A stretch of 34,606 nucleotides of DNA, taken from positions 1-34,606 of the IMG/VR virus record IMGVR_UViG_3300017779_000056; one strand, written 5' to 3'. A model generated the notes under the pieces. The model was not told the DNA's origin. It did not search any database and saw only the letters and a list, made by a program, of their open reading frames with translations. Made by a program: the position numbers and the translations under genes. The DNA comes from a virus. Below are positions 1 through 34,606 of the stretch, in pieces. The stretch's first letter is position 1; each line of letters starts with the position of its first letter.

Positions 1-1
1 A

Positions 2-937
2 ATTGATGTTGACGAAAAATTAGATAAAATGTTAGCACTTGAAGGTCCATGGTTTCAATCCTCTTATAATATTTCTAAGCTTTTAATTGAAAAAGGTTAT
101 GTAAATAAAGGAATGAAACTTTATCGTGGTACTCAAGGTATGAGTAAAGTTTATGTTGGAAAAGACCTTGCATATAAAAACACAGGATATAAACCATTAA
201 AAGATGATAAATGGAATCCTGGAGATATATGGGCAGTGGTAGATGGATTTAATCATAAAAAAGAATTAGATATTTCTAACATTACTTCTTATAATAAATC
301 TATTTTAAAAGAATTTGCAAATAGAAGATTAGTAGGTATTTCATTAAAAGGACCAGAAGTAAAATATCCACCTCCATTAAAAGAATATAATAATCAAGTA
401 CCACCTGATATTGATTTACACAAATATATGGGTTGTAAATTAGAATCCGGTAGAGGAACTTATTGGTCAGCTAAAGGTGGACAAATAATATTTGATACTG
501 GAATCCTTACAGTAAAAGATAATACTGCAGGTGGAACTATTAAAGCAGAAATTAAAGGTAAAAACGCAAGAGGCGGTGGAATATCTTGGGGACCAATGCA
601 GGATTATGTACAAAGAGAAACAAGAAAGAAATTACCAGACCATGCATCGGGTATTAGAAAAATGGCCAAAAATATTGCAGATGGTAAAGAACGAGATATA
701 AAAGTTTATTATACATTATTTAATCACTTTTATAATAATACATCGTACGAAGAATTTAAAGAAGAACTTAAGCAAAAAGATTGGACTTGGATATCAGCAA
801 AATTAGCACTGAATTATCTTTGTTATTACATTGATAAATCAGGCGGTAGAACAGCAAACGCATTAGTTACACAATTTGTAAACTATGCTGGCTCGAAAGG
901 AGCCGAAAGTGCTGTCTATGTGAAAGCTGGTAAATAA
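2..937 (+). CDS. Conserved phage virion-associated protein, 5' end outside window
   Basis: The reading frame is open to the left edge, so the start lies upstream; the first in-window ATG at 29 is probably internal. About 310 residues are visible. The sequence contains a W-N-P-G-D-I-W-A-V segment that I associate with large uncharacterised structural or internal proteins of marine T4-like phages, followed by a mixed alpha/beta region and a Lys/Tyr-rich C-terminus. No catalytic motif is recognised. It overlaps the next gene by one base (TAATG), indicating translational coupling in the late virion operon. Function unknown; a head or internal protein is inference from context. Confidence 0.75.
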   Translation: MDVDEKLDKMLALEGPWFQSSYNISKLLIEKGYVNKGMKLYRGTQGMSKVYVGKDLAYKNTGYKPLKDDKWNPGDIWAVVDGFNHKKELDISNITSYNKSILKEFANRRLVGISLKGPEVKYPPPLKEYNNQVPPDIDLHKYMGCKLESGRGTYWSAKGGQIIFDTGILTVKDNTAGGTIKAEIKGKNARGGGISWGPMQDYVQRETRKKLPDHASGIRKMAKNIADGKERDIKVYYTLFNHFYNNTSYEEFKEELKQKDWTWISAKLALNYLCYYIDKSGGRTANALVTQFVNYAGSKGAESAVYVKAGK

Positions 938-1542
938 TGAAATATTTGATATTGGCTTCGGGTCGTGATGGCTCTACACAATTACTTCATGCAATACATG
1001 AAAGATTAGAAAGCCAAAATATGGCTGAACCATATCAAAAGGTAAGTGAACCATATAACTATGATTTAGGTGTAAAAACCGATTTTATGAGAAGAAACAT
1101 AGTTGTAAAATGTATAGTTAATAAGTTTCATATACCTGAAAGTTGGAGTCCAGAAGATGGCGAAGCAACCGATTTTTTTACAGGATTTGCTTTAAACTTT
1201 GATAAAACTATATTAATTAGAAGAAAAAACAAAGGTGAAAGATTATATTCTGCTTTACATGCACATAAACATGATACATGGGAAGGTGAATATAAACAGA
1301 AGCCAATAACATTAAACAGTAATAATTTAACTAATGAGATTGACGATTTTATAGATGCTGAAATTATAGCATATGAATTATCAAAATCGTTTTTAACAAT
1401 TTATATGGAAGATTTATATACAGAAGACAAAGAGTTATCACAGAAAACTTGGAACAAAATATTTCCAAAAGAACCTGTACAATTATTCGAAAGTATGTAT
1501 AATAAATACTTTGATATAAAACATAAAAAAGGTAAAGTATGA
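937..1542 (+). CDS. Sulfotransferase-like protein
   Basis: The protein has 201 residues. The N-terminus L-I-L-A-S-G-R-D-G-S-T-Q-L-L (residues 4-17) matches the phosphate-binding loop of PAPS-dependent sulfotransferases, which typically reads R-x-G-S-T-x-L directly after a first beta strand. A later I-L-I-R-R-K-N-K segment fits the 3'-phosphate binding region. By family these enzymes move a sulfuryl group from PAPS to a hydroxyl or amine; the substrate here is unknown. The start overlaps the preceding stop (TAATG) and the end overlaps the next start (ATGA), so it belongs to the virion operon. A kinase-like P-loop protein is the main alternative. Confidence 0.6.
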   Translation: MKYLILASGRDGSTQLLHAIHERLESQNMAEPYQKVSEPYNYDLGVKTDFMRRNIVVKCIVNKFHIPESWSPEDGEATDFFTGFALNFDKTILIRRKNKGERLYSALHAHKHDTWEGEYKQKPITLNSNNLTNEIDDFIDAEIIAYELSKSFLTIYMEDLYTEDKELSQKTWNKIFPKEPVQLFESMYNKYFDIKHKKGKV

Positions 1543-2774
1543 AGAAATTTACAAATTATCTAGCTGAGTCAAAAAATACACACATGACTCACATAGAAGA
1601 TTTAATCCTTGACGGAGGAGTCAAGGGAGCCCGCCAAGCTATCCAAGCGCTTAGGTCACTGAGGGATATGTTAGCAGGTAGCACGAAATCACCTGTAGAT
1701 GTTACTGTTAAATGGGACGGGGCTCCCGCCGTATTCGCAGGAATTGACCCATCAGATGGCCAGTTCTTTGTTGCTAAAAAAGGAATCTTTAATAAGAATC
1801 CTAAAATCTATAAGAATCATGATGATATCAAAGAAGATACATCTGGTGATTTACAGAAGAAACTTATATTAGCATTTGATAACTTAAAAGGATTAGGAAT
1901 CACAGGGGTTATCCAAGGTGACTTTATGTTTGAACGAAAAGACTTAAAGAAGGAAACAATTAATGGAATTCCGCATATCACTTTCCACCCTAATACTATT
2001 GTTTACGCTGTACCTACTAACAATGATGTCGCTAAAAGCATCATGGCAGCAAAGATTGGAATCGTGTGGCACACAACTTATTCAGGAGCAACATTTGAAA
2101 CAATGAGTGCTGAGTTTGGAAAAGAAATTGTACCAAAACTTAAAAAATCAAAGGATGTTTGGATGGTTGATGCTGTATTACCAGACCTTTCAGGCACAGC
2201 AACATTAACAGCAAACGACACAAAGGTATTATCAACTAAACTCTCAGCTGCTGGAAAAATGTTCCAAAAAATTCAAGGTAATGTATTAAAAGAAATAGAA
2301 TCAAATAAAGAATTAAATTTAATCATTAATGTATATAATAACCGTATGGTCAGACAGGGCCAAAGAATTAAAGATACTAAAAAACATGCTACTGGTTTAA
2401 TTATGTTTGTAAGAGACAGATATGCCAAAGAAATTGATAAGCGAAGTTCACAAAAAGGTAAAGATGTACAAATTAAGAAACGGGACGAATTAGTAAATTT
2501 CTTTGACAAAAGTAACCTTAAACAGTTACAGATGATATTTGATTTACAAAATTTAGTGGTAGATAGCAAATTAATTCTTATAAATAAACTAAACAAACTT
2601 TCAAAGATAGGAACGTTTGTTAAAACGACATCCGGATTTAAAGTAACCAACCCCGAAGGTTTTGTTGCTATAGATAGAATGGAAGGTGGAGCTGTTAAAT
2701 TAGTAGATAGATTAGAATTTTCTGCTAATAATTTCAGCAAAGATATTATAAAAGGTTGGGATAATCCTAACTAA
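1539..2774 (+). CDS. Ligase-like nucleotidyltransferase with capsid-targeting N-terminus
   Basis: The protein has 411 residues. Residues 1-11 (MKKFTNYLAES) resemble the T4 capsid-targeting peptide with an L-x-E prohead-protease site. V-K-W-D-G-A-P at 57-63 has the KxDG form of motif I of ATP-dependent DNA/RNA ligases and capping enzymes, making K58 the candidate adenylated lysine. An F-V-A-K-K-G block (about 77-82) and a G-V-I-Q-G-D-F block (about 126-132) follow at plausible motif spacing. Related proteins are common in marine T4-like phages as an uncharacterised DUF (I recall DUF6267). The start overlaps the sulfotransferase stop. The ligase-fold assignment rests on motifs and is not certain. 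Confidence 0.65.
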   Translation: MKKFTNYLAESKNTHMTHIEDLILDGGVKGARQAIQALRSLRDMLAGSTKSPVDVTVKWDGAPAVFAGIDPSDGQFFVAKKGIFNKNPKIYKNHDDIKEDTSGDLQKKLILAFDNLKGLGITGVIQGDFMFERKDLKKETINGIPHITFHPNTIVYAVPTNNDVAKSIMAAKIGIVWHTTYSGATFETMSAEFGKEIVPKLKKSKDVWMVDAVLPDLSGTATLTANDTKVLSTKLSAAGKMFQKIQGNVLKEIESNKELNLIINVYNNRMVRQGQRIKDTKKHATGLIMFVRDRYAKEIDKRSSQKGKDVQIKKRDELVNFFDKSNLKQLQMIFDLQNLVVDSKLILINKLNKLSKIGTFVKTTSGFKVTNPEGFVAIDRMEGGAVKLVDRLEFSANNFSKDIIKGWDNPN

Positions 2775-2790
2775 ATGGGAACCGAGGATA

Positions 2791-4158
2791 ATGGAAATAA
2801 AAAGTTTTAGCGATTATATCGTTGAATCCACAAAAGAAGTAACATTTGTTTTTGGTAGGTTTAATCCACCTACTATAGGACATGAAAAGTTATTTGACAC
2901 TTTGAAAAAATTGTCTAGAGGCGGTGCATATCGCATATACGCTTCAAAATCTCAAGACCCAAAAAAGAATCCACTAACATTTAAAGATAAAGTTAAGTTT
3001 ATGCGTAAGCTTTTCCCTAAACACGGAAGAGCAATTATGGCAGATGCTGATGTCAGAACAGTTTTAGACATTGCTGTTAAATTATACGACCAAGGATTTA
3101 CAAAAGTATCCATGGTTGCTGGCTCAGATAGAATTAAAGAGTTTGAAACACTATTAAATAAATATAATGGAGTATCTTCTCGACATGGCTTTTACCAATT
3201 TGAAGGTGTAATTAAAGTCTTATCTGCTGGGGAAAGAGACCCAGATGCAGAAGGCGTAAGTGGAATGTCAGCTTCAAAATTAAGATTATTTGCTTCTCAA
3301 GGCGATGTAACTAATTTTTCAAAAGGTATTCCATCAGCAAATACACAAGTTGTAAATGATTTATACCTTGCTATCAGAAAAGGTATGGGATTAAAGAAAG
3401 AATCTGTAAGGCGACATATTGAATTACCTACAGTATCTGAAACAAGAGAAGAATATGTTGAAGGTAATATCTTTAATGAAGGCGAACCAGTAAGAATTAA
3501 AGAAACAAAAGAACAAGGTATTATCTTACATAAAGGTAGTAATTACTTATTAGTATCTTTAAAAGAAGGTAGAAAAAGAGTTTGGTTAGAATCAGTAGAA
3601 TCTATGGCAGGTGAATTAGGAACCGATAAATTAACTAAATCATATTTAGATGCTACACCCTTTGCAAAAATCGTAAAAGACGAAAAAGAAAAAATGACTG
3701 TAAAGGATAAGATTAAAAAATCAGATTATTATAAAGGTTTAGCAAAGTCCACAAATAAAAAGAGACATGCACAATTTGCCAAGCAGTCTAAAATGGACGA
3801 TGATAACCCAGCAGCTTATAAACCAGCTCCTGGCGATAAGGACGCTAAAACAAAGCCGTCTAAACATACGAAGAAATATAAACAAATGTACGGAGAACAT
3901 TTTACATTTGAAGATTATATGATTGAAGATAAAGGTAGTGCTAAAAAGGCTCTACAGAAAAAGGCAGACAAATCAGGAATGCCTTATGCTATATTAAAGA
4001 AAGTTTTTGATAGAGGAGTTGCAGCATGGAGAACTGGCCATAAACCAGGGACTACTCCAATCCAATGGGGATTAGCAAGAGTTAATTCCTTCGTAACAAA
4101 ATCAAGTGGAACATGGGGTAAAGCAGATGCTGACCTTGCAAAACAAGTAAGAGGATAA
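2791..4158 (+). CDS. Cytidylyltransferase-fold protein with capsid-targeting N-terminus and DUF5824-like C-terminus
   Basis: The protein has 455 residues. It starts MEIKSFSDYIVES, a capsid-targeting-like peptide ending in I-V-E. G-R-F-N-P-P-T-I-G-H (22-31) is the nucleotide-binding HxGH-type signature of the adenylyl/cytidylyltransferase superfamily, and S-G-M-S-A-S-K-L-R (about 158-166) corresponds to the C-terminal ISSTxxR-like motif. A Lys-rich linker follows. The last 90 residues hold a conserved block (G-M-P-Y-A-I-L-K; A-W-R-T-G-H-K-P-G; F-V-T-K-S-S-G-T-W-G) that I recognise as DUF5824-like. Just before it lies FTFEDYMIED, a second capsid-targeting-like stretch, so this may be a fusion. 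Substrate unknown. Confidence 0.75.
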   Translation: MEIKSFSDYIVESTKEVTFVFGRFNPPTIGHEKLFDTLKKLSRGGAYRIYASKSQDPKKNPLTFKDKVKFMRKLFPKHGRAIMADADVRTVLDIAVKLYDQGFTKVSMVAGSDRIKEFETLLNKYNGVSSRHGFYQFEGVIKVLSAGERDPDAEGVSGMSASKLRLFASQGDVTNFSKGIPSANTQVVNDLYLAIRKGMGLKKESVRRHIELPTVSETREEYVEGNIFNEGEPVRIKETKEQGIILHKGSNYLLVSLKEGRKRVWLESVESMAGELGTDKLTKSYLDATPFAKIVKDEKEKMTVKDKIKKSDYYKGLAKSTNKKRHAQFAKQSKMDDDNPAAYKPAPGDKDAKTKPSKHTKKYKQMYGEHFTFEDYMIEDKGSAKKALQKKADKSGMPYAILKKVFDRGVAAWRTGHKPGTTPIQWGLARVNSFVTKSSGTWGKADADLAKQVRG

Positions 4159-4161
4159 AAA

Positions 4162-4968
4162 ATGAATTTTAAAGAATTAAGAGAAAAATATAGAAGCAAA
4201 TATCCAGCGTCTTTGGTATCAGCTGCTGTAAAAATCGCTATAGATATGGCTGGGAATATGACCGGTGCATATAAAAAAATCGAAAACATGAAGCGCGGAT
4301 TGGGCGATGACCCTATCGTAAAAGATGCTTTAAGAATGGCCAATGAATCTGTTGAAGAAGGAACAATGGCTATTGGTATTAAAGATAGAGACCCAAAGGA
4401 AAGAGCAAAAGCACAAGCACAACTGAAAGTATTGTTAAAGAAAATTGGTAATAAGAAAGTAGGTTCTAAAGAGGGTCAAGACTTTGATGATAAATTGGAT
4501 TACGACATATTGTCAGACGATGAATTAGCAGATGAATTTGCAAATCCAAAAAACAAAAATATGAAAGTCAAAGACTTATTAAAGAAACATTCAAAAAGAC
4601 TCAATGTTAATTTTGATGAATCTGTTGAAGAAGGTATGTCACCAGCTGACAAGAAGAAAAGACTTGAAATGATTAAAAAGGCTGTTGAAAAATTAAATGC
4701 TAAAAACGATGCAAAAGCAAAAGCTGATTTTCTTAAACAAATGAAAGATATGGTAGATGAAGAAGTATTAAACGAATTAAACTTTTCATACGCTTTCTTT
4801 GATAAAGCTGATTTAAACAGATATATGGTAAAAGCATTAAAGGTAAAAGGACTAACTGTTATTGATAGTGAAAAACAGGCAGGTGGACACTATACAGTTA
4901 GAGTTAAAGCTGATGATAAAAAAATCATTGCGAAATCTAATTCACTTGCATTACAGGCAATGTCATAA
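4162..4968 (+). CDS. Putative internal head protein with repeated ESVEEG linkers
   Basis: The protein has 268 residues and is highly charged. It starts MNFKELREK, which fits the capsid-targeting pattern (L-R-E). The acidic linker E-S-V-E-E-G occurs twice, near residues 63 and 154, and D-E-E-V-L-N-E near 195. These linkers separate Lys/Ala-rich helical segments from a compact C-terminal domain (about 200-268) of alternating strands and helices. The layout suggests a protein cut into pieces by the prohead protease, as T4 core proteins are, but that is inference. Three bases separate it from the upstream gene and it overlaps the next start by one base. No enzymatic motif is seen. Confidence 0.65.
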   Translation: MNFKELREKYRSKYPASLVSAAVKIAIDMAGNMTGAYKKIENMKRGLGDDPIVKDALRMANESVEEGTMAIGIKDRDPKERAKAQAQLKVLLKKIGNKKVGSKEGQDFDDKLDYDILSDDELADEFANPKNKNMKVKDLLKKHSKRLNVNFDESVEEGMSPADKKKRLEMIKKAVEKLNAKNDAKAKADFLKQMKDMVDEEVLNELNFSYAFFDKADLNRYMVKALKVKGLTVIDSEKQAGGHYTVRVKADDKKIIAKSNSLALQAMS

Positions 4969-5789
4969 TGAAAAATTTTAAACAACTCAGAAACGACCTA
5001 TCAGAAAATTATAATCAAGACTTAACTCTTGCTACTAAGAATATAGCAAGGCTTTCTAATAAAGAAAGCGGTCAAGATAAGAAAGACTATCAGGCAGTAT
5101 CTAGAGCTCTTGCTCAAGGTAACCTCGGTGCAGTTAAGAAAGTAATTAAAGGTATTTCAACAAAAGAAATACAAGCTGATATATTAAACGTCCTCGTAGG
5201 TTATAACGACCTAATTGCTAAAATGTATCCTAAAGCAATGTCAGGTGGAAAATTTAAAAGTGGCATGACCGTAGATAAAATGGTTAAAGAAGATGCAGAA
5301 ACAATTGAAGAAGTAATGTCGCTCGATAGATTAAAAAAGAAGTTTAAAAGAGACATTGATAACTATAATAAAAGAAATAAAGACTTGCCAAAAAACGTAG
5401 AGAAGGCACTTCAAATGTTTGCTATTAAAAATGGTGAAATTAAAACTGATGACCCAGAAGAATTTGACGATTGGTTAATGCAAAATATTGAAGAAGCTAC
5501 TATTGAAGAAGCAAGAATGCCTATGTACAAACAAACTAAGTTTGAAGGTAAAGAGTTCGATAGAAAGAAAGAAATTAAAAGTTTAAAGAACATGCAAAAA
5601 GCACTTCATAAACTCGCAAAGATGCAAGATGATATGCAATACACTGCAGAAACGGGTGGAACTAGTAAAGACGGAAATCCAAATGCAATTTATCAAGCTC
5701 TAGTAGAATGTGAATGGGCACTATTTGCATACATGGGTGGTATCGAAAGAGGTAAATGGGACGGTACTATAGACATGGATAGAGATTAA
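4968..5789 (+). CDS. Putative internal head protein
   Basis: The protein has 273 residues. It starts MKNFKQLRNDLSEN, a capsid-targeting-like peptide with an L-S-E site. The rest is Lys/Glu-rich and mostly helical, with acidic breaks (A-E-T-I-E-E-V; I-E-E-A-T-I-E-E-A) near residues 110 and 175 that resemble the linkers of the upstream protein and could be protease sites. The C-terminal 60 residues form a more hydrophobic conserved-looking domain (ALVECEWALFAYMGG). It is coupled to the upstream gene by a TAATG overlap. Not recognised beyond this. Confidence 0.6.
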   Translation: MKNFKQLRNDLSENYNQDLTLATKNIARLSNKESGQDKKDYQAVSRALAQGNLGAVKKVIKGISTKEIQADILNVLVGYNDLIAKMYPKAMSGGKFKSGMTVDKMVKEDAETIEEVMSLDRLKKKFKRDIDNYNKRNKDLPKNVEKALQMFAIKNGEIKTDDPEEFDDWLMQNIEEATIEEARMPMYKQTKFEGKEFDRKKEIKSLKNMQKALHKLAKMQDDMQYTAETGGTSKDGNPNAIYQALVECEWALFAYMGGIERGKWDGTIDMDRD

Positions 5790-5790
5790 A

Positions 5791-6120
5791 TTGAAAGACT
5801 TTAAGGAATTTAGAGAAAATAAAGGACCATGCTGGGACGGCTATGTACAAGTTGGTACAAAGATGAAGAACGGCAAAAAGGTTCCTAATTGTGTTCCTAA
5901 AGAAGAAGTAGAAGAAGCACCTTTGGTAATGAACGACCTTGATATGGCATCTACACTATTCAAAGATATCAAAGATAAAATGATGAAAAACAATAGGCAA
6001 AAGAATAGAGAGAAAAACTGGCCAATGCTTCAGCAACTTGCTTCAATGGCTGGGTTTGGTATAACTAAAAAGGGTCAATCCAAGGAAAAATCGTTCAGAT
6101 ACGATTTAAAGAAAAAGTAA
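5791..6120 (+). CDS. Small capsid-targeting-type protein, TTG start
   Basis: The protein has 109 residues. The TTG start at 5791 lies one base after the previous stop and gives the N-terminus (L)KDFKEFREN, matching the capsid-targeting pattern of its neighbours; no in-frame ATG occurs before this motif is passed. Residues 12-36 contain the G-P-C-W-D-G-Y-x-Q-V-G-x-K block followed by V-P-N-C-V-P, a short motif that recurs in many phage head-associated proteins. An acidic E-E-V-E-E-A linker precedes a basic C-terminal half. Function unknown. Confidence 0.6.
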   Translation: MKDFKEFRENKGPCWDGYVQVGTKMKNGKKVPNCVPKEEVEEAPLVMNDLDMASTLFKDIKDKMMKNNRQKNREKNWPMLQQLASMAGFGITKKGQSKEKSFRYDLKKK

Positions 6121-6473
6121 TGAAAACATTTAAAGTATTTACAGTAGAGTCAGTCGAAAAAGCAAAAAAGGCTATACAAAAAGCAAAGTATTACGATAAG
6201 GGTTGGAGCCCTGATTTCGATAAAGGTGGCTCAGCAAAAGGCGATTGGGCGAAAGCGCATATTGATTTATACAATACAAAAGGCGGTGAAAAAATCATCG
6301 ATAAAATTGCTAAGAAACATAAAGAATTAAAAGTTGTTAAAATTAGTCGTGAAGAAATTCAAGTTATTGGAAGCTCAAAAGCTATAGCAGACCTGAAAAA
6401 AGAATACGGCCAAAATCAAAAGAAAGCCAAAGATAGCAATTGGGAAAAAAGAGTTTGGAGTGCCAAAATATGA
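6120..6473 (+). CDS. Small capsid-targeting-type basic protein
   Basis: The protein has 117 residues and is strongly basic. It starts MKTFKVFTVES, which fits the capsid-targeting pattern with V-E before the presumed cut. It then has Lys-rich helices and a short beta-like segment (KVVKISREEIQVIGSSKAI) that resembles domain ends in neighbouring proteins. The start overlaps the upstream stop by one base, and the end overlaps the next ATG by four bases (ATGA). No known motif. Confidence 0.55.
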   Translation: MKTFKVFTVESVEKAKKAIQKAKYYDKGWSPDFDKGGSAKGDWAKAHIDLYNTKGGEKIIDKIAKKHKELKVVKISREEIQVIGSSKAIADLKKEYGQNQKKAKDSNWEKRVWSAKI

Positions 6474-6754
6474 TGGGTAGTAGACCATATATCGGATTTA
6501 AAGCTTTTTATGCAATGGCAACTGAAGAAGATTTACCTAATGAAGGTAAGAACAAAGGTGAATCTTGGGAAGATGGATTTAAAAGAAGAGTTGTAAAAAC
6601 AACAAAACCTGACCATAAAGAAGATGGTTATAATTGGAGAATTAAAGGTAAGGATAGAGAAGAAGTTACCATTAAGCTATATAAAAAGAAACCCGATTAT
6701 AAAGAATTTGTAAAACAAATGAAAAGAGTAGCAGGACACGAGTTCGGTGGATAA
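6470..6754 (+). CDS. Small basic hypothetical virion protein
   Basis: The product has 94 residues from the ATG at 6470, which overlaps the upstream TGA. An in-frame ATG at 6440 exists, but the coupled ATGATG at 6470 fits the operon better. The N-terminus (MMGSRPYIGFKAFYAMATEE) is a looser version of the capsid-targeting pattern, with an aromatic-rich amphipathic helix followed by A-T-E-E. The remainder is Lys-rich. It overlaps the next gene by eight bases. Confidence 0.5.
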   Translation: MMGSRPYIGFKAFYAMATEEDLPNEGKNKGESWEDGFKRRVVKTTKPDHKEDGYNWRIKGKDREEVTIKLYKKKPDYKEFVKQMKRVAGHEFGG

Positions 6755-7115
6755 ATTTTTAAATTACATCGAAGAAAGATTTGGAATCTATGAGGGATTA
6801 ACAGTTCCTTTAGAACAACCTATGATTGAGGGACCAGAGCCAGAGTTAAATAAACCAAGCAGAAGCTCAGGACCAAAGAAATATGTTGTATATGTTAAAA
6901 ATCCTAAAACAGGAAACGTAAAGAAAATTAATTTTGGCGACGAAAAAGGAGGGTTAACCTCTAAAATAAACGATAGAGACGCGGCAAGAAATTTCGCATC
7001 TCGTCATAACTGCGATACTAAAACGGATAAGCTATCACCAGGATACTGGTCATGTAGATTACCAAAGTATGCAAAGGATTTAGGGCTAAAAGGCGGTGGA
7101 AACTATTTTTGGTAA
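6747..7115 (+). CDS. Capsid-targeting-type hypothetical protein, GTG start
   Basis: The protein has 122 residues with a GTG start at 6747 inside the end of the upstream gene. The N-terminus (V)DKFLNYIEER fits the capsid-targeting pattern with I-E-E, which supports this start. A Pro-rich linker leads to a compact domain (about 45-120) containing R-N-F-A-S-R-H-N-C-D and G-Y-W-S-C-R-L-P-K-Y-A-K, a C/W-bearing block I associate with proteins of marine T4-like phages. Function unknown. Confidence 0.55.
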   Translation: MDKFLNYIEERFGIYEGLTVPLEQPMIEGPEPELNKPSRSSGPKKYVVYVKNPKTGNVKKINFGDEKGGLTSKINDRDAARNFASRHNCDTKTDKLSPGYWSCRLPKYAKDLGLKGGGNYFW

Positions 7116-7389
7116 AAAACCATATTGGGAAGAAGGTGATATAAGAACCTTTGACCTACAAAGTGATGATGCTGAATATGTTTGGCATCGTGATTTTGAA
7201 GATAGAGAAATCGAAGTTCTGGAAGGTGAAGGATGGCAATTTCAAATAGAAAATTGTCTCCCATGGTTGTTAAAGAAAGGAATGGTATTTGATATTAAAA
7301 AATTCGAATATCATAGATTAATAAAGGGGGTTACCCCATTAAAATGTAGGGTTTATTTATATGGCAACGGCAGCAGAGCAACGAACTGA
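7096..7389 (+). CDS. Small conserved beta-rich (cupin-like) protein, GTG start
   Basis: The product has 97 residues from a GTG at 7096, overlapping the upstream gene by 20 bases. The sequence alternates strands and turns: VWHRDFEDREIEVLEGEGW, then MVFDIKKFEYHRLIKG and a closing C-R-V-Y-L-Y-G strand. The two His-bearing strands and Gly turns suggest a small double-stranded beta-helix, but the fold is inference. The 3' end overlaps the next gene by 29 bases. Confidence 0.5.
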   Translation: METIFGKKPYWEEGDIRTFDLQSDDAEYVWHRDFEDREIEVLEGEGWQFQIENCLPWLLKKGMVFDIKKFEYHRLIKGVTPLKCRVYLYGNGSRATN

Positions 7390-7660
7390 ACAAGCTAATC
7401 GATTAGATAGAATCGAAAAGAAAATTGATATAATGCAAGATGCGATTGTAGCCTTAGCTCGAGCTGAGGAAAAAATCACCACGTTGACCGATTTTGGTAA
7501 ACAACAAGGAGAACAAATCCTAGCTCTTATAAATAGAGTTGATAGGTTAGAAGACTTAGTTAGAAGTAATGCTAGCACAGTCTCAGTAATTAACAAAATA
7601 TTCTGGGTAGTCATTGCGGCGGCAGCCACTGGGATTACAGGAATGCTTTTTATGCATTAA
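7361..7660 (+). CDS. Coiled-coil protein with C-terminal membrane anchor
   Basis: The protein has 99 residues. Residues 8-75 carry heptad-like spacing (R-L-D-R-I-E-K-K-I-D-I-M) typical of a coiled coil; residues 77-97 are a hydrophobic segment (IFWVVIAAAATGITGMLFM) ending two residues before the stop. Small proteins of this design in T4-like phages are often unassigned and sometimes proposed as holin or membrane-adaptor proteins; nothing here decides that. The ATG is preceded by AGGG. Confidence 0.65.
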   Translation: MATAAEQRTEQANRLDRIEKKIDIMQDAIVALARAEEKITTLTDFGKQQGEQILALINRVDRLEDLVRSNASTVSVINKIFWVVIAAAATGITGMLFMH

Positions 7661-7675
7661 TAGGAGAATTTAAAA

Positions 7676-8461
7676 ATGGCAAAATTGCATGATAAAGAAA
7701 CTCAAAGCATTGCTGCTACAGTAAGTGATGTACTTGAGGGTAAAGTAAAGAAAGAGGAAGTTAAATATCCTCACATGATGTATAATCCAAAAAATGGTGA
7801 AGGCGTTGAAGTCAAAGATAAGGCTGAACACGAAAAATACCAGAAAATGGGTTGGGGTCATGATAAACCAAAAAATGAATCACCTGAAGAGCCAAAAGCT
7901 CCAGACGGAAAAAATGGTCCACAGACTGGTGAAAAAGACTTTAAAGGTAAACATAAGGTCAAAAAATCTGGTAAAACAGTAGACGGCTCTGATGTTAAAG
8001 AAGAAGTGGAGGAAGTAACTATCACTTTAGACGAAGCAAAAAAGCCTGGTAAGGGTAAGGAAAAAGCTGACATAGATTGGATTGGAAGTAATGCTGATGC
8101 TAAGGCAGCAGAAAAAAAATTCAAAGTTAAAATTAAACTAAAAGGTCGTGGAACAGCTGACGTTACCGGAGAAAAGAAAAATATTGTAGCTATGTTATCA
8201 GATAACGATACATACGGTATGGATATGGACGATATCGCAGATATCTTTCCAGAACTATTTGAAGCTAAAGTTGCAGAAACTGCACCTGAAGTAGAAGTAG
8301 ATGAATTATCAGATAAACAAAAGAGATACCAAGACTTCTTTAAAAAGGCTTTAAAGAAATTTGGTGTAGCGTCACCGGCAGAACTCGATAAAGAGAAAAG
8401 AAAAGAATTCTTTGATTACGTCGATAAAAACTATGATGCAGGCGAAGGAGAAAGCGACTAA
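7676..8461 (+). CDS. Putative prohead core/internal virion protein
   Basis: The protein has 261 residues, is acidic and highly charged, and starts after a clear AGGAG at 7662-7666. It has three parts: a Y-P-H-M-M-Y-N-P-K-N-G motif near residue 30 ending in M-G-W-G-H; a small domain at about 125-200 (IDWIGSNADAKAAEKKF; D-I-F-P-E-L-F-E); and a C-terminal segment K-Q-K-R-Y-Q-D-F-F-K-K-A-L-K-K-F-G with F-F-D-Y-V-D-K-N-Y-D near the end. Similar C-terminal segments recur in head-associated proteins of T4-like marine phages. E-E-V-E-E-V and A-P-E-V-E-V-D linkers may be protease sites. The stop overlaps the next start. Confidence 0.6.
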   Translation: MAKLHDKETQSIAATVSDVLEGKVKKEEVKYPHMMYNPKNGEGVEVKDKAEHEKYQKMGWGHDKPKNESPEEPKAPDGKNGPQTGEKDFKGKHKVKKSGKTVDGSDVKEEVEEVTITLDEAKKPGKGKEKADIDWIGSNADAKAAEKKFKVKIKLKGRGTADVTGEKKNIVAMLSDNDTYGMDMDDIADIFPELFEAKVAETAPEVEVDELSDKQKRYQDFFKKALKKFGVASPAELDKEKRKEFFDYVDKNYDAGEGESD

Positions 8462-8829
8462 TGAAAGATTTTTTTCAATTAAGACAAGAAATTAAAGTAA
8501 ACGAAGATGTCAGAGACATGAAAAACTTTGACGATAGAAATCGTAAAGGTTTTGAAGCCAGAGCATACATTGAAGTAAAAAAAGGTAATACTAATAATAA
8601 ATTCGATGATAACTTTGGATTCGACAAATCTGAAATGGAATATATGGATAAACTGATTAGTAAAATCAAGGGAATGCATGTATCTAGCTTTGATGGAGGT
8701 TCTTCAGGACCAGCATCTTTAGAATTCTATGGTAAAAAAGCATCTTTAGATAAATTTGCTAAAGATAGAAAAGTACAACAGATTGCTAAAAAATATAAGT
8801 CAAAGGTAGAAGTATTCCTTAACAAATAG
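8461..8829 (+). CDS. Capsid-targeting-type hypothetical protein
   Basis: The protein has 122 residues and starts MKDFFQLRQEIKVNED, matching the capsid-targeting pattern. The domain after it (EARAYIEVKKGN, then F-D-G-G-S-S-G-P-A-S-L-E-F-Y-G) looks like a small alpha/beta fold and resembles the ends of the proteins at 4162 and 6120, which also finish with a strand-helix unit (K-K-A-S-L-D-K-F-A-K). These may be repeated copies of one small domain. It is coupled to the upstream gene by TAATG. Confidence 0.55.
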   Translation: MKDFFQLRQEIKVNEDVRDMKNFDDRNRKGFEARAYIEVKKGNTNNKFDDNFGFDKSEMEYMDKLISKIKGMHVSSFDGGSSGPASLEFYGKKASLDKFAKDRKVQQIAKKYKSKVEVFLNK

Positions 8830-8830
8830 T

Positions 8831-8846
8831 ATAGCCGAAAGGTTAT
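8831..8846 (+). other. Small GAAA-loop hairpin in front of a late promoter
   Basis: ATAGCC-GAAA-GGTTAT can form a 6-bp stem (one G-U pair) closed by a GNRA-type tetraloop. It starts one base after the stop of the upstream gene and overlaps the first three bases of the late promoter. No T-run follows, so it is not a standard rho-independent terminator; it may mark the 3' end of the upstream message. Confidence 0.3.
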
Positions 8847-8851
8847 AAATA
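8844..8851 (+). promoter_or_regulatory. T4-type late promoter TATAAATA
   Basis: This is an exact match to the T4 late consensus. It is followed by five bases and then ATG at 8857. With the T4 geometry (TATAAATA at about -13 to -6) the ATG falls at +1. Confidence 0.7.
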
Positions 8852-8856
8852 ACTAT

Positions 8857-9228
8857 ATGATGAAAGTATTTGATAAGCTGAATAGAAAAAACTTTAAGCT
8901 CTATGCATCTGCGAATTATAATAATCCAGAATGTATAGATGTTGAAGAATTTAAAGAAGATGTAAATCGCTTTAAGTATATTAAACGATTACTGAGCAGA
9001 TATGAAGCTCATGGCGATTTACAAGAACGATTAATATTAAATCACTTAATTGTGATTTTTAATGTTTTCGGTATAGATGCTGCTAGCAAGATGTTATGGT
9101 ATAAAGTGAGGGCAGAACACTGGACTTATATAAAACCATTTTTAGTCTACTTGCATTATTTACCTGAAGACGATAGAGTAGAAATTGCTATGGACCCTTA
9201 CATTGTTGAGGTACTAAGGAAACTATAA
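8857..9228 (+). CDS. Conserved T4-like phage protein of unknown function
   Basis: The protein has 123 residues and starts exactly at the expected start point of the late promoter at 8844. The segment YNNPECIDVEEF, then RFKYIKRLLSRY, then R-L-I-L-N-H-L-I-V-I-F-N-V-F-G is very characteristic of a small protein widespread in marine T4-like phages, where it is annotated only as hypothetical. It is predicted mostly helical, with no membrane segment or catalytic motif. It overlaps the next gene by one base. Confidence 0.75.
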   Translation: MMKVFDKLNRKNFKLYASANYNNPECIDVEEFKEDVNRFKYIKRLLSRYEAHGDLQERLILNHLIVIFNVFGIDAASKMLWYKVRAEHWTYIKPFLVYLHYLPEDDRVEIAMDPYIVEVLRKL

Positions 9229-9812
9229 TGGGATTAATATCAAGAGCTGGAGATATATTTTATGCACTTAGATTCCTAAGATTATTAACAAAGTCTTGGG
9301 ATGATATGGATGCATTTAAATACGGCATTATTGACAATAATGGTAAAGTATTGCGAAAAGCTAGTACTTTAAAAAATCCTGTAGAAAAAAGTTCATATAC
9401 AATTTTTCATAGGTTAGTATTTAATCTAAAAAGATTATTAAATAAGTTACCTATAGGTAAAACAAAACTTGCATCATATGCAACGGCTTTATTTTTAGTA
9501 AAAGAACATAGTGGAATGACCGAAAGCGAAATGGAAGATGTTCTTAATAAAGTTTTAGAAGATTGGGAAGTAGATACAGTGAATGAGCAATGGTTCCAAA
9601 AGGATGGTAAAATTAATCCAGGTAAATATACCTTAAAGGAAGATGTTATATCATTAAATACAGGAGAACCTATTGCTAGAGCTAAAGATATTGTAGAAGT
9701 AAAAGAAGCAATATCACCAGTCGGCAGTATATTTGGTACAGATATTTTCGAAGTAAAACATCTTAAAACGAACCAAAGTATATATATTAATAGCGGGGAA
9801 ATAACTAGATGA
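9228..9812 (+). CDS. Conserved T4-like phage protein of unknown function
   Basis: The protein has 194 residues. The N-terminus (ISRAGDIFYALRFLRLLTK) and central block (FHRLVFNLKRLLNKLP; ATALFLVKEHSGM) are familiar from a protein conserved in marine T4-like phages and always next to the preceding gene. The C-terminal third is beta-rich. It is helical and amphipathic rather than clearly membrane-spanning. A structural or assembly role is likely from its place under a late promoter. It overlaps the next gene by four bases. Confidence 0.7.
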   Translation: MGLISRAGDIFYALRFLRLLTKSWDDMDAFKYGIIDNNGKVLRKASTLKNPVEKSSYTIFHRLVFNLKRLLNKLPIGKTKLASYATALFLVKEHSGMTESEMEDVLNKVLEDWEVDTVNEQWFQKDGKINPGKYTLKEDVISLNTGEPIARAKDIVEVKEAISPVGSIFGTDIFEVKHLKTNQSIYINSGEITR

Positions 9813-10054
9813 AATCATTTAAAGAAGTATGGGAAATGGCAGCCAACTCAGTAGGTGCTGGTGGCGTTTCAATGCCAGCAGATGTTGTTTTCGATAAAAA
9901 GAAAAAGAAGCAAGAAAAAAGAATATATGACGGTAGAACTAAAGAAGGTCGTAAATTCGTAGAAAGAATGCTTGCAAGAAGAACAGCTAAAGAAAATAAA
10001 CAGAAGTTGGTACAAGCTCAAAAGAATGCGGAAACTATAAAGACGAAAGAGTAA
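9809..10054 (+). CDS. Small basic capsid-targeting-type protein
   Basis: The protein has 81 residues and starts MKSFKEVWEMA. It continues with G-A-G-G-V-S-M-P-A-D-V-V-F-D and a run of lysines, a combination I recognise from small proteins of T4-like marine phages. The rest is an Arg/Lys-rich helix. It may be a head-internal or DNA-binding protein; the N-terminal pattern lacks a clean L/I-x-E site, so processing is uncertain. Confidence 0.6.
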   Translation: MKSFKEVWEMAANSVGAGGVSMPADVVFDKKKKKQEKRIYDGRTKEGRKFVERMLARRTAKENKQKLVQAQKNAETIKTKE

Positions 10055-10058
10055 TAAT

Positions 10059-10427
10059 ATGAGTAAAATATTGATTGGAATTATTGTTGTTATGGGTTTA
10101 GGAAGTTACATTCTTTGGAATCAAAATGCAGAACTTAATAAGCTCAACCTAGCGTATGAGGTTAAGTTCGAAGAACAAGAGAGAACGATTCAAGCTATTC
10201 AGCAAAATCTAGAATCTACCGCAAAAAATTTAAAAAATTTACAAGTACAAAATCAACAATACGAAGCAGAAATGACTGAGTATTTGGATATATTTAGAAG
10301 ACATAATATTGCTAAGTTGGCGAGTGCAAAACCAGGCATGATTGAAAAACGTGCTAATGATAGAACAAAGGAGGCATTTGATGCAATTGAAGCAGATAGT
10401 AATCGCATTTCTAGCCTTAACGATTAG
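10059..10427 (+). CDS. Probable inner-membrane spanin (Rz-like)
   Basis: The protein has 122 residues. Residues 3-20 form one N-terminal membrane segment (ILIGIIVVMGLGSYILW), followed by a long Gln/Glu/Lys-rich coiled coil (about 30-85) reaching into the periplasm. This is the layout of i-spanins, which fuse inner and outer membranes at lysis. The support is positional: the next gene, overlapping it out of frame by 47 bases, encodes a lipoprotein, the classical Rz/Rz1 nesting. Sequence identity to known spanins cannot be judged here. Confidence 0.65.
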   Translation: MSKILIGIIVVMGLGSYILWNQNAELNKLNLAYEVKFEEQERTIQAIQQNLESTAKNLKNLQVQNQQYEAEMTEYLDIFRRHNIAKLASAKPGMIEKRANDRTKEAFDAIEADSNRISSLND

Positions 10428-10875
10428 TGGCTGTTCCATACTTGGACCAAGAGAAGTCGAAGTAAAAACAGTTCCAATAAAGCTTGATATAGTACAACCA
10501 GTTTTACCAAGGCCCTTGGATTTAAAAGAGCCAAAATGGTATGTCGTTTCTGATACAAAGATAATTGAAAATTGTCTTAAAGACCCAGAAACGAAAAAGC
10601 CTAATTGTAAATTAGGTAGAGAAGATTTATATCCAGAGGGATATACATATCTAGATAGGTTTATCGATGATATTAAAAAGAAGCATGGTGGCGATATAGT
10701 ATTCGTAGCTATGACGGTAGCGGATTATGAGAATATGTCTTATAATACGCAAGAGATAAAAAGATACATAAACCAGTTAGGCGAAGTGATAGTTTATTAT
10801 AGGAATGTAACAATAAATGATAAAGATGCTGGAGCAATTGAAATTAAAGTGGAGAAAAAAGATGGCAACGAGTAG
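10381..10875 (+). CDS. Probable outer-membrane lipoprotein spanin (Rz1-like)
   Basis: The start is set at the ATG at 10381, preceded by AGGAGG at 10369-10374; a longer frame from 10342 lacks this site. It encodes 164 residues. Residues 1-17 form a lipoprotein signal ending in the lipobox I-S-G-C, so the mature protein would begin at the Cys. A Pro-containing linker (VLPRPLDLKEPKW) and a globular C-terminal domain (YLDRFIDDIKKKHGG onward) follow, longer than classical Rz1. It partners the upstream i-spanin. An unrelated lipoprotein cannot be excluded because of the extra domain. Confidence 0.65.
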   Translation: MQLKQIVIAFLALTISGCSILGPREVEVKTVPIKLDIVQPVLPRPLDLKEPKWYVVSDTKIIENCLKDPETKKPNCKLGREDLYPEGYTYLDRFIDDIKKKHGGDIVFVAMTVADYENMSYNTQEIKRYINQLGEVIVYYRNVTINDKDAGAIEIKVEKKDGNE

Positions 10876-11620
10876 AATGAAAGATTTACACCATTGGGAA
10901 AGAGCAGCTTATGCAGCTAAACTTTCTGCAATAGCGTATATGAAACCAGATAAGGCAGAAGCAGCTGCAAAGAAATTAGGATTTCCATGGGCGAAATTAA
11001 TTTCTAAAGATGGAGCTGAAGTATTAGTAGCAAAAGATAGAAATGATTTATGGTTTGCTTTCAGAGGAACAGAACCTTCTAAATTAAATGATGTAATGGC
11101 AGACTTAAATGTTATTAAAAACACAGCAAAAGCTGGTGGTAAAGTACACGGCGGATTTCAAAAAGAAGTTAACGATTTATGGATGGATGTATTAGCTGAA
11201 ATTGAACATAACGACCAATTAAAGGTTAGAAAAGATGTTTGGTTCACAGGACATTCATTAGGTGCAGCAATGGCAACAATCGCCTCCACTCGATATGCCG
11301 GCACAGAAGAACTATTCACATTCGGTTCACCAAGAGTTGGTGGTCCAAAATTTGTAAAGAACATTAAAGTAAAACATTACAGGTTTATGAATAATAACGA
11401 TATCGTATGTCGTATCCCACCTGCATGGTTAGGATTCAGACATCACGGTGAAATGATTTACTTTAATAGATTAGGCGACCTCCAAGCTAAACCAACTTGG
11501 CGCGATATGTTTCACGGGATATTTAACTCATGGAAAAGATTTAAATTCTTTGATGGTATAGTAGACCATGGAATGCCAAACTATGTGAAGGCACTTAATA
11601 AATTAAAAAAGAAGGTATAA
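10862..11620 (+). CDS. Class 3 lipase-like alpha/beta hydrolase
   Basis: The product has 252 residues from the ATG at 10862, preceded by GGAG; an in-frame ATG at 10817 lies inside the upstream gene without such a site. G-H-S-L-G-A-A is the nucleophile elbow of lipase class 3 enzymes, preceded by the A-F-R-G-T-E strand typical of the family. Candidate acid and His residues are in N-N-D-I-V-C-R-I-P-P and V-D-H-G-M. The family hydrolyses acylglycerols or phospholipids. No signal peptide is seen, so it would act in the cytoplasm or reach the envelope at lysis. The position after the spanin pair suggests a role in membrane breakdown. Confidence 0.8.
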   Translation: MATSRMKDLHHWERAAYAAKLSAIAYMKPDKAEAAAKKLGFPWAKLISKDGAEVLVAKDRNDLWFAFRGTEPSKLNDVMADLNVIKNTAKAGGKVHGGFQKEVNDLWMDVLAEIEHNDQLKVRKDVWFTGHSLGAAMATIASTRYAGTEELFTFGSPRVGGPKFVKNIKVKHYRFMNNNDIVCRIPPAWLGFRHHGEMIYFNRLGDLQAKPTWRDMFHGIFNSWKRFKFFDGIVDHGMPNYVKALNKLKKKV

Positions 11621-11621
11621 T

Positions 11622-11873
11622 ATGCACTGGTTAATAATTTTATCTCTCAAGTCCATTCTATCTTCAGTTATTGGTTCTTCGTTTTATCAGTGGTTCCAGG
11701 GTACAACCCTCGGCATTTGGTTCCAAAAACAAGTCGATAGATTTATGGAATACTTTGCAGAAAAGTATGAGCTTGAGCTCATGAAAAAGGATGCTAAATT
11801 TAGAAAGCAATATCCTTTGGCTGCAGACCGTATAGATAATCTTGAAAAAGAGCTAAAAAAACTCAAAAAGTAG
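11622..11873 (+). CDS. Small membrane-associated coiled-coil protein
   Basis: The protein has 83 residues. A hydrophobic N-terminus (WLIILSLKSILSSVIGSSF) is followed by an amphipathic helix and a C-terminal coiled coil (ADRIDNLEKELKKLKK). Proteins of this outline follow lysis-type genes in several marine T4-like phages. It ends one base before the nrdA promoter. Function unknown. Confidence 0.55.
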   Translation: MHWLIILSLKSILSSVIGSSFYQWFQGTTLGIWFQKQVDRFMEYFAEKYELELMKKDAKFRKQYPLAADRIDNLEKELKKLKK

Positions 11874-11902
11874 TGTACATTATACCAGTTTTATGGTATA
11901 AT
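11874..11902 (+). promoter_or_regulatory. Early-type promoter for nrdA with palindromic spacer
   Basis: The -35 element TGTACA (11874-11879) and -10 element TATAAT (11897-11902) are separated by 17 bases, with TGG before the -10 (extended -10). The spacer and -10 contain a 9-bp inverted repeat, ATTATACCA (11879-11887) and TGGTATAAT (11894-11902), with a 6-base centre. This could be an operator. Confidence 0.7.
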
Positions 11903-11932
11903 AGTTAATATAAAATGAACGGAACCAACATA

Positions 11933-14224
11933 ATGGAAATAAACGTAACTAAGCGTGATGGAACGCTTCAAAGCTTTGATTTAGAAAAAGTCCATAAAGT
12001 ATTAGAATGGGCATGTGAAGATATTACTGGTGTTAGTATGTCGGAGATTGAAATTAAAGCTAACATTCAACTCTATGATAAAATACCAGCATATGATATT
12101 CATGAGCTACTTATTAAGTCTGCTGCAGAACTCATATCTGAGCACACCCCAAATTACCAATTCGTTGCCGCAAGGTTAATTTCTTATAAACTAAGAAAGG
12201 AAGTCTATGGTGATTATACCCCATGGCCACTTGCACAACTAATTATTGAAAACGTTGATAGAGGCGTATACGACGGTGATATTATGGTAAAATATCCTCG
12301 TGAAGAAATTGATGAACTTGACGCCTATATCAAGCATGACAGAGACGATACATTTACCTATGCAGGTATGGAACAATTTAGAGGTAAATATCTCGTCCAA
12401 GACAGAAAAAACAAAGTTCATTATGAAACTCCACAGATGCTGTATATGATGGTTGCAGCAACTCTATTCCAAAATTATCCAAACGAAACGCGAATTAAGT
12501 ATGTAAAGGATTACTACGATGCAATTTCACAATTTTACATTTCACTACCTACACCGATTATGGCAGGTGTTCGTACACCAGTTAGACAGTTCTCGAGTTG
12601 TGTTCTCATTGAGTCTGGCGACAGCCTTGACTCAATTAACGCTACTGCTACTAGTGTTGTCAAATACATAAGCAAAAAGGCAGGTATTGGAATTGGTGCT
12701 GGTTCAATTAGAGCCGAAGGTGCCAAAGTCGGAGATGGTTCAGTTGTACACACAGGGCTTATACCATTTCTAAAATACTTTCAATCAGCTGTAAAATCAT
12801 GTTCTCAAGGTGGAGTTCGTGGTGGTGCAGCAACAGTTTACTTACCATTATGGCATTACGAATTTGAAGATTTAGTTGTGCTTAAAAATAATAAAGGTAC
12901 AGAGGAAACAAGAGTTCGTCACATGGACTACTCCTTTCAGTTAAATAAGTTAATGTACGAAAGATTATTAACTGGTGGTAACATAACATTTTTTGACCCG
13001 AACGATGTTCCAGGCTTATATGAATCGTTCTTTGATGACCAAGATAAATTCAAAGAATTATACGAAAAGTACGAGAGAGCATATTCAATCAGAAAGAAAA
13101 CTCTACCAGCACTCGAAGTATTTCAGACATTATTAACTGAAAGAAAAGATACCGGTAGAATTTATATTATGAATGTTGACCATGCAAATGAACATGGTGC
13201 ATTTGAACCTAAAAAGGCTCCAATCAGAATGAGTAATCTATGTTGTGAGATTGATTTACCAACTACTCCTATGGAATCATATGATGACCATACAGGAGAA
13301 ATATCACTATGTACATTATCAGCAATTAATTGGGGTTTAATTAACCATCCAAAAGAATTTGAAAAGTGGTGTGATTTATCAGTTAGAGCACTTGACGAGT
13401 TATTGGATTACCAAAATTATCCAGTTGCAGCAGCAGAACAAGGGACGAAAAACAGACGACCTTTAGGTATTGGTATTATTAATTTAGCTTATTTCTTAGC
13501 AAAAAGAGGATTTAAATACGATGAATCGGCATTTGAAATAGTTGATGAATACGCAGAAGCTTGGTCATATTATTTAATTAAAGCATCTGCAAATTTAGCA
13601 CAAGAAAAAGGCAAAATACCTAAAAATAATGATACAAAGTATGCCCGCGGAGTTCTGCCAAATGATACATATAAGGGTGCGATAGATAATTTGATAGAGC
13701 ATAAAGAACGATTCCCGTGGGACGAGCTGAGAACTCAACTCAAAGACACTGGAATCCGCAATTCAACTCTCATGGCATTAATGCCCGCAGAAACATCCGC
13801 ACAGATTAGTAATAGTACAAATGGTATTGAACCTCCTAGAGCTTTAGTATCATATAAACAATCCAAAGACGGAGTTCTAGCTCAAGTCGTACCAGCTTAT
13901 CATCATTTGAAGAACAAATATGATTTACTCTGGGAACAAAAGAGTCCTGATGGATATCTTAAAATCTGTGCTATATTACAGAAGTACATAGACCAAGGTA
14001 TTTCTGTTAACACATCTTATAATCCTGAACATTACGAGGATAATAAGATTCCAATGTCGGTAATGATACAAGACTTGGTTACTTCTTACAAGTTTGGTCT
14101 CAAGCAATTATATTATTTTAATACATACGATGGTGCCGGTGAAATGAAAGAAGATGAGCACCACACTTACGAAAGTGGTACAACAATGGTAGATGACGAG
14201 GACTGTGACTCTTGCAAGATTTAA
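11933..14224 (+). CDS. nrdA: Class Ia ribonucleoside-diphosphate reductase, alpha subunit
   Basis: The product has 763 residues from the ATG at 11933, close to the usual NrdA length. The ATG at 11915 is only about 13 bases past the -10, and the N-terminus from 11933 (V-T-K-R-D-G) aligns directly with NrdA. The ATP-cone (about 1-90) is present. Active-site cysteines lie in S-S-C-V-L, N-L-C-C-E-I and C-T-L-S-A-I-N, and the C-terminal shuttle pair in D-C-D-S-C-K-I. It reduces ribonucleotides to deoxyribonucleotides for phage replication, using the radical from NrdB. It is transcribed from its own early-type promoter. Confidence 0.97.
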   Translation: MEINVTKRDGTLQSFDLEKVHKVLEWACEDITGVSMSEIEIKANIQLYDKIPAYDIHELLIKSAAELISEHTPNYQFVAARLISYKLRKEVYGDYTPWPLAQLIIENVDRGVYDGDIMVKYPREEIDELDAYIKHDRDDTFTYAGMEQFRGKYLVQDRKNKVHYETPQMLYMMVAATLFQNYPNETRIKYVKDYYDAISQFYISLPTPIMAGVRTPVRQFSSCVLIESGDSLDSINATATSVVKYISKKAGIGIGAGSIRAEGAKVGDGSVVHTGLIPFLKYFQSAVKSCSQGGVRGGAATVYLPLWHYEFEDLVVLKNNKGTEETRVRHMDYSFQLNKLMYERLLTGGNITFFDPNDVPGLYESFFDDQDKFKELYEKYERAYSIRKKTLPALEVFQTLLTERKDTGRIYIMNVDHANEHGAFEPKKAPIRMSNLCCEIDLPTTPMESYDDHTGEISLCTLSAINWGLINHPKEFEKWCDLSVRALDELLDYQNYPVAAAEQGTKNRRPLGIGIINLAYFLAKRGFKYDESAFEIVDEYAEAWSYYLIKASANLAQEKGKIPKNNDTKYARGVLPNDTYKGAIDNLIEHKERFPWDELRTQLKDTGIRNSTLMALMPAETSAQISNSTNGIEPPRALVSYKQSKDGVLAQVVPAYHHLKNKYDLLWEQKSPDGYLKICAILQKYIDQGISVNTSYNPEHYEDNKIPMSVMIQDLVTSYKFGLKQLYYFNTYDGAGEMKEDEHHTYESGTTMVDDEDCDSCKI

Positions 14225-14445
14225 GAAATAAAATAAATCAAAGAATGGACATCCTTCAAATGTGGATGGAACAAGATTATCATATGTCTAAACCAGAAGT
14301 TGTATACGAACATACCTTGACCATTAGTAAATTTTGGTCGGTATTATCCGAAGAGGATAAAGACTATATACAATGTGCACAAGATGCAATAGAAACTAAA
14401 TCAACAATTTCATGGAGACCCGATGCCGATACTGAAGAAAAGTAA
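14212..14445 (+). CDS. Small protein between nrdA and nrdB
   Basis: A TTG at 14212 gives 77 residues; an ATG at 14245 would give 66. The frame overlaps the end of nrdA by 13 bases and the start of nrdB by 23, so it is part of the same translationally coupled operon. The sequence (MEQDYHMSKPEVVYEH; FWSVLSEEDKDYI) is helical and acidic. Small proteins of this kind sit between nrdA and nrdB in related phages. Function unknown. Confidence 0.55.
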   Translation: MQDLRNKINQRMDILQMWMEQDYHMSKPEVVYEHTLTISKFWSVLSEEDKDYIQCAQDAIETKSTISWRPDADTEEK

Positions 14446-15496
14446 AAAATCACATTTAACTAAAAATATGTTTTTAGATGAGTCTGTCGATGTTCAAAGA
14501 TTCGACGAAGTTAAATACCCACAGATAGAAAAAATAACAGAAAAACAACTTGGATTCTTTTGGAGACCTGAAGAGGTAGATATTTCAAAAGATAAAAAAG
14601 ATTTCGAGGCATTAACAGACCATGAAAAACACATTTTCACATCTAATCTCAAAAGGCAAATATTACTGGACTCTGTACAAGGTCGGGCCCCGAACCTTGC
14701 TTTCCTTCCTATTGCTTCGTTACCCGAAATTGAAAACTGGATTGAAACTTGGTCCTTTTTTGAAACTATTCATTCTCGCTCTTACACCCATATTATTAGG
14801 AATGTTTATCCTAACCCTGCTACTGTTTTTGACGGTATGCTTGATGTAAAAGAAATTTTAGAATGTGGTAACGATATTGCAAAATATTACGATGAGTTAA
14901 TTTCAGATAATAATTCTGCCACAAATAAACTTGACCATAAACGTTCTTTATGGATGTGTATGTTATCGGCAAATGCTTTAGAAGGAATTAGATTTTATGT
15001 ATCATTTGCATGTTCATGGGCATTTGCAGAACTTAAAAAGATGGAAGGTAATGCAAAGATTATCAAGTTTATCGCAAGAGATGAGAACACACACTTAGCT
15101 GGCACAACAACAATAATTAAAAAGATGTTGGCTGAGGATAAAGATTTTGTTAAAATTGCTAAGGAAATGGAACCTGAAGCAGTTAAATTATTTGAGAGAG
15201 TAATTGAACAAGAAAAAGAATGGGCCAGATATTTATTTAAAGATGGTTCAATGATTGGCTTAAATGAAAACATTTTAGCTGAATATATAGAATGGATTGG
15301 ATGTAAAAGAATGAGAGCTATTAACTTACCTTGTCCTTATACTGTTCCAAAAATTAATCCATTACCTTGGACGGAAAAATGGATTGGTGGTGGCAATGTC
15401 CAAGTTGCTCCACAAGAAACAGAAATCGCCAGCTATATTGTTGGTGGTGTTAAACAAGATGTTGATGACAACACATTAAAAAACTTAAGTTTATAA
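14423..15496 (+). CDS. nrdB: Class Ia ribonucleotide reductase, beta (radical) subunit
   Basis: The protein has 357 residues. All diiron ligands of the E. coli enzyme are recognisable: Asp in L-L-D-S, Glu and His in F-E-T-I-H-S, Glu in L-E-G-I-R-F-Y, and Glu/His in R-D-E-N-T-H-L. The radical tyrosine is present in H-S-R-S-Y-T-H. The C-terminal interaction tail is intact. The start at 14423 matches the length before the F-F-W-R-P-E-E-V-D block seen in NrdB. It forms the active enzyme with NrdA. Codon use shifts to more C-ending codons around 14660-14830. Confidence 0.97.
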   Translation: MPILKKSKKSHLTKNMFLDESVDVQRFDEVKYPQIEKITEKQLGFFWRPEEVDISKDKKDFEALTDHEKHIFTSNLKRQILLDSVQGRAPNLAFLPIASLPEIENWIETWSFFETIHSRSYTHIIRNVYPNPATVFDGMLDVKEILECGNDIAKYYDELISDNNSATNKLDHKRSLWMCMLSANALEGIRFYVSFACSWAFAELKKMEGNAKIIKFIARDENTHLAGTTTIIKKMLAEDKDFVKIAKEMEPEAVKLFERVIEQEKEWARYLFKDGSMIGLNENILAEYIEWIGCKRMRAINLPCPYTVPKINPLPWTEKWIGGGNVQVAPQETEIASYIVGGVKQDVDDNTLKNLSL

Positions 15497-15669
15497 TGAA
15501 AGAGAAGAAAATATTACAAATAGTTAATCTATCGCCGAACGAATCGATTATAGAAAAACTACCAGATGTTCACCCAATGAGACAAATCTTTTGGGCTTCC
15601 ATTATTCAAGTAAGCGTATTTTTTATGATGTTATTAGCATTTTTTACAATAGGAAAAGCATTACAATGA
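15496..15669 (+). CDS. Small single-pass membrane protein
   Basis: An ATG at 15496 overlaps the nrdB stop and gives 57 residues. A soluble N-terminal half (IVNLSPNESIIEKLPDVHPM) leads to a membrane segment at about 33-54 (IIQVSVFFMMLLAFFTIG). The stop overlaps the next start (ATGA at 15666), so the gene fills the gap exactly, which supports it. Function unknown. Confidence 0.6.
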   Translation: MKEKKILQIVNLSPNESIIEKLPDVHPMRQIFWASIIQVSVFFMMLLAFFTIGKALQ

Positions 15670-16244
15670 TAGCAATATTCGATGATTACATCAAAGATAA
15701 AGATTTTTTAAAAGAAATCGAAGATAACCAAGAAGAAATTTTTAAAGACCCAGGCATTTATAAATGGTGGGGAGGTTGGTGGACAACACCACCTGTAAAT
15801 ACAACACAAAAACTCGTTGATTGGGTTTGGTCAGATGGATGTCCTATTTCACAGAAGTGGAATATTAAAGGATTTGAATACTGGACAGGTATTCAAACAT
15901 GTGATAAAACTGATAGCAATTGGGAAAACAATCTTGTAATGCATGTCGATAAAGACGAAGCATTATGGGAAAAAACTGGAGAAATACAAGGACCTATTAT
16001 TGGTACAATTTACTATCCTCCAGGTCAAGATTTTGATGGTGGTAATTTAGAGATTTATACTGATGGTAGAGATAAAGAACCAGAAGTTGTAAAAGCTAAA
16101 GATAATAGACTTATTATATTCCAAGCAGGAGACCATTATCATAGAGTTTCAGAAGTTACTAGAGGAACTCGAAGAGCAATCGCATTTAATTTATGGGAAG
16201 GAGAACCCACTGGAGTAGAATCCGGAGATTTAGTACAGGAGTAA
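15666..16244 (+). CDS. 2-oxoglutarate/Fe(II)-dependent oxygenase
   Basis: The product has 192 residues from the ATG at 15666, coupled to the small upstream gene. The iron-binding facial triad is visible: H93-V-D95 and a distal His in D-H-Y-H-R-V (about 158), with a 2OG-binding Arg in R-R-A-I-A-F-N about ten residues later. P-P-G-Q-D-F-D-G-G-N-L is the typical jelly-roll turn. The family hydroxylates proteins or small molecules. Such oxygenases are common in marine T4-like phages with unknown substrates. Cytochrome c and glutaredoxin follow immediately. Confidence 0.85.
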   Translation: MIAIFDDYIKDKDFLKEIEDNQEEIFKDPGIYKWWGGWWTTPPVNTTQKLVDWVWSDGCPISQKWNIKGFEYWTGIQTCDKTDSNWENNLVMHVDKDEALWEKTGEIQGPIIGTIYYPPGQDFDGGNLEIYTDGRDKEPEVVKAKDNRLIIFQAGDHYHRVSEVTRGTRRAIAFNLWEGEPTGVESGDLVQE

Positions 16245-16245
16245 T

Positions 16246-16677
16246 ATGAAAGGATATATAATATCTATATGTTTGGCAATGGTTGGTACAATTGCTATGG
16301 CATATCAAAATTTAGAATATAAAGATGTGCCAAGAACGACATCATGTACAGGTGAATGTTATATAGAATATGTTAAACTAAATGGCACACCATCTGAGAT
16401 AGAAAGACGTAAACAAGCTTTAGCTGAAGGAGACCCTTTTAGTTCTATTAAAGGATTATGGGCTGGATGCGCAGCATGTCACGGAACAGAAGGACAGGGA
16501 ATGGGACCATTTCCTGCACTAGCTGGTCAATCATCAGATTATATTGTTGACAGATTAACAACATATAAAAACAAAGGCCAAGTTGGAGCTATGAGTTCTA
16601 CTATGTGGGCCCAAGCTGGTATGTTATCAGAAAAAGATATAGAAACAATTGGTAAATTTATTGAGGAAACATTATGA
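16246..16677 (+). CDS. Exported c-type cytochrome
   Basis: The protein has 143 residues. Residues 1-19 are a Sec signal peptide (…IAMA). C75-A-A-C-H79 is a canonical covalent haem c site, and M120 in M-W-A-Q-A-G-M-L-S-E-K-D-I lies where the axial Met of small class I cytochromes (c553/c4 type) is found. An extra C34-T-G-E-C38 near the mature N-terminus is unusual. It would act in the periplasm as an electron carrier and needs host cytochrome c maturation. It is one base after the oxygenase gene and overlaps the glutaredoxin start. Phage cytochromes c are rare. Confidence 0.88.
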   Translation: MKGYIISICLAMVGTIAMAYQNLEYKDVPRTTSCTGECYIEYVKLNGTPSEIERRKQALAEGDPFSSIKGLWAGCAACHGTEGQGMGPFPALAGQSSDYIVDRLTTYKNKGQVGAMSSTMWAQAGMLSEKDIETIGKFIEETL

Positions 16678-16892
16678 TAGAGATTTATGGAAAAACACCA
16701 TGTCCATTTTGCGATATGGCAAAACAACTTTGTGAAAAAGAAGGATTAGAATATCAATATTTTCATTACGGAATAGATTTTAGTAGAGACGAAATGCTAG
16801 CAAAATTTCCAGGTGCTCGAACATTTCCACAGATTATCGTTGACGGTAATAAAATCGGTGGATATACGGAGCTTAAAGAACACTTAGGATAA
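16674..16892 (+). CDS. Glutaredoxin
   Basis: The protein has 72 residues, a minimal glutaredoxin. It shows the C10-P-F-C13 dithiol site, T-F-P-Q-I with the cis-Pro, and I-G-G-Y near the end for glutathione binding. By family it reduces disulfides, and in T4-like phages it serves as electron donor for ribonucleotide reductase, consistent with nrdA/nrdB 1.2 kb upstream. It overlaps the cytochrome gene by four bases. Confidence 0.92.
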   Translation: MIEIYGKTPCPFCDMAKQLCEKEGLEYQYFHYGIDFSRDEMLAKFPGARTFPQIIVDGNKIGGYTELKEHLG

Positions 16893-16901
16893 GGAGACCT
16901 A

Positions 16902-17054
16902 ATGTCAGACCCAAACCATTGGTACACACACAATTGCGAATTTTGTTTTACAGAAACAAGAATTCACTTTTTAGAAGAAAAACCAGAACCTATATTTTGT
17001 CCACATTGTGGAACAGCAGTTGAGGAGCCAGATGAGCTTGATTTTGATGTATAA
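16902..17054 (+). CDS. Small zinc-ribbon protein
   Basis: The protein has 50 residues and starts after AAGGAG at 16891-16896. Two Cys pairs (C-E-F-C at 12-15 and C-P-H-C at 33-36) form a zinc-ribbon pattern, followed by an acidic tail. Its stop lies inside the late promoter at 17050. A regulatory or protein-binding role is possible but unproven. Confidence 0.7.
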   Translation: MSDPNHWYTHNCEFCFTETRIHFLEEKPEPIFCPHCGTAVEEPDELDFDV

Positions 17055-17057
17055 ATA
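17050..17057 (+). promoter_or_regulatory. T4-type late promoter TATAAATA
   Basis: An exact T4 late consensus overlaps the end of the zinc-ribbon gene. Five bases separate it from the ATG at 17063, which would be +1 of the transcript. Confidence 0.65.
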
Positions 17058-17062
17058 CATAT

Positions 17063-17506
17063 ATGGAATGGATATACAATGGTCGCAAGTGGGAACCACC
17101 AGAGGATTTTTCCTCTGAGGATTATTATGGGTTTGTCTACTGTATTACAAATCGTGCTACAGGTAGAAAATATATCGGCAAAAAGTTTTTTTGGTCAAAG
17201 AAAACTCTACCAATCACAAAAACTAGAAAACGCAGAAAACGACTTTTAGTCGAAAGCGATTGGCGCGTTTACTATGGCTCAAATAAACATTTAAAAGGCG
17301 ATGTAGAAAAACAAGGTGATGAAATGTTTCATAGAGAAATAATTCACCTATGTAAAACCAAAGGGACATGTGCTTATATGGAAGCAAAAGAACAGTTTGA
17401 TAGAGAAGTATTGCTAACAGATGATTATTATAATGGAATTATTTCTTGCAAAATTGGCGGAATGACGGTCAAAAATTTACAAGAAAACACTGTACAAAAC
17501 GATTAA
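17063..17506 (+). CDS. GIY-YIG-like nuclease domain protein
   Basis: The protein has 147 residues. G-F-V-Y-C-I-T-N (23-30) and K-Y-I-G-K-K (36-41) have the spacing of the two GIY-YIG strands. A downstream E-A-K-E-Q-F-D-R may hold the catalytic Glu. The family cuts DNA, often as homing or repair endonucleases; standalone copies like this recur in T4-like phages. A free-standing homing enzyme is possible, though transcription from a late promoter hints at a DNA-processing role. The last bases hold the -35 of the next promoter. Confidence 0.7.
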   Translation: MEWIYNGRKWEPPEDFSSEDYYGFVYCITNRATGRKYIGKKFFWSKKTLPITKTRKRRKRLLVESDWRVYYGSNKHLKGDVEKQGDEMFHREIIHLCKTKGTCAYMEAKEQFDREVLLTDDYYNGIISCKIGGMTVKNLQENTVQND

Positions 17507-17519
17507 AACCTGGTATAAT
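17491..17519 (+). promoter_or_regulatory. Early-type promoter for the RNase H operon
   Basis: TGTACA (17491-17496), a 17-base spacer ending CTGG, and TATAAT (17514-17519). The upstream AAAACAC matches the other promoters of this class. The ATG at 17527 is seven bases after the -10, so the message is nearly leaderless. Confidence 0.7.
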
Positions 17520-17526
17520 ACTAATA

Positions 17527-17931
17527 ATGGCAGAAATAATTAACATATTCACTGGTAAAGAGATAAAGCGTATTAAATCTCAAGAAGAAATAATCGCTGA
17601 ATTACACGATGATATGATTAAAATCTCTCAACATATATTCGATTGTATAGATGAAGAATTATATGAAATAGGTCAAACACCTGAAGGTCATAATATCTCA
17701 GGACTTGAGTTAAGAGATGAAAATCTAAAAGAAGGCAGAGATGCTTTAGTAATAGTAAACCTATTATATAGTATGTTACTAAGGTTTAAAGGCGAAGACC
17801 ATGGATTACAAAAAGACATGGATAGATTATATGTTAAATTAAAAGCAATGAAAGCTTTAAAAAGAAATGATACTGAGATTGCTTTCGAGCCTGATTTTAT
17901 TACAGATGAGGATTACGATGATACTACTTGA
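17527..17931 (+). CDS. Conserved small phage protein, unknown function
   Basis: The product has 134 residues from the ATG at 17527, just after the early promoter; the frame upstream of it runs through the nuclease gene and is not used. The N-terminus (AEIINIFTGKEI) and the long helical middle are familiar from a hypothetical protein preceding RNase H in marine T4-like phages. The C-terminus is acidic (ITDEDYDDTT). It overlaps the RNase H gene by 14 bases. Confidence 0.7.
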   Translation: MAEIINIFTGKEIKRIKSQEEIIAELHDDMIKISQHIFDCIDEELYEIGQTPEGHNISGLELRDENLKEGRDALVIVNLLYSMLLRFKGEDHGLQKDMDRLYVKLKAMKALKRNDTEIAFEPDFITDEDYDDTT

Positions 17932-18787
17932 TTATTCACAAATCGCACTATCAAATATTATAGTGCAAAAACTAAATGATGAGTCTATGATAAGACACAT
18001 GATTCTAAACTCTATTAGAATGTATAACAAAAAATATAGAGACGAATTTGGCCAAATGGTTATATGTGCTGATGGTATGAATACCTGGCGTAAAGATTAT
18101 TATCCTTATTATAAAGCTAAAAGAAGAACAAAAAGAGAACAATCTGACCAAGATTGGAATGAGATTTTTAGAATTCTACATTTGGTTAGAGATGAAATTA
18201 AAGAAAACCTACCTTATAAAGTTATTCACATGGACGGAGTAGAAGCAGATGACATTATTGCTTCATTAGTATTACAATCTCAAGAGTTTGGTTTAGGTGA
18301 ACCAATGATGATTGTTTCCTCTGATAAAGATTTTATTCAATTACAAAAATTTAAAAATGTCAAACAATTTAGTCCTATACAAAAGAAAATAGTAAAGGAC
18401 AATAACCCTAGAACTTATTTGTTCAATCATATAATGAAAGGCGATACCGGAGATGGTATTCCTAATGTGTTATCTGACGATGATACATTTGTGACTGATA
18501 AAAAACAAACCCCATTACGAAAAACTAGAATTGCTGAATGGTTAGAAAATTCAGATAATTTAAGAAATGTAATGGAACATGAGACGTTTCGTAATTATCA
18601 ACGAAACAAAAAGTTAATTGATTTGACGGAAGTCCCAGAAGACATCCAACAAAACATTATATATAATTATAACGAGCAAAAAGTTGCTATGAAAATGAAA
18701 GTATTGAATTACTTAATTAAAAAGAGATGTAACCAATTGATTGAAGTTGTGGAGGAATTTTATAACAATGAAACTATTAGTATCTGA
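17918..18787 (+). CDS. rnh: RNase H / 5'-3' exonuclease of T4 type
   Basis: The product has 289 residues from the ATG at 17918 (MILLDYSQIALS), which aligns with the T4 Rnh start of the nuclease domain; T4 Rnh has about 305. Metal-binding acids are seen in L-L-D5-Y-S, I-C-A-D-G, V-E-A-D-D, S-S-D-K-D-F and G-D-T-G-D-G. It is a member of the FEN/5'-nuclease family that removes RNA primers and flaps during lagging-strand replication. It is the second gene of an early-type operon and overlaps both neighbours. Confidence 0.92.
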   Translation: MILLDYSQIALSNIIVQKLNDESMIRHMILNSIRMYNKKYRDEFGQMVICADGMNTWRKDYYPYYKAKRRTKREQSDQDWNEIFRILHLVRDEIKENLPYKVIHMDGVEADDIIASLVLQSQEFGLGEPMMIVSSDKDFIQLQKFKNVKQFSPIQKKIVKDNNPRTYLFNHIMKGDTGDGIPNVLSDDDTFVTDKKQTPLRKTRIAEWLENSDNLRNVMEHETFRNYQRNKKLIDLTEVPEDIQQNIIYNYNEQKVAMKMKVLNYLIKKRCNQLIEVVEEFYNNETISI

Positions 18788-19196
18788 AGTATTAACAAAG
18801 GCGAATAAAGTCGCCAAAAGAGAAGACAGAATTGCGTTCTTAAAAGAACACGATTCACCTGCATTAAGGGATGTAATCAGAATCGCATATGACGATGATG
18901 TAGTATCTCTCCTACCTGTAGGGAAACCACCTTATAAAGAAGATGATGCACCTGAAGGTCATGCACCAAGCAGTCTTTATAAAGAATTTAGACAATTTAA
19001 ATATTTTTTCAAAGGAGCTATCGCAGATAAGCTAAAACCTATGAAAAGAGAAACCCTATTTGTCCAGCTTTTGGAAAGCATTCATGCATCCGAAGCTAAG
19101 TTACTCGTCAGAGCAAAAGATAAGGATATGAAAAATATCCCTGGAGTAACGAAAAAACTTTGTCAGGAAGCATTTCCTGGTTTGATTGCAAAGTAA
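18768..19196 (+). CDS. Conserved phage protein downstream of RNase H (DUF6433-like)
   Basis: The product has 142 residues from the ATG at 18768, preceded by GGAGG at 18751-18755. The N-terminus (MKLLVSEVLTKANK), the A-P-E-G-H block and the R-E-T-L-F-V-Q-L-L-E-S segment match a family frequently next to rnh in marine T4-like phages, which I recall as DUF6433. Mostly helical; no catalytic motif. A replication-associated role is inferred only from its place in the operon. Confidence 0.7.
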   Translation: MKLLVSEVLTKANKVAKREDRIAFLKEHDSPALRDVIRIAYDDDVVSLLPVGKPPYKEDDAPEGHAPSSLYKEFRQFKYFFKGAIADKLKPMKRETLFVQLLESIHASEAKLLVRAKDKDMKNIPGVTKKLCQEAFPGLIAK

Positions 19197-19238
19197 GTCT
19201 ATATTATGAGTATTTTAACTATTACAAGGAGTATAATT

Positions 19239-19406
19239 ATGAATTGTCAATCGGTTGAACGTCTCAAAAAAGATAGGAAAGAGACTTTATACTATCGTAG
19301 AAAATTACTACAAAAAGGGAAAAACGCAATTGCGGCCAGACTCATGAAAAAAATCGCGAGGATGGACCAAGATATTGCTGATATGAAACAAGTAATAAAT
19401 TCTTAG
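19239..19406 (+). CDS. Small basic coiled-coil protein
   Basis: The product has 55 residues from the ATG at 19239, preceded by AAGGAG; an in-frame ATG at 19206 lacks a ribosome site. It is Lys/Arg-rich and helical (RLKKDRKETLYYRRKLLQKG). Function unknown. Confidence 0.55.
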   Translation: MNCQSVERLKKDRKETLYYRRKLLQKGKNAIAARLMKKIARMDQDIADMKQVINS

Positions 19407-19416
19407 GAGGGATTTA

Positions 19417-19444
19417 GGAATGTACAGATAACACTGTACATTCC
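19417..19444 (+). promoter_or_regulatory. 11-bp perfect inverted repeat overlapping a promoter -35
   Basis: GGAATGTACAG (19417-19427) and CTGTACATTCC (19434-19444) are perfect inverted repeats around ATAACA. Each arm contains the palindrome TGTACA, and the right arm includes the -35 element. No T-run follows, so an operator or regulatory hairpin is more likely than a terminator. Confidence 0.6.
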
Positions 19445-19463
19445 ACTAAACTTGTGGTATAAT
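19435..19463 (+). promoter_or_regulatory. Early-type promoter
   Basis: TGTACA (19435-19440), a 17-base spacer ending TGTGG, and TATAAT (19458-19463). The ATG of the next gene is nine bases after the -10, so the leader would be only a few bases. Confidence 0.7.
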
Positions 19464-19472
19464 AACTATATT

Positions 19473-20045
19473 ATGAATATATTTGTACTAGATAATGACC
19501 CAGTAAAAGCAGCACAATTACAGTGCGATAAACATGTCGTTAAGATGATTGTGGAATCTGCTCAAATGCTGTCAACTACTCACAGAATGTTGGACGGCAC
19601 CGAAATGAAAAAGCCTTCAAAGTCTGGAAAAACAATGGTGAAATACTATGAGTTACCAGATGAACGAGAGGATATACTTTACAAATCAGTTCATTTCAAT
19701 CATCCATGCACTGTTTGGACGAGGGAAAGCTGTTGTAATTATTCATGGCACTATGAGCATTTTATTGCACTTTGTGATGAGTATAAATATAGGTATGGTA
19801 AAACACATTCAACGGATAGTAAGTTGAGAGATATTCTAAGTAAAATCCCAACTAATATCAACAGAAATGGCGGAATGACAATGTTCAAACTAGCCATGAA
19901 AGCAAGTCCAGAATGTGTGGTACATGGATTAGGGGGTACAGATGCAGTCGAATCCTACCGTAATTTTTACCAAACAAAGCAAGCAAGGTTCAGTATGGTC
20001 TGGACCAAACGCAAAATACCGGAGTGGTTTAATGCCAATATATGA
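19473..20045 (+). CDS. Conserved phage protein, unknown function
   Basis: The product has 190 residues from the ATG at 19473; an in-frame ATG at 19452 lies inside the promoter. The motif C-D-K-H-V-V-K-M-I-V-E-S-A-Q-M-L-S-T near residue 20, H-P-C-T-V-W-T-R-E-S, and the C-terminal W-T-K-R-K-I-P-E-W-F mark a family common in marine T4-like phages. Conserved His, Cys and Glu suggest an enzyme, possibly a base-excision or nucleotide-modifying one, but no known active site is certain. Confidence 0.7.
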   Translation: MNIFVLDNDPVKAAQLQCDKHVVKMIVESAQMLSTTHRMLDGTEMKKPSKSGKTMVKYYELPDEREDILYKSVHFNHPCTVWTRESCCNYSWHYEHFIALCDEYKYRYGKTHSTDSKLRDILSKIPTNINRNGGMTMFKLAMKASPECVVHGLGGTDAVESYRNFYQTKQARFSMVWTKRKIPEWFNANI

Positions 20046-20280
20046 TTTTGAAAATCAGAACGACAAGAAAATTGAAACGCACATGATGAAAATTGCCGAT
20101 AAGGTTCAATTTCTTAAAGACAACCCACACTTAAAGCAAGTAATTCTTAAAGCACCAGGAATAGATTATGACGGTGGAAAATCCGTTTTAGGTAGAGCTG
20201 GTGATGGATGGAAGGAAGTGCAAGACAAAATTAAAAGTAATTTACCCCCAAGTCTTAGAGATAATATTAAAACAAAGTAG
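20032..20280 (+). CDS. Small conserved protein with FmdB-like N-terminus
   Basis: The product has 82 residues from the ATG at 20032 with GGAGTGG upstream; it overlaps the preceding gene by 14 bases. The start MPIYDFEN resembles the FmdB/zinc-ribbon regulatory family (MPIYEY…), but the cysteines are missing. Then K-V-Q-F-L-K-D-N-P-H-L-K-Q-V follows, as in related phage proteins. Function unknown. Confidence 0.6.
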   Translation: MPIYDFENQNDKKIETHMMKIADKVQFLKDNPHLKQVILKAPGIDYDGGKSVLGRAGDGWKEVQDKIKSNLPPSLRDNIKTK

Positions 20281-20288
20281 GAGTAATA

Positions 20289-20369
20289 ATGAAAAAATTA
20301 TATAAAAGATTACATAAATTTATGAAATGTAGTCGAATCCAAAATGTTTGGAGAACCATGTTGAGATGA
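20289..20369 (+). CDS. Basic micropeptide
   Basis: The product has 26 residues (KKLYKRLHKFMKCSRIQN core) from an ATG with TAGGAG upstream. The stop overlaps the start of the exonuclease gene (ATGA). It is very basic. The coupling supports translation; the function may only be to set expression of the next gene. Confidence 0.4.
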   Translation: MKKLYKRLHKFMKCSRIQNVWRTMLR

Positions 20370-21040
20370 AATTTTTACACGAACCAATTGCATTAGGTTA
20401 TGATGACTTAATTGCAGAGAGTACTGGAACAGGCAGAATATACAAAGACCCAGAAGGAAAAGAATATCCATCGGTCACAACTGTATTAAAAATTCTATCT
20501 GAAGAAGCAATCCAAAAATGGAGAGCTCGTGTTGGCGAAGAAGAAGCCAATAGAGTATCAAGGATTGCAAGCTCCCGCGGTACAACGGTTCATAACATTA
20601 TAGAAAAATATATAGCTAACGACCCTGATTTTATCAAGGACGAAATGCCTCATAATATACAAACATTTAAAGATGTACAACCCATCTTAGATGAATGTGT
20701 AACTAAAGTATATTGTCAAGAAGCACCACTATTTTCTAAACATTTAGGTTTAGCAGGAAGAGTAGATTTGGTCGGACAATGGAAAGGTGTAGATTCAATC
20801 ATTGATTGGAAAACATCTAGAAAACTAAAAAAGAAAGAATGGATATCCAATTACTTCATTCAATGTTCAGCATATGCAATTATGTGGGAAGAGAGAACTG
20901 GCAGACCAATTAAGCAATTAGTTGTTTGTATTGCTGGAGACGACGGCCCACAAGTTTTTATCGAGGACAGAGATAATTGGACCAAAACTTTAGTAGATAC
21001 AATTGCAGAATATAAAAGAAGGAAATTTTTTGGGAGGTAA
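20366..21040 (+). CDS. PD-(D/E)XK family exonuclease (RecB/Cas4-like)
   Basis: The product has 224 residues from the ATG at 20366; a TTG at 20348 would add six residues. Y-P-S-V-T-T-V-L-K-I-L-S near residue 35 and S-R-G-T-T-V-H-N are family features. The nuclease core is G-R-V-D-L-V-G followed by I-I-D-W-K-T-S, giving the Asp and the D-x-K pair, and C-S-A-Y-A-I-M-W for the Q/Y helix position. Enzymes of this type process DNA ends in recombination and replication. It follows an early-type promoter about 900 bases upstream. Confidence 0.82.
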   Translation: MKFLHEPIALGYDDLIAESTGTGRIYKDPEGKEYPSVTTVLKILSEEAIQKWRARVGEEEANRVSRIASSRGTTVHNIIEKYIANDPDFIKDEMPHNIQTFKDVQPILDECVTKVYCQEAPLFSKHLGLAGRVDLVGQWKGVDSIIDWKTSRKLKKKEWISNYFIQCSAYAIMWEERTGRPIKQLVVCIAGDDGPQVFIEDRDNWTKTLVDTIAEYKRRKFFGR

Positions 21041-21043
21041 AAT

Positions 21044-21241
21044 ATGAATCATTTACTTAAAGCGTTAATCGCTAAATTGCAAGGTGAAATCGAAGTAGCT
21101 AAAGCTAATGTACTTGTTTATCAGCGTAACCCAGCTGGTATTGGAGAACATAGCGATATAGTAGAAACTATAGAAAAAGAAGTTGCTAAGATTGCTGAGG
21201 CAGAAGATAAAATAGAATCTATAATTAAACATTTTAGTTAA
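21044..21241 (+). CDS. Small helical protein
   Basis: The product has 65 residues with GGGAGG upstream. It is predicted to be a two-helix coiled coil (ETIEKEVAKIAEAEDKIESI). Function unknown; it lies between nuclease and nucleotidyltransferase genes with gaps of only a few bases. Confidence 0.6.
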   Translation: MNHLLKALIAKLQGEIEVAKANVLVYQRNPAGIGEHSDIVETIEKEVAKIAEAEDKIESIIKHFS

Positions 21242-21243
21242 TT

Positions 21244-21684
21244 ATGTTAAAGTGGTTAGAAAAACATGAATCAAAAGGCACTATAGGAATTACCTGTGGT
21301 GCCTTCGATTTACTCCATGCTGGTCATATTACAATGTTGGCCGAAGCAAAAAATGAATGTGATTACCTCGTAGTTGCATTACAAAACGACCCTTCATGGG
21401 ATAGGGATTCAAAAAATAAACCCATACAAACATTGGTAGAAAGACAATTACAATTAGCTGCTGTAAGATACGTCGATGATATAATCGTCTATAATACAGA
21501 AGATGATTTAAAGGATGTCTTTTTATCATTACCAATCGATGTTCGTATTATAGGAAGTGATTACCTAAATAAGGACTTTACGGCTAAAAATATATGCGAT
21601 GAACGCAATATTCGCATACATTATAACAGTCGAGACCATTCATTTTCATCATCTGAATTAAGAAACCGAATACCTAAAGGCTAA
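21244..21684 (+). CDS. Cytidylyltransferase-like protein (TagD/RfaE family)
   Basis: The protein has 146 residues. G-A-F-D-L-L-H25-A-G-H28 is the HxGH nucleotide-binding motif; P-I-Q-T-L-V-E-R-Q-L matches the family's E-R position; S-S-S-E-L-R-N-R-I at the end is the counterpart of the R-T-x-G-I-S-T motif. The family activates sugars or polyols with CTP or ATP. It is shorter than and distinct from the virion-linked nucleotidyltransferase at 2791. Substrate unknown. It is followed directly by a hairpin and a new promoter. Confidence 0.8.
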   Translation: MLKWLEKHESKGTIGITCGAFDLLHAGHITMLAEAKNECDYLVVALQNDPSWDRDSKNKPIQTLVERQLQLAAVRYVDDIIVYNTEDDLKDVFLSLPIDVRIIGSDYLNKDFTAKNICDERNIRIHYNSRDHSFSSSELRNRIPKG

Positions 21685-21700
21685 AAAACATGCATGTTTT
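21685..21700 (+). terminator. Candidate weak terminator palindrome
   Basis: AAAACATGCATGTTTT is a perfect 16-base palindrome starting one base after the cytidylyltransferase stop and just before an early-type promoter. The T-stretch is short, so termination would be weak; an operator is the alternative. Confidence 0.35.
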
Positions 21701-21713
21701 GGAGACAAAACAC

Positions 21714-21742
21714 TGTACAAATGAGCTTTAAGTTGGTATAAT
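21714..21742 (+). promoter_or_regulatory. Early-type promoter
   Basis: TGTACA (21714-21719), 17-base spacer ending TTGG, TATAAT (21737-21742), with AAAACAC upstream of the -35. A leader with AAAAGGAGTGA leads to the ATG at 21772. Confidence 0.75.
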
Positions 21743-21771
21743 ATACATATAATAATTTAAAAGGAGTGAAA

Positions 21772-21876
21772 ATGAAGTTATTACAAACATTAAAAACCAA
21801 CGGTCTTCTAGACAAAGACTTTCTTGAGGTAACAATCACAACACTAGTAGCATTACTAATTGGAGGTGCGTTATAA
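21772..21876 (+). CDS. Small hydrophobic peptide
   Basis: The product has 34 residues after a strong AAGGAG site, ending in a hydrophobic stretch (VTITTLVALLIGGAL). The stop overlaps the next start (TAATG). A short membrane peptide made early in infection is plausible; not recognised. Confidence 0.6.
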   Translation: MKLLQTLKTNGLLDKDFLEVTITTLVALLIGGAL

Positions 21877-22193
21877 TGAGAACGGATATGATAGAAACCG
21901 GTGACACAGTTCTTTATAAGAACGAACAAGGTCAAAGAGTTCAAGCTTTTATTAACAAACTTAGCAAAGACCACATGCTTGTAAGACCATCAACAATAGA
22001 TTTTGAGTATGCTGGAGGTGACGTCTTTTCAGATGAGCGTTACCCAGAAGTTAAACTCACTGAAAATATGTTTGACGACATATCTTTGGAAATTTGGTCA
22101 GACGGCAGAGGATGCGACAACTCTGCAATCGGAGTGAGCGGATGTCACGAACCTTGGAAACAAGTTTGGATAACATTTTCAGAAGTAGCTTAA
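21876..22193 (+). CDS. Hypothetical early protein
   Basis: The product has 105 residues, coupled to the upstream peptide gene. The first half looks like a small beta barrel (GDTVLYKNEQGQRVQAFI), similar in outline to the KOW/SH3-like protein at 34032. The C-terminal part has V-S-G-C-H-E-P-W-K-Q-V-W. Function unknown. Confidence 0.65.
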   Translation: MRTDMIETGDTVLYKNEQGQRVQAFINKLSKDHMLVRPSTIDFEYAGGDVFSDERYPEVKLTENMFDDISLEIWSDGRGCDNSAIGVSGCHEPWKQVWITFSEVA

Positions 22194-22207
22194 TATAGGA
22201 GAACATT

Positions 22208-22348
22208 ATGGCAAGAATAGAAATTGCAATCGCTAAGTTAGATGCGATGATTGAAAAAATTGAAAAGCTAACCGAACAAGTGGAAGAACAAAAACATACT
22301 ATTGATAGGATTGAAAGTCTTACAGACGAATTAGATAATAGACTATAA
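22208..22348 (+). CDS. Small coiled-coil protein
   Basis: The product has 46 residues with AGGAG upstream. It is almost entirely heptad-patterned (AKLDAMIEKIEKLTEQVEEQ). It would oligomerise; function unknown. Confidence 0.6.
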   Translation: MARIEIAIAKLDAMIEKIEKLTEQVEEQKHTIDRIESLTDELDNRL

Positions 22349-22353
22349 TTACT

Positions 22354-22361
22354 TATAAATA
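22354..22361 (+). promoter_or_regulatory. T4-type late promoter TATAAATA
   Basis: An exact late consensus with five bases to the ATG at 22367, which is the predicted +1. It drives a gene with a capsid-targeting N-terminus, as expected for a head protein. Confidence 0.7.
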
Positions 22362-22366
22362 GTAAC

Positions 22367-22975
22367 ATGAAAAAGTTTAACGAGTTTTTGGCAGAACGGG
22401 CTGGTAAAGGCCTGACCATCTTTGACATTGATGATACAATGTTCGTATCAAAAGCTCGTGTTAGAGTTATTAATAAAAAATCTAAAAAAATAAAAGAACT
22501 AACTCCACAAGAATATAATTCTTACAAGCTCGGAAGAGATGAAGAATGGGATTATGGCGAATTTAAATCGTCAAAAATATTTTATCAGACTGCAACGCCT
22601 ATTGCACGAATGATTCAGAAAGCGAAAGCAATAATTAGTAATGCAACTAAAAAAGGTTCAAAAGTAATTATAGTCACAGCAAGAAGCGACATGGACGATA
22701 AAAAATTATTTCTAAAAACTTTTGAAGCTCATGGTATATCAATGAAAAATGTGTATGTCGAAAGAGCTGGAAATATGGGTGGTAAAAATAGCGCAGCTAA
22801 TAAATCAATCATATTTAAAAAGTATTTAGAAACAGGCGAATATGCAAGGATTAGATTATTCGACGACCACAAGGAAAACTTACAAGCATTATTAGACTTA
22901 AAAAGAGAATTTCCCCAGGTTGAATTTTTTGCATACTTAGCCGATTTGAAAGGTAGTATAAAGCGAGTAAAATAG
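22367..22975 (+). CDS. HAD-superfamily phosphatase with capsid-targeting N-terminus
   Basis: The protein has 202 residues. MKKFNEFLAER (1-11) is one of the best matches to the T4 capsid-targeting pattern, with L-A-E before the presumed cut. D20-I-D22-D-T24 is HAD motif I, V-I-I-V-T-A-R is motif II, and R-L-F-D-D-H-K is motif IV. The enzyme core therefore begins directly after the targeting peptide. HAD enzymes of this type hydrolyse phosphate from nucleotides, sugars or nucleic-acid ends. It sits alone behind a late promoter, away from the main virion block. Confidence 0.8.
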   Translation: MKKFNEFLAERAGKGLTIFDIDDTMFVSKARVRVINKKSKKIKELTPQEYNSYKLGRDEEWDYGEFKSSKIFYQTATPIARMIQKAKAIISNATKKGSKVIIVTARSDMDDKKLFLKTFEAHGISMKNVYVERAGNMGGKNSAANKSIIFKKYLETGEYARIRLFDDHKENLQALLDLKREFPQVEFFAYLADLKGSIKRVK

Positions 22976-22984
22976 GAGAATATT

Positions 22985-23188
22985 ATGCCAGTAAAATTTA
23001 AACCAGACCACGTATCAGTAGAACGAGGTACTGGAAAGAAAACTATTCAAAGGTTCTATATTAGGAATACACCTAAAGAAGAGCTTTTTGAAACAATTAA
23101 TAAAAGTAATACTAAGCCAAAGCTAAAAGTAAAGTGCATTAATGAACTTAACAGACGAGGCGTAAGTATAGAATGGGTAAACAAATAG
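22985..23188 (+). CDS. Small conserved phage protein
   Basis: The product has 67 residues with AGGAG upstream. MPVKFKPDHVSVER, T-P-K-E-E-L-F-E-T-I-N-K and the C-terminal I-N-E-L-N-R-R-G-V are strongly characteristic of a small basic protein found throughout marine T4-like phages; its function is unknown. It overlaps the next gene by 16 bases. Confidence 0.7.
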   Translation: MPVKFKPDHVSVERGTGKKTIQRFYIRNTPKEELFETINKSNTKPKLKVKCINELNRRGVSIEWVNK

Positions 23189-23343
23189 CATCATTTTGGA
23201 GATTATGGGCAAAAAGCTTAGGAGAAAAAGCTGGAGTCAATAATAAGGAAGCTAACACAGTTGCAGTATTCAGAAGCGTTATTGTATTAGTTAACTTCAT
23301 AACATGCTTTTTTATTATAGCAGGAGTAATACACAATTGGTAG
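23173..23343 (+). CDS. Small membrane protein
   Basis: The product has 56 residues. A soluble N-terminus (ASFWRLWAKSLGEKAG) is followed by one membrane span at about 33-54 (FRSVIVLVNFITCFFIIAGV). I recognise this outline from small membrane proteins in the same position in marine T4-like phages. The start lies inside the end of the upstream gene. Function unknown. Confidence 0.65.
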   Translation: MGKQIASFWRLWAKSLGEKAGVNNKEANTVAVFRSVIVLVNFITCFFIIAGVIHNW

Positions 23344-23352
23344 GAGAATGTA

Positions 23353-23589
23353 ATGCCAGAAGATTTTAAAATAAATGCCACGGTTGGGAATAAATCACTT
23401 AATCATGGTAGTAAGCAGAAAGTAACGTGTGTATATGGACAAGAGCCACCAATCGATGTTAGAAGAGATTCTAAGAGAATAAAAAGACAACAAGCTGAAG
23501 GCGGTAAAGGCGACTTTAGAAGAGCAGGGCCAGGCGATATGCAGAAATATCGTGATGGTTGGGATGCAATATTTGGAAAAAATAAATGA
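23353..23589 (+). CDS. Small basic phage protein, paralogue of next gene
   Basis: The product has 78 residues with TAGGAG upstream. The C-terminus K-Y-R-D-G-W-D-A-I-F-G-K matches K-Y-N-D-N-W-D-R-I-F-N-K in the next protein, suggesting duplication or a shared short binding motif. The first half (NKSLNHGSKQKVTCVYGQEP) is unique. It overlaps the next start by four bases. Confidence 0.65.
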   Translation: MPEDFKINATVGNKSLNHGSKQKVTCVYGQEPPIDVRRDSKRIKRQQAEGGKGDFRRAGPGDMQKYRDGWDAIFGKNK

Positions 23590-23771
23590 GTAAATGGCAC
23601 GGCGGTAAAGGGTCAAAACAAAGACCTACTGATGTAGAAAAATATAACGATAACTGGGATAGAATTTTTAATAAAGACAAAGGCGAAAGAGCAAACTGGT
23701 ATGGAGAAGCGGATAAACTCAAAGAAGAAGACAAAGGTGAGATACCACAAAATTCTTTTCGACCTGGATAA
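23586..23771 (+). CDS. Small conserved phage protein
   Basis: The product has 61 residues. The start MSKWHGGKGSKQRPTDVEKY followed by W-D-R-I-F-N-K is the hallmark of a small protein found across many phages; role unknown. It overlaps the following small gene by 71 bases in another frame. Confidence 0.7.
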   Translation: MSKWHGGKGSKQRPTDVEKYNDNWDRIFNKDKGERANWYGEADKLKEEDKGEIPQNSFRPG

Positions 23772-23850
23772 ACCATTTGGCCATAAAGTTCAAAGGGATA
23801 GAAGTAAAACTATACCTAGGAAACATAAATATAAGAATATAGAGGAATAA
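23701..23850 (+). CDS. Small basic protein overlapping its neighbour
   Basis: The frame from ATG 23701 gives 49 residues; a GTG at 23737 would give 37. The part beyond the overlap (LDKPFGHKVQRDRSKTIPRK) is the recognisable part: a basic D-K-P-F-G-x-K-V segment I have seen in small phage proteins after the preceding gene. It fills the gap before 23853, which supports it. Start uncertain. Confidence 0.55.
   Translation: MEKRINSKKKTKVRYHKILFDLDKPFGHKVQRDRSKTIPRKHKYKNIEE
23824..23831 (+). promoter_or_regulatory. Possible late promoter variant CATAAATA
   Basis: One mismatch to TATAAATA, 21 bases before the ATG at 23853 with GAGGAA between. It would drive the tail-fibre operon. Weak evidence. Confidence 0.3.
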
Positions 23851-23852
23851 AT

Positions 23853-24119
23853 ATGAGCATAGATTTAGATAAATTTGATTTTGGATTTACTGCTGTAGAT
23901 GAAGATGAATTGGAGGCGGTGCAGGCCGTTAAGACCGAAGCATCAACTGCATCATTAACTGCATCTGAAACAGAAGAAAAACTAAACAAATTGTATAATG
24001 CTATTTTACCACTATTAAGCAATTTAAAATTAAACCCAGAAAAGGAATATATTTATTGGCCTAATAGAGTAGAAAAAGTAGAGCAATTTGAAGACTTAAT
24101 CTCAGGAATTGTAAAATGA
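23853..24119 (+). CDS. Conserved small acidic phage protein
   Basis: The product has 88 residues. The N-terminus LDKFDFGFTAVDEDELEAVQ is typical of a small protein in T4-like marine phages; the middle is an Ala/Thr/Ser/Glu helix and the end (YIYWPNRVEKVEQFEDLI) is conserved. It overlaps the tail-fibre gene by four bases (ATGA), suggesting an assembly or chaperone partner, which is inference. Confidence 0.65.
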   Translation: MSIDLDKFDFGFTAVDEDELEAVQAVKTEASTASLTASETEEKLNKLYNAILPLLSNLKLNPEKEYIYWPNRVEKVEQFEDLISGIVK

Positions 24120-25735
24120 CAATTGCACCATCAGGTAATGCCATAGGAGTACAAGACGCTGGTACTAATCCATCAATTACTGCACAAAGTACATTTTGTA
24201 CTGGTACTATTACTATAGGCACTGCAACATATAAATTAAGAACAGGAATACACCATGCTAGTCCATTTGGAAGTGGTTCAACTTCAGGTTATGAAGGTAT
24301 AGGTGGTTCCGTATATGGATATTCAAGTCCAAGTGGTACAGGTAATATATCATATACTTTAAATAGTACTGGTGCATCTGCTGGTATACCATTATGTTAT
24401 ACAGGAGATTGTAGAAGTACTTATGGTTATACTGGAGCTGGAAGTATTACTGGCCTTTTTCCTCAATGGAAAACCGGAAGTATTACATACACAAATGTAA
24501 CCATGGGTTCGTATATGAGCTCAGCCTCGTTTGGTTCATGTAATAATACAACCTGGACAGCAGATGATGGCTCAACTTATGAATTAGTACAATTGATGTG
24601 GATGAAAAATACTCAAACTTCTGGAACATTTCCAAACGTAGGTATTCCAAATCCATTTCAAGGCCAAGAACAAACTGGCGATGATAATAGTAATTATATA
24701 TTTGTAGCATATAAAAGAACTGATGCAGATTATACTGGAGGCCCAGCATTAGCAGAAGTTACTATTGGCGGCATTACAGTAAAGCCATTTCTTTATAATG
24801 TTCAAACTGCATCTCCAACCACCTATGGCTCATCTGGTAATCAATACGGCTTAATTTATGGTTGGTATGGATTTACTGATTCACAAATAGATGGTTTAGG
24901 AACTTCAGGAACTATAAACTTTACTATTAAAGGTTTAACTACTACTAATACTTTCAATAATGGAATTGCTGAAGAATTTGGTGGTAATGATAGTGCTGAT
25001 GTTAAAATGTCAGATTATTATAAAGGCGGTACTTTAGTAACTAGTAATGTTACTGCATCAATTCCATCAACAGGTAATCCAATTAGTGTAAGTGATTTTA
25101 TAGGCGCAACACAAGCAGATGCTGGATTTTTTAATACAACTTATAATTCGGACACTTCAACAGCACAAATATATACAGGTACATACATAAATGTAAGTGG
25201 ATATAGAAACGGAGATACAAATACAACTACGGATTCACTTAAAACACATACTGGTACTGGAGAAGATTCACAGATACCTACAACAACATTTACTTCACCA
25301 AATGGATTTCTAGGATTAACATCACGAACATTTACTATAACACAGCTGTCAGTAAATGCAATTGATAATGCTAGTTCATTCGAGTATAGTTTGGGATATG
25401 TTTATGATAACTTTTACTTAACATTAAGAAGTGCTGGTGATTCTACAGGTAGCGGAATGTCTAATACCGGGTGGACTGATTTGCGTTTTTGGACAGGTAG
25501 CGATAGTTATAGTAGCCCAACACTTATACTTACAAGAGCTAATACGCAATTTGCTGCAAATCCCTCATACTTTGCAGGGTCAGGAGATAATTATACATCC
25601 GTAGCTATTAATGCTACTGCTTCTCAAGTTGGAGGTGGTTTAAAATCTGGATTAACACAAGGTGATTATTCGGATATATTCGGTACATCAACTGCTTCAT
25701 ACAGCAACCCTGAATGGAATTTTGCAATAACTTAA
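24116..25735 (+). CDS. Putative tail fibre / receptor-binding structural protein
   Basis: The protein has 539 residues, rich in Thr, Ser, Gly and Asn with few charges, as in extended beta-structured fibre proteins. S-I-P-S-T-G-N-P-I-S-V-S-D-F near residue 317 is the short motif repeated in many marine phage tail proteins (GNPISxSDF type); the N-terminus I-A-P-S-G-N-A-I-G-V-Q-D is a degenerate second copy. No catalytic motif is visible. It lies between small conserved genes and the lysozyme gene. The fibre role is supported by composition and motif, not by homology I can verify. Confidence 0.6.
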   Translation: MTIAPSGNAIGVQDAGTNPSITAQSTFCTGTITIGTATYKLRTGIHHASPFGSGSTSGYEGIGGSVYGYSSPSGTGNISYTLNSTGASAGIPLCYTGDCRSTYGYTGAGSITGLFPQWKTGSITYTNVTMGSYMSSASFGSCNNTTWTADDGSTYELVQLMWMKNTQTSGTFPNVGIPNPFQGQEQTGDDNSNYIFVAYKRTDADYTGGPALAEVTIGGITVKPFLYNVQTASPTTYGSSGNQYGLIYGWYGFTDSQIDGLGTSGTINFTIKGLTTTNTFNNGIAEEFGGNDSADVKMSDYYKGGTLVTSNVTASIPSTGNPISVSDFIGATQADAGFFNTTYNSDTSTAQIYTGTYINVSGYRNGDTNTTTDSLKTHTGTGEDSQIPTTTFTSPNGFLGLTSRTFTITQLSVNAIDNASSFEYSLGYVYDNFYLTLRSAGDSTGSGMSNTGWTDLRFWTGSDSYSSPTLILTRANTQFAANPSYFAGSGDNYTSVAINATASQVGGGLKSGLTQGDYSDIFGTSTASYSNPEWNFAIT

Positions 25736-25769
25736 CCTATATATAATATATAACAAAACGGAGATATAA

Positions 25770-26234
25770 ATGTTTTTTAGAAAAAATGAAGATATTAACA
25801 TTGAACAACTAAAAGAAACTTTAAAAGTAGATGAAGGAGTCGTATATGAAATTTATAACGACCACCTTGGTTATCCTACATTCGGTATCGGCCATCTCGT
25901 CTTGGACGGAGACCCAGAACATGGGGAGCCGGTGGGCACTTCAGTCTCAGAGGATAGAGTTGATGAGTGCTTTGAAAAAGACGTAGAAACAGTAATTGAA
26001 GATTGTAAAAAATTACATGATGGTTGGGATGGTTATCCTGAAGAGGTAAAACAAATCATTGCCAACATGATGTTTAATATGGGACTTACAAGATTAAGTA
26101 AGTTTAAGAAACACAATGCAGCTTTAACCTGTGGAGACTGGAAAGAAGCAGCCGTCGAAGGTAGAGATTCAAGATGGTACAAGCAAGTAACAAATCGTGC
26201 AGAACGATTAATGACAAGACTCGAAGCAGTTTAG
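25770..26234 (+). CDS. Endolysin, T4-type lysozyme (GH24)
   Basis: The protein has 154 residues; T4 lysozyme has 164. E22, D31 and T37 reproduce exactly the E11/D20/T26 spacing of the T4 catalytic triad, within V-D-E-G, Y-N-D-H-L-G-Y and P-T-F-G-I-G-H. The C-terminal R-D-S-R-W-Y-K-Q and N-R-A-E-R-L segments match GH24. It cleaves peptidoglycan glycan strands at lysis. ACGGAG precedes the ATG. Membrane proteins that could serve as holin follow downstream. Confidence 0.93.
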   Translation: MFFRKNEDINIEQLKETLKVDEGVVYEIYNDHLGYPTFGIGHLVLDGDPEHGEPVGTSVSEDRVDECFEKDVETVIEDCKKLHDGWDGYPEEVKQIIANMMFNMGLTRLSKFKKHNAALTCGDWKEAAVEGRDSRWYKQVTNRAERLMTRLEAV

Positions 26235-26344
26235 TGTACAACGAGTCAAACATTCCCCAGTCGGAGCAAAAATACATCGGATGGTATTGGTGCTCCGACC
26301 GCAAAGCGTTCTATCGCTGGTCAGAATTCATTATAAAATCCTAA
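26234..26344 (+). CDS. Small aromatic-rich protein with GTG start
   Basis: A GTG overlapping the lysozyme stop by one base opens a frame of 36 residues (QKYIGWYWCSDRKAFYRWSE core). The composition is protein-like and the coupling is typical for this genome, but the start is weak and the stretch also carries a perfect inverted repeat, so it may be an RNA element instead. Confidence 0.4.
   Translation: MYNESNIPQSEQKYIGWYWCSDRKAFYRWSEFIIKS
26260..26299 (+). repeat. 9-bp perfect inverted repeat
   Basis: GTCGGAGCA (26260-26268) and TGCTCCGAC (26291-26299) pair perfectly around a 22-base loop. The stem is GC-rich compared with its surroundings, so it would be a stable RNA hairpin between the lysozyme and the accessory module. 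Confidence 0.6.
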
Positions 26345-26362
26345 TTTTAGGATAAAAAATCT

Positions 26363-26370
26363 TATAAATA
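26363..26370 (+). promoter_or_regulatory. T4-type late promoter in front of the curli module
   Basis: An exact TATAAATA, seven bases before the ATG at 26378. It would transcribe the two membrane proteins, csgF, csgG, curlin 1 and the FecR gene as one late operon. Confidence 0.7.
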
Positions 26371-26377
26371 AACACGT

Positions 26378-26674
26378 ATGGATGAAGTGTTTAGACTAAT
26401 TGCCGATGTCGGCGCTCCGATAGCAGGTTCAATAGTCATGGGATTTTTTATTTTTATCGTTATTAAACAGATAATGGAAGGTATTGTCGACCAAATAAAA
26501 ACCCTAACTATTTTTTGCAAATCTCTAGAGAATAGAGCAAGGACAATGAGCAATGAAATTATAAAAATAGATTTATTAGTATCAAGTGCTTTAGAATTAA
26601 GACCTGATACTGATAGAATAGCTCGTGCCGAGAATTTTATCGAGGATGGAAAGCTAGATGTTAGGAGAGACTAA
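26378..26674 (+). CDS. Small membrane protein, possible holin, first of a pair
   Basis: The protein has 98 residues. D10-V-G-A-P14 leads into a membrane span at about 13-30 (PIAGSIVMGFFIFIVIKQI), then a charged amphipathic helix and coiled coil with I-K-I-D-L-L. The next gene encodes the same design, so the two may be paralogues working together. The position directly after the endolysin would fit a holin/regulator pair; the position before csgF could also mean a link to fibre export. Start is at about +3 of the late promoter. Confidence 0.6.
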   Translation: MDEVFRLIADVGAPIAGSIVMGFFIFIVIKQIMEGIVDQIKTLTIFCKSLENRARTMSNEIIKIDLLVSSALELRPDTDRIARAENFIEDGKLDVRRD

Positions 26675-26940
26675 TGGATGTAGGACAATTAGTTTCAGAT
26701 TACGGCTTTCCGGTAGTCATGGCCGTAGGTCTTGGCTATTTCATATACTACATTTGGTGGTTTATAGGAGAGCATATTGAACCACAATTACAGGAAATGC
26801 ATATCGCATTAATTCGTGTAATTGACCAGACTCGTATGCTCGACCAAGATTTAATTAGATTAAAAGAAAAGGTAAATGTAGTATTAGAATATAAGGCACA
26901 GCAAAAGTTAAAAGCAGAGGGAAAAGATGAAGAAGAATAA
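26674..26940 (+). CDS. Small membrane protein, possible holin, second of a pair
   Basis: The protein has 88 residues. D9-Y-G-F-P13 is followed by a span at about 12-31 (VVMAVGLGYFIYYIWWFI), then an amphipathic helix (LIRVIDQTRMLDQDLIRLKE) and a charged C-terminus. Small proteins with this helix occur in marine T4-like phages. It overlaps the upstream gene by one base and csgF by 14 bases. Confidence 0.6.
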   Translation: MDVGQLVSDYGFPVVMAVGLGYFIYYIWWFIGEHIEPQLQEMHIALIRVIDQTRMLDQDLIRLKEKVNVVLEYKAQQKLKAEGKDEEE

Positions 26941-27442
26941 ATGTAAAGATAACCTAGAAATTGCCAGTTTGGTAGCTATTTTTATGGTTAGTATTATAGC
27001 AGTTTCTCCAAATGTACAAGCAGATGTAGTTCACAAGTTTAAAAATCCATCATTTAGTGGAGTAGGAACTGGAGCACATTATTTAACAGTGGAAAACCAA
27101 GAGCATGCTCGTAAGAAGGCAATAAAAGATGCAATGGAAGCTGCACGAAAAGCAGCCGAAAGAGATGCAGAAAATACTACGATGGCAAAGTTTATAAGAA
27201 ACTTAGAGAGTAGAATATATGCTCAGATGTCTAAACAGTTAGTTGAATCGATGTTTAGTAACGATGGTTCAGTTAGATTTGGTTCATTTGTTTTAGAAGG
27301 CAATACAGTTACTTATGAAGTTATTACAAATGAAGATGGTACAGAGTATATTAAAATGACCATTGTTGATGAGAATGGGTCATCTACTACAATTGAAATA
27401 CCAATTGGTACAGGCAATTTTGCACAAGATTCTGATGGATAA
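26927..27442 (+). CDS. csgF: Curli assembly protein CsgF homologue
   Basis: The protein has 171 residues. A signal peptide (about 1-32, ending V-Q-A) is followed by V-H-K-F-K-N-P-S-F-S-G, equivalent to the conserved F-R-N-P-N-F-G-G of E. coli CsgF that inserts into the CsgG pore. A helical middle (about 55-105) is longer than in E. coli; the C-terminal strands (VRFGSFVLEGNTVTYEVIT, then T-I-E-I-P) match the CsgF end. CsgF links curlin nucleation to the CsgG channel at the cell surface. It lies four bases before csgG. Confidence 0.88.
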   Translation: MKKNKCKDNLEIASLVAIFMVSIIAVSPNVQADVVHKFKNPSFSGVGTGAHYLTVENQEHARKKAIKDAMEAARKAAERDAENTTMAKFIRNLESRIYAQMSKQLVESMFSNDGSVRFGSFVLEGNTVTYEVITNEDGTEYIKMTIVDENGSSTTIEIPIGTGNFAQDSDG

Positions 27443-27445
27443 ATT

Positions 27446-28402
27446 ATGGAAGCAGCTTTAGCATTATTATTAGTATTAGGATTTTTAAATGAGTCAGCAA
27501 CTCCTGTTTGGTCTGATAAACCTGAGGAATGCAAAGAAATTACATTTGATGACCCTTATATTGGTCCTAACACAGTATCAAGATTAGAAAAAACATTAAG
27601 ACATTCTTATATTTGTGTTGAAGAAGCTGAAGCAATTAGATTACCTTCATACATCGAGTTATTAGATTTACCTCCAGCAAAAGATAGACCTGTAGTTGCT
27701 GTATATGGATTTAAAGATTTAACAGGTCAAAGAAAATCAAGAGAAGGTATAGCAGACTTCTCAACAGCAGTTTCACAAGGTGGAACTGAGTTATTAATAG
27801 ATGCTCTCAAAACAGCAGGAGATGGAAGCTGGTTTAGAGTAGTAGAAAGACAAGGCATTGATAATCTGGTAAGAGAAAGACAGATTATCAGGAGTGCCAG
27901 AAACGATTTCGCAGGCCCGGAAGGCGCGAAAGCATTGAATCCACTTCTATTCGCTGGTATGATAATGGAAGGTGGAATAATTGGTTATGATACTAATGTA
28001 CAAACTGGTGGTCGAGGCGCACGATTATTAGGTATAGGCAAAAGTAAGCGATATCAACAAGATGTCGTCACTGTTTCGGTTAGAGCAGTTTCTGTTCTGA
28101 CTGGTGAAGTATTATTGAATGTCCAAGCTAAGAAGACGATTCTTAGTTACGGTGGAAGTGGTGATATTTTTCGATTCGTCGATAATAGTACCACTCTAGT
28201 AGAATATGAGGACGGTGTGGGAAATAATGAGTCCGTGACTTACGCGACACGAACAGCTATTGAGGCTGCCGTGTTGGAACTAATATACCAAGGGCATGAT
28301 AGAGGCCTTTGGGTTATAGAGGATGGACATCGTCACCCCCACCAAGTCGGTGGTAAAAACGATAAACATCCTATAAAAGAGGAAAATAACGAAAATGAAT
28401 AA
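27446..28402 (+). CDS. csgG: Curli secretion channel CsgG homologue
   Basis: The protein has 318 residues; E. coli CsgG has 277. Matches are strong across A-V-Y-G-F-K-D-L-T-G-Q, F-S-T-A-V-S-Q-G, V-V-E-R-Q-G-I-D-N-L, R-Q-I-I-R-S-A, G-G-I-I-G-Y-D-T-N, K-K-T-I-L-S-Y, F-R-F-V-D and D-R-G-L-W. It forms the outer-membrane nonameric pore. The N-terminus is odd: a hydrophobic start (residues 2-13) but no lipobox Cys, and about 50 extra residues with C29 and C57 before the CsgG core. In the constriction loop F-S-T-A-V keeps the Phe, but the preceding Asn is Asp. It overlaps curlin 1 by eight bases. Confidence 0.93.
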   Translation: MEAALALLLVLGFLNESATPVWSDKPEECKEITFDDPYIGPNTVSRLEKTLRHSYICVEEAEAIRLPSYIELLDLPPAKDRPVVAVYGFKDLTGQRKSREGIADFSTAVSQGGTELLIDALKTAGDGSWFRVVERQGIDNLVRERQIIRSARNDFAGPEGAKALNPLLFAGMIMEGGIIGYDTNVQTGGRGARLLGIGKSKRYQQDVVTVSVRAVSVLTGEVLLNVQAKKTILSYGGSGDIFRFVDNSTTLVEYEDGVGNNESVTYATRTAIEAAVLELIYQGHDRGLWVIEDGHRHPHQVGGKNDKHPIKEENNENE

Positions 28403-29135
28403 ACTATATAGTATAGTCCTAGCTGGGCTATTAGTGTCGACAGGATTCGTTTTTGCACAAGCCACTGATGATAATGAAATCAAAATCACACAATCTGGTG
28501 ACACACTAGAATTGTACATCGACCAAATTGGTTTCGGTAACAAAATTGGAGGAGACGACTTTTCAAGTGGTTCTACTGCAATGAGTATTATCGGTTCAAG
28601 TTTAGAGTTTGATTTAGATTTTGCTGGTAACCAAAACATTTTATTTGGTCCTGTTAAAGCAGATAGTTCAACCTATAAGCTTGATTTTACAGGTGATTCA
28701 AATGAAATTGATTGGAATATCGGATATAGCGGTAGCGCAGATGATTCTGACTATAATTTTGATGTAACTGGAGACAGTAACACATTTGATATAGACCAGG
28801 GTTATGCAGCGAGTGCAGAAAGATTAGATGCCGATTTAATTTTAATAGGTAATTCAAACGTATTTGATATAGATTTTGAATCTGACGATAACGTTTGGAA
28901 TTTTGAAGTTACTGGAGACAGTAATAATATAAACACATTACAGAATGATGGTTCACAAAACCTAGAGTTTACTTTAGTAGGCGATTCTGCAGATGTTGAT
29001 ATTAATCAGATAAGTGGTACTTGTGCAGGACAGACAACTGGATGTGCAACACCAAATGCTAATATCGTATTAGACGTAACTTCAGACAATGCAACTATTA
29101 CCATTACTCAAAAAGACAGCGGTAACGACAGCTAG
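28395..29135 (+). CDS. Curlin-like fibre subunit 1
   Basis: The protein has 246 residues. A signal peptide (about 1-22, …V-F-A-Q-A) is followed by D-D-N-E-I-K-I-T-Q-S-G and Y-I-D-Q-I-G-F-G-N-K, then loosely repeated units of about 20-30 residues built around T-G-D-S-N-x-(I/F)-D-I-D. This is curlin-type logic (Gly-Asn turns, alternating polar strands, Gln/Asp ladders) with more Asp than CsgA. A C-A-G-Q-T-T-G-C pair sits near the end. It is the expected cargo of the CsgG/CsgF genes directly upstream. The 3' end overlaps the FecR signal-peptide codons by 47 bases. Confidence 0.75.
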   Translation: MNKLYSIVLAGLLVSTGFVFAQATDDNEIKITQSGDTLELYIDQIGFGNKIGGDDFSSGSTAMSIIGSSLEFDLDFAGNQNILFGPVKADSSTYKLDFTGDSNEIDWNIGYSGSADDSDYNFDVTGDSNTFDIDQGYAASAERLDADLILIGNSNVFDIDFESDDNVWNFEVTGDSNNINTLQNDGSQNLEFTLVGDSADVDINQISGTCAGQTTGCATPNANIVLDVTSDNATITITQKDSGNDS

Positions 29136-30189
29136 TCTATTAATCATCGGTGGGACTAGTTTAAGTGCTAGTCCCATTGGAGATGTCAGGGAATCCACTG
29201 GCGTCACCGCAATTCTACGCGATAAAGAACAAATTCAAACTACAGAAATAGAATTATATGACCAGGCTGAAACAGCCAAAGGTCGTATGTTAATTGAGTT
29301 TTTAGATAAAGCTGAATTACAATTAAAAGAACATTCAAAAGTTTTTATAGACGAAATATATTACGACCCTAACCCATCATTATCTAAAATGTCAATGAGA
29401 ATGGTTAGTGGAACTGCACGATTTGCTTCAGGTAAATTGGGTTTAGTTAATAATGCGAATATAGCAATATCAACACCTACAGCTACAATAGCAGTTAGAG
29501 GAACAGATTTTACAACAACAATCGATGAGCTTGGACGTTCATTGGTGATATTACTTCCAGATGATAAAGGTAATCCATCGGGAGTTATAGAAGTTTCAAA
29601 TGCTTCAGGAACAGTTGTACTAGATGAAGCTTATGCTGCAACAATGGTTTATACTGTAGACACACCACCAACTTCAACTACTATCATTAATGGTATTACA
29701 CCAGCTTTAATTGATAATATGTTTATTGTAAATCCACCGCAAGAAGTAAAAGATAGAATACAAGAAGAATTACAAGATGAACAAAATGAAGACCAAGGTT
29801 TATTAGATATCGACTTTTTAGAATTTACAGAATTAGAAGAAGACGCATTGGAAGAAGATGAGTTAAAAGAGTTCTCAGAATTAGACGTTGATGAATTAGA
29901 TGTAGAGTTTTTATTAGACTTTTTATCAATCGTAGATTCATCTGACCTATTTGATACATTAGGAGAGTTTGATATTAAAGGTGCAATGAGAGGATTAAAC
30001 GATGAATCTCAATATAATGTATTTTTAAGAGATGGCGATTTAGTATTATATCGTAATGTAAATGGAGCAATAGAATTAACATTTGCAGCAGGTGGTTCAT
30101 TTACATTAGAAACAATAACACCAGGTTGGGAAGGAATAATAACAGGTAATGATGGAGAAGACATCATAGTAAGGATTAACCAAAATTAA
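29089..30189 (+). CDS. Secreted FecR-domain protein
   Basis: The product has 366 residues from the ATG at 29089 within the end of the curlin gene. Residues 1-28 are a signal peptide (…S-L-S-A-S). The FecR domain (about 35-150) is marked by E-S-T-G-V-T-A-I-L-R, L-K-E-H-S-K-V, M-V-S-G-T-A-R-F-A-S-G-K and S-T-P-T-A-T-I-A-V-R-G-T-D-F. A Glu/Asp-rich stretch (about 230-300) and a small beta domain follow. There is no membrane span or N-terminal anti-sigma helix, so this is the free secreted form rather than classical FecR. I recall such proteins occurring next to CHASE2 cyclases in bacteria, as here. Confidence 0.85.
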   Translation: MQLLPLLKKTAVTTASLLIIGGTSLSASPIGDVRESTGVTAILRDKEQIQTTEIELYDQAETAKGRMLIEFLDKAELQLKEHSKVFIDEIYYDPNPSLSKMSMRMVSGTARFASGKLGLVNNANIAISTPTATIAVRGTDFTTTIDELGRSLVILLPDDKGNPSGVIEVSNASGTVVLDEAYAATMVYTVDTPPTSTTIINGITPALIDNMFIVNPPQEVKDRIQEELQDEQNEDQGLLDIDFLEFTELEEDALEEDELKEFSELDVDELDVEFLLDFLSIVDSSDLFDTLGEFDIKGAMRGLNDESQYNVFLRDGDLVLYRNVNGAIELTFAAGGSFTLETITPGWEGIITGNDGEDIIVRINQN

Positions 30190-30190
30190 T

Positions 30191-30198
30191 TATAAATA
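30191..30198 (+). promoter_or_regulatory. T4-type late promoter in front of curlin 2 and the cyclase
   Basis: An exact TATAAATA one base after the FecR stop, five bases before the ATG at 30204. It gives the second half of the module its own late start. Confidence 0.7.
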
Positions 30199-30203
30199 GT
30201 ATT

Positions 30204-30260
30204 ATGAAGAAATTTAAAAAAATATTTTACAAATACTGGATTAGGCCCTGGGTAGCATAA
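30204..30260 (+). CDS. Basic micropeptide
   Basis: The product has 18 residues (MKKFKKIFYKYWIRPWVA) starting at +1 of the late promoter, with its stop overlapping the curlin 2 start (TAATG). It begins like the capsid-targeting peptides (M-K-K-F) but has no acidic site. It may serve as a leader cistron that brings ribosomes to the next gene. Confidence 0.4.
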   Translation: MKKFKKIFYKYWIRPWVA

Positions 30261-30958
30261 TGAAAGATATAGCCTTTATATCTCTAATGTTATTATTACC
30301 ATTTGTTTGTTTTGCTGATGATAATCAAATATCTCTAGAACAATCTGGTAATAATTTTGAATTAGAAATAGAACAAGTAGGATATAATAATACTATAAAA
30401 ATGTTAGATTCTGGTTCATATATTAATAATGCCCCAAATCTAGATGTTCACATAGTACAATATAATTTTACAAGTGCTGAGAATATAATTGCATTTGACG
30501 AAATGAGTGGTTCTGGAAATACACTCAAGCTTGGCCAAGGAATTGCTTGGTTATCGGATGGTTCATATACCTATGATAATATTGAAGGCGGTGGTCATTA
30601 TATGGAATTAGATTTATATGGAGATGACAATTCTTTAACATGGCATCAAACAAATGCTGGGTCAACTGATGGACACAACTTTGACTTTCATCTAGCTGGT
30701 AATGATAATATTATATCAGGTAGACAACAAGGGCAAGGTTCTAAGGAACTAAATCTAACAATCTATAATTCTGACAATGATGTTACTCTCAGACAGAAAG
30801 GTACATGGGCAACTCATACTGCAAATATAACTCTAGATGGATTATATGGAACAGATTTGACATTAAGACAATTAGGAAGTACAACACAAACATATAACTT
30901 AGCAGTTGATTGTGTTACAGTAGGCGGTTGTTCTGTGACAGTAGAACAGGGTCAGTAA
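30260..30958 (+). CDS. Curlin-like fibre subunit 2
   Basis: The protein has 232 residues. Signal peptide 1-19 (…F-V-C-F-A). The mature start D-D-N-Q-I-S-L-E-Q-S-G and E-I-E-Q-V-G-Y-N-N-T-I parallels curlin 1, and the end (V-G-G-C-S-V-T-V-E-Q-G) again has strand-Gln-Gly. The middle has irregular strand-turn units with L-G-Q-G, R-Q-Q-G-Q-G, R-Q-K-G and R-Q-L-G, closer to the Q-x-G spacing of CsgA/CsgB than curlin 1 is. By analogy one could be the major subunit and the other the nucleator; which is which cannot be told from sequence. Confidence 0.72.
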   Translation: MKDIAFISLMLLLPFVCFADDNQISLEQSGNNFELEIEQVGYNNTIKMLDSGSYINNAPNLDVHIVQYNFTSAENIIAFDEMSGSGNTLKLGQGIAWLSDGSYTYDNIEGGGHYMELDLYGDDNSLTWHQTNAGSTDGHNFDFHLAGNDNIISGRQQGQGSKELNLTIYNSDNDVTLRQKGTWATHTANITLDGLYGTDLTLRQLGSTTQTYNLAVDCVTVGGCSVTVEQGQ

Positions 30959-31038
30959 TGAATTCCTATCAAAGATTTCTTCGTCTTAAATACGGCTGGG
31001 GTATTCCTAAGGGTTTATACATAGATTTATACGTATGA
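30958..31038 (+). CDS. Basic micropeptide
   Basis: The product has 26 residues (YQRFLRLKYGWGIPKGLY core). Its ATG overlaps the curlin 2 stop and its TGA overlaps the cyclase ATG, so it is precisely fitted between them. Probably translated through coupling; function unknown. Confidence 0.45.
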   Translation: MNSYQRFLRLKYGWGIPKGLYIDLYV

Positions 31039-32867
31039 AATATATTACTTCAATATGGTCAACCTTTGCATTAGCTTCATTATTAATTTTAATGAGAATT
31101 ATAGACCCATCATTATTAGAACAAACACGATTAAATACATTCGACGCTTTAATCAAAACACTTCCAGAAGAAAAATCACAAGAAATAGTTTTACTTAATA
31201 TAGGCGAGGATTCCTTAGCTGAATTAGGACAATTCCCTTGGCCCCGACATCACTATGCTCAAATGATAGCTGATTTAAGAAATAAAAATGCAGGTATGAT
31301 TGGGTTTACTATTATGTTTCCAGAAGCAGATAGGTTTGGTGGAGATGAAGTATTTGCCAGTTGGGTAAAAGACAATGGAATTATTCTAACACAAACAGCT
31401 GATGAATATGGTAGAAGCGAATCTGCACCTTATGTAGGATATGCAACCTTTGGAACATCAGACCCTTTAGATTTCATTTACCAATATAAAGGATTAGTTA
31501 CTAATATACCTGAGATAGAAGCAGGTGCATGGGGACATGGATTATCTAACGGCGCGCCAGAAGTTGATAGTATTACAAGAAGAATACCACTTATATCTAA
31601 TGTCAATGGACAATTATATCCATCATTTGCTTTAGAAACAACTCGTGTTTTAAACGAAAAGCAATCTTATACTATTAAATCAAATGAAAGCGGAATTGAA
31701 AGTATCGTATTAAGACCATTTAATATCTCTACAGATAGTGATGGTTCTATTTGGTTAAAATGGAATACGAAATTTGAAGAAGTAGAATATGTAAATAACT
31801 TAAATGATTATGAAGATTTTAAAGGTAGGACAGTTATTGTTGGAGTAACGGCCAGAGGTTTATCTCAACAAGTTGCTACTCCTGGCGGATTGAAATATCC
31901 TCATCAGTTACAAGCTTCAGCGTTACAGACGATTCTGTCTGATAAGCCGATTTCTCGGCCTCAATACGCAACTCCTTTAGAAATTCTTGTAGGAACTCTT
32001 CTTGTGTTTGTTCTGATTCTTGTGGTATATCGTTTACCGATTTGGGTTTCTTTGCTAACCTTTCTGGTTCTCTGCGGAGGGACAATCTTTTCTGTACTTT
32101 ATATTTGGAATAAATCTTACATACTCCTCGACCTTACGTTCCATCTAATATTATATATACTTTCCTTCACTTCAGCGGGCTTTAATAATTTCTATAAACA
32201 ATTTGTATTACGACAACAAATTAAGAAACAATTTGAAACTTATTTAGACCCAAGGCAAGTGATGTTATTACAGAAAGACCCATCGTTATTACGATTAGGT
32301 GGAGAGAGAAAAGAGATGTCGTTTCTGTTTATGGACATCGTAGGGTTTACTCCAATATCAGAACATTATAAAAATAACGATGACCCAGAGGGGTTAGTAG
32401 AAATTATAAATAACTATTTAGACACCATGACAAAAATAATATTAAAGAATGGTGGAACAGTTGACAAATATATGGGTGATTGTATAATGGCTTTTTGGAA
32501 TGCTCCATTGCCATCTAATAATCATGCGGATATGGCTGTAAAAACAGCATATGAAATAACGGAAGCAGCAGATGTACTTATTGCAGAATTGGAAGAAAAA
32601 GGTTTACCTCGTATTGACGTTGGTATTGGTATCAACACCGGCGACTGCATCGTTGGAAACATGGGGTCAGAATCTCGATTTGACTATTCCGTTATTGGAG
32701 ACGCCGTCAACTTGGCAGCTCGACTCGAAGGCCAAACAAGAAATTACGATGGGGTTCGAGTGCTGTTATCACAGTTCACTGCTGAAGAGTGTAAAGGACG
32801 AAGCTTCACTGAAGTCGATACAATTACAGTCAAAGGTAAATCTGAACAGATTACAATTTACACATAG
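31035..32867 (+). CDS. CHASE2-domain adenylate cyclase (class III)
   Basis: The protein has 610 residues. Topology: N-terminal span (about 6-23), large periplasmic CHASE2 sensor (about 25-290; L-N-I-G-E-D-S-L, F-P-W-P-R-H, R-R-I-P-L-I), three spans (about 310-385), then a cytoplasmic cyclase domain. Catalytic residues appear complete: metal Asp D434 (F-M-D-I-V-G-F) and D482 (Y-M-G-D-C), K478 for adenine recognition, and N559/R563 in A-V-N-L-A-A-R-L. The Ser in Y-S-V-I-G occupies the position that is Thr or Asp in adenylate cyclases. It should make cAMP in response to a periplasmic signal. It is cotranscribed with curlin 2 from a late promoter. Confidence 0.93.
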   Translation: MKYITSIWSTFALASLLILMRIIDPSLLEQTRLNTFDALIKTLPEEKSQEIVLLNIGEDSLAELGQFPWPRHHYAQMIADLRNKNAGMIGFTIMFPEADRFGGDEVFASWVKDNGIILTQTADEYGRSESAPYVGYATFGTSDPLDFIYQYKGLVTNIPEIEAGAWGHGLSNGAPEVDSITRRIPLISNVNGQLYPSFALETTRVLNEKQSYTIKSNESGIESIVLRPFNISTDSDGSIWLKWNTKFEEVEYVNNLNDYEDFKGRTVIVGVTARGLSQQVATPGGLKYPHQLQASALQTILSDKPISRPQYATPLEILVGTLLVFVLILVVYRLPIWVSLLTFLVLCGGTIFSVLYIWNKSYILLDLTFHLILYILSFTSAGFNNFYKQFVLRQQIKKQFETYLDPRQVMLLQKDPSLLRLGGERKEMSFLFMDIVGFTPISEHYKNNDDPEGLVEIINNYLDTMTKIILKNGGTVDKYMGDCIMAFWNAPLPSNNHADMAVKTAYEITEAADVLIAELEEKGLPRIDVGIGINTGDCIVGNMGSESRFDYSVIGDAVNLAARLEGQTRNYDGVRVLLSQFTAEECKGRSFTEVDTITVKGKSEQITIYT

Positions 32868-33144
32868 AGATTATAAAAAAGACGTATACTATTTTTGGGC
32901 CATTAATGCACTCGATGTATGGACTACTAATCGAGGATTAAAGCATCCAAATATATACGAACTAAATCCTATTGTAGGAAAAGACCCTCATTTAGATAGA
33001 TTAATACTTTTTAAATTAATATGGGGCAGTCTTATACTGCATACTCATGAACCAGAACATATAATCATACCTAATACATGGGTCACAATTGCCGTTGCTA
33101 ATAACCTAAATGTGATGAATAACCTAGATATTATATCCTTATAA
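32572..33144 (+). CDS. Secreted or membrane protein whose N-terminal half overlaps the cyclase gene
   Basis: The frame has 190 residues, the first 296 bases overlapping the cyclase gene in another frame. Residues 1-27 form a convincing signal peptide (K-K-K-V-Y-L-V-L-T-L-V-L-V, then A-T-A), with GGAAG before the ATG. C-C-Y-H-S-S lies near residue 64. The non-overlapping C-terminus (YYFWAINALDVWTTNRGLKH, then E-L-N-P-I-V-G, and a hydrophobic stretch) resembles DUF5658-like small membrane proteins. No other start codon is available after the cyclase stop except far inside the conserved block, so translation must begin within the cyclase gene. Exact start uncertain. Confidence 0.55.
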   Translation: MYLLQNWKKKVYLVLTLVLVSTPATASLETWGQNLDLTIPLLETPSTWQLDSKAKQEITMGFECCYHSSLLKSVKDEASLKSIQLQSKVNLNRLQFTHRDYKKDVYYFWAINALDVWTTNRGLKHPNIYELNPIVGKDPHLDRLILFKLIWGSLILHTHEPEHIIIPNTWVTIAVANNLNVMNNLDIISL

Positions 33145-33175
33145 CAAAAAAGTATAAAGAATCTGCAGAAAACAC

Positions 33176-33204
33176 TGTACAAACTATAAATAGTATAGTA
33201 TAAT
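33176..33204 (+). promoter_or_regulatory. Early-type promoter with a late consensus inside its spacer
   Basis: TGTACA (33176-33181), 17-base spacer, TATAAT (33199-33204), with AAAACAC upstream. The spacer contains TATAAATA at 33185-33192, an exact late promoter match. It transcribes the leader region and the metallopeptidase. Confidence 0.7.
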
Positions 33205-33521
33205 ATACACATATACAGGAATCGAGGAAGAGTTGTAGTTGGTTGGTTGTTGTGAAACTCTACGAAAATCTTGGTTATAACTTACTTAAAATCAATTAAG
33301 ACGTGATATATGGTATTGAGGTTATAACAAATAGAAACAATGAAGTATTTGAAATTTAAGGAGTGAATTGGGATAATACGGAAAACGAGAAACCTGATGG
33401 TGGTTACCTATCCACCTAGATAAAATCCAGGTAAGGCCTGGCTTAGAAGGACACGGTGTAAAGAATTGGGGTAACACCCATGAAATTGAAATACCATTAA
33501 AACTCATTTAAGGCATATATT
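33205..33521 (+). ncRNA. Long untranslated leader with several hairpins, possible structured RNA
   Basis: There is no gene of normal size in these 317 bases. Possible pairings: AGAGTT/AACTCT (33229-33234 with 33256-33261) around a GTTG-repeat loop; GGTGG/CCACC (33399-33403 with 33412-33416) nested in ACCTG/CAGGT (33392-33396 with 33428-33432); the last competes with CCAGG/CCTGG (33427-33431 with 33437-33441); and GGTGT/ACACC (33455-33459 with 33474-33478) competes with TGGG/CCCA. GGTTATAAC occurs twice. An AAGGAG ribosome site at 33358-33363 has no ATG behind it. I recognise no known RNA class. It may be an sRNA, a regulatory leader or a gene remnant. Confidence 0.4.
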
Positions 33522-33935
33522 ATGGCAATTATAGCATTAACAGGTGTAAAAAAGAAAGATGTTCCTACTGTACATTTATACCTAGATAGACTGCAAAAAC
33601 ACCTAAAGATTAACCGTCTTCATTCAAAGGTAATATTCATTACTTTTAGAAAATGGGTTCAAAAAGGTACTGCCGATGGCGATTGCATTGGTGATAAAAC
33701 ATACGCTAAAATCAACATATCAAAACAACTCTCTTTTGAAGACCAAATGAAAACTTTGGCTCATGAAATGATACATGCTGAACAATTCATACGAGGCGAT
33801 TTAACAGATACATTTATGTACAAAGGTCGTAACTTTAGTGAATGTGCATACGAGAATCAACCATGGGAACGTAAGGCTCATGCTCAAGAAGAAAAGTTAT
33901 ACTATAATTACTTTCCATTTAATTCCTATAATTAA
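33522..33935 (+). CDS. Zinc metallopeptidase, SprT-like
   Basis: The protein has 137 residues. H81-E-M-I-H85 is a zincin motif (HExxH), with A-E-Q following and W-E-R-K-A-H-A-Q-E-E near residue 120 that may supply the third ligand. The outline resembles small SprT-like or WLM-type peptidases of T4-like phages. Substrate unknown. The ATG lacks a good ribosome site, so the long leader may control translation. Confidence 0.72.
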   Translation: MAIIALTGVKKKDVPTVHLYLDRLQKHLKINRLHSKVIFITFRKWVQKGTADGDCIGDKTYAKINISKQLSFEDQMKTLAHEMIHAEQFIRGDLTDTFMYKGRNFSECAYENQPWERKAHAQEEKLYYNYFPFNSYN

Positions 33936-33955
33936 TTGCAAAAAACATGCAATTA
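33933..33955 (+). terminator. Candidate terminator hairpin
   Basis: TAATTGC (33933-33939) and GCAATTA (33949-33955) can pair around nine bases, overlapping the metallopeptidase stop and just before an early-type promoter. The stem is AT-rich and the T-run weak. Confidence 0.3.
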
Positions 33956-33969
33956 TTTGCAGAAAACAC

Positions 33970-33998
33970 TGTACAAATGGCTAAAGACCTGGTATAAT
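33970..33998 (+). promoter_or_regulatory. Early-type promoter, first of two near-identical cassettes
   Basis: TGTACA (33970-33975), 17-base spacer ending CCTGG, TATAAT (33993-33998). The leader CTATATCAAAT…AATTAAGGAGTGA runs to the ATG at 34032 and is almost the same as at 34509. Confidence 0.78.
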
Positions 33999-34031
33999 TA
34001 CTATATCAAATTCAAATTAAGGAGTGAATAA

Positions 34032-34304
34032 ATGAAAAAATCTATATCAAACGCAATAAAAGGCATCTCATCATTAGAAGAAATGAACGAGGTAATAGCG
34101 TTAATCAAAATTAAACAAAAGCAACTTAGGCTAATGACCGCACATGATATTAAAAGTTCTATCAATATCGGTTCTAAAGTCATAGTTAACTCTAGGTCAG
34201 GCTCTGAACAAGGAGTTGTTACTAAAATTAAAAGGACGAAAGCTGTAGTCGAAATCGACGGCAAACTTTGGAACTGTCCGCTATCTCTTTTGGAGGTAGC
34301 GTAA
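34032..34304 (+). CDS. Small early protein with KOW/SH3-like C-terminus
   Basis: The protein has 90 residues. An N-terminal helix pair (ISSLEEMNEVIALIKIKQKQ) is followed by a small barrel: I-G-S-K-V-I-V-N-S-R, Q-G-V-V-T-K-I-K-R-T-K-A-V-V and L-W-N-C-P-L. Related proteins recur in marine T4-like phages. Likely binds nucleic acid or protein. Overlaps the next ATG by one base. Confidence 0.7.
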   Translation: MKKSISNAIKGISSLEEMNEVIALIKIKQKQLRLMTAHDIKSSINIGSKVIVNSRSGSEQGVVTKIKRTKAVVEIDGKLWNCPLSLLEVA

Positions 34305-34495
34305 TGTCAATCGATAGATATTCAATGACTATGGAATTCTACATATACGCAGATAGCGATAAGAATGCCGTAGATTTAGCAGAACACATTGTCGAAACTC
34401 AGAAGAAAAAGTGGGACAATAGAGCTTATGTTAAGAGCGTTAAGGCACAACCTTTTGGTTCTCTTTTAGAAGGCAAAGAATTAATTGCAAATTAA
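34304..34495 (+). CDS. Small hypothetical early protein
   Basis: The product has 63 residues from the ATG at 34304, coupled to the upstream stop; an in-frame ATG at 34268 lies inside the upstream gene. It has an alpha/beta pattern (MTMEFYIYADSDKNAVDLAE) reminiscent of small dsRNA- or ferredoxin-fold units. Function unknown. Confidence 0.6.
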   Translation: MSIDRYSMTMEFYIYADSDKNAVDLAEHIVETQKKKWDNRAYVKSVKAQPFGSLLEGKELIAN

Positions 34496-34508
34496 TTGCA
34501 AAAAACAC

Positions 34509-34537
34509 TGTACAAATGGTCAAAGACCTGTTATAAT
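34509..34537 (+). promoter_or_regulatory. Early-type promoter, second cassette
   Basis: TGTACA (34509-34514), 17-base spacer, TATAAT (34532-34537). The surrounding 75 bases repeat the cassette at 33970, including the leader and the AAGGAGTGA ribosome site. Confidence 0.75.
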
Positions 34538-34569
34538 ATCTATATCAAATCAAATTAAGGAGTGATTAA

Positions 34570-34606
34570 ATGAAAAAATTAGTAATACAAACCCAATACC
34601 AAGAAA
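34570..34606 (+). CDS. Start of a further early gene, cut by the window end
   Basis: An ATG after the AAGGAGTGA site opens a frame (KKLVIQTQYQ…) that runs off the right edge. It begins M-K-K like the gene behind the twin cassette. Nothing more can be said. Confidence 0.6.
   Translation, partial: MKKLVIQTQYQE

Follow-up and report, generated by a model that had tools for sequence, protein, structure and literature searches.

The block of genes between positions 1539 and 10,054 very probably serves as a cargo island in a Kyanoviridae-like marine myophage of the T4 type, encoding proteins that are loaded into the head by capsid-targeting sequences (CTSs), cut by the gp21 protease and delivered together with the DNA. 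The window, which is the whole 34,606-nucleotide stretch analysed here (IMG/VR record IMGVR_UViG_3300017779_000056), has 62 called genes and a GC content of about 33%; the features given below with both start and end positions are on the + strand. The ten N-termini that the initial annotation had read as targeting peptides are all encoded where it placed them, with TTG and GTG start codons at 5791 and 6747, respectively. Its description of them as one array is only partly borne out. The tags do cluster, but six untagged ORFs (6470, 7096, 7361, 7676, 8857 and 9228) interrupt the series, and the tagged ORF at 22367 lies 12 kb away.

The resemblance of these starts to T4 capsid-targeting peptides is statistically well defined. 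A strict pattern derived from T4 IPII/IPIII (MKTYQEFIAE), ^M.{1,5}[FY]..[FYLM][ILV].E, matches four of the 62 genes (1539, 2791, 6747 and 22367) where about 0.1 would be expected: internal positions predict 0.15 (P = 1.8e-5), shuffled N-termini predict 0.08, and none of 20,000 shuffles gives as many as four. A wider pattern, composed post hoc with the sequences already known, adds 4162, 5791 and 9809, so that it finds seven genes where shuffling gives 0.9 (P = 5e-5); it occurs in 6 of 16 block genes versus 1 of 46 outside (P = 8e-4). ORFs 4968, 6120 and 8461 have the F4 and position-7 signature and escape both patterns because the spacing of the E differs or the site is not L/I-x-E. Aromatic residues fall at approximately positions 4 and 7 in 1539, 2791 (shifted by two), 5791, 6120, 6747 and 22367. 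At position 7, the tags of 4162 (shifted by one), 4968, 8461 and 9809 have L or V instead, and the standard L/I-x-E is weak or absent in the tags of 6120, 8461 and 9809. Since six of the ten carry weaker tags, the proposed total of about ten cargo proteins is good to within a few: four ORFs are strongly supported as tagged cargo, and the other six moderately to weakly. In related loci, CTS-like starts occur in 45 of 114 families located -2 to +8 kb from the DUF6267 gene, versus 5 of 121 families elsewhere (P = 6e-12).

The first complete gene of the block (1539..2774) encodes a 411-residue DUF6267 protein (PF19782, E = 2e-102) that looks like an RNA-ligase-type nucleotidyltransferase. Its CTS, MKKFTNYLAE (1539..1568), is predicted from relatives' N-termini to be cut before S11. 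The tag varies among relatives and takes insertions and deletions, and a terminal L/I/V-x-E is kept in 104 of 105 distinct N-termini. Among 35 distinct close N-termini, P3 is L or I and P1 is E in every one, and P1' is A or S in 34; in a wider DUF6267 set, 69 of 70 distinct tags end in [LIV]xE. The body of the protein contains the motifs KWDG, QGD, EGFV and KLVDR. The KxDG, EGxV and motif V lysine typical of the ATP-dependent RNA/DNA ligase superfamily follow one another in order, and K58-W-D-G, E373-G374-V376 and K387 are invariant in 31 sequences. The best 50 matches listed by VIA-align structural alignment are RNA and DNA ligases, the top one having Z = 7.8 and an rmsd of 4.0 over 180 residues; Foldseek gave no match below 0.001. 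With T4 Rnl1 and Rnl2 the protein shares the ordered KxDG, EGxV-type and C-terminal lysine motifs, and structural alignment to them gives Z = 7.2-7.4 across 174-179 residues. It differs from them in having a helical insert of about 130 residues before motif IV and an N-terminal CTS, and it has no significant sequence or Foldseek match. DUF6267 matches are found in 460 phage records. The family thereby gains a likely enzyme class.

Upstream of this gene, positions 1..937 encode the C-terminal 311 or so residues of a 460-residue cargo protein (phrog_1462; compare loci L012, 66-1448, and L013). Its N-terminus falls beyond the left edge of the window and reads MKSLKSFVINE↓AVPM (the arrow marks a cut site) in a locus with an identical DUF6267 protein. 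In 16 aligned relatives the variable tag ends in [IL]xE↓[AG] in 14 and in E↓KL in L019 and L021. The structure model (pLDDT 83, pTM 0.49) gave no confident fold and no convincing match. A reading as an ADP-ribosyltransferase or nuclease, sought by eye, was dropped.

The next gene (2791..4158) encodes a HIGH-superfamily nucleotidyltransferase of the 'cytidyltransferase/NMNAT-like' phage family (phrog_3041, 7e-98; phrog_395, 7e-66) with a C-terminal DUF5824 region (1e-17). It carries the (H/T)xGH motif as NPPTIGH within FGRFNPPTIGHEKLF, and its match to Pfam CTP_transf_like is below the cut-off. The CTS MEIKSFSDYIVE (2791..2826) has a predicted cut before S13 and ends in [LIV]xE in 31 of 31 distinct relative N-termini; the orthologue begins MKKFSAFLSE↓A in Syn9 and MKKFSTFISE↓A in S-RIM14. 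A second, internal CTS-like junction, FTFEDYMIE↓DKG, occurs at 3901..3927. Relatives have a CTS-like stretch at the same place, which in some reads MKSFSQSLEE↓A, Met included, and in C48C1 the piece downstream of the junction is a separate gene that starts MITFKKYLEE. Cargo modules fuse and split, and CTS-like sequences are present at some of the junctions. We propose that fusion of cargo genes creates proteins with internal targeting and cleavage sites.

The other tagged ORFs of the block encode cargo candidates. The protein at 4162..4968 has the short CTS MNFKELRE↓K, which in relatives reads MKFKELREK, MKTFKEIQE↓A or MKSFKEIQE↓A. Its neighbor at 4968..5789 begins with the CTS-like MKNFKQLRNDLSE↓N and has an LSE further on, and the two domains are fused in loci L024, L026, L034 and L089. 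The product of 5791..6120 (MKDFKEFRE↓N) contains a cysteine module (GPCW..VGTK.KNGK..PNC) that is shared with the virion-detected proteins S-SZBM1_139 (2.7e-7) and S-CREM2 gp160 (5e-5). MKTFKVFTVE↓S (6120..6473) is closest to the T4 IPI start MKTFKEFTS, and its TVE falls short of a strict gp21 site. The strict match at 6747..7115 (MDKFLNYIEE↓R; relatives MHNFLEHIEERF) has a domain that Melnitz carries as a fusion with its nucleotidyltransferase (50%, 2e-32). MKDFFQLRQE (8461..8829) has a weak site, and a related domain is fused in L023; MKSFKEVWE↓M (9809..10054) has relatives with MKTFKDMWED. No paralogy among the small cargo proteins was supported by BLAST. Outside the block, 22367..22975 (MKKFNEFLAE↓R) encodes a candidate HAD-superfamily phosphatase that matches phrog_415 (polynucleotide kinase) at 6.5e-11 and Acid_phosphat_B at 1.2e-5, the latter below the Pfam cut-off. 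Its 79 relatives have 22 distinct N-termini, all with a CTS-like start. Searches of phage records with the 22367 and 4968 proteins returned no match, and PDB sequence searches with the DUF6267, nucleotidyltransferase and HAD proteins returned nothing significant. These last three proteins agree with the suggestion that at least three of the cargoes are enzyme-like.

Several observations are consistent with gp21-type cleavage of the tags. The (L/I)-x-E site is conserved in the families of 1539 and 22367, and an L/I/V version is conserved in that of 2791. Untagged homologues begin roughly at the predicted cut, as in S-SZBM1_141 (MAKNTHLEHLED), S-PM2 (MATQNKHLEHLED) and the RaK2 nucleotidyltransferase (MNKCIITFGR). 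The window is a fragment, and no gp21 was found within its 34.6 kb; a homologue (E = 4e-44) was located on the contig that carries an identical DUF6267 protein. The near-identical contig of a close relative has gp21, gp22 and gp23, the last with an ISE↓T site, and its other 100 or so called genes contain no further strict match.

Packaging through the tag is supported by the virion proteomes of relatives, which include orthologues of ORF 2791 and proteins with the 5791 cysteine module; for the window's own proteins, packaging is a prediction. Strict matches are found in 3 of 219 S-CREM2 proteins (gp6, gp14 and gp154), and the 'regulatory' proteins detected in the virion by published mass spectrometry are precisely these three, a coincidence for a fixed three-protein set with a chance of 1 in about 1.7 million. 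Relative to all 52 detected proteins there is a modest enrichment (Fisher 0.013); detected and undetected non-structural S-CREM2 proteins differ only weakly in a position-weight score (AUC 0.63). Of three strict matches in S-SZBM1 (150 of 178 kb scanned), one is in the mass spectrometry table. ORF 2791 orthologues occur in virions as S-CREM2 gp154, S-SZBM1_140 and, by gene cluster T4-GC190, in S-SM1. S-SZBM1_136, S-SZBM1_139 and S-CREM2 gp160 were also detected, and are encoded beside the module, yet lack a clear CTS.

Tagged proteins could instead be virion or core components that bind the scaffold through a cleaved N-terminus, like T4 IPIII, and are not effectors. T4 IPIII affects head assembly (PMC9026906) and several small cargoes have no recognizable enzyme domain, but the strict-tagged S-CREM2 proteins are enzymes (a SAM hydrolase, an APH-like kinase and a nucleotidyltransferase) and relatives differ in their modular cargo sets, so we consider a purely structural role unlikely. 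The authors of the S-CREM2 and S-SCSM1 reports raise the possibility that such virion enzymes are contaminants, which would make the motif coincidental and the detections a reflection of abundant infected-cell proteins. This explanation is very improbable given the exact S-CREM2 correspondence and the recurrence of the nucleotidyltransferase in several independent virion proteomes. Least credible is the view that translation initiation or the composition of an AT-rich genome (ATGAAAAANTTT) produces the shared start, which would then have no targeting role. The low GC content and the A/T-rich MKKF and MKNF starts could be cited for it, but the start is absent from other genes of the same lineage and from genes outside the block, and neither the P1 E, P3 L/I and P1' A/S of DUF6267 relatives nor the CTS-like sequences at internal fusion junctions would be explained.

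If the block is a cargo island, the aromatic residues of each tag would dock the protein on the scaffold core of gp22, the putative docking site, as the prohead assembles. The gp21 protease would then cut after the Glu of (L/I)-x-E and free the mature protein inside the head. We infer that the window's own proteins are packaged in this way and, from T4 biology, that they would enter the host cell together with the DNA. Once there, the cargo may act early in infection on the host's nucleic acid or nucleotide pools, adjusting or repairing them; such a role for the ligase-like, HIGH-type and HAD proteins is a guess from their families. A bolder and rather doubtful extension is that the virion brings along a prepared kit for nucleic-acid repair and nucleotides, made up of the RNA-ligase-type DUF6267 enzyme, a HAD phosphatase for end processing and the HIGH-type nucleotidyltransferase. 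Loaded by CTSs and partly split by gp21 at internal junctions, this kit might be injected to counteract host defenses directed at RNA or NAD before any phage gene is expressed.

The tag can probably predict what marine T4-like phages inject into bacteria. As a simple sequence rule for head-carried proteins, it would allow the composition of injected cargo to be tested in a group of marine viruses that is abundant. It also suggests why cyanophage virions contain a SAM hydrolase, a kinase and a nucleotidyltransferase that have hitherto been inseparable from contamination. No link of CTSs to marine phages was found in the literature searched. The available portions of reports on cyanophage cytidyltransferase/NMNAT-like proteins view them as metabolic or as possible contaminants and mention no targeting sequence. 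Orthologues or homologues of ORF 2791 detected in purified virions are S-SM1 T4-GC190, S-CREM2 gp154, S-SZBM1_140 and S-SCSM1 ORF91; unlike the cyanophage proteins, ORF 2791 has a fused DUF5824 region.

The closest known system is that of the T4 internal proteins IPI, IPII and IPIII, for which the CTS and gp21/gp22 mechanism has been described (PMC9026906). Shared features are an N-terminal propeptide of 10-19 residues, aromatics at positions 4 and 7, an (L/I)xE↓A cut and the gp21/gp22 system; MKKFTNYLAE and MKKFNEFLAE of the window align with MKTYQEFIAE, and MKTFKVFT aligns with MKTFKEFT of IPI. No family match was seen between the mature parts of the cargo and the T4 proteins. Unlike in T4, roughly ten ORFs, several of which encode enzyme-like proteins, are tagged in a single island close to ribonucleotide reductase genes; one variant of the tag is shorter (F-K-E-[IL]-x-E), and CTS-like sequences occur inside fused proteins. 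The T4 Alt ADP-ribosyltransferase is itself a head-packaged enzyme processed by gp21 (PMC9026906), and the predicted cargo resembles it in including enzymes, but no ADP-ribosyltransferase was recognized in the window. A diverged protease resembling gp21 likewise cuts head proteins after Glu in the giant phages SPN3US and phiKZ (PMC9026906), and their cargo differs from that of the window in phage lineage, cleavage motifs and propeptides.

The ten N-termini proposed in the initial annotation as T4-like capsid-targeting sequences (CTS) are all encoded in the window as it wrote them (10/10). A strict pattern for this tag (M, 1-5 residues, F/Y, two residues, F/Y/L/M, I/L/V, any residue, E) was taken from the T4 internal proteins IPII and IPIII (MKTYQEFIAE/A, the slash marking the predicted gp21 cut) and fixed before the N-termini of the relative S-CREM2 were inspected; as a positive control, it recovers IPII and IPIII within a T4 stretch. 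In the window it matches the (+)-strand ORFs starting at 1539 (a DUF6267 protein), 2791 (a nucleotidyltransferase), 6747 and 22367 (a HAD protein), with 0.15 matches expected from internal positions, and four matches were reached in 0 of 20,000 shuffles of the window N-termini. Part of phage C48C1 has 6 strict matches among 88 genes (P = 2.5e-8), and across 80 related loci CTS-like starts occur in 45 of 114 families near the DUF6267 gene (-2 to +8 kb) versus 5 of 121 elsewhere (P = 6e-12). A wider pattern gains ORFs 4162, 5791 and 9809, but it was composed after the sequences had been inspected and is post hoc, so the main claim rests on the strict pattern. CTS support is strong for ORFs 1539, 2791, 6747 and 22367 and for the cut protein at 1-937, moderate for 4162, 4968 and 5791, and weak for 6120, 8461 and 9809. 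ORFs 937, 6470, 7096, 7361, 7676, 8857 and 9228 have no tag; the sulfotransferase-like protein at 937-1542 sits untagged between two tagged cargo genes.

In this 34.6-kb record, genes are densely packed on one strand; NrdA/NrdB lie at 11.9-15.5 kb. The closest annotated relatives of the DUF6267 gene are in Phage C48C1, Melnitz methylophages, Stenotrophomonas phage DLP_6, HTVC008M and marine cyanophages; the annotated records opened are classed as Kyanoviridae, T4 and RaK2 excepted. CsgG-like, curlin-repeat, FecR and adenylate-cyclase genes at 26927-32867 match the gene order of the Melnitz curli cluster.

Beyond a similar start, the tag ends in a predicted cleavage site. Close DUF6267 relatives supply 35 distinct N-termini, in which the tag varies and tolerates insertions (MKKFTNYLAE/S, MKGFKNQLAE/A, MIRFNSYKPLTE/A, MRSFKNYVPLTE/S), with P3 L/I and P1 E invariant and A/S next in 34 of 35. 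Across the wider DUF6267 set, [LIV]xE lies directly ahead of the conserved KNTHM block in 69 of 70 distinct N-termini. In keeping with the gp21-type (L/I)-x-E cut originally proposed, the site is also kept in relatives of the ORF 2791 nucleotidyltransferase (31 distinct starts) and the ORF 22367 HAD protein (22 distinct starts, one with a short LRE site), and in 14 of 16 aligned copies of a 460-aa upstream protein. Only the last 311 residues of this protein lie inside the window; it starts MKSLKSFVINE/AVPM in a locus with an identical DUF6267 protein. The predicted tag-end site across these families is the (L/I)xE rule of T4 gp21, in which residues 4 and 7 serve targeting and 8 and 10 processing (PMC9026906).

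The predicted tag is detachable. The DUF6267 proteins of S-SZBM1 and S-PM2 start MAKNTHLEHLED and MATQNKHLEHLED, respectively, close to the predicted post-cut end of tagged homologues, and the untagged RaK2 nucleotidyltransferase starts MNKCIITFGR. No prohead protease gp21 was found in the 34.6-kb window; the homologue that the initial annotation wanted located is present (E = 4e-44) in a contig with an identical DUF6267 protein. A further close contig, 88.8 kb long with 104 called genes, carries gp21, the scaffold core gene gp22 and gp23 next to one another; this gp23 has an ISE/T site around residue 58, and DUF6267 and the nucleotidyltransferase are the contig's only strict tag matches.

Virion proteins of S-CREM2 were determined by mass spectrometry (PMC10665884). 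Strict matches among its 219 annotated proteins are gp6 (SAM hydrolase, MKDFDSFLEE), gp14 (APH-like kinase, MKRFDAFLTE) and gp154 (cytidylyltransferase, MKNFSSFLTE/A) only, exactly the three 'regulatory' virion proteins in the authors' list (PMC10665884). Drawing precisely this fixed trio at random has a probability of 1 in C(219,3), ~6e-7; against all 52 detected proteins, P = 0.013. Detected near matches are gp13 (MKDLHSFLTE/Q) and gp136 (MQTFSMFFSE/D), and the structural proteins (n = 24) score no higher for the tag than undetected ones (AUC 0.40). The virion-detected gp12, a Cas9-like nuclease (L008:7704-10313), has CTS-like RFASFMAE/A at residues 18-25, which could mean either an internal tag or a start annotated too far upstream.

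For S-SZBM1, the scan covered 150 of 178 kb and gave three strict matches: SSZBM1_140 is in the published short protein list, and the small SSZBM1_191 and 192 are absent from the reported MS list. This adjacent pair (L266:22311-23125; MKSFKSFLSE/S and MKTFKQYITE/A), near head/neck genes, is predicted cargo. ORF 5791 has a short cysteine module that recurs in S-SZBM1_139 and S-CREM2 gp160, both virion-detected. Published work also reports the nucleotidyltransferase in S-SM1 virions (PMC3037559) and an NMNAT-like protein in S-SCSM1 virions (PMC9602691).

The cargo also appears in fused forms. A single 650-aa Melnitz protein combines the nucleotidyltransferase, the 5791 module, a DUF5824 region and the 6747 domain, parts that the window splits over three ORFs, each with a CTS-like start. 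Inside the ORF 2791 protein, FTFEDYMIE/D precedes the C-terminal piece; some relatives have MKSFSQSLEE/A there, Met included, and C48C1 encodes the downstream piece as its own gene, starting MITFKKYLEE. This internal sequence could also be a plain insertion, because the Pfam DUF5824 match runs across the junction. In locus L210, an ORF 7096-like domain is fused upstream of DUF6267 with CTS-like SIKSFSSYVEISE/A in between. We read fusions with such internal junctions as putative gp21-splittable cargo. One profile, phrog_455, covers both DUF6267 and the nucleotidyltransferase.

DUF6267 has the motif blocks KWDG, QGD, EGFV and KLVDR, in that order, and a helical insert at about 225-354. Its structure model (pLDDT 83; residues 1-15 below 50) gives only ligases among the best 50 VIA-align entries listed (best Z 7.8; T4 Rnl1, 7.4; Rnl2, 7.2). 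Since Foldseek returned no significant match with this model and Z < 8 is middling, the protein is called ligase-like only, probably of RNA-ligase type. ORF 2791 has a HIGH-type motif (NPPTIGH), and the families nearest the ORF 22367 HAD protein are polynucleotide-kinase phosphatase and acid-phosphatase. As a hypothesis only, the cargo enzymes might jointly repair RNA or nucleotides against host defence. Melnitz gene 2 (L001:82-1131), a RimK-like ATP-grasp protein (PF08443, 3e-33) with a strict CTS (MTQKFSQFITE/E), may be a packaged ligase acting on peptides or ribosomal proteins. In the S-PM2 nucleotidyltransferase p139 (L264:880-2052), CTS-like MKRFTNTYVKE lies ~60 residues inside the annotated protein, whose start looks too early. 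HTVC008M encodes a P-loop kinase-like protein (L007:9278-9940; GGPGSGKT) between DUF6267 and the nucleotidyltransferase; it starts MIPFILKE/G, which resembles a degenerate CTS end.

CTS-driven packaging is textbook knowledge for T4, and virion nucleotidyltransferases of cyanophages are already published; in a partial literature collection judged by titles, no publication tying the two together for marine phages was found. The sequence rule for tagged cargo is testable on any purified virion of this phage group. Compared with CTS packaging in T4, the mechanism class is the same, but the predicted enzyme cargo here is larger and modular.

Follow-up and report, generated by a model that had tools for sequence, protein, structure and literature searches.

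Curli-type (type VIII) secretion genes have been published for pelagiphages, viruses of SAR11 bacteria, in a 2022 study that gives the gene order CsgF-CsgG-CsgA/B-FecR-CsgA/B-AC, with one or two small genes preceding and a histidine kinase placed ahead of the cassette (PMC9599517). Aggregation ('sibling capture') had been proposed earlier (PMC7029224), and the authors describing the phage Melnitz report no clumping in culture (PMC9004378). In Burkholderia, disruption of the BiofilmReg operon, which encodes a FecR/LysM protein and a CHASE2 kinase, abolishes biofilm (PMC5192318).

The DNA analysed here (34,606 nucleotides, IMG/VR record IMGVR_UViG_3300017779_000056; hereafter 'the window') comes from a marine T4-like virus of bacteria that carries curli-like export genes and a membrane-sensor cyclase. 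The content of this cassette is not new: its gene order is the one given above, and the window is a further case of the pelagiphage cassette as set out in PMC9599517. The cultured phages HTVC008M and Melnitz share it as well, in line with a preliminary description of the window that had pointed to curli genes in pelagimyophage assemblies.

Gene content and boundaries of the cassette

The cassette spans positions 26378-32867 and consists of eight intact open frames, all on the plus strand, encoding a pair of small membrane proteins, CsgF, CsgG, a curlin, a FecR protein, a second curlin and a CHASE2 class III cyclase. Every gene named in the preliminary description was found, contiguous and on a single strand, but that description had left the two starting genes unnamed and had extended the span to 33144. 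The ORF responsible for this extension (32572-33144) overlaps the cyclase gene in a different frame over about 98 codons, probably starts later than called, and is not a member of the cassette. Nor is the gene next to the cassette on its upstream side, which encodes a T4-type lysozyme (25770-26234, plus strand; phrog_13211, 1e-21; phrog_7 endolysin, 6e-15). No tRNAs were found in the window, and no structured RNAs at Rfam thresholds.

The two starting genes encode membrane proteins A (26378-26674, 98 aa; phrog_18771, 6e-24), with one N-terminal hydrophobic helix and a coiled coil, and B (26674-26940, 88 aa; phrog_18771, 2e-23). They are paralogues, and the pair is conserved upstream of csgF in phages. 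Although 'histidine kinases' have been published for this place in the cassette, both lack a kinase domain and a conserved histidine and, judging by these sequences, cannot encode kinases; naming them as such steers experiments wrongly.

CsgF (26927-27442; PF10614, 5e-16; phrog_35372, 1.5e-38) has a signal peptide and the motif FKNPSFSG, the CsgG-insertion motif of E. coli CsgF. CsgG, the outer-membrane secretion channel (27446-28402; PF03783, 8e-51), matches E. coli CsgG structures by profile at E 5e-64. Its lipoprotein signal is incomplete, the lipobox cysteine being absent from the window and from a near-copy in a second assembly (L004) while present in nearly all other phage CsgG proteins, so that this copy of CsgG may be impaired. 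None of CsgE, CsgC and CsgD is encoded in the cassette.

Both curlin-like subunits carry signal peptides, and lack the N-terminal targeting stretch of CsgA. Their PF07012 scores (curlin 1, 28395-29135, 1e-3; curlin 2, 30260-30958, 0.018 on its own) lie below the Pfam cut-off, that of curlin 1 only just, and profile comparison relates curlin 2 to curlin 1 at E 2e-22. Whether the subunits are beta-solenoids had been put forward as a check, and for curlin 1, the one modelled, AlphaFold predicts a beta-rich repeat fold of serial strands (pLDDT 82, pTM 0.76); its Foldseek neighbours are all insignificant, and are mostly beta-solenoid or beta-helix proteins, among them a CsgA (8c50). These similarities support a complete export-plus-subunit set.

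A FecR protein with a curlin-like tail

The secreted FecR protein (29089-30189; PF04773, 6e-9; phrog_37870, 7e-62) comprises a FecR domain (aa 31-187), a disordered acidic linker and a C-terminal curlin-like beta tail (aa 289-364), the last predicted by AlphaFold to be a separate beta domain. The motif [IV]x[IV]xQx(0-3) closes every one of the 52 distinct, complete FecR proteins from phages, as against one of 978 other ORFs, and it holds also where fecR and the next gene do not overlap. Against the curlin 2 profile the tail aligned at E 9e-4, with a probability of only 23%; the best of 40 column-shuffled controls reached 0.065. The last strand is of curlin type, and the tail as a whole aligns weakly with curlin. 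This suggests that the tail docks on the fibre, and ties the genes for the fibre to those for the sensor in a concrete, testable way.

An iron citrate anti-sigma regulator was considered for this protein and rejected, as its signal peptide is followed by the FecR domain with no anti-sigma N-terminus, and the cassette contains no FecI or FecA. The match is confined to surface signalling, the FecR domain aligning with the domain that serves this purpose in PupR (6ovk, E 5.5e-4, prob 1.0), and calling the protein an iron regulator would also misdirect experiments.

Late promoter and conservation across phages

A T4-type late promoter, TATAAATA, lies at 26363-26370 on the plus strand, 7 nt ahead of the ATG that opens the cassette. 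A second (30191-30198, plus strand) lies ahead of an 18-codon ORF (starting at 30204, plus strand) and curlin 2, and is conserved in only three of 59 relatives. The statement that all of the genes stand behind exact promoters therefore holds only in that one site precedes the whole cassette and another this internal position. The raw count of the motif was discarded as evidence of late promoters (11 occurrences in the window versus 7.2 expected, with nine of 100 shuffles as high). It is instead because the position is conserved that the promoter is supported: of 76 viral loci, 39 have an exact TATAAATA no more than 60 nt upstream of the gene that begins the cassette, compared with 0 to 5 for each of the internal genes. 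This placement supports late expression, as suggested previously, and the view that the cassette is run as a late unit.

Linkage was scored on CsgG-bearing viral contigs long enough to show the gene in question. FecR was present in 58 of 58 such contigs, the CHASE2 cyclase in 37 of 39 and the membrane pair in 68 of 71, while a curlin directly followed csgG in 63 of 66. In L004, CsgG is identical to that of the window, and the two assemblies differ at 22 of 7184 bases. The preliminary description had asked for such a survey, taking absent linkage as the mark of an assembly chimera; near-universal linkage and the match to L004 over 7.2 kb rule this out. Curli cassettes are spread across marine phages.

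One bacterium, Hyphomonas sp. TMED17 (L090), has the five-gene core in its chromosome, where csgF-csgG-curlin-fecR-CHASE2 cyclase form one operon, contradicting a published claim. Ten other bacteria-titled loci (L084-L089, L091-L093, L096) are probably phage contigs binned in error and were left out, as was L119, given its place in the tree. TMED17 nests among the phages, together with L068, in the CsgG, FecR and cyclase trees (support 98-99, 96 and 95, respectively), but the branches are long, and an AU test on less than the full CsgG set did not reject a single phage clade for CsgG (p 0.059). TMED17 is thus not established as a bacterial donor.

The cyclase and its missing receptor

The last cassette gene (31035-32867; PF05226, 3e-39; PF00211, 2e-19; phrog_35576, 9e-198) encodes an inner-membrane CHASE2 class III adenylyl/guanylyl cyclase with intact catalytic residues D434, K478, D482, N559 and R563, among them the metal, adenine-lysine and transition-state residues. 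The catalytic residues are conserved, and the best solved structural relatives include 3r5g, P. aeruginosa CyaB. The earlier statement that FecR and CHASE2 genes are neighbours in bacteria proved sound, as the pairing recurs in bacterial genomes, including CHASE2-FecR triads beside other surface proteins in some SAR11-family and other Alphaproteobacteria genomes. However, cAMP as an ordinary signal, as first envisaged, fares poorly, because no cNMP-binding domain or CRP-type receptor was found in 138 of 147 SAR11-family genomes and no cNMP-binding protein in HTVC008M or Melnitz. The missing receptor marks the point at which a simple signalling story fails.

Possible function and alternative readings

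We lean slightly towards the view that the cassette makes a surface amyloid late in infection and couples an envelope sensor to this fibre, which may serve superinfection exclusion, aggregation, delivery to neighbouring cells or the timing of lysis. The BiofilmReg operon offers a precedent (PMC5192318); against the view stand the lack of clumping reported for Melnitz (PMC9004378), the missing lipobox cysteine, the scarcity of cNMP-binding proteins, the curlin scores below cut-off and the absence of CsgE. CsgG would be an outer-membrane pore with CsgF seated inside, through which the two curlins would be exported and fold as beta-solenoid fibre subunits on the infected cell. The fibre or its subunits would bind the curlin-like tail of FecR or act as its template, and the FecR domain would touch the CHASE2 domain that the cyclase exposes to the periplasm; given both contacts, cyclase output would report how far the fibre is assembled, or the state of the envelope, as the lytic cycle is completed. 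Of the sensor proposed in the preliminary description, the physical link to the fibre thus gains support from the FecR tail, and the cAMP readout does not. More tentatively, the system could be a fibre-status checkpoint in lytic infection, in which fibre or unexported curlin captures the FecR tail and the CHASE2 cyclase is informed of the capture. We regard this as doubtful; if true, it would work in hosts mostly without a known cyclic-nucleotide receptor.

It has been suggested for Melnitz that the CsgGF pore is involved in lysis timing (PMC9004378), and an alternative is that CsgG and CsgF form a gated pore in the outer membrane that helps to time or enable lysis, the membrane pair being holin-like and the curlins serving as plugs or cargo. 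Lysis genes do often adjoin the cassette: an endolysin match occurs in the retrieved flanks of about half of the viral loci, the cassette leads into spanins and endolysin in podophage-type loci (L069, L070, L073, L077), T4 lysozyme lies just upstream in window-type myophages, and the membrane pair shows weak YvrJ similarity, with weak holin similarity for protein B (phrog_4898, 0.018). Yet no lysozyme is annotated next to the cassette in HTVC008M or Melnitz, L066 and L077 seem by eye to have a separate holin-like gene, and FecR, the cyclase and the co-retention of two curlins are left unexplained, so we consider a lysis role unlikely. A signalling role in envelope stress or host takeover, in which the CHASE2 cyclase and FecR would act on the host by way of a cyclic nucleotide, the fibre being of secondary importance, would fit the conserved catalytic residues and the bacterial triads, but is harder to reconcile with the scarcity of receptors and with two loci (L062-L063) that retain the curli genes and FecR without the cyclase; we think it quite improbable.

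Lower still we place an ungated CsgG that admits larger nutrients into the infected cell, with the remaining genes accessory, an idea raised in PMC7029224 and in PMC9599517. The lack of a CsgE gate suits such an uptake pore, whereas CsgF and the curlins, superfluous for a bare pore, are retained in nearly all copies. That the cassette is merely decaying cargo without function in the window phage seems very improbable: the lost lipobox would agree with decay, but the eight open frames are intact, L004 carries the same CsgG in an almost unchanged sequence, and the cassette is strongly conserved elsewhere.

Comparison with known systems

With the csgBAC-csgDEFG system of E. coli, the cassette has in common CsgG and CsgF homologues and putative curlin repeats, but it lacks CsgE, CsgC and CsgD, adds FecR and a cyclase, and has longer, irregular curlins. 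The Burkholderia BiofilmReg operon resembles it in setting a secreted FecR-domain protein beside a CHASE2 sensor, with a link to biofilm, yet its output is a histidine kinase with a response regulator and it has no curli genes (PMC5192318). The bacterial triads of CHASE2, TPR/outer-membrane protein and FecR (L196, L197, L199) likewise bring CHASE2 and secreted FecR together near surface-protein genes; their middle protein, however, is not CsgG, and the CHASE2 proteins of L196 and L197 have no match to the cyclase model. The TMED17 operon has the same five-gene core as the phage cassette, but is chromosomal, with no membrane pair, one curlin and a FecR without the glutamine tail motif. The pelagiphage cassette agrees in gene content and order, but the window proteins are only 45-52% identical to those of HTVC008M over CsgG and the cyclase. 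Compared with the cassette in the available part of PMC9599517, where we found no description of the curlin-like FecR tail, the window differs in a CsgG without a lipobox and in upstream genes that encode membrane proteins rather than kinases.

Gene layout and linkage

The cassette comprises eight genes (26378-32867, plus strand) that follow one another in tandem, overlapping slightly or separated by short gaps: two small membrane proteins (26378-26674 and 26674-26940), CsgF, CsgG, curlin 1, FecR (29089-30189), curlin 2 and a CHASE2-cyclase (31035-32867). An ORF at 32572-33144, which the preliminary description had counted as part of the operon, shares part of its length with the cyclase gene in a different frame and was left out. 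The virus record (34.6 kb, perhaps incomplete) derives from a T4-like marine phage, with T4-like gene content (ribonucleotide reductase, RNase H/flap endonuclease, exonuclease, T4-type lysozyme) and an RNase H-like protein whose best matches (~45%) are in cyanophages and in HTVC008M and Melnitz, two cultured phages of SAR11 bacteria. Cassette gene order in both SAR11 phages is identical to that of the window.

A CsgG profile search of viral contigs yielded 307 relatives; among the best 80 of these, counting only loci long enough to tell, FecR lay downstream of csgG in 58 of 58, a CHASE2 cyclase was present in 37 of 39, a curlin lay immediately 3' of csgG in 63 of 66 and the membrane pair was upstream in 68 of 71. 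A near-copy of the window under another sample accession (L004) showed 22 differences in 7184 bases. The proposed gene linkage is genuine, and clearly present in related phages.

Several variants were observed. In two phage contigs (L062, L063) the cassette is reduced to CsgF, a 60 aa gene, CsgG, a single curlin and FecR, without the membrane pair, second curlin and cyclase. Nearly all other phage CsgG proteins have a lipobox cysteine, but that of the window (27446-27540; MEAALALLLVLGFLNESATPVW) does not, nor does the identical sequence of L004, a second assembly. Phage curli cassettes or CsgG also occur in contigs titled as Sphingobacteriales, Rhodobacteraceae, Synechococcus, Flavobacteria, Pelagibacter or Pirellulales (L084-L089, L091-L093, L096, L119), probably mis-binned phage DNA in genome collections.

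Probable late expression and nearby lysis genes

The preliminary description had placed the curli, FecR and cyclase genes all behind exact TATAAATA promoters. By count, the exact sequence is not enriched in the window, although it stands 5-7 nt ahead of ATG at several sites there. In 39 of 76 viral loci a copy lies no more than 60 nt upstream of the first cassette gene, as against 0-5 for each internal gene. Given this placement, the cassette looks like a single late unit. A second site, at 30191, has few counterparts in relatives; between it and curlin 2 lies an 18-codon basic ORF (30204-30257; MKKFKKIFYKYWIRPWVA).

Many relatives encode lysozyme or spanins close by: immediately 3' of the cassette in podophage-type loci, and upstream of it in window-type phages. 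This proximity fits late timing, and it also keeps alive the alternative that the cassette has a role in lysis. A spanin pair and endolysin sit directly 3' of the cassette in L069 (5361-6953), L070 (9077-10921), L073 (5772-7352) and L077 (7189-8325). In the window, a putative spanin pair (10059-10875) is distant from the lysozyme gene.

Curlins, FecR and cyclase

The structural check for a beta-solenoid covered curlin 1, and its outcome was compatible with this fold: the model, built from 31 aligned sequences, shows strands in series (pLDDT 82, pTM 0.76). Foldseek gave no significant match to this model; its weak matches were mostly beta-solenoids or beta-helices, including a CsgA structure. 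Profile comparison relates curlin 2 to curlin 1 (E 2e-22). The beta-solenoid is a predicted fold.

In the FecR model, an acidic, disordered linker joins the FecR domain (aa 31-187, pLDDT ~90) to a distinct beta domain (aa 289-364); the FecR domain matches the cell-surface signalling domain of PupR (E 5.5e-4). A C-terminal [IV]x[IV]xQ followed by 0-3 residues ends 52 of 52 distinct complete phage FecR proteins, which share kinship and are not 52 independent events, versus 1 of 978 other ORFs. The motif is kept from HTVC008M to podophage-type loci, also where fecR and the next gene do not overlap; TMED17 FecR (below) lacks its glutamine. The tail profile matches curlin 2 rungs at E 9e-4 (probability 23%), against 0.065 for the best of 40 column-shuffled controls. 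We take the tail for a short curlin-like module, one that could dock on the fibre.

Across 32 sequences, cyclase residues D434, D482, K478 and R563 are invariant, and N559 is replaced, by S, only in Melnitz and L096. We take D434 and D482 to be metal-binding, K478 the adenine-lysine and N559 the transition-state Asn of class III cyclases; adenylyl cyclase activity appears the likelier. The Melnitz and L096 enzymes conserve the CHASE2 half and have a catalytic domain of a different subtype, with specificity residue D, not S/T, and the transition-state Asn changed to Ser. The suggested cAMP readout is the weak point: PF00027 was not found in HTVC008M, Melnitz and one SAR11 genome, and occurs in only 9 of 147 SAR11-family genomes, an obstacle for that idea.

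Comparison with known systems

FecR or CHASE2 was found near CsgG in 0 of 68 bacterial CsgG loci. Hyphomonas sp. TMED17 is the one exception, with a complete csgF-csgG-curlin-fecR-CHASE2 cyclase operon (L090, 9363-15386) flanked by chromosomal genes on a 705 kb contig. In its order, csgF occurs in 34 of 299 sampled genomes, with CHASE2 adjoining in TMED17 only. TMED17 groups with phage L068 in three trees, nested among phage sequences, but the branches are long, so that phage-to-bacterium transfer of the cassette is favoured but not established.

At least eight further alphaproteobacterial genomes have FecR and CHASE2 genes no more than ~5 kb apart. In two of these, from the SAR11 family, a CHASE2 protein, a TPR/outer-membrane-like protein and FecR stand in a row (L196, 6049-10919; L197, 5969-11987). 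These triads adjoin apparent two-partner secretion genes in L196 and large secreted proteins in L197. In Burkholderia, biofilm requires an operon that encodes a FecR/LysM protein together with a CHASE2 kinase (PMC5192318).

PMC9599517 describes one or two histidine kinases as always lying ahead of the T8SS genes. At that position the window, HTVC008M and Melnitz encode coiled-coil membrane proteins of ~88-115 aa, in which no kinase domain or conserved histidine was found; by position, we infer that these are the 'histidine kinases' meant there. The pair accompanies the phage cassettes; none of the 68 bacterial csg loci checked contains it.

The window cassette, whose biological function is one that we infer, is a new member of the published phage cassette; its membrane pair is a re-annotation of what were probably the published kinases, its FecR tail is a new observation and structural lead, and TMED17 is one exception to a published claim.
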